Positions 1 through 64,000 of a DNA stretch of 64,000 nt are shown piece after piece. Source of the stretch: Gordionus sp. m RMFG-2023 (lineage: Eukaryota > Nematomorpha > Gordioida > Chordodea > Parachordodidae); assembly GCF_954871325.1 (NCBI RefSeq), contig NC_088777.1, forward strand, positions 62,001 through 126,000, given 5' to 3'. The first letter of the stretch is position 1; each line of letters opens with the position of its first letter. The notes beneath the pieces were generated by a model. The model was given only the letters and a program-made list of their open reading frames with translations, searched no databases and was not told where the DNA came from. A program made the translations under genes and the position numbers.

Positions 1-670
1 TGAACTATAAATTTAGTAATTTTAATTTACATGCACAATAATAAATCTTTAAAAATTTATTTGAAAAGATTTATTACTAAATATATACTTCGTAAACATA
101 TTTTATCAAAAATAATGGAAAATTTTAGAATAACTCATCTAAGTATAAATTTTTGAATCACATCTCATAAGATAAGAAAATTTATTATTCCTCCATCATT
201 GATTAAAGGAGAAAATTCTGATTCCCAGTCATTCTTGATGGTTCAGTTTTAATAATCTCCATTATGATTTACATGAACTCATATATCGTGATTTTGTGAA
301 ATTTCTTAAAATATTCTGAAAGCCTATTATCTTGACGGGCAATTAGTTAAATTGTTTAGTATGTCCAATCAAACATCCCTCTCCTCCCTTTGTCTAATAT
401 GATAAATATGTTTAGAAATTTCAACTTTATTTGATGATAGATAAGTCAGAAAAATAATCCGAATCACAGCTCTCATCAAAAATGATGAGTAATAGGAATT
501 TTGTTATATATTTGATGATGGATAAATTAGTAAAATAATATGGGAAATTTCTAAATTAATCAAAGGATAAAATTCTGATTTCATTATCATCATGACAGGC
601 AACATGAATAAAATGAAAGATAAAATAACTATGTGCTACTTAATCGTGAATGGTTTAAAGTTATCTGTTT
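1..670. other. AT-rich stretch, no gene recognised
   Basis: Nothing here reads as a convincing exon. Two portions (about 170-240 and 480-600) share words such as gattaaagga/aaaattctgatt and tgatgatgat, hinting at an old internal duplication. It may be intron or 5' flank of the exons that begin near 676. Confidence 0.3.
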
Positions 671-997
671 TATAGAAGGATATAGTAACTCAATGCTTGA
701 TGAAGAGGAAAGGTATCTTAAATTAAAAGTTGCATGTGAGAAATATATGATATTTATAAATAGGTTTAGTTTGATTTTATTTAAATTATTTTAACTTTTT
801 TTTACAGAAAACATACCTTTTATTTCTGGATATATATAGGATCAAGACCCAAATTTTTAGAAGGCTAAATATAAATATTATGAGGTGAATAAATATTTTA
901 CAACTTTAGATAATTAAACCAATCCCTATAAAGAAGTCTAATAATTTAGCTAAAATCAATTAAAATTATCTGATACATCATATATTTCCATATGCAG

Positions 998-2499
998 CTT
1001 TCAATTTCAACTATCTCATTTCCACTTCATCGGGCAATGAATACCTATATTCTTTTAGATATAAACCAGAAAACCTCAGTTGATTATTTTATCTTTTATT
1101 TAAATTATTTTTTCAGTTTTATCATAAAGCTCAAAAATAAGGAGAAAAATTATATTCCCCATCATTGACAGATTAAAAAGTTAATAAAATTACAAAATAA
1201 TAGAAAAAAATTATATTGGTTGTTGGATACCATGCTTTTTTCTTTTCCTATAATTGTGTTGCAGAGATATCCTAAAACTTATTTGGTATATATGTATTAA
1301 TTATGTAAGAAGTGTAATATTAATGAAGATTTTGTAAAAATTCTGGTATATATATTTAGATGTATAAGAATATGCTTATGATATGTGAAATGAATGAAAT
1401 GTAAGCTTAAATGCATGAATATGATGAATTTAAAGTGTTTAAATAATAGTTTACAGAATAAAATCCTATATATATATATATCTACAAAACATATATTTAA
1501 TGTATAAAAATAAACGTTTAGAGGTTTGAATTCTATACACCTCTAATTAAATTTCTAATTTAATAATGTTTAGTTCTATATAGATACGAATCCTAAATTA
1601 TTAAAAAATATACTCGCCGAAGAAAATATTGATTCGAATTTAACATACGGGATGCAATTTTTATCCAATGAAACTCACGTTTATAATTTTAATGATTATA
1701 GATACATCACTAACGAAGCAGCCACAATGGTAAATACGTTTAGCCTTTATACATTCTTGACTATCTTTTAAATTCTTTATTTATAAAGTTACGATTTATA
1801 CAACCATACCGAGGATTACTTAAAGTTCATGAATACCACGAATCGTATATAATTCTTAAAGGTTCATTGAGGAGCCCATTCTCCAAATTATTATCCATAT
1901 TTTTCAAGATATTGAACTATAATCTTAGTTTAATTCTCCATTCAAGTCCTAAAGTTAATGTCATCCTGCAAAATTGTCAAAATAACAACAGTAAAATTAT
2001 TTTAATTACATTTTATTCTATTATTATGTATTACTATCCTACAAAGGCCTTGATCTAGACAACTTTGAATCTAGCTTTGAAAAAAGTTAATTTTAAAAAT
2101 TTTACTAATTTATAAAATAATTAAATTTTCATTCAATAGCAATTTATATAGATGAACAAAGTCTTTCTCATTACGTGTCATTTGAGGGAATTTATAATTT
2201 GGTTATCTCCGAAGGAAACGAGACAATCTTTATAAAGTTTAAAAATATAAAATTGACAAAAATTAAATTAAAAAATATACAATAGAAATCTGCCTTTGTA
2301 TCCCTTTAGTAATTTAGCCATTCCTCACTTGCACTTCATTGATTTAATATATACATCCGTGATTAAATATTACAACAAGGGACATACTTACAATTTAAAC
2401 TTATTCCAGACACCCTTTGAAGATATGAAAAAGGCACTAAAATATTGGGAAAACTTTTATATTTCAGAAAATATGAAGGTAATATTAACCTCTTTTTAA
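998..2499 (+). CDS. Unrecognised multi-exon gene, secreted/membrane-type fragment
   Basis: Five exons agree in phase: 998-1078, 1584-1729, 1789-1861, 2140-2236 and 2286-2478, each between AG and GT. The reading runs on to a stop at 2497-2499 if the last donor is not used. The product is rich in Tyr, Phe and Asn with possible N-glycosylation sites (NETH, NETI). Recognisable stretches include NYLISTSSGNEYLY, LTYGMQFLSNETHVY, HYVSFEGIYNLV and DMKKALKYWENFY. The residue mix looks like a real protein, unlike the low-complexity frames nearby. The 278-bp gap after 1861 is also open in frame to 2056, so exon 3 could be longer and the gene model is provisional. A further exon candidate lies at 676-763 (frame GYSNSMLDEEERYLKLK). 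I do not recognise the family. Flanking exons to 3.6 kb may belong to the same gene. Confidence 0.42.
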
Positions 2500-2921
2500 G
2501 AAATAGATAAAAATTTTATCTAGTCTCTATAAAGCTAGTTTAAATATGTTTAGAGCGGATAACCAAAAAATCTATGAAATTTACATCTTTAAATAAATGA
2601 ATAGATAATATTTTCTGTATATTTTTTGAAGTTAATAATCCAATCGCTCACATTCCTTTATTAAAGTTTTTGCGAATATACGCAATTTAAAATTTCAAAA
2701 AAAAATGAAGTTATAAATTTTTAAAAGGAGATAATCTAATTAGCAATAAAAGCTTCTTAAAAAAAATAAAGTTATTTTTAATATCCTATTTTAGTTTAAA
2801 TATATCACCTCATTTCCTAAAAAAGGTTTCAGTTATAGTATATATTTTACTATATTATGTATGTATCACAAAATATTTTTAATAAAAAAAATTAGTTGGT
2901 AATACAAGTAAACTTCAATAG

Positions 2922-3338
2922 ATCTAATCCTTGCAATATAGTGTTAATTTGTATCAATAATGGTTCAGAATTTCAAATTCTCCTAGGAATGAATCAATAT
3001 GTAATTAGGAAATGTATTATTAATTATTTTTTTATACAATAGACATTATTATTAAAAATTTCCCATTTATTGCTAACTTATCCCAATTTCCTACTAATCT
3101 TACTTCTTTATTACTATTATATAAATCATTATTTAAGGCAATCTTTAAACAAAACAATACATCTTTGACCTTGGAAATTCATGACAATGACATTGTCCAC
3201 AGTATTATACAAAATGATTGTATAATTTATAGTATAAGGTGTTACGTGAATTTGTTAGAGAACGAAGATCAGATCATAAATGTAATAACTCATTCTACTT
3301 GGAATGTTACGAAACATTTCTACTTATCATATTTATAA
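2922..3338 (+). CDS. Two further phase-matched exons, probable extracellular domain
   Basis: Exon 2922-3000 and exon 3138-3338 join in phase 0 across a 137-bp intron (gtaatt...tttaag). The second frame is open for 66 codons to a TAA at 3336-3338. Visible stretches are CNIVLICINNGSEFQILLG, TSLTLEIHDNDIVHSIIQ and NVITHSTWNVTKHFYL: alternating hydrophobic residues, several Cys and NxT/S sites, as in an extracellular beta-rich domain. A third candidate exon at about 3481-3572 would add a hydrophobic, membrane-like segment (NISDILVTHTGIIIYAFYML). These could be the 3' part of the gene at 998-2499, but I could not join the two in phase. The stop at 3336 could be real or could mean the exon ends earlier. 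Function unknown. Confidence 0.4.
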
Positions 3339-3951
3339 TATTAATTGATTGGAGGAATGCTTAAAAATTTATAATTTTATTAATAATATTATATATAATT
3401 TCTCAATGGTTATTATAATGGTATCATTTTTTTAAATAGATTTTTATATGTTATATTCATTTTAATAAAATATTAACAGGAAGGGTTTATTATTAAATTT
3501 ATTAAATATATCTGATATTTTAGTGACCCATACAGGGATTATTATATATGCTTTTTATATGTTAGGGGAAGTTTAAATAAATGAAAGGGATACATTTATC
3601 TCTTAATTAAAACTGGAGTTACATGATAAAATTAGAAAGTCATGTTTAATAATTTTTTCTAGGTGATAACGTATGCCCGTTTAGCTATGCCACATGGTCG
3701 CCTATGATCATCCTTAAGATATATTGACTCTTTTATAAGCAAAATAAAGATTATTTAAGAATTTTGTTGAGATAAACCATAACTTGTAATCTAAAACTCT
3801 GCCATTGTAATCATAATTAAAGGGAGTATTACCTTAGAACTTGTTAAACTTTTATTGATAATTTTTTTTGTGTTGCAATAATAAACATTAGTATTTATAT
3901 AAAGCTATATTTACAATTATTAAATTTTTATTGTATACGGCTCATATGGTA

Positions 3952-4075
3952 TAGTTAATGGCTCGATTTTTATAAACGTTAACCAATATTTTAGCCAAAA
4001 ATATTATGTAAGCCTCGAGAGATGTCGGGCTTACATAATAAACCATTTTAAGAATCGATCCATTTAGCAACACTT
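3952..4075. mobile_element. Degenerate hAT-type MITE
   Basis: Ends resemble the tagtgttgttaaa(c/t)ggctcg family seen cleanly at 8798-9011 and 16862-17084, with the internal words ttttagcca and taagcctcgag. It sits inside the larger dispersed repeat, and a matching copy lies in the second repeat at 39049-39200, so it was present before that repeat was duplicated. Confidence 0.5.
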
Positions 4076-5300
4076 GGACATGGTCCTGGCAGAATTCGCC
4101 CATTTCTAAAGGACATTAACTCCCCAGTAATTATCACAGATTCTTCAATCACCATGCTGACCAGCTTCTGTTAAATTTTAGGGCGGTGATAATCCAGGCT
4201 TTGGGTCTTCCATATATTTTGGCACCCTACCCATTCCCTTGCAAAAACCCAATAATAATATCAGGCTAATTATAGCTCTACCTTTAGATGCCTTGTCACC
4301 AAAATAATTTCCTCAAAAATTAAACATTATACTTCTCTCATTTAGAGTCGATTTTAACTTGGTGGAAATCCCGAGTGGTTGTGAGGCTTCGATACAATTA
4401 GCTCGCACTCATTTAGAAAACAATCCCTCAAATGAAATCTTGATTAGGATCTTCGCCAATGCCTGCAAAACCCTGTCTCAAAATTCTTTCTTAATTCGAG
4501 CACTCTTTTTTAACAAATTTCTCCCTTCTCATATCAATACCCTTCCACTTTACATTTCGATTTTTATAAAATTCCTTCCTAAAAGGGATCAACAGAGTTA
4601 TCCCTTTGGATCATTGCTATATTGAATTAATAATATATTCAGGCAATCAATGTCACCTGCTCCCTTTTTCTCTATGTCCAGAACATTGATCATGTTATAA
4701 TCTATCGCTCATCCAATAATCCTAGAGATCGGTTTTTCTTTAGAGTTAATTCGCAATCGGAGTAAATTAGAATTCATCCGAGATACCCGTTTGGAGACCT
4801 AAGCTGTTTGCACTTTTCCACATTCAATTAGACTCTTTGCAATTTGGATGATATCTACTCCTACTATCCTCCCATATCTTTTAAAAAACTTTTCTATTAT
4901 ACCGCACATTCTTTACGCACTGCAGATTAAAAATGTTTACTCAAAAATCTTTAGTAATAATTTAATAATTTTATGTAAAACTATGTATACGTGCAAAATT
5001 ATTTTTGATTTAATTCATTAGCTTGTAAGTTATCCCTTTTTTTAAATGAAATTGATAATAGATATAGAATACTTATGTGAGGTTCAAAATATAATTTTTA
5101 ATGAACTTCAAATGATGTAAAATAAAGCGATGTTTTTTATATGCCAAGACTTTTAGTTTCTGAAGTTAAATCTGGTAACCAGATTTAGAAAAATAAGCGG
5201 AATTAGTTAATATTTAAACAAAAAATTACAGTTATTCTTTAAATTTAAGAGAAACAAAATAGATTTATAGATTTTGGAAGGCCCGTTTGGCACGGGCCTA
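4076..5300. repeat. Dispersed repeat, copy 1 (about 1.2 kb)
   Basis: Nearly co-linear with 39200-40150: both begin tggacatggtcctgg, share aacaatcccctcaaatga-like and ggcaatcaatgtcacctgct words, and end near ggagggcccgtttggc-like sequence. Copy 2 lacks about 250 bp present here around 4700-4990. Both preserve the same MITE upstream. Copy 2 is preceded by a LINE-type RT fragment (38627-38790), so this may be the flank or tail of a non-LTR element, but no frame is convincing on either strand. Confidence 0.6.
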
Positions 5301-5519
5301 TATGATCACCGTGAGAATCAAAAATAAACATAATTTCCAAATTATGAAATGTTCCCTAGAGATATTATTTCGTGCTTCTGTAAAATTTAATTTTAAATTT
5401 TTCTTGTTTTGCCCCATGGTTCGATTTTAAAGTCATTTTCCTACATAGATATATTTGGGTTCCGAACTCATATTATTAACCTAACCTTGATAAAGTTGAA
5501 TTGAATATAATAAACCTAA

Positions 5520-5635
5520 GATATATTTATAAAAATTTGCAAGGCAGGACCCAACCCACCCCGATATTTTTTAAAAAATATTAGGCCCGACCTATCCCGG
5601 CCCCGATTTTTCTACTTTTGCAGATCTCTAATAAG
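5520..5635. mobile_element. Possible GGGCC-rich MITE fragment
   Basis: Contains gcccgacctatcccggcccc and ends with tgcagatctcta. Similar CCGGGC-rich strings bounded by agagacct occur at 35260-35400 and 17190-17430, so a small repeat family is likely. Ends and target duplication were not established. Confidence 0.3.
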
Positions 5636-5639
5636 AATT

Positions 5640-6095
5640 ATTTATGTTTTGATAATATACTCATTTGTATTAATTATAATTGTTAAATTTCATTTTTTTA
5701 AACACGGTACAATAATTGCACATATTTTATAAAAATTTTATTTATTTAAAATATAGTTATCAATAAATTAATATAATTTGTAAAAAAAATTTCTACATTT
5801 TAAAATTTATTTTATTGTATATTATCATTAAAATAAATACATTGTTTAAATAAAAGAATGTTATTATTTAATAATAAATAAAATTTATGATAAAATTCTC
5901 TGTAAAATTTTGTTATATGCAAAAATTTAGTTAAAATAATTACTTGAATAAAATATAATGAGCGATCATAAAAAATGGGAGGGTTGAGGGAGGGTGGGGG
6001 GGGGAGGAGGGTGGATAATTTTTTTTTCTTTCTACACCGAATGAATTGAATTCATTAACAATTTACTAAACATTAATAAAATTTTCAGAATGATG
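5640..6095. other. Non-genic AT-rich stretch with G-rich run
   Basis: No exon seen. A G-rich tract (gggagggtggggggggg...) sits at about 5981-6015 and is followed by ggtggataattttt, which mirrors a C-rich tract at 43678-43700. Confidence 0.3.
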
Positions 6096-6099
6096 CTTT

Positions 6100-6277
6100 C
6101 AGTCTCGTATTAATCATAAATTTGGTCAAAATTTTGTTACTAATATTTTTTCATTTATGCTGGCTACGAAGACACTAATAAAGCACAAAATATAAATTGT
6201 TAATAGGGTTTGGGGGCGAAGTCCCCAAAAAAATTTTTAAAACTCCTTCCCCCAGGACAATCCTGGCTACGCCACTG
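6100..6277. mobile_element. Possible hAT MITE with CAGTGGCGTAGC-type end
   Basis: The right end reads ggctacgccactg (6265-6277), the reverse complement of the common animal hAT end CAGTGGCGTAGCC. The best left partner is cagtctcg at 6100. Putative 8-bp target copies gatgcttt and actgcttt match at only 6 of 8 positions, so the left boundary is weak. Confidence 0.35.
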
Positions 6278-6313
6278 ACTGCTTTTAATAAGTTTCCGAA
6301 CACGGTTTAACAG

Positions 6314-6546
6314 CACTTTAAAAAAGTCCGAACCCACTGCTAGTGCCTTGGCCACCACTATTATCTGTAATAATATTATATGTATATACGTTTTATCCTT
6401 TTTTATTCGTCGGTTTATGGGTATTAGTGTTTTCCCTTTCCATAGTTCATAAAGAATTAAAAACTACAATGCGTGTTACATGGAATAAGAATGGCATTAC
6501 CAAAGAATGCGCAAAACGTAGAAATCTATTACAATCAACAAGTTGA
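6314..6546 (+). CDS. 3' end of an unrecognised spliced gene (two exons)
   Basis: Exon 6314-6366 (after ggtttaacag) and exon 6446-6546 (after a strong pyrimidine-rich acceptor ending ttccctttccatag) join in phase, with the donor at 6367 reading gtaata. The joined frame includes TLKKSEPTASALATTII then HKELKTTMRVTWNKNG and a basic tail ending NLLQSTS before TGA at 6544. Upstream exons were not found, because the region just before is a possible MITE. An alternative is a continuous frame through the intron, which would give a hydrophobic segment, but the splice-site quality favours splicing. Family not recognised. Confidence 0.42.
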
Positions 6547-6910
6547 CATAACGAACAATTAAGTGCGATAAATTAAATTAATACATAGAGAAACTTAGCA
6601 GAGTCTCCATCTGAAGATGGAGACTGAAGAGGAACACAAAATTTACCTAGTTATTACAAACAATAAAAAAACTTTATTTTTATTATTGTAAAAATTATTT
6701 ATATAATATTTGATATTCCTTAAAGAAGCATTCTATGCCATCAATTTAATTTATATCTTTTTAATAGCATATTACAACTTATATTAGTTAAAATATTTTT
6801 GACGCAGATGGCAATAATTGTAATAGAATTATAAATTAATAATAAAATGTATAACATTTACATTTACATTTTATTATATTATTATGTTAATGGTTTTTTT
6901 TTCATATTTC

Positions 6911-6972
6911 AGAGGGCTATTTTGCAGCAGAGGCCTTCCAGAAGGCTTCAAATTAAGTCTGACAATTCAAGC
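6911..6972 (+). CDS. Isolated exon with strong splice sites
   Basis: Preceded by a long pyrimidine tract ending catatttcag and followed by GTAAGT. Two frames are open; one reads GLFCSRGLPEGFKLSLTIQA. That frame continues in phase into a possible next exon after cctttag at about 7026 (LLLFISNIVINDPIHICQ, stop near 7100). Parent gene unknown. It may also be a transposon exon. Confidence 0.35.
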
Positions 6973-7099
6973 TAGTAAGTTGTAGATTGTCCTTTGCCCA
7001 ACTTTTTGTGAGTATTCCTTTAGACCTCTTACTATTTATTTCCAACATCGTTATTAATGATCCAATCCACATTTGTCAAATAAATATATCTAGTTTGTT

Positions 7100-8365
7100 C
7101 TAATATTCCAATAATTAGAGTTATGATTTTATTCATATTATAGAGTTAACCTTTTTATTCGTTACCTTTTCTTAATTATAATTATTTTTATTTTTTTTAC
7201 TATTTACTATATAGTATCTTAAAAAGACTAATTATCTGGATTGGTTTTAGTTATCAATCATCTAACAAAACTGATTCCAAAACACTTGATTTAAGTCCCG
7301 CAGCAAAATAGAATTATCACTAAAGCAGTCATATTATTGTTAACACAACTCTTGCAGTTACATGACACTGAATAGAATCATCCTCAACTCCTCATTTTTT
7401 TTTAAAATAAACTCTTTATGGTCAGTAGCATATTGTATTAGACGACTTCTAAGGTGTAACTTGATTGAGCTTATGTCTAACAACTCTGGTTCAAAAATAA
7501 TATTTTAAAATATATTAAAGCTTTAAATTATTGTGATTCCTGAAAAATATTAAATTTAGGGTGGGAAACCAATTCAGGGTCCCCATAGCCCCAACTAAAC
7601 TCTCGTGTATACACTTGATTAAGATAATTGTTAATGATATAAATTATATTCCCTCCAAAAGTATCGTATGCTTTTTATATTCGTTTAAAAAATCATCTAA
7701 CAACAATAATACAATATCAAGCGATTTAATATTAATATCTAACTTTCAAATATTATATATAAAAAATTCCTATAAATATTTTTAAAAAACTAATAAACAA
7801 TTTAACATTGAATATAATATAAATGATATTAATCTTATAATTTCTAGAAATTAAACCTTTATAAATTTATTAATAATCATCATTTTCTGCTATTGAACCC
7901 TCTTCAAGGTTATGTTTTTTATTTTGGTAATTAAGTATTGCTGTAACATTGATAGTTATCCGTGTAACTCAATGTTATATAAGTTTATTTCCTATAAATT
8001 AGCTTTGTAGGACGTTACATCATCAGAAAACTATTTTATTAATTGGAAGAATTAAATATAAAAAATAATAAAATCTTTTAAAAACTTGACTGTTTCGAAT
8101 CGTCGAATTTATCATTCGAATTATTTTCTTAGTTAACCAGTAAAATGAGAAAGTAGCTTTGTAAACACACTTCTTACAATATGCGATCGCAAATAGAATA
8201 GGGTTATGAAATTAATTGAGAAAATTAAGTAAAATAATCTCATAATAATAAAATTTTACTATTTTGAAAAAAATTTTAATTAAGTTTGGATAGTTGTATA
8301 TTTTATACATTAAAGGATAAAAACAAAAAAAATATTAACCGATTTTTAACTATAATAACTATAAA
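7100..8365. other. AT-rich, mostly non-genic
   Basis: One exon-like frame follows ctcttgcag near 7360 (TLNRIILNSSFFF...) and runs to about 7508, but it is weak. Nothing else is supported in this stretch. Confidence 0.25.
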
Positions 8366-8368
8366 AAG

Positions 8369-8578
8369 AATAGGAACTATTTACTCTTTTTTCGAAGAAT
8401 TTTATATTAGATCTCCAACCTGGAAATACACGAGACACGTATAAATGGAATTCCTTTGCTTGTGGAATTTTGCTCCAAATAACTGTATACAACGATCCTT
8501 TATCATGCTCAGCCCTGAGAAATAATTCATCTGAATCTTTATTTAGTCAAATTATATATAATATCGTATATAAAAATT
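8369..8578 (+). CDS. Exon-like open frame, unrecognised
   Basis: A 69-codon open frame without ATG, with a residue mix unlike the surrounding AT noise: FILDLQPGNTRDTYKW, SFACGILLQITVYNDP, SCSALRNNSSE. A possible acceptor (tcttttttcgaag) lies at its start, and the frame ends in TAA at 8576-8578. It is probably an exon or a decayed coding remnant. No partner exon was established and no family recognised. Confidence 0.33.
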
Positions 8579-8797
8579 AACATATCTTGAATCGGTAAAG
8601 ATATTATGATAGTTTACAAAATCATAATTTTGATTTCATAATTATATATTATAATAATAAAATGAAGAGGTATAGTATTTTTATTAATATTTTAATTTTT
8701 TATAAAAGAAAAATTTAGTTTGGCGCTCCAAATCTCACAATGATAAAAATATAAATTAAACGAGAACTTAAAAAGCAAAGCTTATAGCTATATATTA

Positions 8798-9011
8798 TAG
8801 TGTTGTTAAACGTCTCAGGCGATTTTTAAAAATGGCCAACTCCATATTTTAGCCAGAAAAATATTGGCTAAGCCTCAAGATTTCTATAATGTATGTCTAG
8901 ACCTATGTTCCTTCTATGAGCAAAATCTTCAGGCTTTGGGAATATTTTTCTGCATGAATTAGGTTAGCCGTTTTTATAAATCGCCTCAAAACGAGCCGTT
9001 TAATAACACTA
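8798..9011. mobile_element. hAT-type MITE, 214 bp, with 8-bp target duplication
   Basis: Terminal inverted repeats tagtgttgttaaacg... and ...cgtttaataacacta are flanked by perfect 8-bp direct repeats atatatta (8790-8797 and 9012-9019). It is internally similar to 16862-17084 (ccttctatgagcaaaatctt). No coding capacity; presumably mobilised by a hAT transposase. Confidence 0.85.
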
Positions 9012-9019
9012 ATATATTA

Positions 9020-9663
9020 TAGCAATGAAATAGAATTCTGTTGAATACACAAAAATTAAACTGTATCGTGATATATCCCAGAATCAGAATTTTAAAGAAA
9101 AATTGTCAATCAAATATTTTCGTTAAATCAAGAAAACTCTTTAATATTGAGCGGCTTCGATAAGAAACAAAATCACACTCTTTAGGTTTAATATAAATAG
9201 AAGCGCGTAAATATAAGCGTTTTATTTGGCTAAGCCTTTGCAAAATTATATAAGTTAGCGAGGCGACACTCTATATAAAAAACGGCTCACTGCTTTACTA
9301 AAAAAAAATATTAAAAAGAATAACTCACAGCATTCATCCTCTCCCAACAAAGTCTCAGGGAAAAGGAATAATATACTAATCAAAATTTTCATGTTAATTT
9401 TATTTGTAATTTCAAATAATATTTTTTTTTTTAAAAGGAAACAGCTATTTTTTGGTTAAACCTTTTATCATAAAATGGCATAAGTAAATAATTAGCCCAT
9501 CGACGTATTTCGCATATTTTCTATGCTTAAAAATAGATTTAAATAAATAATAAAAAACAGCAGATTCTTGGTTTTTGTTAAAATAATTTAATTATATAAT
9601 CCAATTTAAATAAAACCTCTTTTTTATCTAAAATACATTTCCTTTTTTATTAAGGCTTGTTTT
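9020..9663. other. Non-genic stretch
   Basis: No exon seen. A gaggcgacactct/aacggctcactgc patch near 9260-9295 resembles MITE debris. Confidence 0.25.
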
Positions 9664-9864
9664 CTACAGCATACGCAGTAAATTCCTCTCAAGGGCGTTA
9701 TAGCGAATAATTAAATATTTATCGTTCATACCATTTATAAACATAACATTCGAACGAATTCCACAGCCATATACAGATAAAACATAATTTAAACAAAAAT
9801 AATTCTGAATCTTTCTAAAATTAACAAAAATTATATTATAAAATTTGACTTTATTACAAATCAT
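9664..9864 (-). CDS. Weak exon-like frame, unrecognised
   Basis: A 66-codon minus-strand frame. Its C-terminal half (SVYGCGIRSNVMFINGMN, LIIRYNALERNLLRML) has balanced composition, while its N-terminal half looks like translated AT-rich DNA. It could be a terminal exon or a remnant. No splice partner was identified. Confidence 0.25.
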   Translation of the reverse strand: MICNKVKFYNIIFVNFRKIQNYFCLNYVLSVYGCGIRSNVMFINGMNDKYLIIRYNALERNLLRML

Positions 9865-9917
9865 ATGAAAATTTTTATTGAAATATCTCGCTGGTATTTC
9901 TGAAGCATATTATTATT

Positions 9918-9974
9918 ATTAAAGAAAGAAAGAAAGAAAGAAAGTAAGTAAGTAAGAAAGAAAGAAAGAAAGAA
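9918..9974. repeat. (GAAA)n/(GTAA)n microsatellite
   Basis: About 14 tetranucleotide units, mostly gaaa with a central gtaa block. Confidence 0.95.
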
Positions 9975-10745
9975 ACGATTGGCCGGCCATCTAAAATGAT
10001 CTCGGATCCTTTCAAATTACATACCGATGATATAATAGCGAATTAATTCCCTTAATATAGAATTAAAAAAAATTATTCGTTCATTTTCATATTGCTATTT
10101 ATTGGTTGAGGAGATTCTAAAACCTTGATCGCATGCTAAAAAAATGAAAATATAAGAAGAATAAAATCATAAAAAATCAAAAAAAATCATATTTGGAAAA
10201 AGAATTGCTTCAACATCAAAATAGAGAAATGAATAAAAATGACAGGGAACCTTAAATTTTTCAAAAGGAAAAAAATACGTCATTAGAATTTGGCATTCTA
10301 TAATATTCAAGATCTTCGATCCCAGTGGTCTGATAAATAAGGTCGCACACGAAAATACTGAAATGTGATAGATATAATTTAAGAACTAAAAAAAATTTGA
10401 TATTTGAATTTCTTATCAAATTATACATGATGCATCGGGTGAGGAACCGAAAAAAAAGACTAATATAACATAAAAAATTTTAAAAAATAAAAAAACATTC
10501 ACTATATAAAAGTAAAAAGAAAATATTTCTTATTTATTTTTATTCATCAAGAGTATGATATACTCTACTAATTGTAGTTGTTGTAATATTATATTTTTTA
10601 ATGTTTATTTTTGGGTTTATTGATTTTTTATGTATAATGGTTGTTGAAATGTTCATTATCTTGTAATGTTTTTAAAAAAGAAATATTTTTTTATATATAT
10701 TTTATAAGTTTATAAAAAAATTTCGGTTATTTATATTTTTTTTAA

Positions 10746-10772
10746 GGGGGGGGGGGGGGGGGGGGGGGGGGG
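10746..10772. repeat. Homopolymer of 27 guanines
   Basis: An uninterrupted G27 run in a very AT-rich context. The apparent polyproline ORF on the minus strand here is an artefact of this run. Confidence 0.95.
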
Positions 10773-11334
10773 ATTTTAAAAATTATATAATTATTATTGT
10801 TTTTATGAGAAATTTTTAGAATGAAAGAATTTAAAAAAAAATTGTTGTGTGTAATTTTACTGTTTATCAAGTTCTTGTATTGTATTAAGGTAGTTACAAT
10901 AATTTCGTCTTTTTTAAAAAAAATAAAGATACCTATAAGGTTATTCGGCATAATCAATTACTAATCACTATACGAAAGATATTTAAAAAAAAGTAAAATT
11001 TTGGAAATAAAGGTATAATATATTTTTAATTTTATTTTGAAATTTACTTTTATATAACAAATAGTAATTATGACCATAATCACTTTTGTTATCGTTAACT
11101 AAAGTAAAAATAATTTTAATAAAGGTTTTAATTAATTTTTTATAATTTTATCTGTTCAAAAATCATAAATATAAAAGTTATTGTATAAAAAATTGAAATA
11201 TAAAAATTACATAAAACAAATTACAAGGTAATAAAATATATAAAAATTTAAGTATAAAAGAAATTTAAAATTTTTTTTTCTTAACCATGTTTAATCGCAA
11301 AGTATAAAGACATTTTAATATGTGGAATGCAGTA

Positions 11335-11850
11335 ATAATTGGGTTTGACTAAACTGCAAATGCTAATGATCATTTTTTTATGATATGTATTTATATTATT
11401 AGATAATCAATAAATAATGAACAGACATTAATAGTTGTACTTTCTTTTATCACATAATAAATAGTTTAAATCTATTAATACAATTATCTTAAAAAAGCAT
11501 TATAATAACATTTAAATTACAATAATATAAAATCCGCCAGTTGGCGTATTATTATTTAATTTTTTTCATGAAATAATAATACGCCAAATTGCGGATTTAA
11601 TATTAATGAAATTTAAAATGTAATTACAATTATTTTTAATTTAAATATGTTAAAAGATTTAAACTCTTTATTAAGAAATAAAAGGAAATAAAACTATTAA
11701 TGTCTATTCATTTATTATTGAGTATATCTAATAATATAATTTTTTTAAAGTTATTTATAGAGTAGGAAAATGAAACTAGCTTCAATTAAGAGAGAATATA
11801 TCAAAAAATTTTACCTTGGCATTTGCAGTCTACCCTAGTATTTGTAATTT
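11335..11850. repeat. Inverted repeat (arms about 230-280 bp) around a GGCGTATTATTA centre
   Basis: The left arm begins ggtttgactaaactgcaaatg; the right arm ends with its mirror, catttgcagtctaccc. The arms meet at 11534-11594, where atccgccagttggcgtatta faces its near mirror across a short spacer. Single-arm relatives occur at 15890-16110 and 43860-44000. It may be two solo long terminal repeats head to head, or a MITE; coding content nil. Confidence 0.7.
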
Positions 11851-13300
11851 AATCAAACCGGTAATAATTATTTCTTTTTAATTTTAATTGTGCTTATTGG
11901 ATGAATCTATGTATGGAGAAGAAATACAGAGAGTATATTAAAGAAAAAGATTATATTGTACTTAATGGATTAATCTATGTATGGAGAAGAAATACAAAGA
12001 GTATATTTAAGAAAAAGATTATAATGAGTGAAAAAAATTATTGATAATATATCTAAATTTAAAGGTGAAAGATTGGAAATGTGGAAAGGAACTATCATTA
12101 GCGATATTAAAAAATAAATTACTATCTTTAGAGATATTGTTGAATAAAATAAATTTAAAAAATTAATATTTGAAATGGATAAAATTAAAAGATAAATAGA
12201 AGAAGAAGAAAAATAAAGGGGTCGAAAAAATTAAAATAAAAAGTAATGAAATAGAAAAATTTTAAATGGAAGAAAGGGGAATTAAAAAAGTAATAATAAA
12301 TGAATTGGAAAAATTAAAATTGGAAATAGTAAGAAATGAAAAAGAAAAGGAAGAAATTAAAATAAAGGAAATTGAGGAAATAAGGAAGATGGGAAGATAT
12401 TGAATGTTAAAAAAGGGAAGTAGAGGAAATAGAAAATAAAAAGAAAGAAGAAATGGAGAAAGTTGAAGCAAAAAAATGGAGAAAAAAATTTTTAAATTGG
12501 AGGTAGAAAAAATGAGAATGAAAATAAAAGAAATGGAGAAGCAAATAAAAAAAAAGAAAAATGAATTTGAGTATAATTTTGAAATAATAAAGGGAAAATG
12601 TTTATCAAATAGAAGATGGCAATCGACAGGTAATAATGAGGTCAAATGGACCATGTTTTATTTGCGGAAAATATGGTCATATAAGCCGTGTAATGAAATT
12701 ATGCAGAGATCTCTGCCAATTGTTTGTGGAAGATGTTGAAATACGGGCCACAATAGGAAAATTGTTATGTTTCAGCTTTTAAAATAGAAGAAAATGTACA
12801 AAAAGTAAGGTCATGTTAAAATTGTGGAAGAACAGGACATACTTCGGATAAATGTTTCAGAAGAGAACAAATAGGTATCAATGCGTTTCCATCGGTTGTG
12901 TTTCCACTTGTTAAAAACGGTTTACCGGGAACTAATATTAAAAATGAATATAATAATGTAATATCAAAGATATGAAAAATGAAGGAAATAATGCTCAAAT
13001 AATAAGTTGTTTTTGATGTAGATATATTGGACTTTATGCGCGAGATTGTCCTATAGTATGACTGTATGATAGTGAAAAAAACATTTGTGGTTATTAAATC
13101 GGAAAACCCATTAAATCAAAAGAAAGAATTAATACAGAAATGCATTAAGTTTTAAAAATAAATTGGGATTCAGAATAAAGTAAGAGGTAAGTAATAATGA
13201 TTTGGTTATCAAAAATAAGAAAAATGAGCTGCCAAGTCAAACGTTTAAATTTGTAATACCAATTTTAGCAAAAAAGATAATATTAATTATGATGAATCTC
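11850..13300 (+). pseudogene. Ty3/gypsy Gag remnant with zinc knuckles
   Basis: Lys/Glu-rich coiled-coil-like sequence (about 12180-12600) is followed by several CCHC zinc-knuckle remnants in shifting frames. CFICGKYGH lies near 12655. CGRC, then a stop, then NTGHNRK lies near 12725. A third copy near 12820-12865 ends NCGRTGHTSDKC, and a degenerate one lies near 13015. Multiple stops and frameshifts show it is dead. It is the nucleocapsid portion upstream of the protease at 13306. The long minus-strand frame at 12262-12654 is a mirror of the Lys/Glu-rich region and is not a gene. Confidence 0.7.
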
Positions 13301-13305
13301 CGCGT

Positions 13306-13656
13306 GTGAAAATTAATGTGGTCAATAAAGAAACAATGTTATTGGATATAGGAGCTACTATATCGGTCATGGGATGTGAAGAATTTTATGAATTATGGCC
13401 TATTAAGCAAATAATAAATGATAAAATGATAGTAAAACAATTAAATGGAACTAAAATTGTAGCTTTGGGTAGGGTAAATTTACCGGTATTAATAAAAGAG
13501 ACAGTGTATGTTTTGGGTCTTTGGATACTAAAGCAAGAAATTGGTGCGATTATGGGGTGGGCTTGGATATCAAAATTTGGGCTAGATAATAATTTTTTGA
13601 ATATGTTTCAAGTAAAAAATAAAGTTAATGAAAATATGGAAATACCAAAAATGTGA
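13306..13656 (+). pseudogene. Ty3/gypsy aspartic protease domain
   Basis: A 116-codon frame with the retropepsin-type motif LDIGATISVMG, in which D-I-G-A corresponds to the catalytic D-[ST]-G/A. The distal conserved part GAIMGWAWISKFGL corresponds to the usual hydrophobic-Gly-Asp/Ala block. It lies in the Gag-to-Pol order expected for a gypsy element. The related protease at 23874-24140 has FDTAASISIMS and GWDWIIKLGL. A Lys/Glu-rich linker follows (13660-14350) instead of an intact reverse transcriptase. Confidence 0.75.
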
Positions 13657-14627
13657 GTAGAGAAGGTGGATATTAAAAACATAGAAAATAAATTGGTAAA
13701 AAATATGGTTTCAGAAAATATTGAAATTGAAAATTTGATAAATAGTAATCAAGAAATAAAAAAAATTCATAATTCGGAATTAGATATTGTTTTAAAAACT
13801 GATGGTGATTAAAAATTTTGAAATTAAAAATGAAATAATGAAAGAAGAAATCAAATTAGAATGTAATGAACGAAATGTAAGGAATGAAGAAATCGTTTGT
13901 GAATAAAGTTCAGATTATTGATAAAATTGAAATTTTACTAGATAATATAAGTTACGGAAAATGTATAAGCAATAAGTGAGGAAACTGATCAGGGTTTTTC
14001 TGAAATAGTAAATATTAAATGTGACGAAAATATGTTACATATTAATGAAATGGATAAAATTTGGGATTTGAAAATTGATAATATTTTGAAAACTAATGTT
14101 GAGGATTTTAAGTTTGAAATAGACTGTAAGATATTTGAAGAAGAATCTGAGTTAGAAAAGTTATATAAAATGTGGTAAAAAAATGTATAAAGAATCAAAT
14201 TTGGAGCAAAAAAAATTGCCTGTATCGCTAAAATTCCCGGCGAAATTTGTAAGGAAATAAGAAAAGGAGAAAGAAATATTTAAAGAAAAAATATCATGGA
14301 ATATGCAAAAATATATGGATGGAAATATAAACTTTGACGGAGACGTTATTAACAACGAAAAATTAAATTCTTAAGGCCAAAATAAAATTCGAAAGAATTT
14401 CGGTGTCATGTTTTTGATCGTTTTGATATCTAATGATTGTGGTAATTTTTATTTGGAAATTTAAAAAGAGATATATAGGAAGTTATGAATGTAATGAATT
14501 TTAAAGTAAAATGTCAAAGGATAAATTAATTAGAAATACGGGGGGGGGGTCAATGTTTAACTGTTAAAATGGGGGAAAGGTTATTAATGATGGAATGCTA
14601 CTTATAATTTATTTCTTTGTGAACATG

Positions 14628-14961
14628 TAAAGAAGGCAAAGAAGAAATTTGGATAGCTAATTTATATTATAATAATGGGGTAGGATGGTAAATCTCCTTC
14701 GGAAAAAATGTTGGGAAGGAAAACTAATACCTTTTTAGATATGTTAAAACCTGTTTCGAGAATGTTGGAAATTAAAAATAATGTGGAAAATGAATATATA
14801 GTTGATCAAATGGTCTGGGTTAGGATGTATGGAACTGGTAAAAAAAATGGAAAAAGGGGATAATTATAGAAAATTTAGGTAATAAATTGTGTAAAATAAG
14901 ATTGGAAGATATGACGGAAGGGCGTCGACATAGAGATCAGTTAAAATGTCGAGTTGAATAA
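14628..14961 (+). pseudogene. Ty3/gypsy integrase C-terminal end
   Basis: Frames (with shifts) read GKSPSEKMLGRKTNTFLDML, then DQMVWVRMYGTGKK, and end GRRHRDQLKCRVE with a stop at about 14961. This matches the typical C-terminus of gypsy integrases (GKSPxExxxGR, VWVR, xRHxDQLR). RT, RNase H and the integrase core are missing, so the element between about 11.9 and 15 kb is internally deleted. A run of 9 G lies just upstream near 14540. Confidence 0.75.
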
Positions 14962-14964
14962 ACT

Positions 14965-16110
14965 TAGTTGATATGTAAATACGTTGGGTTTAATTTTTTT
15001 TGTGTGTTAGGATAGGTCAATAATGTAAAAAAAATATATATGGGTTTATTGAAATTGTATTAATATGTATATTTTCGGCGTTATTTTGCAAATGTAAATG
15101 TTCTCATATTAAACTACTTTGAATTTATCCGATTGAAAGTAATTAAGCGGATAATTAAAAATAAGAAATAGGAACTTTTTAAAAAGAAGGAATAATTAAT
15201 AGTTTATGAAATTGGGGTTGAATTGAATTTCAAGAAAAAATTATAATGAGTTATTATAGGAATTTGGGGTAATTTGTAGAAAATGCGTTTTGGAAGATAA
15301 AAATTCGAATATAAATTGGGAAATAAGAAAAGAGGTTTAGGAATATATTTTAAGTAAAAGCGTATAATTATGGAATGAATATAATAAGGAATAGTAAATT
15401 TTGGGAAAATGTGTTATAAAAGTTATTTTTTTTTAAAAAATGGGAGATTTTAAAGAGAGAATATGGTGCATCAAGGAAAAGTAATTAATTATGAATGAGG
15501 GTAAATTGTAGAAGAATTCGTTTTTTTTAAAGTAAAAATTAGGATATGGGAAGATAAAAGTGGTTAAGAAATGTGTTGAGAGTAATTAATTTTGGAAATT
15601 GAGAAATATATATATAGTAAGTGAAATTAATCAAAATAGTCGGAAAATTAAAACAAATATAAAATTGTTTTTTTTTTGAGAAAGCAACAGGACCGTGTTA
15701 AATAAATGTAATATGAGTGAAATAACAGTAGAAAAATAAATTTGAAAAAAATAATGATTTTTGTGAAGTTGAATAAAGTTGTTAAAGTGATAGTTCTTGT
15801 TAAAAAAAAAATTAAAATGTATCTGGAATAATGTTAAAAGGAATGGATGGTGAATACATTTTGGATGTAATTAAAAAAAATTGGATTGACTCTTTGTAAT
15901 ATTTTTTCCAAACAACTACAATTATTCTGAACAATTAATTATAATGATGCTAGATTGATGATACCTTTATTAGATATATTCAATAAAATACATCGATAGT
16001 TGTATTGTATATTTCCTTTTATCTCATAATTAAATATTTTAAATATAATTATGTTTACATTATATTTCAATAATATTAGATTCCCAAGATGGCGTTTATT
16101 AAAATATTAT
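14965..16110. other. Post-integrase region and possible terminal repeat
   Basis: From 14965 to 15880 no frame is convincing. About 15890-16110 aligns by eye with 11335-11560 (ggattgact..., atagttgta, cccaagatggcgt), so the two may be eroded terminal repeats of this gypsy element. Confidence 0.4.
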
Positions 16111-16442
16111 TTATATAAAAATAAAATAATTTAGAAAAGTCAGATTTTTGAACATTTTGAAAAAAAATTAATTTTAAGTTACACTTTAAAAAAGAACAGA
16201 GTTACAAATATATTTTTAAATTAAGTTAATTTTGTAAAACTTTTGCAATAGCCCAAAAATGTAATATTTATTTTAATATTTATATTATAAATAAATAAAA
16301 AAAAAAAAATTTTTTCTTCTCACTTTAATCGGATATTTTTATTTTTAATCGAAATATTTAGTTTATAGAAAAGGAAAATCCATCAAATTATTCTCTTTTA
16401 TCTTCATAATCATTTGTGATAATCAATAAAAGCTAAAAAAAA

Positions 16443-16814
16443 TTATATTTGTACCTGTAGCAGCTCTTCCTTGGTGGGATAAGTAAACACCATAGGACAT
16501 TTGAACAAACCTATGCTACCCCGAAAATTATATTCATAAACAACATATATGGCACATAAGGGGTTGTTAAAATCATATTTAGACTTGCAAATTTCTGAAA
16601 AGAGAAATTCCCTTTGCCCCCACCTTCAATGAATATGTCTATGGTATTGAGTATTTAATTGTAATAATATATAAGTGAAGGAGTTGTTAAAAGCATAAAA
16701 ATAACATGCCCACTTATCCGTGTCAAAGGAAGAAAGCCAATTAAACTCCCATTTCGCCATCGACAAATACTTGCAGATAACTCCTATTTCCCAACCTGGT
16801 ATAATTTTTTATAC
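16443..16814 (-). pseudogene. Unrecognised coding remnant (one in-frame stop)
   Basis: The minus-strand frame is open for most of about 120 codons with one TGA. It includes WEIGVICKYLSMAKWEFNW, SSFDTDKWACYFYAFNNS, then after the stop RWGQREFLFSEICKSKYDF and FKCPMVFTYPTKEELLQ. Composition (Trp, Cys, Asp, Pro) is that of a real protein. A possible donor (CAG|gtacaa) ends the block. Its 3' part is repeated on the plus strand at 17757-17825 (FPMVFSYPIKEQLLQ). Whether it is a host gene or a transposon gene is unknown; duplication in inverted orientation makes a transposon plausible. Confidence 0.45.
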
Positions 16815-16861
16815 TAAGCATATCATTTTTTTCATGGCTGAAATAAACTTACGGTTCCTAG

Positions 16862-17084
16862 TAGTGTTGTTAAACGGCTCGTTTTGAGCCGATTTTTAAA
16901 AACGGCTATCTCAATATTTTAGCCAGATAATTATTGCCTAAGCCTCAAGATTTCGACAATATATGTCTGGATCTTTGTTCCTTCTATGAGCAAAATCTTC
17001 AGGCTTGGGTAATATTTGTATGGATGAAGTATTAAGTTAGCCGTTTTTAAAAATCGGCTCAAAACGAGCCGTTTAACAACACTA
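16862..17084. mobile_element. hAT-type MITE, 223 bp
   Basis: Long terminal inverted repeats: the left end tagtgttgttaaacggctcg mirrors the right end cgagccgtttaacaacacta. Flanking 8-bp repeats gttcctag and gttcgtag differ at one position. It inserted into the spacer of the inverted duplication. Confidence 0.85.
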
Positions 17085-18000
17085 GTTCGTAGAGCACAAT
17101 ATTTTAATGGGAAGTTTCCAGCCTAAAACTTGGAAGAATGCAGTTAATACCTTCAGAATAAATTTAAGCGGGCTGTATAAACCTATATAAAAATTAGAGA
17201 CCTAGAAGTGGTATCATCCATAAGCGAGGTCGAGTCCAGACTTTTTTTATAAAAAATAATTTTTTGGCCCTGACATAATTTTTTTTAATAATATCACATT
17301 TGTTTGTAATTTTTGTAGCTAAATAATGGCGATTTAAAATATTCGGTTCTGAGTATAATTAAAAAAATATTAAAATACGACCGGGCAAGTGTATTTAAAC
17401 CGGGTTGGGTTAGGCCTGCACTTATAAAAATCTTATCAAGACTGAATTCGTATTTTTACAAACTTGTATTTTGTAAGAAAAATATTTAATAAATGATAAT
17501 TTTGAATTTTCTTTTTTCAAATCTCATTATTTTCTCGATTAACCTTCAAAAATAACAAATTTTTGCCAAATCGATGATTATTAATTGCCAAATATGATCC
17601 CAAAAATCCATGCGAAGGATTATTATGAAGGCAAACAATTAGTATTAATTACCTTATCTTGAAAAAAAATTAACAACTCATGCCATATTAAATTTTTTTG
17701 TTTTTTTTAAATTCGTTTTTATATAAGTAATTGTTTAAATATGTATGTAATTTTTTTGGTAGTATTGGTTTGTTTAAATTTCCTATGGTGTTTTCTTATC
17801 CCATCAAGGAACAGCTGCTACAGGCATAAATATTTATTGTATTTTAGCTTTATATTATCTACAATGATTATGAAAATAAAAGCTTATAATTTCATTGGAT
17901 TTTCCTTTTCTATAAACTAAATATTTCAATTAAAGATAGTGTTTTTTAAAGTGCGTTCTAAACTTAAAATTACTAAAAAAATATTCAATAATCTGAAGGT

Positions 18001-19190
18001 AATTGTTTTCTATTTTGATGCACCATGTGGTGTCCAAGCGGTTCAAGTTAAATGCAGAGGAATGCCATATTTATGTCTAACAAGTTGGGAATTTTATTTA
18101 TAAATTTTGATTTAACAATCCGAAAGCGTGTTGGTAATTTCATTCATTTTATTTTTCTAGGGCATCCGCCCCCCCCCTTTCAGAAATTTATCACTTTTTG
18201 TGAATTAAGCTAATAAATATCCTCCTTATTTTTCTCCCCACCTCCTGTCCAAATGTATGCATATATGTTAAACAATAATTTGAAAGAAAGAATGTAAAAA
18301 TTAATATTTTTTTAAACTAAAACTATTCATTAAATTCATATTTTTTTGCAAAAAAGCATTTATATATAAAAAAAGAAAACCAAAAATGTTTTTTAAGAAA
18401 TGGAATATAAGCCAAAGATAAGTCTTAAGACAAAAGTGAAATATATTATAATTATTAAAAATGAATCTATAAAATTACTAAATAATATATCAAATATAAT
18501 TTTTTATAAAGTGAGTAATTTTAAATTATTTATCTTAATAAAAGTAAAATATAATTATAAAACTATTGATAAATTTAATCATAAATTAAATAAAAAAATT
18601 AAAGCACAATACAAACAGTGGAATATTATATGTCGTAGATTTACAATATATACCTAATTTTATCAATTATCATATAACATTCAAATAATTTTTACCAATA
18701 TATAGCGAATTATATATTTTACAGAAAACTAAAAAATACTGATATGGACATTAAAATTTTTTTATTAAAGTCATTGTGGAATGAATCATATGATGATTAT
18801 TTTTTAATATCATTTTTAATTTAAAATAAATAGATGGCATTAAATTATTAAATACAAATTGTTGCTATATTTATTATCAAGAGCGTTGATTAGTAAAATT
18901 TGTTGAAATTCTATATAATAGAGGAATATCATCTATATGCCTACTTAATTTTTATAAATAAATTTCTTATACTTGTTTGGAATAAATTAATATCATGCTT
19001 TTAATGCATATACAAGTAATTTATTAATAAATTAATAAAAATATATTTCATATCTTTTGCAGGTTTTTTTTTATTAAAATTAACCTCATAAAAAATATGT
19101 TATGACTATATATAGACTAAGGTAACCCGGCCGAAGGGGGGAGGTGAAGCCCCAAGTTATTTTTTAATTCCCTCCCCCCTTTAGGAAAAT
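18001..19190. other. AT-rich, non-genic
   Basis: The frame at 18400-18657 is Lys/Ile/Asn noise. A C-rich run (18168-18177) and a CATAGGCGTAGCCATGA-like hAT end near 19190-19205 hint at MITE debris around 19120-19205. Confidence 0.3.
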
Positions 19191-19199
19191 CATGGCTAC

Positions 19200-19560
19200 G
19201 CCTATGTTTGCGAGTATATCGTGCATGATAGATAACACCCGTGAAATAATAAACCATCGTTTTATCTATTGAAGATCCGAGATATGTGAGAGTTCTTTAT
19301 GTATAACTAAACATAATCGTGGTTAAGGTCATTTAATTTAAAGGGAGAATATTCGCCCTTGTCTGGATTAATTCGCAGTCCCAAACTGCTCCGCTGGTCT
19401 CTAATATCTAGATTGCCTTCATCACTTCATCCGGTGAGCCGTCTACTATACCAATTATTAAAAATAAGCTAGCATTGGTCATTTCGGGCTAGTATCTGGC
19501 TATTAATGCCAAGACCGAACAAAAGGGAACCTATAGGGTCACCTTTTGACAGGCATCTGT
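19200..19560 (-). pseudogene. LINE-type reverse transcriptase fragment
   Basis: The minus frame reads GDPIGSLLFGLGINSQI and later SSLGLRINPDKGEYSPF, the pattern of the RT QGDPLGPLLFxLxI and LGLxLNxxKC blocks of non-LTR-type RTs. Stops interrupt it. A related fragment in plus orientation is at 38627-38790. The catalytic double-aspartate box is not intact. Confidence 0.6.
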
Positions 19561-20419
19561 ATTTCATTTTAAAATATAGACAGCACATTTTTATATAATT
19601 TTTTTTGCGCATTTCCTAATTATTATTTCAAAAGTTTTGATTTATATATTACAATAAAATGGTGTATAACTATGACTCTTGAGTAGTTGGATAATAAGCA
19701 ACGTAGAAATTTGCTAAAAAAATCTTCAAATTAACTTCCATGACATATTTGGAAATTTACAAGATCTTGATAGGTAATTTTTTAAAAATATGATGCAAAA
19801 ATTGCTCATGAAAATATATGATATTTGCTAGATAGTAACTGATAATAAAATTAAAAATTATATGTTATATCCATATGTTTTAGATATTATATATACTTTG
19901 CAATATTCAAGAAATGTGTTAAAGGGGTCTATATCAAAAATGTTTTTTTAATCATTAGCTATACTAGTATAACCTTAATTAAGACATTTTATTAGATTTC
20001 CATGCATATAAAAATGAACAAATGGATTTACTTTCCCTATGATAAACTCATAATAACTGGTAATATAAAAGATTTTGAAAGGTATTTTAAACATAATATA
20101 AAAATGACACATGAAAATATTTGATTCATAGTAACTTATAATAAACCAAATATATGTAATAAATATATTTTTTTAGACATTGTAATGTGATAATTTGGAA
20201 TATAGATAACTTTAAAGCCTTAAAGAAAATTGTTAATAAACAGGTCTTTATCAAAAATGTTTCTTAGGCATATTAGCTATATGGAAAAATGATGTATATA
20301 TATTTATATTGTTACATTTAATTTTAGATTGCTTGGCTTCCAATGGAAACAATTATATTTACTTTCCCAGTAGGTAACAATTACAATAGAACCTTTCCAA
20401 AAACAAATTTTCAAAAATT

Positions 20420-20445
20420 AAAAGGGATAACTAGTTATCCCTTTT
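20420..20445. repeat. Perfect 26-bp palindrome
   Basis: aaaagggataac/tagttatccctttt is perfectly self-complementary and is flanked by further partial mirror sequence (tttcaaaa / ttgaaaa). Confidence 0.9.
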
Positions 20446-20489
20446 GAAAATAGCTAATCATGTTAAAAATTATTTTGTAAATTTATTAT

Positions 20490-20550
20490 ATAACTCATTA
20501 TTTTGAATTTAATCTTCTAAATAACTCATTATTTTGAATTTAATCTTCTA
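20490..20550. repeat. Two tandem copies of a ~31-bp unit
   Basis: ataactcattattttgaat followed by ttaatcttcta is repeated directly. Confidence 0.9.
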
Positions 20551-21629
20551 ATTATATAAAATTATTTTGTATGATATAAAATTTTAGAAGGAAAATTATA
20601 AATAAATAACTGAAAATAACAATAATGTTTATTTGCATCAAATAATATATTTAGTTTTTTAAATCTTAATTAAACTGGCATATTTCCAATAAATGTTTAA
20701 AAAGTTGGTAGTAGTGTGGTTATTTAGTTAGTTTTACATGACCATGACTGGTTTTTAAATAATGAATCAACCTTGTTGATTAAATCCATAGACCTGAGCA
20801 CCAAACCAATTTATACTATTTTGATCAATTTTATGCATAGAAGATGAATATTACAATATAATCTATTATATTTTAAAAATTGCTCTCTTATAATTTGAAA
20901 ATTAAAAATTAGAGGACAAGTAATGTGATTCCATAATAATTAAATAATAATATCGAATCATAAATATAGAGTTAAACAACAAATAAATACATTTTGGCTC
21001 AAAATTAAAGTCTAACCAATTATTAGGACAACTAGAGCCAACTCCTGAACTGCCTTAGCCATTTTTTACAACTTTGGGGTAGATATATTATTAATTAAAT
21101 AAACATATTACCCTCATTTTTTGTTGATATGAATTATAAATATCTAAAAAACGATAAATTCCTAAAATAAATTTTTCCTGATATTATAAAATAATCCTTA
21201 TGAATACGATATCACTTATTTAATTAATATGGAATTGAATTACTCATCCTCTATTTTTAATTTTCAGATTATAAGAAGAGAACAAATTTTAAAATAGGAA
21301 TCTAATATTGAAATATTTGTCCTCTGAATAAAAATATGATTGAGTAATATATTAACAATAAAATACTATAATAAGGGTGGTTTGGAGTTGCTGCTTGGCT
21401 CTATGGATTTGGTCAACTCATTTGGTTGGGTTGGTTTATATTTTTGACCAAAACCCCAACCAAAAATGATCTTAATTTTACCCAACCAAGCAATTTAACC
21501 ATACTAAAAAGAAGGTATGCAACTAAGAAATATATTAAAATAGCTTTAGTGTGCTTGCTACTCTATGCCTGAAATCAAACACTATTTCAAATGGAAAAAT
21601 ATAGGTTATCAATATATTAATCTTGTCAC

Positions 21630-21976
21630 TGATATATATTTTAAAATAATAATATATTTGAATAATTTTTTAACAGTATTAATATAAATCAATCAATTGA
21701 TAGTTGATATTTAGAAAAATAATATATATATTGATTTTTTATTATCATTATTAGTAATATTTATTGAATTGCAGATTGATTTGAAATATAATTTTGAAAA
21801 AGATATAAGCATTGTAGTTTTTATGATTATAAAAAATATATATTTTGTTCGAGATTTGATACATATTTGATAAAAATATTTATTTTGAATTAAAATAAAG
21901 ATTAACCAAAAATCCAGAATAAATTGAAATTGATAAATATTGGTGTTTAATTGAGAATAAAAGTAGATACATTTTA
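21630..21976 (+). mobile_element. 5' LTR of gypsy element 2
   Basis: Matches 30904-31280 along its length (shared tcaattgatagttgatattt, ttgttcgagatttgatacat, ataaaagtagatacat). Begins TG. The 5-bp repeat gtcac lies just outside both LTRs (21625-21629 and 31281-31285). A TGG-starting candidate primer-binding site (tggtgcctaccaaccagga) begins at 21978. The LTRs are visibly diverged, so the insertion is old. Confidence 0.82.
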
Positions 21977-22249
21977 ATGGTGCCTACCAACCAGGATACG
22001 AACACTTATTAGGGAAAAATAAAAAAAATAGTGAATATTTTGTGAAGAGAATTTTAGATATTATAAAAGTAGAACAATTTCTAGGACCGGGTTCCTCAAA
22101 ATAATAGTAATTCCGGATATATATATAAAGGTAAGAAATTTTGTTTTTATTGAATTATAAATTAAACAACGCAATTTAAAAAGTTTTTTTTTCTATTTAA
22201 TTTTTTTAGGATTTTAAAAAATTTATTTTTGATATAAATTTATGAAATC

Positions 22250-22837
22250 ATGGTTTATCCTTTTATTACTGTGCATAGGAAGCCTGATTTTAATAAAATT
22301 TCGATTTATAAGAATAATTTTAATAAAATTTTTAATACAAAATTCAATGAATTGGATGTGACTAATAGTGCGGTTACAGCTTTCATTTTTTTTATATTGT
22401 ATATATTATTAATTGGTTTTAGACAATTAATTAATAGAATTAAGAGAAGATCAGTGACAAATAAAATAATTAAATTAGGTGATCTAAATAATAATAAATC
22501 TTTAGATATTTCTGAAGATATCAAAAATAATTTGCATTTAATTTTATTAGAATTAAAAAATTTAAATGGTAAAAAGATTGTTTTACCAGAAGAACAATCA
22601 GAGAAAATATTATATACGAGTGAAGTATTTAATTTTCCTCAAAATATTGACATATTGGAGGATATAAATAAAAAATTAAATTCAATTGTGATAGAATTTA
22701 AAAAGCAAATATCTGAGGTTTTAATCGAGAAATCAGTAATAATTTTGAAAAATAATAATACTTTGAGACAAAGTACTGAGGAATCTCTAATGTTAAGTGA
22801 AATTAGAAAAATTTGTACAGAGAAGTTTCCAACTTAA
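22250..22837 (+). CDS. Gag-position ORF of gypsy element 2, with a hydrophobic segment
   Basis: An intact 195-codon frame starts about 270 bp after the 5' LTR. Its position and the zinc knuckles that follow make it the Gag capsid-side ORF, although I see no diagnostic capsid motif. Residues about 42-60 (NSAVTAFIFFILYILLIGF) form a strongly hydrophobic stretch followed by a basic patch (RIKRR), which looks like a membrane anchor. The C-terminal half is Lys/Glu/Leu-rich and helical. It is separated by a stop from the knuckle region at 22855-23221. Confidence 0.6.
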   Translation: MVYPFITVHRKPDFNKISIYKNNFNKIFNTKFNELDVTNSAVTAFIFFILYILLIGFRQLINRIKRRSVTNKIIKLGDLNNNKSLDISEDIKNNLHLILLELKNLNGKKIVLPEEQSEKILYTSEVFNFPQNIDILEDINKKLNSIVIEFKKQISEVLIEKSVIILKNNNTLRQSTEESLMLSEIRKICTEKFPT

Positions 22838-22854
22838 AAATTAAAAATAATCAT

Positions 22855-23221
22855 GATTGAAAGTTCTGAACTTTGTGGAAGAATAGGACATGTCGGTAAA
22901 AATTGCTATTTAAGAGATTGAAAAATCAATGTGAATGTCACTGCAAAACCAAGTGAAAAAAATGACATAATGTGTCATAGATGTGGTTTTGTGGGACATC
23001 TAAAACGAAATTGCATGGTGAAAGAAGCTAATTTCAAAAGTGGATTTTCTCAACAAACATCGGTAGTGATAAATCCAGTGGTTCGAAATATACAAAATCC
23101 TAGTGTTATAAGTGTGGATAAAAAAGGAATATATAATACAGATAATGATCGAATGTGTTTCAGATGGGAGGAATTGGGACACATTGCAATACATTGTATT
23201 CAAAGTGTGAGTGGGCAGTGA
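22855..23221 (+). CDS. Nucleocapsid region, three CCHC knuckles (gypsy element 2)
   Basis: A partial knuckle (LCGRIGHVGKNC) ends at about 22910, followed by a stop. The frame 22931-23221 then holds CHRCGFVGHLKRNC, a perfect CX2CX4HX4C, and CFRWEELGHIAIHC, in which the second Cys is Trp. Such knuckles bind RNA in retroelement Gag. The protease follows after the MITE insertion. Confidence 0.75.
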
Positions 23222-23731
23222 CTATATGATTTGAAAGAGAATCATAAAAATAAATAAATTGTATTTATAGAGAATATTAAATTTTGTGATATATATATTT
23301 TTATTAAAAATTTTGTGGATATATATAGTAATATAGATAATCATTATGGGAATGATTTTTATACATTGAAATTTAACTCGAATAAAAAGAGTTGTAATGT
23401 AAGAAATTTTTATTGTCATTTTGATGAAATAAAAAATAACCAAGAATTTGAATAAAAAGGATTATTGTAACCAAACAAGTGAGAAATATCCATGGGAGAT
23501 TTTTAATAAAAACATAAATGAGATTCAGAGATTTTTAATAAAAACATAAATGAGATTCAGAGATTTTTAAATTCTGTGAAGAATTTAGGTATGAATATTA
23601 ATTATAGTGAAAATGAGATTAAAATAAATACTATTCAGCCGATTATAATGCATAAAAATTTAATAACTGGGGGAGTAAAGGAACAGAGTTCGTGTCCTCG
23701 TATTAATTTAAAAATTGGTGATGGTTGATAT

Positions 23732-23873
23732 CAGAGTTGTTAAAGGATCTAGATATAAAAATGTGGTATCTATATCTAGATAGATTTTTGAATAAAATAT
23801 CGGTATCTAGATATTATTTTAGACGATGTATCTGTATCTAGATCCATTTAAAAAGTATCTTTTAACAACTCTG
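23732..23873. mobile_element. hAT-type MITE, 142 bp, inserted in the protease gene
   Basis: Ends cagagttgttaaagg and cttttaacaactctg, flanked by a perfect 8-bp duplication gttgatat (23724-23731, 23874-23881). Near-identical to 53278-53433. It interrupts the reading frame just before the protease active site, so it is younger than the gypsy insertion. Confidence 0.92.
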
Positions 23874-24140
23874 GTTGATATGTTATTTGATACCGCGGCA
23901 AGTATTTCAATCATGTCTTGTGAAAATTTTTATAAATATTGGCATAAAGATAGTATTAAAAAAATAAATATATGTATAAAACAATTTGATGGATCTGAAA
24001 TCAAAGTTTTGGGTAGAACTCAGTAAGATGTTCTTTTCCGTGATATTCCTATAATTTTGGATTTATGGATAGTGGAAAAAAATGTTGAAACAATTATGGG
24101 TTGGGATTGGATTATCAAACTTGGACTTAGAAATAATTAA
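23874..24140 (+). pseudogene. Aspartic protease, gypsy element 2
   Basis: The frame resumes after the MITE with DMLFDTAASISIMSC. The active-site triplet reads D-T-A, where most retropepsins have D-T/S-G. The frame then gives QFDGSEIKVLGRTQ, a stop, and in sequence LDLWIVEKNV and MGWDWIIKLGL. It is similar to the protease at 13306-13656, showing that the two elements belong to related lineages. Confidence 0.7.
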
Positions 24141-24229
24141 TGGGATTTATTTATCATTAGCGAATTGGCTAGAGATAATGCCGAAAGAAAAATAATGATG
24201 AAGTCAGGGAAAAGCTTATATAAAGGGAA

Positions 24230-24565
24230 ATGAATAAATTAATGAGTGAAGTGAAAGAATCTATAGTTAATAAAAATATTTGTGAATATCCTGCAAAATT
24301 AATAATAGATTCAAATCAATCTAAGATCAATATTGAAGTTGATCATGATAAAAAAATTAATAATGAATTAAATAGAGTTGAAAATGCTATACCTATTTTA
24401 GTTGAAAAATATAATATAATTTTTGAAGACACTTTGGGATGTCTAAATGATTATCAAGTGGATTTTAAATTAAAAAAGGGATTTTCACATATTTTCTTAG
24501 CATGTCGTAGAGTTCCTTTTGAGTGGAAAAAGGAGATCAACGAAGAATTAGAAAACCTAAAATAA
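24230..24565 (+). pseudogene. Start of reverse transcriptase, gypsy element 2 (interrupted)
   Basis: The frame's distal half reads ILVEKYNIIFEDTLGCLNDY then VDFKLKKGFSHIF and CRRVPFEWKKEINEEL. This is the conserved region just upstream of the RT palm in gypsy Pol (Y-x-x-[IL]F...LGxL...V-x-F-x-L...a-R-x-V-P-F). The coding sequence is cut at about 24552 by the inverted-repeat element. The rest of RT, RNase H and most of integrase are not found on the other side. Confidence 0.75.
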
Positions 24566-27000
24566 ATTTAAAAAATAGAGGTTTAAATTTTTTTTTTCTT
24601 TTTTAAATTATAAACTTTATTCGGTAAAAAAAATTTGAGATTTAATTAATGAGTAGGTTTAGAATCGAAAAATAGTAGATGTAAGGAACATATTGCTGGC
24701 GTTATTGATCAAAATCTCTTCATTTTTGGTTTATACGTGTATATTTAGGTGTTAAACATTATCCTAAAAATTATTTTGAAAATAATTTGATTTGACCGAT
24801 TGCCGAGCTCAAAACCGACCACTTACTAAATATTTGATCTACCAATTTTGGTAGTAATATTATTTGGAAAATGTTCATTTTTAGTTAATTTATCTGTAAA
24901 TACGTGCAAATCATTATCCCTAAAAATATTTTAAAAATATCGTGATTTGACCGATAACCGATTTGAAACCGAAATACTGTCTTGCTGGCGTTATACATAG
25001 AAAATTCTTCATTTTTGGTTTATACGTGAACAATAACGTGTTAAGCATTATCCTAATTAATTTTTTGAAAATATTAAGATTTGACTGAATGACGGCTCAA
25101 AACCCACTTTAAATATTCGATTTATCAAATTTGTAGTAAAATTTGGAAAATGTTCATTTTTGGTTAATTTATCGAAATACGTGCAAATCATTATCCCAAA
25201 AATATTTAAAATATCGTATTTGACCGATAACCGATTTGCAACCGAAATACTGCTTTGCTGGCGTTATCCATAGAAAATTCTTTATCTTAATTAATATTTT
25301 ATTTTTTATCTATTATATAATATCATTAATCCAAAAAATAAAATATAATTTTATTAAATTAATGTCAATAAAAGACATTTGATACAATAATTATACCAAA
25401 AACAAAAGTGAAAAATAAATATAATTAAACGAGGAGCAGATATCCCTAGTATTTTCATCTATATATTCATCACTTCCTCATATATTTAAAAAAATATTTA
25501 ACAAAATGGAAATTATGAATAATCAATTAAATATAATATTATATTTATATGCGATGTAAAAAAAAATATTTTAAAAAAATTTGGTATTTGTGACGATATG
25601 AATGAATAAAAGTTACAAAAAATTAATATTTAAAAAATTTGGTATTTGTGACGATATGAATAAAAATTAAAAAAAAAATTAATATTTGCATGCGATGTGA
25701 ATAAATTTTTTTTTAAAACTATGATTAGGATGAAGCATTGTTCCGATACAAAAATCTATTGTAAAATTAAAAAATTGATTTGATATATATGTACGACGTT
25801 TAGGGCCTTAATATTTTTCAATTTTAATTTTTTTATTGATACTGTTCTATTTTTTTTTATTTTAATTTTTTGACATGGTTTTTTAGAATTTTTACGCTTT
25901 AAAAGTATTAATTCCCCGCATGATGACATGACATTTTCTCTTTCCCGTTTTTGACTTCCTTTTATTAAAATTTCTACCTCTTTTTTTTTATCTTCCTCAC
26001 TAAATTTCTCTCAAATTGATAAATCTATCTAAAATGACTTATACCCCTCAGCCAAATAATATTCTCCTTTTCCTATCAAAGCTCTTTCGTGATCTTTTTC
26101 TTGTATTTATACTTTATTATATATTATATCAATTAAATTACTTGATTGCCAATTTTTATAACTTTTAAATACATGATTCATGGACTCGCAATTGTTGTTA
26201 GTCCATAAATCACTTATAATTATATTTTCAAAAAATTAATTAGGATAATGCTTAACACGTTATTGTTCACGTATAAACCAAAAATGAAGAATTTTCTATG
26301 TATAACGTAGCAAGACAGTATTTCGGTTTTAAATCGGTTATCGGTCAAATCACGATATTTTTAAAATATTTTTTGGGATAATGATTTGCACGTATTTATA
26401 GATAAATGAACCAAAAATGAACATTTTCCAAATAATATTACTACCAAATTTGGTAGATCAAATATTTAGTAAGTGGTCGGTTTTGAGCTCGCCATTCGGT
26501 CAAATCATAATATTTTCAAAAAATTAATTAGGATATTGCTTAACACGTTATTGTTCACGTATAAACCAAAAATGAAGAATTTTCCATGTATAACGCTAGC
26601 AAGGCAGTATTTAGTCATTGGGCCGGTTTCAAATCGGTTTTCTGTCAAATCACGATATTTTTAAAATATTTTTTGGGATAATGATTTGCACGTATTTATA
26701 GATAAATAAACCAAAAATGATTATTTTCCAAATAATATTAACACCAAATTTGGTCGATCGAATATTTAGTAAGTGATCGGTTTTGAGCTCGCCATTCGGT
26801 CAAATCATAATATATTCAAAATATTTTTTAGGATAATGTTTAACACCTAAATATACACGTATAAACCAAAAAGGAAGAGATTTTGATCAATAACGCCAGC
26901 AATATGTTCCTTACAAATTTTCTACTATTTTTCGATTTTAAGCCTACTCATTAATTAAATCTCAAAGAAACCTCTATTTTTTAAATTTATTTTAGGTTTT
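24552..27000. mobile_element. MULE-type element with long, internally repeated inverted ends
   Basis: The left arm (24552-25290) and right arm (about 26240-27000) are inverted copies: ctaaaataaatttaaaaaat at the left edge mirrors the right edge. Each arm holds two to three ~290-bp tandem units marked by gctggcgttat (24695, 24983, 25258; mirrored near 26300, 26590, 26891). The ~950-bp middle carries a MULE transposase remnant. It inserted inside the RT gene of gypsy element 2. The exact target duplication could not be fixed because the edges are palindromic. Confidence 0.75.
26037..26216 (-). pseudogene. MULE transposase C-terminal remnant
   Basis: Reads WTNNNCESMNHVFKSYKNW and, after one stop, IQEKDHERALIGKGEYYLA. 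The MULE at 46747-47671 has NNNCESINHVLKTKFDW and IQEKDFERAICGLGPYYL at the same places, so the two share an origin. The CES glutamate corresponds to the third catalytic residue. Confidence 0.72.
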
Positions 27001-27308
27001 TCACATGTTTCCAAATATAAAAAAAAGCGCTATCCAATATTTATTCTGGTTTCCTAAGAATATATTTTCATATTTATGTATTTTACGCCCTCTTATGGAT
27101 ATAAATTTGTTAAATTTTGTAATTGAAAAATAAAATTTAAGTTGTAATAAGATAGTAAATATATTTTTTTTCCTATAATATCAAGTAAAAATAGAATTTT
27201 AAATTATTTGATATTTAATATCATTTTTTTTAATTAATTAAAAATTGATTTATGTAAAATAAAAAAGGAAGACTTTTTGACCATAGGGAGAAAGGTTGTG
27301 TTATATAA

Positions 27309-27395
27309 AATATTGGTAGTAAATTATGTAACATACGATTTGATAATGGTACTCTGGTAGTACGTCATAATAAATTTTTGAGGATATATAATTAA
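27309..27395 (+). pseudogene. Integrase C-terminal tail, gypsy element 2
   Basis: Twenty-eight codons reading NIGSKLCNIRFDNGT, VVRHNKFLRIYN and a stop at 27393-27395. Position and pattern match the integrase tail of gypsy elements (compare RRHRDQLKCRVE at 14961). It proves that Pol of element 2 ends here, 3.5 kb before the 3' LTR. Confidence 0.6.
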
Positions 27396-27618
27396 GAAGT
27401 GAATTACATGAGGCTGTGTCCTAAATCAAAAAAAAAATTTAAATTTTTGCGAATCTCAAAAATTATGGGAGATTTGGGAGATACGAAACATGTCCCGATT
27501 CATACATTTATTTTCAATTTTAAAATGTTTGATATGAATTTGTTGATACGACTGAGCCTAGAAGAAGACATAGATTTTTAGAAGGCCGGTATATATGATA
27601 TTATTTATATTATATGTA

Positions 27619-28110
27619 TTAAATCTAGAGATCAAGGATTTTTTAAAATATTTGATAGTATTCCATCTTATCCTGACAAATTTCGTCAGATGTTCCACAT
27701 GCATGTGGAAACATTCAACTACATTCTTATAAATTTGGAGTCTATAGACACCGCTATAGTTAAACATAAAAACTATTAGTATGAAGCAACGTCTCTATAT
27801 AACACTCATGTATGATGATTTTATTTTTTTATAATCTGTATATATTTATAGATATTTGACAACTGGTATGAGCTTTAGAAAATAGCATTATATGCAAAGA
27901 CAAATATTACAAACACTATGCAAATAGTTAAGGCTGACTGCCTTTTGCATAATATTATTATTGATCTTGAGGGAAATGATTGTACACCAGTACATGAAGA
28001 ATATCCAATTTCAAATTTTACCCAATCTCAGTTCCAGTGATGGAATGAGAGCTCTAATAATATCAGAGAAACATTTAACTTATATGTAAATAATTATATG
28101 TAAAATTTTT
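27619..28110 (+). pseudogene. Harbinger transposase, internally deleted
   Basis: The N-terminal part reads FFKIFDSIPSYPDKFRQMF and MHVETFNYILINL, as in HARBI1-type proteins (FR-x-YF/MF-R-M-S-x-x-x-F). Next come RYLTTGMSFR (LRFLATGxSF) and then directly the C-terminal block KADCLLHNIIIDLEGN (CxxLHN), ending RETFNLYVNN. The catalytic DDE core between these is missing, so the copy is dead. Confidence 0.75.
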
Positions 28111-28429
28111 GTATACATTTATTTTTTAATTCTCATAACCTTATATCTCTTATGAATGTTTTCATTTGTCAAAGTTATATAATTTATTTATAAATATTCA
28201 ATAAAAAGTGCAAATAAAAGTGTTGTTTTGATTACATTATATAAGTAAGTTATTTCTAATTAATTTAATGAGTAAGACAAATGACTAAATTTCAATAATT
28301 TTTATTATAAATAAATGTACAAAATATGTTTAACATATTATGGTATTAAAAATTAAGATATAAAAATGTATAAATTAATTAAAAAAATACAGTATAAACT
28401 AAACCAACATTGTTGTTATAAATTTTAAT

Positions 28430-29200
28430 TTAAAATCAAAAATTTCTTTATCAGTCATAATATTAAATTGAGCTTGATATGATTTGAAAAAACCCATAAT
28501 ATTATGGGGATCATCTCCTTGGGATGTATGTTTGGCAGCAAAACCTATTTTAAAAATTAATAATTATTAAATATATAAATGTACCCCTAAATATCTCCAT
28601 TTTTTCATCTTCATACTTCTTAGATTTTTTAGCTTTAGATTTAGGAGTATCTAAATTCTTCCTCTAGCTACATGGATTAATATTTTCTTTATTAAAAGAA
28701 TTGTCTAACTATAATTAAATTAATAATATATACATAAAATTAATTTAACCTCTAAAATTTCTTTCTCATATATATCAGTAGGATTAACAATATCAGTTAA
28801 AAGATCATGTGTATTTAACTCGTAATCCTAATATATAGTTCATTATATACATTTCATGTTATAATACCTGTATGATGTTTGTACATTCACCACATCTTGG
28901 ATATTTTGTTCATAATCCTAAAATATTGTTATTATATAATTATAATTTCATGTTATAATACCTGTGATGATGATTGTACATTCACCACATCTTGGATATT
29001 TTGTTCATAATCCTAAAATATTGTTAATATATAATTATAATTTCATGTTATAATACATGTGAAGATATTTGATCCAAACTAAAACTTGCCTCTGCATTAT
29101 TACAAATATCTTCAACATTTTCTTTTAGCCAATAATAATCCTCAATAAATTTGAGTTGCTTGCTATTCAAAATATTAGCACCTGAACCTAAAATATAAAA
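28430..29200 (-). pseudogene. Harbinger accessory protein with BESS-like motif, spliced
   Basis: Read on the minus strand: an exon with NILNSKQLKFIEDYYWL and NAEASFSLDQISS; tandem copies of a 17-residue exon; an exon DYELNTHDLLTDIVNPTD; a basic exon (TPKSKAKKSKKYEDEK); and a last exon with GDDPHNIMGFFKSYQAQFN and MTDKEIFDFKLKFI. The last matches the BESS motif (D-D-x-x-F-x-x-S-[LY]...). Such MADF/Myb-like partners bind transposon ends or import the transposase. The MADF part itself was not identified. Confidence 0.6.
28851..29062 (-). repeat. Tandem 95-bp exon-plus-intron repeat
   Basis: A 51-bp exon (28962-29012; DYEQNIQDVVNVQSSSQ) and a 50-bp copy (28868-28917, one base lost) are each followed, on the minus strand, by the same intron starting gtattataacatg and ending ttttag or attag. 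The unit is thus an exon and its intron duplicated together. Confidence 0.8.
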
Positions 29201-29499
29201 TAATATTTATATGTATTTATAATTATACCTGATTTTCATAAATATCTATATCTTCTAATATTTTCCATTAATAAATATTCAGTCGCCATTTAATCTCTCA
29301 AATTGTAAAAGTTTAAGGAAAAAATGATTAAAGTTTTACGAATCGTATAACTTTTAAGAATCATGTGATTTGTGCAAAATCGAAAAAATCATTTAGGCCA
29401 TCATTTTAATTTTCCATTAAAAATGGCTTATATTATTTTTTTCGTTAAATTGCGCAAATTAATTTTTATGCAATTTTTGATATTTAGGACAGAGCCTGA

Positions 29500-30320
29500 A
29501 ATAAACATAAAATATTTTATAAACAAAATGATAGTGTATTATTGTAATAGTTCAAAAAACCGGAATTTTTGGTTCCATTTTTTTTAAGACGTAACTCATT
29601 TTGTACTTTGATAATTTTTGTAATATCATGTTATAGTGATATAGAGAATGATTATCAATTATTTGATTTTATGAGGGAATATTTTTTTTAAAATGTTATT
29701 TTAAAAGGAAAGAAGATAAAATTAAATGTTTTGTGTGTTTTTGTTTTAGAGAAAGAAAAATAAAATCGAAATATTGTAAAAACACAAGTGATAAATATAT
29801 ATATTTAATACACTTTTAGGGAAAGAAAAGTGAAAATTAAAATATGTCAAAAACACAAGTGTATTTTAGTGGAAAGTTTTTTTTTCTTTAAATAAATTGC
29901 ATATATTTAATGCGATTTTAGGGAAAGAAAAGTGAAGAACAAAATAATTTTTAAAATAAAAACATGAGTGGTGTTTTCATGGAAAGTTTCTTTCTTTATA
30001 TAATTTGCATAAGGGAAATATGTAAATAATGTATGTTTTAGAAAATGGAGAAATTATTTTTGTATATAAATTACTTAAGGGTCATATGTAAATAATTATG
30101 TGGTAAAAAGAGAAAAATTAGTTAAGAGTGATAATTAATAATTGTAAAAAAATTTTTAAATTATTAATTATATTGTTATTTTCGATAATTTTAAAATTTA
30201 AATAAAAATTTTTTTAAAAAATTTGTGTATTAGTTTAAAAAAAAATATATAATAAGATGAGTTATAAAATCGAAACAAGTGAACAAATTATCTATGTGAA
30301 GATAGTTAAAAAAAATGAAG
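29500..30320. other. Gypsy element 2, 3' non-coding part with ~100-bp tandem repeats
   Basis: About three degenerate units between 29740 and 30060 share gggaaagaaaagtgaa, aaaacacaagtg and tggaaagttt. No ORF. It separates integrase (plus the Harbinger insertion) from the downstream knuckle ORF. Confidence 0.5.
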
Positions 30321-30321
30321 A

Positions 30322-30819
30322 ATGGGAATTAAAAAACCTAAATTTGAGGAATTCCAGCGATGTTTCAGGTGTCAATCCTACGGACACCTCATAAAAAACT
30401 GCAATATTCCAATTCACGTTCTACAAAATCAAGAGAGAGATGAACATCTTAGTGAAATAAATGAGACTCCAGGAACAAGTTATTTTTGTGGGAAAAATAA
30501 TATGATAAAGCCGGGGGTTGCTTATCATAACTATAACAATATCAATGAGATAGAATCACGACATAAACAGTATGGAAATAGGCAGTGGCCGCCTACTAAA
30601 TATGATGGGACGTTAAAAAGAACCAATGGAATTCAAGATAGGACATTAGGAGTAATAATTACATCGATGGGAAACAAATTCAAATATTACGGAAAAATGC
30701 AAGCTACAAACGAGAATTCGACAAAGTTGGGGTCAACTATAGTTAAAGTGACAAACAGTACTGATTTTCAAAAGAAATATAATTCTATGGAAACTGAAGA
30801 GGAAGAGATGTTAGGATAA
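30322..30819 (+). CDS. Extra 3' ORF of gypsy element 2: CCHC zinc-knuckle protein
   Basis: An intact 165-codon ORF ends 85 bp before the 3' LTR. Residues about 14-27 are CFRCQSYGHLIKNC, a perfect CX2CX4HX4C knuckle. A second region FCGKNN lacks the remaining ligands. The rest is polar and basic, ending in an acidic tail (METEEEEMLG). It is downstream of the integrase tail (27395) and upstream of the LTR, a position usually empty or occupied by env. The ORF is less AT-rich than its flanks and free of stops while Pol is decayed. An alternative is a second, inserted Gag fragment, but the second element at 55.3-59.5 kb has the same layout. Confidence 0.7.
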   Translation: MGIKKPKFEEFQRCFRCQSYGHLIKNCNIPIHVLQNQERDEHLSEINETPGTSYFCGKNNMIKPGVAYHNYNNINEIESRHKQYGNRQWPPTKYDGTLKRTNGIQDRTLGVIITSMGNKFKYYGKMQATNENSTKLGSTIVKVTNSTDFQKKYNSMETEEEEMLG

Positions 30820-30903
30820 AGAAGAAGACTTATAAATGTAAAAAAAATTGTTTCCGCGTTTTTTTTTGAGTTTTTCATGTCTTTGTTTTTTTTAGGGCGG
30901 ACA

Positions 30904-31280
30904 TGATATATATTTTTAAATAATAATATAATTAAATAGTATTTTTAACATTATTAATATATGTCAATCAATTGATAGTTGATATTTAGAAAAATAATAT
31001 ATATATATTGATTGTTTATTATCATTATGAGTAATTTTTATTAAATCGCGGATTGATTAAAAAAATATATAATTTGGAAAAAGATAAAAAAAAGATTGAG
31101 CATTGTTTTTTTTTATTATATAAATAATATATATTTTGTTCGAGATTTGATACATATTTGATGAAAATATTTATTTTGAATTGAAATAAAGATTAATCAA
31201 AAATCGAGAATAAATTGAAATTGAGAAATATTTAAATACAGAAATACTGTTTAATTAAGAATAAAAGTAGATACATATTA
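30904..31280 (+). mobile_element. 3' LTR of gypsy element 2
   Basis: Aligns with 21630-21976. It is preceded by agggcggaca, a short purine-rich tract, and followed by the gtcac target copy (31281-31285). Confidence 0.82.
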
Positions 31281-31511
31281 GTCACATATCATAATTTTTA
31301 AACCAAGGATATTTGATATCGAGCCAATGAGAAACAAAATTTTTTAGTATATTACAAGAAATTTTGTTCATCAAAAGTCCATTTTAACAAACCGTCCTAC
31401 CTTTATTAAATTAGAGATAACCAATAGTGCTGTACATTTTTGTAATAATATATTTAAAAAATTAGGGATCAAAAAACATATCAGGAAAAATCTTAAAATA
31501 TTTAAACTGGT

Positions 31512-31735
31512 TACATGTCAATACCGTGAAAGGTATTATCGCGAATGCATTACAGTGAATGTTGATTACCGCAAAAAGATATTTTAGCGAATGCATCATA
31601 GTGATAATAATACGCGAATATATAATCGTACAGCTAAAATATTAGAGCGAATGCATTAGTGCTAATATAATACCGCAAAAGTGTTATCGCGAATGTATTA
31701 CCGCGAAAGCATTATCTTAAATGAATTACATCAGT
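31512..31735. repeat. Array of ~15-bp units (TTATCGCGAATGCAT type)
   Basis: Begins at gtcaataccgtgaaagg and repeats attatcgcgaatgcatt/accgcgaaag-like units with frequent variation. The reverse complement matches the array at 37990-38310, including the edge word cggtattgac. Confidence 0.8.
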
Positions 31736-31759
31736 TGCAATATCGAGAATGGAGTTTGA

Positions 31760-33515
31760 TGAAAATTACAATTTTATATTTATCAGCCTTTAGACAGACT
31801 TGGTTGAACCTAGAAATTAATTTTTTTGAAAATAGGGCTAAGGCTTTTAATTTTTTTAACTCAAAATTATTATTTTTTTCCTCTTTAGCTTTCACCTTTT
31901 TTGGTGGTAAGCTACCATCTCTCTCCACTTTATGTTATATCATACAATATTTTTTATCTAATTTATACTTCTTTATATTGGCTCTAACTTTATGGCCCCA
32001 TTGAAGTTTTGGCCTTCCTCTTTTACATTTGTCCATCACTTCCAAACTCTCAACTTTATTTCCTATGTAGTTCATAGGCCTTCTCATTGTGTGCCCATAA
32101 CACTTAAGTCTTTTTACCATTAACTTAGTCTTAATGGGCACTACCTTTAAACTACTTAGTATTCTTGTAATGCGCACTTAATCCTTTCTTGTTATCCCAG
32201 CAATGTAGACATCTCTCGTCTGATTCTTTGGTTAGCCATGTTTCCGAACTATATAGAATAGTTGACTATGGAACTGTAAATTTTTCCCTTTAATTTGTGT
32301 GGGATTCTTTTGTCAAATAGCACTCCAGATAAAGATCTCCATTTTAACCACCCTTGATTAATCTTACTCTTTATCTCTTTTTCTATTGTGCCGTTTGTTT
32401 GTATAGTGGAGCCCAAATATTTGCAGCTTTCAATTGCGGATATCTGCCATTCATTTATATCAATACTCTCTGTTTCATCTCCTCCTATCACCATATACTC
32501 CGTCTTTTCTCTATTTACTTTTAATCCGTGCGTTTCTAGGATATTTATCCAACTCACTAACCTTTCTTTCATTTCATCTTTGGATTCGGCAAGTATCACA
32601 ATATCATCTGCAAATATCATATTCCACGGGACTGTTTGAGGTATAGACTGTCCTAATACATCTATTACTGTAATGAAGAGAAGTGGGCTGAGAGCCGACC
32701 CTTGATGAACTCCTTCGGCTATTGTGAAGCCTGCTGAAGTACCTGTTGTGCTACGGATCATTGTTGTATGTCCCATTACATATCCTGTATTATTCTTATA
32801 TATTTTTCGGGAATTTTTTTGTGGCGTAGCGCCCACCAGATAAGTTTTCTTGGGATTCTATCGAAGGCCTTTTCTAGATCGAGAAAGACCATGTGTAGCT
32901 TTTTGTTCTTTTCCCTGTATTTTTCACTCATTTGCCTAATTGCATGGATAGCATCGGTTGTTGATCTTCCAGGCATAAAGCCAAACTGTGTCTCTCCTAT
33001 TTCGATTATACCTCTTAATCTTTTTTCTATTATTTTTTCGTATAGTTTCAGACAGTGTGACATTAGTTTTATGCCTCTGTAATTTTGACAATTGTGTGGA
33101 TCCCCTTTATTTTTGAAGATAGGAACTAGATAGCTCTGCCTCCATTCTTGGGGAACCTCTTCATTTCTAAGTATTTTATTGTACAGATTTGTGAGGAGAT
33201 GTATTCCATCATCTCCTAGTGCTTTAAGGCTTTCTATTGAAATATCGTCTGGACCACTAGCTTTGTTGTTTTTCATATGCTTGAGACATGTGATTATTTC
33301 TTGTTCATAGGTTGTACAAGGTTTTGACATGGGGAGTGTTCGTCTAGATGTAGTATGTGGAGTTTAAAGTTGAGAAGCTCCTGAAAATATTCTTTCCATC
33401 TATTCATTTTTCTTTTTCCTTTATTATCAATTTCCCATCTTTATTTTTGATTACTTTCGGAGCTCCGTTTATATCCCTATAGTTCTTTTCTCGCTGTTTG
33501 GCTAACTCAATATAT
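31760..33515 (-). pseudogene. RTE-like LINE reverse transcriptase, 5'-truncated
   Basis: On the minus strand: NRWKEYFQELLN; then 33330-32776 with KASGPDDISIESLKALG, IFKNKGDPHNCQNYRGIKL, QFGFMPGRSTTDAI and VFLDLEKAFDRIPR; a frameshift near 32780-32830; then 32836-32249 with VHQGSALSPLLF, the catalytic FADDIVILAES box and CKYLGSTI. After another shift comes YSSETWLTKE, and a C-terminal block ends with RLKCYGHTMRRPMN and KCKRGRPKLQWG. This is the order of RTE-clade/craniofacial-protein-2-like LINE RTs. It lacks the endonuclease and is frameshifted. A second copy of its tail is at 53887-54183. Confidence 0.85.
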
Positions 33516-33897
33516 ATAAAAAATTCTAAGCAATAAATAGATTTTTTAGGATTAGGGTAACGAAATTATTTATATATTAATTTATTATTTAAATATGCGT
33601 TTAGTTATATTTTTCAATTAAATTTGAGACAGGAAGACCTAAAATTTAAAATAAATAAAGATTTTTTATGGAGCTTCTGCTGAAATAAATTAAATTTGCA
33701 AGGTGCTAAGGAAAGTCTTATTTAAAACAATGAGCCAAATAGATAATTAGCCCTCGAAAATTATTTATATTTTAATTAGTGAAGGATTAGTATTGTGATA
33801 AGCATGTTTTGATAATAAATTTGTATAAAGTGTTTTCATATTGCTTAATCAAAAAGATAAGGCCAAAGTTTATCACAAGACATGAAACAATATTCAG

Positions 33898-34308
33898 CAT
33901 CATAAGATTGTAGAATTGAATGGCTACACATCTTGTTACAATATTCATTTAATATCTGATGATGAAATTGCGATTATTGTGACTCAGGAATTGGGAAAAC
34001 TATATAATAATGATTTCCTATTGATTCTTGTGTTCTAATGGGTCTTTTTTCTAGTTATGAGATTAAAAACAAAAATTTTATAAATGGATATAGAAACATA
34101 TTAAAAAGTTTTAAAAGCAAGCATAGACGGATATTATATTAATTAAATAAGAAGAAGCGAACTTATTATCTATAATTCCACTTTCTACAGTCGAAAGCAA
34201 GGCCCTATAAATAAAATATATTAGCAAAGTAAGATATCTTTCTTAGGAAGCGTAGGTCATGAAAATCCTTATGTTATGCTGGGAATTAGAAATATTGCTT
34301 TAATCAGG
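33898..34308 (+). CDS. PSMG3: PSMG3-like proteasome assembly chaperone exons (partial)
   Basis: Exon from 33898 (after aatattcag) reads KIVELNGYTSCYNIHLI and EIAIIVTQELGKLYNN. This fits the PSMG3 block with an I/V-rich strand followed by VTQxGKxG. An exon from 34247, after a good acceptor (tatctttcttag), reads SVGHENPYVMLGIRNIALI, fitting the family's LGxDEPxxxVxAKNLV block. Middle exon candidate: about 34055-34140 (YEIKNKNFINGYRN). PSMG3 pairs with PSMG4 to help build the 20S proteasome alpha ring in the cytosol. Start codon and the C-terminal helices were not found; a C-rich MITE-like sequence (34336-34345) follows directly, so the gene may be truncated or a pseudogene. Identification rests on two short blocks recalled from the family. 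Confidence 0.42.
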
Positions 34309-34344
34309 AAATTTTTTTTATTAAGAAGCTACCCACCCCCCCCC

Positions 34345-37300
34345 TAAGGTATAATTATTTTCGAACCTATGATGATTTCGACAGAAACTGATTCAGCCAG
34401 TCCTGGTGCCTACCCTATGAATATTATACAGTTCAAGTGATCTTTTAATTAAACTTAATTTTGGTTTGATGGGTATTGTTTTATTTTTTGTTATTATATA
34501 CATAATCATTTTTATTAAATTTAAAAATCTGACTTAGCTAGAAAAACACCAATAAGTGTAGAATTTTGAGTAATTTTTAAATTTTAGAAAATTCAAAAAC
34601 GGCTTACCATAAAAATAATTAGACAAAAATTAGGCATCTGCTAAGGAGCTCGGCTAATTGTCCTTCATTAATATATCGTTACATAATAAATATATATAAA
34701 ATAATTATATAATAATAATTTTAATAAATATGAATATATAATAATTATATAATAATAATTTTAATAAATATGAATATATAATAATTAAGGCTAGGCTTAT
34801 TTTTGCATAACTTTGACGTGCTATTAGCCGAGCTCCCATGGCCTACTTTTTGTCTAATTAGTGCCAAGCGATCTTTCGGCTAAGCCTTATAAGGTTTAGT
34901 CAATTTTTAGGCTAATAACGCTACAAATTTCTGGCAATCTTATGACATGAATAAACTAATTTATATTAAGAAGTTCAATATAAAATCTTCTGAAATTTAT
35001 AAGGTGGGTTTTCTACACATATTGGAATGCATTTCCGGCAAAATCAGATTTAAAATTTAACGCAATAATTATTTAAAATGCAAAAAATAATACAACAAAA
35101 TACCTATCAAACTTTCTTACCTTAATTTTGATTATTTTATATATGGATTTTCATTATAAATTCTTAAATACAATTTTTTTTTAGCAAAATCATATTAGAG
35201 TAGATTCTCTTCGGAATAGATTTGGTAAAATCAGATTTATCAGGGAAATTAAAAACGTGCAGATCAGAGACCTACAGGCCCAGCCTTAAAAAAGAAAGAA
35301 AGAAAAAAAGAAAGAAAGACCGGGCCGTATTTTAATTTTTTCTAATATACCCGAGCCCAGCCTAAAAATTTTTTATAAAATACACTGGCCGGGTTATATA
35401 TTTTAAACCCATATATTTTAAATTACCATTTATGTAAATTAATAAATATTTTAAAGAAATTCAGGCCGGGCAGTGCAGAATAAAATAACTCACAAAATAT
35501 TAAATATTGATAAACTTCTAAAAAAATTGACGTCATACTGGCTTAGTTGCTGATAGTTTTTTTAAACTGGTTCTCTACTAGTTAAATCAAAGAACTAATA
35601 GAAACTGATAAAGAAAGAAACATTTTCATAATTTTAACATACTTCTAATTGCCCAGCATATTTTAAAAAAATAAAAACCGGAAACTCAAAAATATCATCA
35701 TAATTATTCATAAACAGGCCTTGGCCGAGAAAACTAGAATCTAGTTTCATAAAAATCTTGTTTAAAAAATATATTTTTAAAAAAGGTACTCTCCAGGTCC
35801 CTGCTATAAATCACTTTAAATTCACGAAACTTTTAGAAATAATTTATCAATAAAAGTTGTCCAAGATTAGCTAAAATATTATCCATCCTAAAACAAATAC
35901 AAATCAGGATTTATATTTTGGGACAAGAAAAAATCTTTTTTATTTTTAAAATTTTACCACATTATTTTATCGCCCAGCGTTGAATAATTTTTTTAAGATT
36001 ATTTTATTACTTTTTTTATTCAAGGGTTCCGAGAATTTATATGAAGGCATCTGGCTCATTATTTGTTTTAAACTTAAAGCTATAAAATTAATGATTTTGA
36101 CGATTACAATAGATTTAATAAGATGGAGGTCTAATCAATGCAATGTTCCCCTTCATCTTATCTTATTTAAAAATTTATATACCTCCAGATATGGCTGGGG
36201 GTGGGGAGGGGGTTGGAGGGGGGAGGTGGTTGTATCTATATGAACCATTTATTTTTTAAAAAATATTTTTGAAAAATTTAAATTATATTATATTAATAGA
36301 TAAAAAAAAAACTTTTTACTATAATAAAAAGAAAAAATTATCAACATGTTTTTTTCGCGCTGGATAGGGTTAATCATATGAATAACTAGAGACTATAAGA
36401 ATCAAGGCTAGCTGAATCAATTAAATTATGCTTAAAAATATGATATGATAAGTATTCATTGGCTACTATTATAGCTTTAAATTAATTTTATATGATAATT
36501 ATTATAATTAGAAAAAAAATTTAAAAAATAATTAAAAAATGTCATATTTTGACATTTTTATATGAATTATTTAGATGCAAATGATGTATAATATCAATAA
36601 AACATAGTCCATAAAAAATAGAAGAATAATAATTATAATCATCTATGTAAGAGACTTAATAAACCAATGAAATCTACAAGCCCCGGGTTTGGGGCTTGTT
36701 GGGGAAACTTTTATTAGAATCAATAAAATATTAAAAATATTTATTAATGTATAACTTTATCTCATAGTATTTTATAAATTCATATACAACAATTATTTTC
36801 AGGCTTATGATGGTTTTGACAAAAACGCCGAATAGCCCTAGTCCCTACTATTAGAAGAAAGTTGATCATGAGATCAAAAATTTAGATGATTTACCGGTTG
36901 ACTAAAAACGTTACGTTTTTAAATCTTTATAACTCTGAAACGCGTCATCGTTCTTATGAAATCTATTTTATTGTGTATCTTAATAATCTCAAAATATTTT
37001 AAATTTTAAATATGTAGTCCTTTTTAAAAATTTCTCCTAAATCATAATTTATAACATAAAAATTTTCGGTATTATCAAAGAAATCTCATTATTAAATGCC
37101 ACTAACAATATAAGCTTATACGGTAATTTTGTAAATTAATTATTTTATCAAGAGAAGATCTGATAATGATAAAATTATGCCATGAGAAGAAAAATTGAAA
37201 AGAAGTTTAATCCTGAATTCTAGAAGAAAGTGAAATATTAGTCCAGTTCAACAGCTTTAAAGAGACCTCAAGATACGGGTTCTATATATCGAAACTATCA

Positions 37301-37980
37301 AGTAATAGGCTACACCCTTTTGAATCTTACAAACTTGAAAAAAAAAATTGGTAAAATATGGCCCTTAATATCAAATTGGCGTTTATTGTCAGGTTCATAC
37401 AAGAAAAAAAATGATAGGTTAATTACATAAATTTTTATTATTTTAATAATTTTACGGATCTCAAAATATGCTTTGTGTTTGTTTTCCATTATAATTTATA
37501 ATTACGAAAAAAATTTGAAAAAGAGACGAGTGTCCGGCTATGGATGAATATAATGGAAACACGTCTAGCCAATTTTCAAATAAATAAAAATTAGGGTCTT
37601 AACTTATTTTTTGTCCAATATTAGTATTTAAAATTTTTTCAAAAATGATTTAATCTAATTATTAAAAAAATCATAAATAACAAGTGACATGTTTTAGGGT
37701 ACAAAAATTTAAAAACGCTACGTTAAATAAATATAGAAACGTGAATTAAGCTGGTTTTATCGTTTTTTGAAAAAGGTCTCAACTTGCTAAATGTGTTACA
37801 ATATAATTAGTGAGTTTAAAGAATTTCTTTAGAAAATATTATCAGCTAACAAATTTATTGTTCCCAATATATTCAAAATATAAAAACATCATAAAGATGA
37901 ACTATTTATTAAGAAGTAAGTGGATAAGTAGTGAAGAATTTTAATATTTTATTTTAATTATATCGATCATTTGTCAAATA
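34345..37980. other. Long non-genic AT-rich stretch
   Basis: Contains a 53-bp direct repeat (ataattatataataataatttt... at about 34690-34785), A/G microsatellite (35288-35320), CCGGGC-rich repeat debris (35260-35410), G-rich tract (36193-36230) and a small hairpin (36676-36697, caagcccc/ggggcttg). No convincing exon; the frame at 35980-36243 ends in a G-run and is probably spurious. Confidence 0.35.
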
Positions 37981-37989
37981 TAAATCAAT

Positions 37990-38310
37990 ATTGCATACGC
38001 GATAATTAATTCATGATATTACATTCGCGATAATGAATTCGCTGTAATGCATTCGAGATATTGCATTCGCGATAATATATTCGATGTAATGCATTAGCGA
38101 TAATAATTTCGCGGTATTGCATTCGCCCTAATGCATTCGCGTTAATACATTCGCTATAATGCATTCTCGAAAATGCATTCGCGATAATGTCTTCGCTCTA
38201 ATACATTCGCTATGATGCATTCGCGATATTGCATTAGCGCTTATACATTCGCTATAATGCATTCGCGAAAATGCATTTCGTGGAAAAAGTTTCGCGGTAT
38301 TGACGTATCA
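37990..38310. repeat. Array of ~15-bp units (GCATTCGCGATAAT type)
   Basis: About 20 variable units of attcgcgataatgc, ending with tttcgcggtattgacgt. Opposite orientation to 31512-31735. Confidence 0.88.
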
Positions 38311-38626
38311 ACAAATTAGTGATAAACAAATAGAAAAAATAAATATATAAAAAATTATTTAAAAAAAATTGTTTGTGAATGAGGGGATTTTTAATTGAAT
38401 TCATGGCGTAAAAAATAATTTATTTTCACAATATAGTTATTCTTTTTATTATGAAAAGAGTACCATTCTAATTAAAGGTGTAATTAATAACGAGAAAACA
38501 TAATTGCCAAAGACAAAATTTTTTAGGGGTGAGCATAGGTTTTTAAAGGGTGTGCATTCAGTGAAAATCCTGTCATAGACGCTGCCCTCGGACCACCATT
38601 TTGGAAATAGATTGATTCCTTCTAGC

Positions 38627-38790
38627 TACAAGGTGACCCTCTAGGTTCCTTTTTGTTCTCTCTGGGCATTAATATAGCCAGATAAGAGAAATAAATGACC
38701 AATGCAGGATTAATCTTATATGTTATATATCAACAATGACATAGACGACCCACCAGATAAAGTGATGAAAGCAATTAAGCTAATAAAATT
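38627..38790 (+). pseudogene. LINE-type reverse transcriptase fragment
   Basis: Reads LQGDPLGSFLFSLGIN followed by broken frames resembling a DDxxxxG...DEVMKAI-like segment. Homologous to the minus-strand fragment at 19200-19560. Confidence 0.6.
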
Positions 38791-39048
38791 CAGCGATAAC
38801 AATTTTGGACCTTTTTAGCTGCGGGCCTGGGCTGGGCTTGGTCAAAAAATTTAGGCCCGTGAAGGTTTTTGAGTTGTTTAACGTTTAATGATATATTTTT
38901 TTTGTGTTGCAATTACTTAAACATCGATTTATTTAATATTAATACAGCATATGATATTATTATATAAAACATGTGATTTATTATTATAAAGTTTTTTATT
39001 TTATTTAAACTAGTTTATTAAATTTCAATTGGATGGCTCATGTGGTGT

Positions 39049-39200
39049 AGTATAATGGCTCGATTTTTAACTAATATTTTAGCCAAAAAATATAATGTAA
39101 GCCTCGAGATTTCTTTAATAGATGTCGGGCGGGTTTTCATAATATATGGCTTAAATATTAGATTATTCCATTTTAAAAATCGATTCATTTAACAACACTT
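39049..39200. mobile_element. Degenerate hAT-type MITE, second copy
   Basis: Ends tagtataatggctcg and cgattcatttaacaacactt. Same location relative to the dispersed repeat as 3952-4075. Confidence 0.5.
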
Positions 39201-40150
39201 GGACATGGTCCTGGGAATTCGCCCATTTCTAAAGCACATTAACTCCTCAGTAATTAGCAAAGATTCTTCAATACTCACCATGCTCACCAGCGTCTGTAAT
39301 AAATTTTAGGCGGTGATGCTCCAAGCTTTGCGTCTATACATTTTGGCACCCTACAATTGCTTGCAAAAACCCAATAATGATATCAGGCTAATTACTATAG
39401 GCTCTACCTTTAAATGCCTTGTCGCCAAAATAATTTCCTCAAAAATTAAATATTATGCTACTCTAATTTTGAGTCCATTTTAACTTGGCGTGGAAGTCGT
39501 GGGTGGTTGTGAGGCTTCGATACACTTAACTCGTACTCATATAGAAAACAATCCCCTCAAATGAGATCTTGATTAAGATTGACTTCGCCATTGCATTTTA
39601 TACCCTGTCTCGGAATTCTTTCTTATCTTCGAGCACTCTTTTTCCAGGATATAGCAAATTTTTCCCTTCTTATTATCAATATCTTACCACTTTACATTTC
39701 GATTCTCATAAAATCTCCTAGAAGGGATTCAACAAAGTTATCCTCTTGGATCATTGCTATAATGAATCAATAATATATTCAGGCAATCAATGTCACCTGC
39801 TCCTCTTCTCTCTTTGTCTAATACATAGATCATCGCTTTTTTAGATGAAAAAAAATGTTTAAATGTAATTAATAATAGATATAGAATAGAATGCTTATGT
39901 AAGGTTCAAATATTCATAATTTTTAATGACTTCAAATGATGTAAAAAAAAGAGATGTTTTTTATATGCCAAGGCTTTCAGTTTCTGAAATTAAATCTGGT
40001 AAACAGATTTAGAAGAATAAGCGGAATTAGTTATTATTTAAGCGAAAATTACAGTTCATCTTTAAATTTAAAAGAAAACAAAATAGATTTGTAGATATTG
40101 GAGGGCCCGTTTGGCCTGGTTTATGATCATAGCGAGAATCAAAAAAACCT
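39200..40150. repeat. Dispersed repeat, copy 2
   Basis: Co-linear with 4076-5300 with scattered substitutions and indels. The frame at 39579-39773 is not supported by the other copy. Confidence 0.65.
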
Positions 40151-40690
40151 TAAATTCCAAATTATGAGTGAAACCAAAAATAATTTCGCACGTATATATT
40201 TTTACATAAAATTATTAAATTATTGAAAATATATATATGTTAGCGTACAAAACGTTTTTTCCTGGCAATATGTTATTTTTTCAATTTAAAATCATTTTTT
40301 GAGCGCATTTTTAAACATTTTAAGATCTAATTTTTATGTATTCCATTATGTTTGGAATACCTACCCTATGAATTACAGACAATTTTTTCATTAACTTTTA
40401 AAAATAATTTAACATAACCGACTCAAAGGTTAACAACAAAATTCTTTACAATTTATAATATAGGTATTCCAAGTATGATGGAATATATTTCCGATAAAAT
40501 CTAATTTTTAAATTTAAAAAAATCTTCATAAAATCATTTATAAAGTAAAAATATTACACATTGCCGGAAAAGAGGTTAATAGTCACCACATATGGTAACA
40601 CCTAAATTTGTATTTTGTCTATTTTTCATTTGGATAGGCATTACCATATTTATTTAAAATATATATTTAAAAAATCGTGATTTTTAGAAA
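40151..40690. other. Non-genic stretch
   Basis: Contains an imperfect inverted pair (gaatacctaccctatgaatt near 40355 and ataggtattccaagtatgatg near 40460). No gene seen. Confidence 0.35.
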
Positions 40691-40860
40691 GTCTCTATAG
40701 CCTAGTCGGCAAGAGCTTCGCTTACCAATCCGACGTTTTTGGGTTCGAATCCCAGCAATGATCATATTTTTTCTTAATTTAACTTGATGGTTCAGTCCTT
40801 GTGGCGATGATATACAAGAGACTGGACTCGACCACGTGATTCCATTATAATATATGTTAA
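40691..40860 (+). mobile_element. tRNA-derived SINE candidate
   Basis: The head has a good Pol III A box (tagcctagtcgg, 40698-40709) and B box (ggttcgaatcc, 40742-40752) at tRNA-like spacing, with a T-arm that folds (ttggg/cccag). The acceptor ends do not pair and the anticodon stem does not form, so it is not a functional tRNA. A non-tRNA body follows (ggttcagtccttgtggcgat...gactggactcgaccacgtg), then AT-rich sequence. Only one copy is in this window. Confidence 0.6.
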
Positions 40861-41189
40861 ATAATAAGGGTCTTATTACATTTTACTAAATTTTAATCGG
40901 TATTTAGAAAATTTGGATGATATTTAGAAAATTTCTATATCTTGACATGATAGTGGCAATCATTAACCGAAAAAACACATTGACGCTAAATATATGTCGT
41001 ATTGGGATATGGAATCATGTAGGATTCGGAATCTTGACGTGGGGATTTACTAATTTACTTTATCAATTAATTTCATTTTCAAGTTTTCCTTGTGGCGTAA
41101 TATTTATCTATTATTATTAAATTTCCCGGTATCATAATTTTCAAATTTCTACTCATGGATATTAGACTTTTTTTAAAAAACGCTGAAGG

Positions 41190-43180
41190 TGAAAATCATG
41201 CCAAAAAGCAAAAAAGTATAGTATGATAATTTAATAAACAAAAGCTGTGAACTGATGATTTCCTCAAAAGAATCAATTCAAAAGGGGGATATGATTACCA
41301 TTTCATCAATAATTGATAAAAATAGGGTTAAAATTTCAAAAGAAAATAGAGGCAAGATAAAACTAACTATTGAGGCTATTTTATATTGTGGCTTGCAAGG
41401 CCTAGCACTTCGTGGCCACAAGGATTCAGGAAGCTTAAATTTTAATAATAATGATAACGAAGGTAATTTCCGTGGACTTTTAAAATTTAAAGCATTAGGA
41501 GATCATGTATTAATGGAGAGCCTCATTAGTACCAATAAAAATGCTACTTATCTCAGCCCTAGGATATAAAATGAGATAATTGATATTTACAACAATATCA
41601 TTTTAGAAAAATTGATTGTTGAAATCAATTCTGCCCCATGCTTCTCAATTTTGGCAGATGAGACCACGGACATTGCTGGCATTGAGCAGATGTCGTTGTG
41701 TGCGCGATATGTATAATACTCTTAAAAACATTATCAAGGAAATGTTTCTCCAATTTAATCCCGTTTCAAGCATGACTGGGTCTGCTTTATCTGATGTAAT
41801 ATTTGTGAATCTTAAAAAATTAAAAGTAATAATTAATCTTATTATATAATTATTTTAAAAAATATAGCTAAATATAAATATGATACGTGGGCAAGGGTAT
41901 GATGGAGCACGTGCAATGAGTGGACAATTCAATGGGCTTCAGGCATTTATTAAAAAAAATGTCCAACAGCTATATATGTCCACTGTGCTGCCCATTCACT
42001 CAACTTAGCAATATCGGATTCATGTTCTTTACCATTGATATCAAATTGCTTAGGTTTTTAATTATTAAATTAAATTTTTTATATTTATATCAGGTAAAAT
42101 ATCTAGCATCTATGAGATGTTTAGATACCCCAAGCGTCAAAATATTTTGAACAGAATTATATCAGAAACTCCTTGCTCAACAAGGAGAAAAAAATTGCAA
42201 AAAGCTTGTCCAACAAGATGGAGTCTTCGACATCAAGCAGTAACAGCTTTTATCGAGTTAGAAGAGCCGATTATTAATGCTCTTATAGAAATATCACAAT
42301 GTCTGAAAAAGATATTTCTTCAGAAGCAAGCAAGTTACTGGATTCAATAATTATATACCAAATTTTTTTTTCGCATTAGAATGTATTAATAAATTATTTA
42401 ATTATACAACTATTTTATGTATTACTTTTCAAAAACCTGATATTGATTTGATTGAGATGATGAGAATAGCAGAGACAATTTTATTAGAACTCAAAGAAAT
42501 TAGAGCTAATGCTGATGAGGAATTTTATATTTTATATGTTAATGTTGAATCAAAAGCAGAGCTATACGAGTTCAATATTTGTCTCCCTCGACTTACAGTA
42601 AGGCAAACTTATCGTCCAAATATTAATATAGGGTCAATAGAAGAATATTATAAAATAAATGTCTTTACCCAAGTAAATGAAAGGTTTTTAATTTATCAAG
42701 AAACACTTATCAATCTGCAGATATTATTTCCGCAAAAGCTCTCTGAACCTTTTTCAGATGGTGATAGAAAAAAAATAAAATATTTGGAAGATTTTTATCA
42801 TGAAGACATTAATGTATCTCATGATGCTTTATTAGCTGAATGCCAACTATGGTATAAAAGATTAACTATGGTTGATATAGTCCCAAAAAATGCTATGATG
42901 CTTTGCATCATTTCAAACATCTTTTAGATTATTTTCCCAATATATTGAAATTATTATATATATTAGCAAGTAGCAACTCTTCCCATTAGTACTGCAACTA
43001 ATGAGAGAACATTCTCTTCTTTAAGAAGATTAAAAACGTACCTAAGAAGTACAACTTCTGAAAGTAGGTTGAATGGTCTGGCCCTTTTGAATATTCATAG
43101 GCATTTGACGCCAAACACGGATGAGATAATTGAAAAATTAGCTCCCTCCCAACGAAGATTGGATTTTACATTATAAAAAT
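41190..43180 (+). pseudogene. hAT transposase (ZMYM1/DUF4371-like), decayed
   Basis: Blocks in order: KLTIEAILYCGLQGLALRGH (41255-41569); FSILADETTDIAGIEQMSL with the catalytic-region D-E-T-T-D; GQGYDG-like ARV and YVHCAAHSLNLAISDSCS (near 41970); KACPTRWSLRHQAVTAFIE (42117-42350), the TRW block; a helical region 42448-42927; and the dimerisation end ATNERTFSSLRRLKTYLRS, LNGLALLNIHR (43000-43110). This matches zinc-finger MYM-type 1-like hAT transposases. At least five frameshifts or stops make it non-functional. The zinc-finger N-terminus is not seen. Confidence 0.88.
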
Positions 43181-43320
43181 ATAATGTTTCTATAATAATT
43201 TTTGTGCTATCATTTTTTAATGTCTTATATATTTTTCTTTTACATCAAAAATATAATGTTTCTATAATAATTTTTGTGCTATCATTTTTTAATGTCTTAT
43301 ATATTTTTCTTTTACATAAA
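43176..43320. repeat. Tandem duplication of a ~71-bp unit
   Basis: aaaatataatgtttctataa through atttttcttttacat is repeated twice, almost identical, just after the hAT C-terminus. Confidence 0.92.
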
Positions 43321-43669
43321 AAATATAATTATTCATATTTCCAACATTTAGATTTTTTATACTTTATATATAAATTTTAAAGGCTCAAAAAAATTTAAAT
43401 TTCTATTATGGATTATTTATTTTAGAGTCATCATATCCTGGTTATATCCACTTAATATTTTACAATTCAGATTTATTTAAAGTATTTATATGCCGCCGGT
43501 TATATCCGCTTAATATTTTTTAAATCAAATTTATTTTTATATACCGGTTTATATATTTAATTTTTTATAATTCATATTAATTTAAATTTGTATATTAGAA
43601 ATAGTTATTATAAAATAAAAATATTGTTATTTAAAAATATCAAGCATAAATTTATTTATCTTAAAAAAT

Positions 43670-44000
43670 TTTAATTATCCACCCCCCCCCCCTCCACACC
43701 AAATTTCTGCGTACGCTACTGGTATACGATAAGTTATTATCGCAGTTGTGTACGTATTGAATAAGATTTTATTCATTTTATAATTTTTATAATCCCAATA
43801 TATTCCAAAGCTAGAAAGATAATCATTCCATGAAAACGAATACTATGTAAGAAGGGTTTGACTAAAGTGCAAATGCTTAGGTATAAATTTCATATATTAT
43901 TTATTATTTGTAGTGAGATTCATTTTCCTATGATATAATAAACTTAATAATTAAATTTTCTTTTCAATAATATTAAATCCGCAAGATGGCGTATTCTTAT
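43670..44000. repeat. C-rich tract and single-arm terminal repeat
   Basis: A run of C (43682-43691) and cgtacgctactg suggest a hAT-type MITE end. From 43860 the sequence matches the arm seen at 11335-11560 (gggtttgactaaagtgcaaatg ... ccgcaagatggcgta). Confidence 0.5.
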
Positions 44001-44700
44001 TTTATAAAAAAATTTAAAATTATATTTTGTATTATTATATTCTAAAATCATATTGTATTATTACTTAAAAAAGAAAGCTAATTTCCATATATTATCTACC
44101 AAAAATTGATTCGAAAAATTGCAAGAACAAATATAGGTTTTTATAAATTACATATGATTACATTTTAATGGTTAAAGTAAGATAAATTAATTCTTTAAAA
44201 TAATTTTTGCATACTTGCTATTGATATTTTTCATAAATAGCCACTTTGTTTTTATTTCCATTATTACAATATTACCATACAATAATATCATTCTAATAAA
44301 TAAGATATCACAGAAAAATTTTATCGAAAATATTAAGTTTATAAAAGATTATTTTACACCTAATAAAAATGTACAAAATGTATAAAGATTTACCATTTTT
44401 AGGGGAATAATATAATTTAGATAAGGGATTCCGGTAATATTATAGGTGTATTTGTTACCTTATTTTTCAAGCCCGGTGTAACGTTTTAAAAATACTCCAT
44501 TTTTTTATATACTCCTTTAAGCTTATTTGGAGTATTTTCAGATCATATTGTTCGATTATAATGTATTTACATATCAGAGTATATTTAGATCAATGTAATT
44601 TTTATAATGAAATTTTTTTGAAAAAGTGCTCATGTCAATCAAGAAACATTATTCTGGAGCTGATGATGCTGAGGCGATTTTTTTGAAATTCCCGTCAAAT
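44000..44700. other. Non-genic stretch
   Basis: No convincing exon. A short frame near 44655-44760 (VNDAWYQMKKSSAGKW) may be part of the LINE fragment that follows. Confidence 0.25.
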
Positions 44701-44929
44701 TTTTTAGGTTAATGATGCTTGGTACCAGATGAAAAAATCGTCTGCGGGAAAATGGCTGTTAAATCGTTTTATATATTTTCTTCAGTAGATACATTTAAAA
44801 TATTTGCCTTTAAAATGCCATCTCCGAGAAATAATGGAATGCCATATCTTTATTTGAATGGAAAAATCATGAATATCTCCCAGGCCTATTTAATTTTTTA
44901 TTTAATCTTTTATATTTTATAGATATCAA

Positions 44930-45300
44930 TAAAAATCACTTTATCATCATTGGAGGAGACCTTAACATGAAATTATGTAATGAAATCACTAATTCTCTTA
45001 TTGGTTTTGCTACTTTAAATCAAACAACAATAATGCCTCTAAAATAATTGATATCTGTAAACTTTTTAATTTAAAAATCATCAACTCTTTTTATAAACAA
45101 AGAAACAATAAATTTCACACATACTTCAAATCAAACCCAATTCTCCATATAAAAGCCAGTTAGATTATTTCATCACAAGTATAAAAATGAGCTCTTATGT
45201 TAAAAATTTTAACATTTTAAATGAAATTGATTTTTTATCAGATGATAGACCAATCTGTATCTCTTTATTAATTAAACCTTTATTTTTACATAATCTCAAT
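44930..45300 (+). pseudogene. LINE AP-endonuclease fragment
   Basis: Frames with shifts read NHFIIIGGDLNMKLCNEI (GGDxN box), FNLKIINSFYKQRNNKFHTY, SQLDYFITSIKMSS (the LDYF/LDY block) and NEIDFLSDDRPICISLL (SDH-like end). This is the APE domain order of non-LTR retrotransposons. In the last block the usual His is Asp. The copy stops where the MULE inverted repeat starts. Confidence 0.65.
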
Positions 45301-46746
45301 AAATCAAACAAATATACTCTTATAATCCTTAAAAAATATAATATCTCTAATTAAAATGTTTTTAAAGTAAAAATCAAATCTATCCAAAGTTAAAATTATT
45401 TAAATATATAAATTAGAATATAGAATATAGAAGATATTGTAGTCCATAAATTTATAAAATGTATAATAGAACAGATCTATTATATAGAAAATATAACACC
45501 CATAATTAATTTTATATATCATAAATAAAATCCGCTAGATGGCGTAAATTATTAAAATTTTAGTTTTTAATTAAAAATAATATGAATTATAGGAGCATAG
45601 TTCTTCGCTCTGGAGTAATTTATTTGGTAGAAAATAATATAAACATAAAATGAAAAAAAATAAGATCCAATCATTATTTTTGGAGTTATGATGTGAATTC
45701 TTAGTTTAGTAAATTTTTTAGATTTTTGGGAATTAAAAAATATTTATTTTTTTGACTCATTTGGTGTAAACTAACTTATATAAACATAAAATAAAAAAAT
45801 TTTTAAGTTTACATCATTATTTTTGAAGTTATGATGTGAATTCTCAGTTTAGTCAATTTTTTAATTTTTTTTTAGATTTTTGGAATTTTAAAAATTTTTA
45901 TAATTTTTGACTCATTTGGTGTAAACTAACTTATATAAACATAGAATGAAACAAATTTAAAGTTTCCATCATTATTTTTGGAGTTATGATGTGAATTCTC
46001 AGTTTAATCAATTTTTTAATTTTTTTTAGATTTATGGGATTTTAAAAATATTTCATTTCTTTTGGCTCATTTGGTGTGAACTAACTTATTTAAACATATA
46101 ATGAAAAAAATTTAAAGTTTCCATCATTATTTTTGGAGTTATGATGTGAATTCTCAGTTTAATCAATTTTTTAATTTTTTTTAGATTTATAGGATTTTAA
46201 AACTATTTTATTTTTTTGACTCATTTGGTGTAAACAAACATAAATAAATGCATTATTTTATAGTTGGAATCGGAAAACTAGTTTACTTCAATTAAAATTT
46301 AGGGGCCCTTAAAAGGGCCGTTGGGTATTCTTTGGTCTTAAAAATGACCGTTGGGTATTTTTATATCATAAAAAAAAAAAAATTTTTTAGACCAATTAGA
46401 AATAGCAATACCACAAATATTATTAATTATAATTTTATAAAAAAAATTAAGATAAATATAAACTCGTTATAAAGTTTCATAAGAAGATAAGAAGGTTTCT
46501 TTACATACATATATCAATTTTTTTGTAAAAGCCAGGAGGATCGATAATTGTTAAAAATATATAAATTATTTTTTATAAATATAGGGAGAATTATTTAATT
46601 AATTATTGGATATATTAATTGTTGGAAATTAGAGGTTTATAATAAAAAACATATAATGGTCTTATTGTTTTCGTTCTTTCCGCTTTGGCTCTTTTGGCTT
46701 GATTAGGTTTTTTTGATCCTAAAGGTTTCACTAGAGCTAATTGACC

Positions 46747-47960
46747 TCATGTAGAGGTAATTAGTTTTCCATTACTATTTTCTTTTAGTATTTTCAACAG
46801 AATTGCCTTATGTTCAGCATCTGTCATCTCAGCCCAGCTCTTATGCATGGATGATATATCTAATGCCTTTGTTAGATAATAAGGTCCCAACCCACATATG
46901 GCTCTTTCGAAGTCTTTTTCCTGTATTAAAATAATATCATTTATTTTATTTATCATTATATGTAAAGGAGTTTTTTCCCAATCAAATTTTGTTTTTAATA
47001 CATGATTTATGCTCTCACAATTATTGTTGGTGTATGGTAATAAAATTATTTTATTTTTTAAAGGTAAATATACCATATTATATAATTTATCTATTAAATA
47101 TATATCTATATATTTTACAAATTTTGTATAATTTTTATTTAAGCAAAATTGTTTGAAATTATCAATTTTTTTTTTAAAGATTTGATCAGTTAATGAAAAT
47201 ATTATTCCATCTTTATTAAAAATAAAATTTATAATTATGTTTCTAATTTTTATTTCAACTCCTTCGTTATTAGTTAAAAAATATATTAAATTTTCTTTAA
47301 TATGTTTAGTACATAAAAGATGTGTTGAATTTTTAAAATTTCTACGCAAGGCCGATACCATCCCCAATTCTCCATCACTCCCAAAAATTAAATTATTAAT
47401 GGGTATACGATTTTTTTTAAAAATTCCTTCAAGGTGGGAGAAAAATTTATTAAATGTTGGGTAATCCGTGTAAAAATATAGGTCCTAAGAAAATTGGGTG
47501 ATCGTGTAAATGGTGAGTTTTTATGCATTTATGTTTAAAGACCATGCATGTGACAAATAATTCCCCTAAATTATAAGTTTTATCTAAACTTATAATGCTA
47601 GGATTATTATTTGAGCATATATATTTAATGTTATCTATCATGAGGGGAGTATATAAAATAAGGGATATCACTTTATAGAGCTGATATCAACTTTTGTACC
47701 AATGGGTATTTATATATGTTTTTTAAAATATCAAAAGCTTGATCAGCAAAATTAGACAAGTATCCTGATTCATTTCTCCATCTAAAGTAATTTCTCTTTC
47801 TGGAACACCTTCTCCATCTAGAGTAATTTCTTTTTCTAGAAAATCTTCTCCATCTAGAGTAATTTCTTTTTCTAGAAAATCTTCGCCATCTAGAGTAATT
47901 TCTCTTTCTGGAACACCTTCTCCATCTAGAGTATTTCCTCTTTCTAGAACATCTTTGAAA
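46747..47960 (-). pseudogene. MULE transposase, near-complete with one frameshift
   Basis: On the minus strand: a 12-residue repeat region (47770-47950; SRWRRCSRKRNY type, possibly an expanded zinc-finger-like segment), then SGYLSNFADQAFDILKNIYK. The 47671-47450 frame has IISLDKTYNLGELFVTCMV and PIFLGPIFLHG. A frameshift near 47460 leads to YPTFNKFFSHLEGIFKK, then FGSDGELGMVSALRR, THLLCTKHIKENLIYFL, and NNNCESINHVLKTKFDW. The Asp of LDKTYN, Asp of GSDGE and Glu of NNCES fit the MULE DDE triad. The frame ends at 46747. Only the shift (plus a few stops upstream) blocks it. Confidence 0.82.
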
Positions 47961-48254
47961 TATAAATTAGAAACATAATTATAAATTTTATTTTTAATAA
48001 AGATGGAATAATATTTTCATTAACTGATCAAATCTTTAAAAAAAAATTGATAATTTAAAACAATTTTGCTTAAATAAAAATTATACAAAATTTGTAAAAT
48101 ATATAGATAATCATTTAATAGATAAATTATATAATATGGTATATTTACCTTTAAAAAATAAAATAATTTTATTACCATACACCAACATAATTGTGAAAGC
48201 ATAAATCATGTATTAAAAACAAAATTTGATTGGAAAAAAACTCCTTTACATATA

Positions 48255-48464
48255 ATGATAAATAAAATAAATGATATTATTTTAATACAGGAAAAAGACT
48301 TCGAAAGAGCCATATGTGGGTTGGGACCTTATTATCTAACAAAGGCATTAGATATATCATCCATGCATAAGAGCTGGGCTGAGATGACAGATGCTGAACA
48401 TAAGGCAATTCTGTTGAAAATACTAAAAGAAAATAGTAATGGAAAGCTAATTACCTCTACATGA
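48255..48464 (+). pseudogene. Inverted copy of the MULE transposase 3' end
   Basis: Sixty-nine codons identical to the last residues of the minus-strand transposase (INDIILIQEKDFERAICG ... ENSNGKLITST), carried by the right arm. Upstream, 47955-48255 is the same coding sequence with a frameshift. Confidence 0.9.
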
Positions 48465-49926
48465 GGTCAATTAGCTCTAGTGAAACCTTTAGGATCAAAA
48501 AAACCTAATCAAGCCAAAAGAGCCAAAGCGGAAAGAACGAAAACAATAAGACCATAGATTTATATGTTTATTATTATAAACCTCTAATTTCCAACAATTA
48601 ATATATCCAATAATTAATTAAATAATTCTCCCTATATTTATAAAAAATAATTTATATATTTTTAACAATTATCGATCCTCCTGGCTTTTACAAAAAATTG
48701 ATATATGTATGTAAAGAAACCTTCTTATCTTCTTATGAAACTTTATAATGAGTATATTTATCTTAATTTTTTTTATAAAATTATAATTAATAATATTTGT
48801 GGTATTGCTATTTCTAATTGGTCTAAAAAATTTTTTTTTTTATGATATAAAAATACCCAACGGTCATTTTTAAGACCAAAGAATACCCAACGGCCCTTTT
48901 AAGGGCCCCTAAATTTTAATTGAAGTAAACTAGTTTTCCGATTCCAACTATAAAATAATGCATTTATTTATGTTTGTTTACACCAAATGAGTCAAAAAAA
49001 TAAAATAGTTTTAAAATCCTATAAATCTAAAAAAAATTAAAAAATTGATTAAACTGAGAATTCACATCATAACTCCAAAAATAATGATGGAAACTTTAAA
49101 TTTTTTTCATTTTATGTTTATATAAGTTAGTTTACACCAAATGAGTAAAAAATTAAAAAAAATTTTAAAATTCCAAAAATCTAAAAAAAAATTAATAATT
49201 GACTAAACTGAGAATTCACATCATAACTCCAAAAATAATGACGGAAACTTTAATTTTTTTTCATTTTATGTTTATATAAGTTAGTTTACACCAAATGAGT
49301 CAAAAAAAATAAAATATTTTTTAAATCCCAAAAATCTTAAATTAAATTAAAAAATTGACTAAACTGAGAATCCACATCATAACTCCAAAAATAATGATGG
49401 AAACTTAAATATTTTTTCATTTTATGTTTATATAAGTTAGTTTACACCAAATGAGTCAAAAAAAATAAAATATTTTTTAATTCCCAAAACTCTAAAAAAT
49501 TGACTAACTGAGAATTCACATCATAACTCCAAAAATAATGATTGGATCTTAAATTTTTTTTCATTTTATGTTTATATTATTTTCTACCAAATAAATTAAT
49601 CCAGAGCGAAGAATTATGCTCCTATAATTCATATTATTTTTAATTAAAAACTAAAATTTATTAATTTACGCCATCTAGCGGAATTTTATTTATGATATTT
49701 AAAATTTATTATAAGAGTTTTATTTTCTATATAATAGATCTGTTATTATTATAAATTTATGGACTACAAGATCTTTTCTATTCTAATTTATATATTTAGA
49801 TAATTACAATTTTGGATAAATTTGATTTTTATAATAAAAACCTTTTTTTTAAGTAATAATTTCATTTATAAAAATGCTACAAAATATAAACCAAATATAT
49901 ATTATTAGAAATAAAAGCATGAGAAA

Positions 49927-50530
49927 GTAGATTATGCACTATTTTATTTCATATTATTATTTTCGAACCATATCTTCGATAAATTATAATTTTTTTAAAT
50001 ATGCATAAATAATATATTATTATAATTTATTAGATTATTATCAATGACTTTAAAATAATATACAGAATAATTTTTATATATTTAAAAGTAATAATATCCT
50101 TCCACAAACATCAAAACCAGAAAAATATAAATATTCATGGTATTTATTTGATATAAAGTCACTTTTGAGTCTTTTGAACGAATAATCTAAAAAAATTGCT
50201 CTGAGGGGGGGGGGGGGGGGGTAGATTATGCACTTTTTTATTTCATATTATTATTTTCGAACCATATCTTGGATAATTTATAATAAATATTTTTTTAAAA
50301 ATGCATCAATAATATATTATTAAAATTAATAGATTATTATCAATGACTTTAAAATAATATATAGAATAATTTTTATATATATTTAAAATTAAAAGTAATA
50401 ATATCCTTCCACAAACATCAAAACCAGAAAAATATAAATATTCATGGTATTTATTTGATATAAAGTCACTTTTGAGTCTTTTAAACGAATATTCTAAAAA
50501 AAAATTAATTGCTCTGGGGGGGGGGGGTCC
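49927..50530. repeat. Tandem duplication (~294-bp unit) ending in G-runs
   Basis: Two direct copies begin gtagattatgcac (49927 and about 50221), and each ends aattgctctg plus a G-run. After copy 2 come tccaaacccgaaac, a C-run and gtagctacgccactg (to 50569), a hAT-type MITE end. Confidence 0.88.
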
Positions 50531-50599
50531 AAACCCGAAACCCCCCCCCCCCCGTAGCTACGCCACTGATTCTCAGTTTACTCGTTAATTCTCACTTAC

Positions 50600-51332
50600 A
50601 CATCTGAATTTTGATTAATTAGGTTTTAAAAGGTAAAAAGAAATTTTTTATATAAATTTAAAATATAAGAACTTTTACCTTGGTATTTCTGATCTTATCA
50701 AAAATAAAATAATTGAAATTTAACTTTAAAGCCAACTCTCCTTGATTCAGTCCAGATGTCATAGAGTCTAATGAAAGTTAACACATCAAAAATAAAATAA
50801 TTGAAGAATATAGTGTTTACTTTGGTGTTGAGAAAATATTTCAAAAATATTATCTAGATAAAATTTGTTGAAAAAAGAATATTTTACCTGCTATGGCAAA
50901 TTTGATATGGATATTGTGTTTCGCCATATTATATATCACATGAGAATTACTAATGGCTTAAAATTTCTATGATGATTATCATTGGACAAATATTTTTTAA
51001 AAGAACACTATTGGTTAAACTTGATTGACGTTTTTTGAGGATTATTATAATAGATTAGGATGATGTAGAGTAAATAATATTTAGTGTAATATAATTTAAT
51101 TTCAAAGTTCATTCAATGTTCTCTTAAAAATAAAATCTCATTATTATGGCCATTGATTACTTTAAATGACTAATTGTAACTTCCTATGTAATTTTCAGTT
51201 TTTTGTTTAAAATATTTTGTAAATTTTTGCGACATATAACACTTTTTGCTATGATTCGCTATAATGTTTTGCTGTTTTTGTATTTGTTTTTGAAAATTTA
51301 AGGTAAAGATTTCGTTTTAAAAAAATCAAATC
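50600..51332. other. Flank upstream of the HROB-like gene
   Basis: No exon firmly seen. Degenerate ttcgctataatg-like words near 51250-51380 recall the 15-bp repeat arrays. Confidence 0.3.
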
Positions 51333-52836
51333 ATGGTAGAGTTTCGCAGGTAAGTGCATCGCGGTAAATTTTAGCGACTTCATAAGAAACCATGAATTAC
51401 TTAGTTGCACTAAGTTTATACGAAATATCGTTAACTCATATTAATTCATTGTTAATAATGATATGTTGTCCATTTTTTTTAACATAAAGGGTAACAGAGG
51501 GAAAAATGATGATAATTTTTATCAGCTGAAAATTTATTAAGAAATGATTTCCCTGCATTCCATCTTGGTTAGAAAAATACATATAGTTTTGTTTCACTGC
51601 ACTGCCCTAGGATAAATTGTCAAGTTTTATAATAGATAAAAATTAAAATAATTATTTAAATTAATTAATAAATAACTTAGTTCTGAATTATATATATTCA
51701 TGAGTCATGACAAAAATCTCATTAATCATTGATATTCTCAAGTTTAGAAATATTGCCCGAAGATATATTTGAATATTCATAAAATTATATATAGATATTT
51801 CACAAGAGATTCTTATTAATGTTTAGAAATGGCTTAAAATCAAAATATTTTTGATTATTAAGAAGTTTGAAGGTTATTCTGCTGGATTTTCTAGGTATTC
51901 AACATATTCAATTCTGTAGCAGACGATAAATTATTATCTATCCCAACATATGGATTGGAATAAGCTTTGCGGAGATGAGCTAAATATTGAAATAGATGAT
52001 TTTAAATGGCAACCACACAACAAAAAAATAAAGTCGAGTATTATAGGTTTTGAAACTATTTTATTCATTAAATTTTAAATATTGCCTTGACTATATACAG
52101 CTGATAAAAATAATAAGCAATGTAATGATTTTGAACAACCAAGCCATAGTAGGGATTTTAATAGTTGTCAATCAACAATTTTAAATCAAAATTCAACAAA
52201 AAAAATTATCCCAGGGCCTGTGGGCCTTTTACCTGATGTAATCATTTTCATTATTGCAATTAATATGTATTTGTAGGAGGAGCCAGATTTTGAAGATAAA
52301 TCAACTCAAAAATTATTAAATTCAGTTTTCTCTCAAAATTTTCCTAAAAAGGTCATACTCATTATAAACTTATAAAAATTATATACATAGAAATTGATAA
52401 ATGTAGATTTATACAATAAACTTGATAATCATAAATCATGGCAAACTTTGGAGAATAATTTAAATTCTGTTGTGAACACCCCATTGCAAAATTTAATATT
52501 AAAATATGGCCCAATCTATAAAATTGAATGCATTCTTAAGCAAGTGCAAAATTTTTTATATAAAAATTAACCATAATATATAACTAGGTAGCACCTACAA
52601 AAATACCACTAATAAGTTGTTACTGTAGCAATATTATAGTTAAAGACTATCATTCATATTTGGTAGAGCTATGTGATTGCACAGGTTCAAAATTTTGATT
52701 TAAGATTTTGCCTATCTCTAAAAAAATTCAAATTTTATATGTTAAATAAGGTAAAATCAAAGCAATTATCAACAGAGATGCAATAATTCAATTTGGCAAG
52801 TATATTGATAAAGGGAGCTCCTTTTTATTGTATCAG
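51333..52836 (+). CDS. HROB: HROB (MCM8IP/C17orf53)-like recombination protein
   Basis: Six exons agree perfectly in phase: 51920-52046, 52101-52237, 52277-52351, 52391-52543, 52588-52684, 52751-52836, with introns of 39-66 bp. The product reads NYYLSQHMDWNKLCGDEL, a Ser/Asn/Gln-rich linker, then KKIIPGPVGLLPD, the family hallmark PGPxGLLP. A helical block (LQNLILKYGPIYKIE) and an OB-fold-like end follow: KIPLISCYCSNIIV, LVELCDCTGKIKAIINRDA, KGSSFLLYQ, matching the family's DPTGxIxGTxH...GxxLLLxQV. HROB recruits the MCM8-MCM9 helicase in homologous recombination, crosslink repair and meiosis. The 5' exons (51333-51349 with ATG, 51375-51403, 51526-51567) fit phase with each other but are tentative, and the link to 51920 is unproven. 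The 3' end after 52836 is unclear (an exon at 52930 would end at about 53000). Confidence 0.72.
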
Positions 52837-53277
52837 GTTTGAAGTAATATTATTTTGTATATCAATGGATTACAAATTATTATATTTTACTTTTAATTAA
52901 AAATAAATAAGATAAAGTTTAAAATGTAGATTCAAAGTCTGCTTCAGAACTTATTTTACAAACTCAGACTTAAATTTTTTAAATTATTTTACCAAAAGTG
53001 ACCCATTTAAAAAAAAAATTTATTACATCCCTCAACAAATGATAAAAATAATTTATAACCTAAATTTATTTTGGAGCTATGAGTAATTTATTATACATTA
53101 AATTCTTAGTAAATTAAATTTATTTTTACATTGCCTGCTCATGTAAATTATATATTTTTCTTCTGCTCAAGATAAAATCATGCACCAAATAAGTTTAAAG
53201 AAAATCTTCCTTAAAATTTTGTGCATAAAATTTTTTGAAGATCGATGTTTATTAATATCAAACTCATTTATTTTAAA

Positions 53278-53433
53278 CATAGTTGTTAAAGGATCTAGAT
53301 ACAAGTATCTAGATATAAAAATGTGGTATCTGTATCTAGATAGATTTTTGAATAAAATATTGGTATCTAGATATTATTTTAGACAATGTATCTGTATCTA
53401 GATCCATTTAAAAAATATCTTTTAACAACTCTG
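53278..53433. mobile_element. hAT-type MITE, 156 bp
   Basis: Near-identical to 23732-23873 with an extra tctagatacaag-like unit near its left end. Perfect 8-bp target duplication attttaaa (53270-53277, 53434-53441). Confidence 0.9.
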
Positions 53434-53585
53434 ATTTTAAATTTGTGATTTCATCAAATGTAAGATTTTTTATGCATAAAAATCTCATTAAAAGGTATTT
53501 CCATGACAAATCTACTGAAATAACGTGTTTTTAAAATAGATTAAATTTGACATGAGGGTTAATTAAATTGTATATTTTATACAAA

Positions 53586-53858
53586 TTACATTTTAAGCTC
53601 TAGCTTAAATAAATCCTGAATATGGATCTTCAAAATTCGATGAGAGCCTTTTCCTCTTTTAACAAATCTCAAATTACTCAAATATTTTTGGTCAAATAAA
53701 AAATTATGTATCATTTTGTAGTCATCAAAATTCTCCTTTAGAAAATACCAAAATAATTTTAAAAATATCTTCAGTGTCGTATTTTCGGTGCAAAAAAAAA
53801 TGTTTCTAAAGGGACCTGATTTGAAACGATAAAACTCATTAAATTTGTTTATTATCAA
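53586..53858 (-). CDS. Exon-like frame, unrecognised
   Basis: A 90-codon minus-strand frame whose composition resembles protein: FYRFKSGPFRNIFFCTEN, FDDYKMIHNFLFDQKYL, RFVKRGKGSHRILKIHIQ. Its upstream side abuts the LINE tail at 53887, which could have truncated it. It could be the last exon of a gene convergent with HROB. No family recognised. Confidence 0.32.
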   Translation of the reverse strand: MIINKFNEFYRFKSGPFRNIFFCTENTTLKIFLKLFWYFLKENFDDYKMIHNFLFDQKYLSNLRFVKRGKGSHRILKIHIQDLFKLELKM

Positions 53859-53886
53859 AATATTTAAGTAAAAATATTAACGTAAA

Positions 53887-54240
53887 GTGTGCAGTACAAG
53901 AATACTAAGTAGTTTAAATGTAGTGCCCATTAAGACTAAGTTAATGGTAAATAGACTTAGGTGGTATGGGCACACAATGAGAAGGCCTATGAACTACATA
54001 GGAAATAAAGTTAAGAGTTTGGAAGTGATGGGCAAACGTAAAAGAGGAAGGCCAAAACTTCAATGGGGCCATAAAGTTAGAGCCAATATAAAGAAGTATA
54101 AATTAGATAAAAGAGATTGTATTAATAACATAAAGTGGAGAGAGATGTTGAAGGAGCTTACCACCAGAAAAGGTGAAAGCTAAAGAGAAAAAAAAAATTA
54201 ACGGAGAAGAAAATACGAATTTAAATTGTATTTAGTTTTT
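53887..54240 (+). pseudogene. RTE-like LINE 3' end (heavily 5'-truncated)
   Basis: The frame 53887-54183 ends the same protein as the minus-strand LINE at 31935-32177: NRLRWYGHTMRRPMN, KRKRGRPKLQWGHKV, then IKWREMLKELTTRKGES and stop. It is better preserved at its C-terminus than the other copy. Confidence 0.85.
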
Positions 54241-54288
54241 CTATAATTTTAAGAATATTTTTTACACCCCAATAAAAGTGTAATTATC

Positions 54289-54652
54289 TTGTGTTGTTAA
54301 AGTTTACCGCTTTATCTTCTTTGGTGGCTATAGCTAGCCCGCTACTTTTTAAAATTTATTATTTAATTTTGAAATTTATATTTAATTTATAAGCCCGAAT
54401 CAAATAGTATAAAATTTTAAAATTGTCGAAGAAATGGATAACGAGGTAATTTATTCATGCTAAGCACATTTAGATGAGAATATAAATGAAGTGTAAGTTT
54501 CGCCAGAAGAAAATTGAATTTTTGAAAATTTTAATTGTTTGAAAATGGGGAAATAATTAATATTTTTATAAAATTTTTTTATAATTAATGGGTCAAAGTA
54601 GCGGTAGTGCGGTACCTTTTGGCAAATAGCGGTAGCCGACTTTTTTTCACTG
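54289..54652. mobile_element. hAT-type MITE, 364 bp
   Basis: Ends ttgtgttgttaaagttt and actttttttcactg, with inner inverted words taccgcttt.../...agcggta and cccgctacttt/aaagtagcggt. Perfect 8-bp target duplication taattatc (54281-54288, 54653-54660). Confidence 0.8.
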
Positions 54653-54660
54653 TAATTATC

Positions 54661-55313
54661 GTTATTAGCGCCCTCTTTAATTGATTTAATTATTCCTAAA
54701 AATTAATAAACATATTTGATAAGTTCCATCCTTCAATTACCCTTTGTAATAGATTTTTGTATTGCTAAAATTATAAAAAACTAAATAAAATTAAATTTCT
54801 TATTTTTTCCGTTAATACTTAAAAATTTTAATATATTAGTAATAAAGACATTTCGTGAATTCCATCGTTTTAAATGGGACACACTTCAAAATATTTTTTA
54901 AATACAATAACATTGAAAATATTTTTGAATTCTTAGGTAAAATTTTGAGGGACAAAATGATATATAATTTATTTTGAGATTCCTTAAAGGGGAAACTCGA
55001 TATGTATTTGACCTATGGCGTTAAAATTAGGATTTTATAAAATATACATATTTAACACTCTAACCAATTTCATCCATTTTTAAAATGATGGTCCGAATCA
55101 GGGTGATTGACATAAAATTACCCAAAAGATCTACCAACAAAGATTATTTACAATAAAGATTTGGAATTTTAGGCAAAGTTTTATTAAAACACTTCATTTA
55201 TCAAAATCCTAAAAGATTTTTATTTTGAAGTTAAAATATTAGATTTATTTTATTTTAAGAAAGGAAAAAATAATAAGACCTAATTGGAATGACTGACATG
55301 TATAATTTCGTTT
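54661..55313. other. Non-genic stretch
   Basis: AT-rich without recognisable exon or repeat. Confidence 0.3.
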
Positions 55314-55721
55314 TTGTCACAATGAGGAGATTTTTCATTGTGAATCAAACCTAAATATAAAAGAAATATATATATAAAAAAGAAATTAATAATAATTAGG
55401 AATCACGAAATCATGAAATCAATTTATCTCTTTATCCAAATTATAACATTATCAAATTAACAAAATTATAAAAGTAAAAATAATAAAAAAGATTAATAAA
55501 AAATAAAATTAAAAAATAAAATACAAAAAAGTTAATAATTATAAAAGATGTTTCTGTATGGTAAAAATTGGCCTTTTTATACTTTTTTCAATCTTCTTTA
55601 TCACTAATATTCATAACTACTCAAATATAATATTTTTATCACGCGTTATAATAGTAAATCCAAAAGAATTCTTTATGCAAATTAAAAAAGTACAAATTTA
55701 ACTAATTTACATATTACAACA
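55314..55721 (-). mobile_element. LTR candidate of gypsy element 3, with TATA promoter
   Basis: On the minus strand it begins TGTTGTAATATG directly after the purine-rich tract aagtggggagg (55722-55732) and ends ...CATTGTGACA. A TATA-like box (agtataaaaaggcc, about 55570-55583) is followed by an initiator-like ttaccatacaga. No second LTR was located, so boundaries are provisional. Confidence 0.55.
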
Positions 55722-55754
55722 CCTCCCCACTTAAATTAGACCCAACATTCTGCG

Positions 55755-56720
55755 AATAATCAATCTTCTTTCGATTTCGACTTTACTGACCTCGTATATA
55801 CACCATATCTATTCTTCTTAATCTTTGCTGTCTTCTAAGTTCTAACGAAGGCTGCCTCTTGTCTAGTATTCTTGGTTTCGAACGACCTTTTGTATCCAAT
55901 CATCGCTTGAAATTTTTGAGTTCTATCTTCTGTCGCTTGTCACCCTGGGAAACGATCAGCTTTTTATCTCTGTAGGCGACTGACGAACTTGATAAACGCC
56001 TGTTTTCCACGATCCACGCTTGATGAACGATTATCGATGACATCCAGTTTCTTTTTCAAAATTTATCGTAGCTTGTTTTCTATCATTCTCTTGTAATCCA
56101 CGATTAGCTCTTTATCTCGATAAACAATTGATTGGTCTGCGATAAACGATGGTTTTCACGAATTCTTGTTCCTATGATTGTCGATTTCCGTATCTTAGAC
56201 TAAAGTCTCGGTAATAATTGGCTATTATTGGTCCGCGATTAACGATTGCAGCATAACGTCTTGACCATCTTTTTATCAATTCGCTTGTTTTCTACTTTCT
56301 CTTGTAATCGATTGGTTGTTGCCTCTAATTCTTGTAATCGTATCTATCTTTTAGACTTCCGGGTCTTCTACGACAGTCTGCCTTTGCTGAGATATCGACT
56401 TTATCTTAAGGTTTCAGGTAATCACATCTAATCTACTTCTACCTAAAATAATCTATTTAAATAACTTCTGAAATATTTTATCACCTTTTATAATTTATTC
56501 TCCAAAATAAACTATCTAATTCAAATATACTAATAAAATATATAAATATACCAACTTTATCCTAATGTCTACATTTATCTCCTCTAAACTAATTCTGCCT
56601 TTAATAAATGGCGTAAATTATACTAAATCTTAAATTTATAATACGTAGCAAAAATATCTATAATAAATTATATAAATATATCAAATTCTATCACCCCTCT
56701 CCCCTTAATGAAGCCTAGAC
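55755..56720 (-). other. 3' internal region of gypsy element 3
   Basis: Less AT-rich than its surroundings up to 56410. A minus frame ending just before the purine tract reads RILDKRQPSLELRRQQRLRR and a stop near 55785, after an earlier stop; it is arginine-rich and of unknown role. A second purine-rich tract followed by TGATAGAATTTG lies at 56693-56705, so a nested or second terminal repeat is possible. Confidence 0.4.
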
Positions 56721-57184
56721 CCAATGTCGTGTTTGGAAGTTTTAGTATAAATAATAGTTAGATAAATATATTCAATATAAATCTAATAATACCTTTTAAA
56801 GATATCACTTCTAAGGATCTGACTTTATTATTTCCAAATACAAATCCAAAATGAAAATCGAATGAATAGATTTATAAAAATTACGAGTTTATATATAAAA
56901 AAGTGGATATGCAAAAAAAAACATTTTATATGCAAAATTACAATAATCTATAGTATTATTCGTACATTTAAGTTCGTTAAGAATAATGGGTTTTTATATT
57001 CAAAAAAAAAATTGTTTATGCAAAATTTAAAATAAACAATAATATTCTGCGTACATTCAAGTTCATTAAGGATAACTTTAATATTCATCTCTCATTTAAA
57101 TATTCAAATCATATCATAAAAAAATACATTTTTTTAATAACTTTAACACCTTCGCACTTCTACTTGATTCTACCACTCCTTCAT

Positions 57185-57508
57185 CTAATCTCTACTGCTC
57201 CCTTGTCCTACCATAGGTTCTTCCTCCTGTACCGCTAACATGTTGTTGTTTGTGCTAATCGTGGGACATCTCCGTAAAATATGATCCCCTCCACAAAACC
57301 AGCAAGACATTCTTCTTCGAGATCCCCACTCCCGTTCTCTTCTACGATTGTACGACCTGTCTGTGGGTCTATCTACCGTCATCTCTCCATACCTGATCTG
57401 GGCCTCATCTCTGGCGGAATCTATCCATCTTATCGATTCGGCTGATCCACCAACCATCCTAATCTCGATCTTCAAAATAAAGTTTCCCACTCGCACGTAC
57501 GACGACAT
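57185..57508 (-). CDS. Extra 3' ORF of gypsy element 3: zinc-knuckle protein
   Basis: A 107-codon frame, basic in the middle (RSYNRRREREWGSRRR), with CWFCGGDHILRRC, a CX2CX3HX4C variant knuckle, and an acidic/polar tail (AVQEEEPMVGQGSSRD). It lies about 430 bp downstream of the integrase tail and upstream of the LTR-side region, the same position as the ORF at 30322-30819 in element 2. The two share only the knuckle and an acidic tail, so they are analogues or distant homologues. An alternative is Gag of a tandem neighbour, but no LTR is visible between integrase and this ORF. Confidence 0.65.
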   Translation of the reverse strand: MSSYVRVGNFILKIEIRMVGGSAESIRWIDSARDEAQIRYGEMTVDRPTDRSYNRRREREWGSRRRMSCWFCGGDHILRRCPTISTNNNMLAVQEEEPMVGQGSSRD

Positions 57509-57699
57509 CTATCACGGACTTAAGCTAAAAATATACTATATTTATCATTTATTCATCTCCATTAATTCAACTGCTTCCTAATTCTCAATACTCATAATCA
57601 TTCTCGTATTACCTAAGCCTCTCTCATTCTTTTTTATCAAATTGTTCATACTTTCAGCCGCTCTATTCTACTAGTGTACTTCGTCAACATTCTGATTAT

Positions 57700-57905
57700 C
57701 ATCATTCTCGCAGACTTGTTAAAAGGAACAATTCAATTATGCCTATCAGCATTCTCCACATTCTGATTCTCATAATTCTCGCAGACTTGTTAAAAAAACA
57801 AATCAATTATGTCTATCAGCATTCTCAACATTCTGATTCTCATAACTCTCGCAGACTTGTTAAAGAACAAATCAATTATGTCTATCAGCATTCTCAACAT
57901 CTCAG
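57700..57905. repeat. Three ~60-bp tandem units, left arm
   Basis: Units of tatcagcattctcaacattc plus tgattctcataattctcgca and gacttgttaaa. Mirrored at 58650-58860 in the right arm. The translated frames across them are artefacts. Confidence 0.88.
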
Positions 57906-57945
57906 CAATTTAATCGATTCACAACGCCATTTATTACTAACCTAG

Positions 57946-58505
57946 ACACCTAGGTCTTAATTGCTTAATATGCCTCGAAACTACTCCTATTCTTCCTTCA
58001 ATTTATACTTCTACCTTCTTTCTTCCTATATTCTTTCACTATACCTTTCCCCCATTTAACTGGGCCATCAAAAAGTATTCTCCAAACTAGGCTTCCGATC
58101 TTAAATCTGTCATTAATTATAACTTCTTTCTGTTCTATTCTTTCTTTCAGAAAATCTAATTCTGTTCTAGTTTTTCTACCTAAAAATATCTCTGCTGGTG
58201 AGTAACCTTTGCTTCTCTTGGTATTGTTGTACGTTAATAGTAATAACCACCATTTTCCTTCTCCATATTTTTCCTTTTTTAACCATCTCTTAACTAGAGC
58301 TACCATTCTCTCCGCTTGTCCATAACTTCTCGGGTAATGTGGTGGTGCTAATAAATGCTCAATCTTCCATCTATCACAAAATTTGTCAAAATCTCTGCCT
58401 ATAAATGCTGGACCACCATCTGATACTAAGGTCTTCATTAACCCATATTTACTTACGAAGTCTTTTACCCTATTCAATGCAACTTTCGTCGTCAGACTCG
58501 ATACA
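57946..58505 (-). pseudogene. Integrase (catalytic D/E part and tail) of gypsy element 3
   Basis: Reads VALNRVKDFVSKYGLMKTLV, SDGGPAFIGRDFDKFCDRW, APPHYPRSYGQAERMVALVK, YNNTKRSKGYSPAEIFLGRK and FKIGSLVWRILFDGPVKWGK. The Asp of SDGG and Glu of QAERM are the second and third catalytic residues; the first Asp lies upstream of the palindrome junction and is lost. After a frame change the tail reads VVSRHIKQLRPRCLG with a stop near 57946. N-terminal residues of the longer frame beyond about 58505 come from the inverted arm. Confidence 0.85.
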
Positions 58506-59039
58506 TAGTGAAGAAGAATATAGGAAGAAAGAAGGCAGAAGTAGAAATTGAAGAAAGAATAGGAGTAGTTTCGAGGCATATTAAGCAATTAAGACCTAGG
58601 TGTCTAGGTTAGTAATAAATGGCGTTGTGAATCGATTAAATTGCTGAGATGTTGAGAATGCTGATAGACATAATTGATTTGTTCTTTAACAAGTCTGCGA
58701 GAGTTATGAGAATCAGAATGTTGAGAATGCTGATAGACATAATTGATTTGTTTTTTTAACAAGTCTGCGAGAATTATGAGAATCAGAATGTGGAGAATGC
58801 TGATAGGCATAATTGAATTGTTCCTTTTAACAAGTCTGCGAGAATGATGATAATCAGAATGTGACGAAGTACACTAGTAGAATAGAGCAGCTGAAAGTAT
58901 GAACAATTTGATAAAAAAGAATGAGAGAGGCTTAGGTAATACGAGAATGATTATGAGTATTGAGAATTAGGAAGCAGTTGAATTATAGGAGATGAATAAA
59001 TGATAAATATAGTATATTTTTAGCTTAAGTCCGTGATAG

Positions 59040-59348
59040 ATGTCGTCGTACGTGCGAGTGGGAAACTTTATTTTGAAGATCGAGATTAGGATGGTTGATG
59101 GATCAGCCGAATCGAGAAGATGGATAGGAGCCGCCAGAGAGGAGGCCCAGATCAGGTATGGAGAGATGACGGTAGATAGACCCACAGGCAGGTCGTACAA
59201 TCGTAGAAGAGAACGGGAGTGGGGATCTCGAAGAAGAATGTCTTGCTGGTTTTGTGGAGGGGATCATATTTTACGGAGATGTCCCACGAGCACAAACAAC
59301 AACATGTTATTCATTCGATTTTCATTTTGGATTTGTATTTGGAAATAA
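59040..59348 (+). pseudogene. Inverted, truncated copy of the zinc-knuckle ORF
   Basis: Matches the minus-strand ORF at 57185-57508 through CWFCGGDHILRRCPT, then diverges at the deletion junction into LTR-side sequence (FIRFSFWICIWK). Confidence 0.88.
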
Positions 59349-59655
59349 TAAAGTCAGATCCTTAGAAGTGATATCTTTAAAAGGTATTATTAGATTTATA
59401 TTGAATATATTTATCTAACTATTATTTATACTAAAACTTCCAAACGCGACAGTTTTGATATTGAATTATAATTATTTTAAAATTCGGTCTTAGGCCCGAT
59501 AAGACTTTGACTTTTTGTAAACCTCTAGTCTATATATTTTTATTGAATTTATTATATTAATAATATTCGACTTTTTTTAAAAAAACAATAAACAGTTAAG
59601 TCTATTCCGTCCGTTCAAATCCAGGGAACTCTATTTAATCGTCACGTTCCATAAT

Positions 59656-60480
59656 ATGTTGGCACTAGCGAATTCTAGGGGACACTTGCGCCTAAACAAT
59701 GTCCAAAACGATGAAGCATTTTGTGACCGAACTCAAAATATAGTGGAAAACGATATCGATTTCGATGATTTTTCCCCACTAGATTCCGTTACCGCACTCC
59801 CTAATCCACCGGGTATTGTTTTCGGTAAAAATAGGGATTATGACTTACCGAGCCAAAATTGTGCAATTCTAGGTACTACAAATTTAATCACGTATGATGA
59901 GAATATTGGAAATGATTTCGATATAGTAGAATGTGGTAATCTCCTTAGCAGCGACGCCAAAGCGATAGATCTTTCGAATATATCTGATCCCTACCCAAAG
60001 AACGAGAGTACTGGCAATCGAGCCAATAATCTTCTGAAAGATATTGAAGATTCTAAATCGTCCATAAATAATAAAAACTTTCAAGAAAGGATAAAGAATA
60101 AATTTAACGCCTTCAAATTCAACGATACTTCTAGCAATGAAGTATCCAACAATATACATAATTGCGTCCATCCTGTTAACGATAAAAATATTCCCGACTC
60201 CTATGGATTTGAAGATAGCGAAGAATCCCTCAATTTTGAATTGCTCGTTTCCCAGCATCTAAACGATAAAAATTTTGGTTACGTTGACCCATTGAACTCC
60301 GCTAAATTTGTTGACAATTATACGAATGCTGACATCGGCTCATTTTCAATCGGAGACAATGTTAAAAATTTAAAAAAAACGGCCGAACTGTCCTGCCACG
60401 TTGACAATTTATCCCATTTTGAGATGGAAGATGAAATGTTCGATATATACGATATTACTACCCCTATTTTTCTTAAATAA
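59656..60480 (+). CDS. Intact 274-codon acidic protein, unrecognised
   Basis: The longest clean ORF in the window and visibly less AT-rich than its surroundings. The frame is open back to about 59583, so it may be the 3' exon of a spliced gene (acaataaacag at about 59595 could be an acceptor). ATG at 59656 has A at -3. The product is acidic, Asn/Asp/Ser-rich and low in hydrophobic clusters, e.g. ENDIDFDDFSPLDSVTALP, FGYVDPLNSAKFVDNY and an acidic end FEMEDEMFDIYDI. No transmembrane segment, zinc finger or transposase motif is seen, so it is probably largely disordered. It starts about 200 bp after the gypsy palindrome. It may be host or the cargo of a transposon. The minus-strand frame 59884-60258 is its shadow. 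Confidence 0.6.
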   Translation: MLALANSRGHLRLNNVQNDEAFCDRTQNIVENDIDFDDFSPLDSVTALPNPPGIVFGKNRDYDLPSQNCAILGTTNLITYDENIGNDFDIVECGNLLSSDAKAIDLSNISDPYPKNESTGNRANNLLKDIEDSKSSINNKNFQERIKNKFNAFKFNDTSSNEVSNNIHNCVHPVNDKNIPDSYGFEDSEESLNFELLVSQHLNDKNFGYVDPLNSAKFVDNYTNADIGSFSIGDNVKNLKKTAELSCHVDNLSHFEMEDEMFDIYDITTPIFLK

Positions 60481-60630
60481 ATGGATAATAAAGAAGTTGT
60501 TTTGTTTTAGCTTGTAAAAATGGGTTTGATATATTCTGGTCAAAATTTGTTATTTATGTCTCATATATCTGCATTAAAAGCTGTTACTCTGGGAACACCT
60601 GTTAATTTATATATGTATATAATTTAAACT

Positions 60631-61030
60631 GATATCAGTAAATTCTCATCTCATCAGGTTCTGAGTGTCTATAGTAAGTTACGGGCAAGACCATAACTCG
60701 ACGAGTGCAGAACATCTTAAACAACCCCCGTTCTTTCAAACTTCTACTCTTTATTATATACAAATTTAAATAGACATAAGATGATCATAATCAAAAAACA
60801 AACGTAAAATTACCAATCATTCTGTTTTGGAGGATATTAGTAAATCCTCATCAGGTTCTGAGCGTCTATAGTAAGTTACGGGCAAGACCATTAACTCGAA
60901 GAGTGCAGAACATCTTAAACAACCCCCGTTCTTTCAAACTTCTACTCTTTATTATATACAAATTTAAAAGGACATAAGATGATCATAATAAAAAAACAGT
61001 AAAATTACCAATCATTATGTTTTGGAGGAA
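60631..61030. repeat. Tandem duplication of a ~200-bp unit
   Basis: Two direct copies share tcatcaggttctgag, ctatagtaagttacgggcaa, acaacccccgttctttcaaa and ccaatcatt...gttttggagga. They lie about 150 bp after the stop of the 274-codon ORF. Differences are few, so it is recent. Confidence 0.92.
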
Positions 61031-62400
61031 TTGTTGGCCCTAATTTAATTGACAAAATATAAATTAGGCTCATTTTTTACAATAAAATAAAAATTGTCAA
61101 ATTACGTTCTAACCCCAGAAAAACTGTAATTATCACATTATTTTAATAAAAAAAAAGAATTTATTATTTAAACTTACCCCTATCCTATTTATTTATTAAG
61201 CCACCCCTTTGGGGTAAGAGGGGGGGGGGAATTGTAAGCTTCTGTCATGATTAATATAAAAATAAAAAATTAATCATAATCCAAACCGGAATGAACCTTT
61301 ATAATAGACGCCGGAGTTCAATTGGACCGTAGCTGTTATGCTTAATGGCTCGGGTTCCTGGTTTTCCCTTATTAATCTTTTGATATATTTGTAGATAATT
61401 TGTTTAAATTAATATGATTATTAAGATAATTATTTATATTCCAAGAGGGTTAAGCTCTTAATGACTTCCTAATTCTCGCTTTTCTCCTTTGTAAAAATTT
61501 TACGAATATAGATGAAATCTGAATCATCCTTTTTAGCAATTATGTATGCTAAGATAAGCAAATTCCTCAAAAAAATACAACATTGTAACTTATTTCAAGC
61601 CAACTCATAAATAAAGGTTGGATCTTGAGAAATTTTCTTCTTTGGAGGTTTGAATTTGATCCATATAATGATATATGTAAGTCGTATGGGTTTCGGAATC
61701 CGTAAATCCTTTAGAGAGGGCGATTAAAAATTTTAAAACCCTATTTAACCGGAAATGTATTCATATGTATAGAGTGTTTATTTATCCTAAAAATTTCAGC
61801 CAATTTTGCCCTGAACTTCAGAACTACTTCTAATTTATATCATGGATAACTTTTGGAATCGTAATTTTTCAATAGTAATTTATATGCATTAAAAATGGCC
61901 ACTGATAACTTTTGAAATCATATTTTTAATATTTGCTCTTTCGTATTTTATCACCAACTCTTTTTTTTCATATGTTATAGCCAATTATAGTTTTAAAAAA
62001 TCAATTTTTTCTTACCATGTTCGCGCCAAAATTTTAATTCATATTTTCGGTTATCAAAACTTTTAAAAATATAAGTAATAATTTTATTATTAATATATAT
62101 ATATTAATATTTTTATATAAAAATTATCATCTTAGGTGCTGGAATTTAAGCATAATGCCATTTGGCATCAATGGTCATATCTTATGCATTAAAATAATTT
62201 TTTATCAATAAATGGGAGATTTAGGGTTAAAACGGAAGTGGGGAGGGGGGGGGGTAATCACATTATATTTTGATAATAGTTAACTGTAATGATTATTTAA
62301 TGTCTAATAGTTTTCTTGGATATAGGGAGAGGTCCTAATAAATATTTTACATATATAACATGTAATAATATGAGATACTTTTTAATCACTGCATTTAGAT
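61031..62400. other. Non-genic stretch before piggyBac
   Basis: Contains G-runs (61222-61230 and 62246-62257) and a short ORF 61512-61610 with an acceptor-like atatag before its ATG, which I do not trust. The piggyBac left end was not found. Confidence 0.3.
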
Positions 62401-64000
62401 ATGACTACACTTATCCCCAAGGGTGATATTTATGAAGCTAATATAGAGATCACAGATGAAGAAGACAATTTTTATAGTTTGCTGGGAGATGATTTGCCAA
62501 CCTCATCTTATATTAAAAATGAACTAGGTCTTGAATTGGAGGATATAATCGAAGATACTACTATAACTAAAATAAAAGATAACCCTCTTTGGTCTAAGAA
62601 GACATTGGAAACATGAATACAGAATTTGCTCCTGTGGTGGAAATTCATGAACCAACTCCTCTAACCTATTTTCGTAAATTTTTGGACAACCAAATGATCA
62701 GCAATTTTGTATCAGAGACAAATATTTATTCCTTCCAATGTTGTGGAAAATCTATAAATACTTATAGCAATGAAATTGAAAAATTTATTGGAATACATTT
62801 GTACTAGCTTAATTAAGATGCCTTCGATACGACAGTATTGGTGGGTTGAGACATCTATTAAGTATCAGAAACTATGTCCCGCAATTGTTTTCTATTGATC
62901 CGAAAATTTTTCCATATTAATAATAACAAAAATATGGTAAATAAAGAAGATAAAGGTTACGACAAATTATTCAAAATTCAGCCTTTCATATGCCAGCTAA
63001 AAAATTTCAAAAAAATTCAACTTGTAGAGATTAGTTAGCTGTAGACGAATTCATAATTCCTTTCAAGGGGCGCTCTAAATTAAGGCAATACATTAAATCG
63101 AAGCCCCATAAATGGGGGATAAAATTGTTCATAGTTTTGCTTAACAATTTTATTTGGAAATTTTTTTAGGCGTTTGCCTGTCTGGATCTTATGGAGTATG
63201 ATTTTGAAATATACCAGGGAAAGTCTACTAATACTATAATATCATATTTAGGTATCAGTGGAGATACCGTACTTCGCCTGTCTGAAATAATACCATCAAA
63301 TAAAAACCATGAATTATATATGGATAATTTTTTCTCCTCATACCAATTATTTATAATTCTTAAAAAAAAGGGATATTTAGTGTCTGGTACGGTAAGGTCT
63401 AATCGATTATCATGATGCGCACTTGAAAACGATAAGGCTTTAAAAGGAAGGAAGAGGCGCTGTAGATTATAAAAGTGAAAACGGTTTTATTATCTGCAAA
63501 TGGCAGGACAACAAAGCTGTTATTACAATATCTAATTTTATAGGTGTTTTACCTATGACCAAAATTAAACGATGATCTGTATCGGACAAAACCTTTATAA
63601 ATGTAGAAATACCTGTTATAATTAAAAACTATAATGAGGGAATGGGTGGAGTAGATCTTCACGATATGCTGGTGGAGTTATATAGGATAGATATTAAATG
63701 GAAAAGATATATATGCGAATGGTTATCCATTTATTGGATTCTTGTGTAATAAATGCATGGCTCCTTTATAGACGCCATACGAAAGCAAATAATATCAAAT
63801 TTATGACATTATTGGTATTTAAATCTCAAATAGCAAAAGGGCTGATGCTAGCAGGAAATGTTAATAACAAGAAGACTGGAAGACCTTCCAGTATAGTTGT
63901 AAAGAGAAGAAAAGCCATAAATATTGTCCCCATATCGGATATAAGATATGACCAAGTAGGTCATTTCCCAAAGCCCGTAACAATTAAACAAAGGTGCAAG
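62401..64000 (+). pseudogene. piggyBac transposase remnant, runs off the window
   Basis: Blocks in order: an acidic N-terminus (62401-62616); TPLTYFRKFLDNQMIS and IEKFIGIHLY (62613-62807); FLLIRKFFHINNN (near 62890); DEFIIPFKGRSKLRQYIKSK (about 63047), whose Asp is the first catalytic residue; LYMDNFFSSYQLFIILKKKG (63191-63415) with the second Asp; NYNEGMGGVDLHDMLVELYR (near 63640) with the third Asp region; and a C-terminal DQVGHFPK...RC end at the window edge. Stops and shifts interrupt it several times, so it is dead. This is the DDE_Tnp_1_7 order. Confidence 0.87.

Follow-up and report, generated by a model that had tools for sequence, protein, structure and literature searches.

A conserved zinc-knuckle gene between integrase and the 3′ LTR of Ty3/gypsy elements in a hairworm genome

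INTRODUCTION

LTR retrotransposons are known to carry extra genes near their 3′ end and, as far as the accessible portions of the literature go, functions have been named mainly for those of the env type and for CERV. Additional ORFs between integrase and the 3′ LTR have been reported for Cer1 (PMC10309623), for bdelloid rotifers (PMC5408684) and for plants (PMC7264820). According to the available sections of these papers, export of the genomic RNA has been demonstrated for CERV, which is encoded by the C. elegans Ty3/gypsy element Cer1 (PMC10309623), the ORF3s of bdelloid elements are typically separate transcription units with spliced messages (PMC5408684), and 3′ additional ORFs are found in the plant elements Grande, RIRE2, Retand and Athila (PMC7264820, PMC11728184). 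The norm assumed in a preliminary description of the locus studied here, namely that gypsy elements have nothing or env in this position, is thus too narrow.

The locus lies in a window of 64 kb, the whole stretch of DNA that was analysed, from the 287 Mb genome of the hairworm Gordionus sp. To our knowledge, the LTR retroelements of the hairworm phylum have hardly been described.

RESULTS

Target site duplications of the sequence GTCAC (21625–21629 and 31281–31285) directly flank two LTRs on the + strand, one at 21630–21976 (right end good to 2–3 bases, as aligned with its partner) and the other at 30904–31280 (377 bp, beginning TGATATAT), which have the same base at 313 of 347 aligned positions (90.2%). 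The matching outer ends and the similarity of the LTRs support the earlier view that this is one single Ty3/gypsy element. All of its own parts are on the + strand. The 5′ leader contains a candidate splice donor, AAAG/GTAAG (22127–22135), the GTAAG of which recurs in 11 of 13 aligned leaders. It is followed by the N-terminal part of Gag with one hydrophobic helix (22250–22837; 60% to the Gag of the relative L025 by tblastn at 22238–22813), by the Gag nucleocapsid, whose frame is broken in the window (22853–23218; 78.5% over 22853–23215) and whose three CCHC knuckles were seen in relatives and counted by eye in A5, and by the sequence TGA CTA at the Gag–Pol junction (23219–23224), a candidate read-through site that is present in 13 of the 16 junctions that could be aligned, out of 27 sequences inspected.

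In L025, the domains follow the Ty3/gypsy order RVP (20.3 bits against a cutoff of 20.7), RVT_1, RT_RNaseH, H2C2 and rve. The window copy retains mere pieces of this protease–RT–RNase H–integrase region: protease and the start of reverse transcriptase in broken frames (23222–24565), with a short insertion near 23731–23872, and the C-terminal tail of integrase (27267–27395), which aligns at 57.8% with residues 508–552 of the L025 integrase (tblastn, 27267–27392). The place expected for most of RT–RNase H–integrase is occupied by an inverted-repeat transposon (24550–27002, ends approximate and set by eye; inverted arms 71–100%). A second transposon, with short inverted ends (GGCT.TGTCCTAAAT) and TGA on either side, is found at 27412–29496 and fills the greater part of the 2.9 kb that separate ORF3 from integrase, so that the long distance in the window is most likely due to a nested insertion; in an empty-site comparison for this insertion, 0 of 20 loci aligned across the junction. 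The remainder of the gap includes an AT-rich stretch with repeated GGAAAGAAAAGT blocks (29600–30257), which is common to relatives.

As the preliminary description had it, the integrase tail, aligned to 27392, is followed by a CCHC ORF of 165 codons at 30322–30819 that ends just before the 3′ LTR, whose start at 30904 was confirmed; the spacing from stop codon to LTR is 84 bp. The frame is open from 30319 to 30819 (166 codons, 165 of them counted from the ATG at 30322) and encodes a knuckle at 30361 (Pfam zf-CCHC, E 0.0023, 18.4 bits, under the curated cutoff of 20.8), a conserved middle motif and a short acidic end. At 22.6% GC, a given start on the same strand is followed by 165 open codons with a probability of 5.8e-9, and a simulation of 20 windows of 64 kb in six frames yielded one stop-free run of such length. 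Contrary to the preliminary description, the ORF is not intact. The family start, MSYK.../MNYK..., is read at 30258 in another frame (5′ end MSYKIETSEQIIYVKIVKK, 30258–30315), the methionine at 30322 is an internal position in sister copies, and the C-terminal end is about 7 residues short of that of the closest relative, L009. The initial observation therefore holds for the CCHC ORF, its place, the LTRs and the target duplications, and fails for intactness.

The window ORF3 has 123 matches in the genome, 24 of which are stop-free from residue 3 or earlier to residue 162 or later; the ORF is real and did not arise by accident in a single copy. The 20 best-scoring other copies, from the head of the match list, were fetched as 10-kb segments. 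An LTR-like repeat lies at most about 110 bp 3′ of ORF3 in 13 of these, and 13 have integrase upstream on the same strand, at a distance of 0.7–1.2 kb in 12 of the latter and of 2.9 kb in L020. All 23 integrase matches of at least 82% identity are followed by ORF3 on the same strand at a distance of up to 9 kb (within 4 kb in 21, at 5.1 and 8.8 kb in the other two). With five probes, ORF3 lay downstream on the same strand for 88 of 150 integrase matches and upstream on the same strand for none of the 150. Downstream of diverged integrases, where 13 3′ ends were fetched, a CCHC frame was also present in 5, the kinship with the window ORF3 being one of place and knuckle alone for three of the five (L037, L039 and L040). 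These data support the proposal that a CCHC gene follows integrase and precedes the 3′ LTR, beside the knuckles of Gag. Some elements carry identical ORF3 proteins, which suggests recent activity.

The family protein is small and basic, with about 195 residues. A conserved strand motif at the N-terminus is followed by a basic stretch, a single CCHC knuckle of the type CX2CX4HX4C and a variable middle; an acidic end characterizes the window-type family. In the ORF3 protein P0003, the pI is 9.8 for residues 1–55 and 4.3 for the last 29. The zf-CCHC domain was found in 15 of 19 members at E 0.1. In profile comparison, the match between the window type and the L036/L042 type spans the strand motif and the knuckle (probability 90, E 1.7e-6). 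Comparison with Gag profiles (hhalign) gave a probability of 8, the sole match being that of the knuckle to the third knuckle of Gag. An origin of ORF3 by Gag duplication was rejected, since the profile likeness is limited to the knuckle. When protein databases were queried with the ORF of the window, with the 19-row alignment and with an alignment of two diverged ORF3s, they gave 3, 3 and 6 matches, respectively, all of them from Gordionus, and no relatives outside this genus. Solved structures matched at chance level (best E 0.037), and a structure model built from nine sequences was poor (mean pLDDT 48, mostly low confidence), equally so as a single-sequence model of Gag (pLDDT 45.6).

Purifying selection acts on ORF3, and the protein is kept working. 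Its median dN/dS, 0.289 over 194 pairs that are not independent, is like that of integrase (0.288); the medians for nucleocapsid, gag and PR–RT are 0.339, 0.529 and 0.631. The N-terminus with the knuckle has a dN/dS of 0.14, and no sign of positive selection was seen in dN/dS across the ORF3 parts. In 53 of 55 pairs, dS of ORF3 exceeds that of integrase. ORF3 is not simply fast evolving, an explanation rejected because its dS, too, is above that of integrase; a different genealogy, arising at least partly via recombination, fits better. The identity of the intergenic block before ORF3 is about what the pol-side genealogy predicts.

An exchange can be followed in L022, which is 94–98% like L013 from mid-integrase into the gap and, after a breakpoint between integrase and ORF3 in the stretch matching window positions 29600–30257, 91–96% like L023 through ORF3. 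The question of whether the ORF is always present in the family receives a mixed answer: many other copies carry it, and some near-identical sister elements are without it, so that ORF3 is common, not universal, in its element group. L044, without a CCHC frame, agrees with L042 at 93.6% of about 930 bases aligned downstream of integrase, and L045 shows 97% likeness to L044. L046, also without ORF3, is 94–98% like L036 in the pol tail and 94% in the presumed LTR, and L047 resembles L046; in L035, L038 and L043 no ORF3 was found within 3 kb. Elements seem to swap or lose ORF3 as a cassette. The ORF3-less elements are successful, which implies that ORF3 is not needed in cis. No RNA export element replacing it was detected in the L044–L047 segments, where 180-base windows all had z of at least −1.6 (40 shuffles each), compared with lower values in the ORF3-bearing segments of L042 (−4.2 and −2.6) and L036 (−2.8; 40 shuffles, uncorrected for window number).

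The start M[SNY]YK occurs in 14 of 19 ORF3 rows. TTTTAG or TTTCAG sites are present in most of the 17 integrase–ORF3 gaps scanned and missing from 4, and no acceptor-like site is common to all copies. A database gene model, P0004, joins pieces of RT, integrase and ORF3, which may be a hint of splicing or a prediction error.

DISCUSSION

ORF3 keeps its position, is conserved in multiple copies, is under purifying selection, has been exchanged between elements and is absent from some sisters. Of the preliminary interpretation, the single element with an extra CCHC gene has stood, whereas the intact copy and the presumed norm have not. We favour the reading, with a probability of roughly 0.55, that ORF3 is a genuine third gene in the env position, encoding an RNA-binding accessory protein that acts in trans, likely in a CERV-like export of genomic RNA. 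Judging from its sequence, the protein probably binds element RNA. It would be translated from its own ATG on its own, probably spliced, mRNA and would act in trans as an accessory factor on full-length element RNA. The likeliest step would be nuclear export or protection of the unspliced genomic RNA, as with CERV for Cer1, and the next likeliest a role in packaging or as a chaperone. ORF3-less elements might then depend on protein supplied by relatives that carry the gene, or take a different route.

It is rather unlikely that ORF3 is instead a second nucleocapsid or RNA chaperone, working in the particle with Gag in packaging, dimerisation or reverse transcription. Such a role would suit the basic N-terminal part and the knuckle, which aligns with the third Gag knuckle and is of the CX2CX4HX4C type that the nucleocapsid of the same elements has in three copies and ORF3 in one. 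However, Gag already possesses these three knuckles (by eye), and ORF3 stands apart from Gag with its own ATG and a likeness that ends at the knuckle.

More doubtful is a role in counter-defence, in which ORF3 would bind small or double-stranded RNA and weaken silencing of the element by the host. In some plant viruses, small basic zinc proteins are silencing suppressors, ORF3 is optional and swappable, and its end also occurs in palindromic copies, which could yield hairpin RNA; yet dN/dS stays at 0.14–0.38 over the ORF3 parts, with positive selection not seen.

That ORF3 is a passive passenger, either a Gag fragment or a foreign insertion, is very improbable. ORF3 and Gag do have the knuckle type in common, but purifying selection and the constant place of ORF3 in many copies bounded by LTRs speak against a passenger, and a separate Gag fragment, an option raised in the preliminary description, is excluded by this constant place and the knuckle-only likeness. 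A degenerate envelope gene is scarcely credible despite the env position, given a protein of only some 195 residues with a knuckle and no membrane segment by hydropathy among 19 members (19-residue maximum at most 0.72 in 18 of them, and 1.31 in L031, located upstream of the presumed ORF3 start, versus 2.0–2.4 for the Gag helix in three relatives).

If ORF3 is the RNA-binding accessory gene proposed above, one might tentatively go further and imagine that the gypsy elements of hairworms draw on a common pool of exchangeable third-gene cassettes, in which a fast-diverging zinc-knuckle factor serves RNAs in trans, with a Rev/CERV-like function and a separate origin. On this view, an element can exist side by side in nearly the same form with and without ORF3. 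Sisters of the two kinds with a near-same pol tail offer a natural comparison for the role of a third gene and for its action in trans.

Among the known systems, CERV resembles ORF3 in having a cysteine finger, a basic stretch and a divergence above that of Pol, and for neither have relatives outside the own host group been found, to judge from the available part of the Cer1 paper (PMC10309623). The same text describes CERV as a protein of 517 residues with three predicted structured domains, which ORF3, with its smaller size, does not match; the N-terminal exons of CERV are common with Gag, whereas ORF3 has its own ATG, and CERV has a possible C4 finger where ORF3 has a CCHC knuckle and no C4. 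The plant additional ORFs, as far as the accessible text goes, are described as env-like when in sense orientation, the others being antisense (PMC7264820, PMC11728184), unlike the hairworm zinc-knuckle ORF3; zinc, CCHC or knuckle wording is absent from the available text of PMC7264820. The bdelloid ORF3s, like those of the hairworm, come after pol, are family-specific, are common to several element types and are missing from early branches. They are, however, of the env-like, GDSL, DEDDy, CC and TM types; in the available text, zinc or CCHC wording is absent, and the knuckle passages deal with Gag and with an additional knuckle of Juno Pol (PMC5408684). What the hairworm elements add to this known kind of gene is a zinc-knuckle version, present in many elements of a phylum that has been little sampled.

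Structure of the window element and its ORF3

The window corresponds to G000:C3:62001-126000 in a genome of 287 Mb. The gypsy element treated here extends from LTR to LTR over 21630–31280 (+ strand), with GTCAC on both sides. Its LTRs are 90.2% alike, which marks it as an old copy. When compared with relatives, Gag, nucleocapsid, protease and the start of the RT are recognisable but broken, and most of the RT, RNase H and integrase is missing, their place being occupied by an inverted-repeat transposon. The integrase tail, as aligned to a relative, lies at 27267–27392 (+). Next comes a second nested transposon (27412–29496), which has short inverted ends and is flanked by TGA at either end; none of the relatives aligned across its joined flanks. 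ORF3, the CCHC zinc-knuckle frame, spans 30322–30819 (+), and its stop is 84 bp upstream of the 3′ LTR.

The preliminary description had taken this frame to be intact, a view that comparison with other copies does not uphold. In the closest relative, L009, whose ORF3 is 96% identical, and in others, the protein starts further upstream, with MSYKIETSEQIIYVKIVKK or similar; in the window, the residues of this type of start lie at 30258 in another reading frame, the last residues are missing, and the place of methionine 30322 is internal in relatives. At 22.6% GC, the probability that 165 open codons follow a given start is 5.8e-9, and simulation of 20 windows of 64 kb, read in six frames, yielded one run of that length. 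The evidence that ORF3 is a gene comes from other copies.

The window also holds two open frames resembling a non-LTR reverse transcriptase, as judged by eye (32249–33363, − strand), and a tandem array with a 14-bp unit (37947–38305).

ORF3 in other copies

Other copies were examined, as the preliminary description proposed, and they do carry the ORF. The genome contains 123 ORF3 matches, 24 of them stop-free from residue 3 or earlier to residue 162 or later. Among 20 copies taken as 10-kb stretches from the top of the match list, a sample that is not random, gag or pol matches lay upstream on the same strand in 18 and integrase in 13; the distance from integrase end to ORF3 was 0.7–1.2 kb in 12 of these 13 and 2.9 kb in the remaining one (L020). 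An LTR-like direct repeat began at most about 110 bp past ORF3 in 13/20 copies (in L018, in pieces only). Within their fetched 10-kb stretches, neither L009 nor L012 matched gag-pol. The L009 copy (7025–9455, oriented) is short and rearranged, with an ORF3 frame that stays open for 205 codons. It is enclosed by LTR pieces that agree at 99.4% over 170 bp, a sign that it may have moved recently.

Approached from the integrase side (31 of 150 integrase matches examined), all 23 matches of at least 82% identity had ORF3 on their own strand no more than 9 kb downstream, in two cases only at 5.1 and 8.8 kb, where it perhaps belongs to another insertion. It followed 2/4 matches at 75–81% identity and 0/4 at 68–69%.

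Selection on ORF3

The dN/dS check foreseen in the preliminary description gave a median of 0.289 for ORF3 (194 pairs), as compared with 0.288 for integrase (71 pairs), 0.339 for nucleocapsid (97 pairs), 0.529 for gag (90 pairs) and 0.631 for PR-RT (94 pairs). Codons were aligned to the reference relative L025 and pairs with dS of 0.1–1.5 were used; these are non-independent comparisons, and post-insertion decay inflates the values of broken genes. By part, the medians were 0.14 for the ORF3 N-terminus and knuckle (87 pairs), 0.38 for the middle (191 pairs) and 0.33 for the acidic end (118 pairs). Six hand-picked pairs gave 0.25, 0.36, 0.26, 0.48, 0.27 and 1.23, the last from a pair with a dS of only 0.013. 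ORF3 had a higher dS than integrase in 53/55 pairs. The low dN/dS, whole and by part, indicates from sequence comparison that selection maintains the ORF3 protein. It is near certain that ORF3 is a real gene under selection in the window-type family and its near relatives.

Diverged families

Thirteen further 3′ ends were inspected behind integrases of 55–76% identity, nine and then four, and five of the 13 carried a CCHC frame. Among the first nine, L036, L037, L039, L040 and L042 have a frame of 139–197 codons whose CCHC knuckle is similarly placed; no such frame stands behind the integrase in L035, L038 and L043, or in L041, where another insertion lies. The four others, chosen since the census described below found nothing there, had none. 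Profile comparison pairs the window type with the L036/L042 type along the strand motif and the knuckle, at probability 90 and E 1.7e-6. L037, L039 and L040 have only place and knuckle in common with the window-type ORF3 (alignment A2), a likeness that does not show kinship.

As probes, the ORF3s of L036 and L042 gave at least 150 matches each, L037 48 and L040 69. For the census, the top 150 among 4694 integrase candidates were paired with 329 ORF3 entries, drawn from 540 matches listed for five probes after short and repeated pieces had been removed by hand (a few places occur twice). In 88/150, an ORF3 match followed within 4 kb on the same strand, a figure to be read neither as a complete census nor as a rate of loss, because only the best 150 were scored and five probes miss some ORF3s. 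By integrase identity, the counts were 21/23 (82–100%), 2/4 (75–81%), 9/28 (65–74%), 49/82 (60–64%) and 7/13 (50–59%). No same-strand match lay upstream of any of the 150; opposite-strand matches numbered seven downstream and seven upstream.

The window has another knuckle-bearing frame at 57304 (−), which follows a piece of integrase with 47% identity. A further gypsy element of the window (13249–14949), with protease-RT and integrase pieces 34–35% identical to L025, has no CCHC frame that we could find behind its integrase.

Exchange, absence and rearrangement

Compared in 150-base blocks, L022 is 94–98% identical to L013 from mid-integrase into the gap (first block 88%) and 52–79% over the ORF3 stretch; with L023 it is 76–96% identical before the break and 91–96% over ORF3. 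This switch implies that at least one of the three is recombinant, most simply L022, with a breakpoint between integrase and ORF3. ORF3 behaves like a cassette in another respect too: it is optional, since some sister elements lack it. Over 932 aligned positions past the integrase, L044 is 93.6% identical to L042, and L045 in turn resembles L044 at 97%; L046 matches L036 at 94–98% in the pol tail and 94% in the presumed LTR, and L047 resembles L046. All four (L044–L047) have other sequence without a CCHC frame in place of the ORF3 region, and the integrase ahead of L046 belongs to an open frame of 1139 codons.

The ORF3-less segments had no unusual predicted RNA structure; in the segments of L042 and L036 that bear ORF3, a few windows reached z values of −4.2, −2.6 and −2.8, uncorrected for the number of windows. 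Two of these windows lie shortly before ORF3, L042 917–1096 (z −4.2) and L036 1107–1286 (z −2.8; oriented), with predicted structure stronger than that of shuffles.

The 3′ ends including ORF3 recur as inverted pairs, in the window (57236–59309), L009, L011 (7415–8560) and L022 (5212–9084, oriented), and also in L036 (775–3001) and L037 (8–3001); seven opposite-strand pairs within 5 kb occur among 83 entries. The arms are 94.9% (L022) to 99.9% (L036) alike, so that the older pairs, at least, are unlikely to be assembly errors. Such pairs could be a source of hairpin RNA. Long palindromes have also been described in hairworm mitochondrial genes (PMC6649704). Elsewhere in the genome, at G000:C4:3366871-3368248, the ORF3 knuckle region occurs twelve times with ~110-bp spacing, apparently as a satellite made from ORF3.

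Expression

A donor-like GTAAG is present in the 5′ leader of 11/13 aligned copies, an in-frame start M[SNY]YK in 14/19 rows, and TTTTAG or TTTCAG between integrase and ORF3 in 13/17 gaps scanned. Together, these motifs make a spliced ORF3 mRNA plausible.

Gag is a single frame of 352–353 codons in 3/20 copies. TGA CTA splits it from Pol in 13/16 alignable junctions (27 sequences examined; 23219–23224 in the window). Since this stop context is leaky, Gag-Pol is likely to be made by stop read-through instead of frameshift. Gag (22250–22837 in the window; alignment A5) carries three knuckles and, near its N-terminus, one strongly hydrophobic helix (hydropathy 2.0–2.4 in three relatives); it has no Pfam capsid match.

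The ORF3 protein and known systems

The ORF3 protein has ~195 residues, and zf-CCHC was found in 15/19 members at E 0.1. In the database protein P0003, residues 1–55 have a pI of 9.8 and the last 29 residues one of 4.3. Strands are predicted at residues 2–6 and 11–15 by the structure model, the remainder of which is of low confidence. Hydropathy revealed no membrane segment, and the Gag profile no similarity outside the knuckle. A protein search, as the preliminary description envisaged for retroelement databases, was run on a protein collection; it returned relatives in Gordionus and none outside, which is weak evidence, because transposon genes often go unpredicted and nematomorph coverage is uncertain. 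ORF3 is likely to be an RNA-binding accessory protein.

In the open-access literature, most subscription journals lying outside the search, we found no paper on LTR retrotransposons of Nematomorpha and no zinc-knuckle third ORF in gypsy elements. Optional third genes of LTR retrotransposons are an already known kind, as reported for the ORF3s of bdelloid rotifers (PMC5408684) and the extra ORFs of plants (PMC7264820, PMC11728184, PMC9289625). CERV, the accessory protein of the C. elegans element Cer1, which exports genomic RNA (PMC10309623), is encoded in the same place as ORF3, and ORF3 likewise has a nucleic-acid-binding type of finger. By this analogy, our best single guess is that the ORF3 protein would export the genomic RNA of the element. 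However, the two differ in size, finger type and start, and ORF3 is therefore not classed as a CERV.
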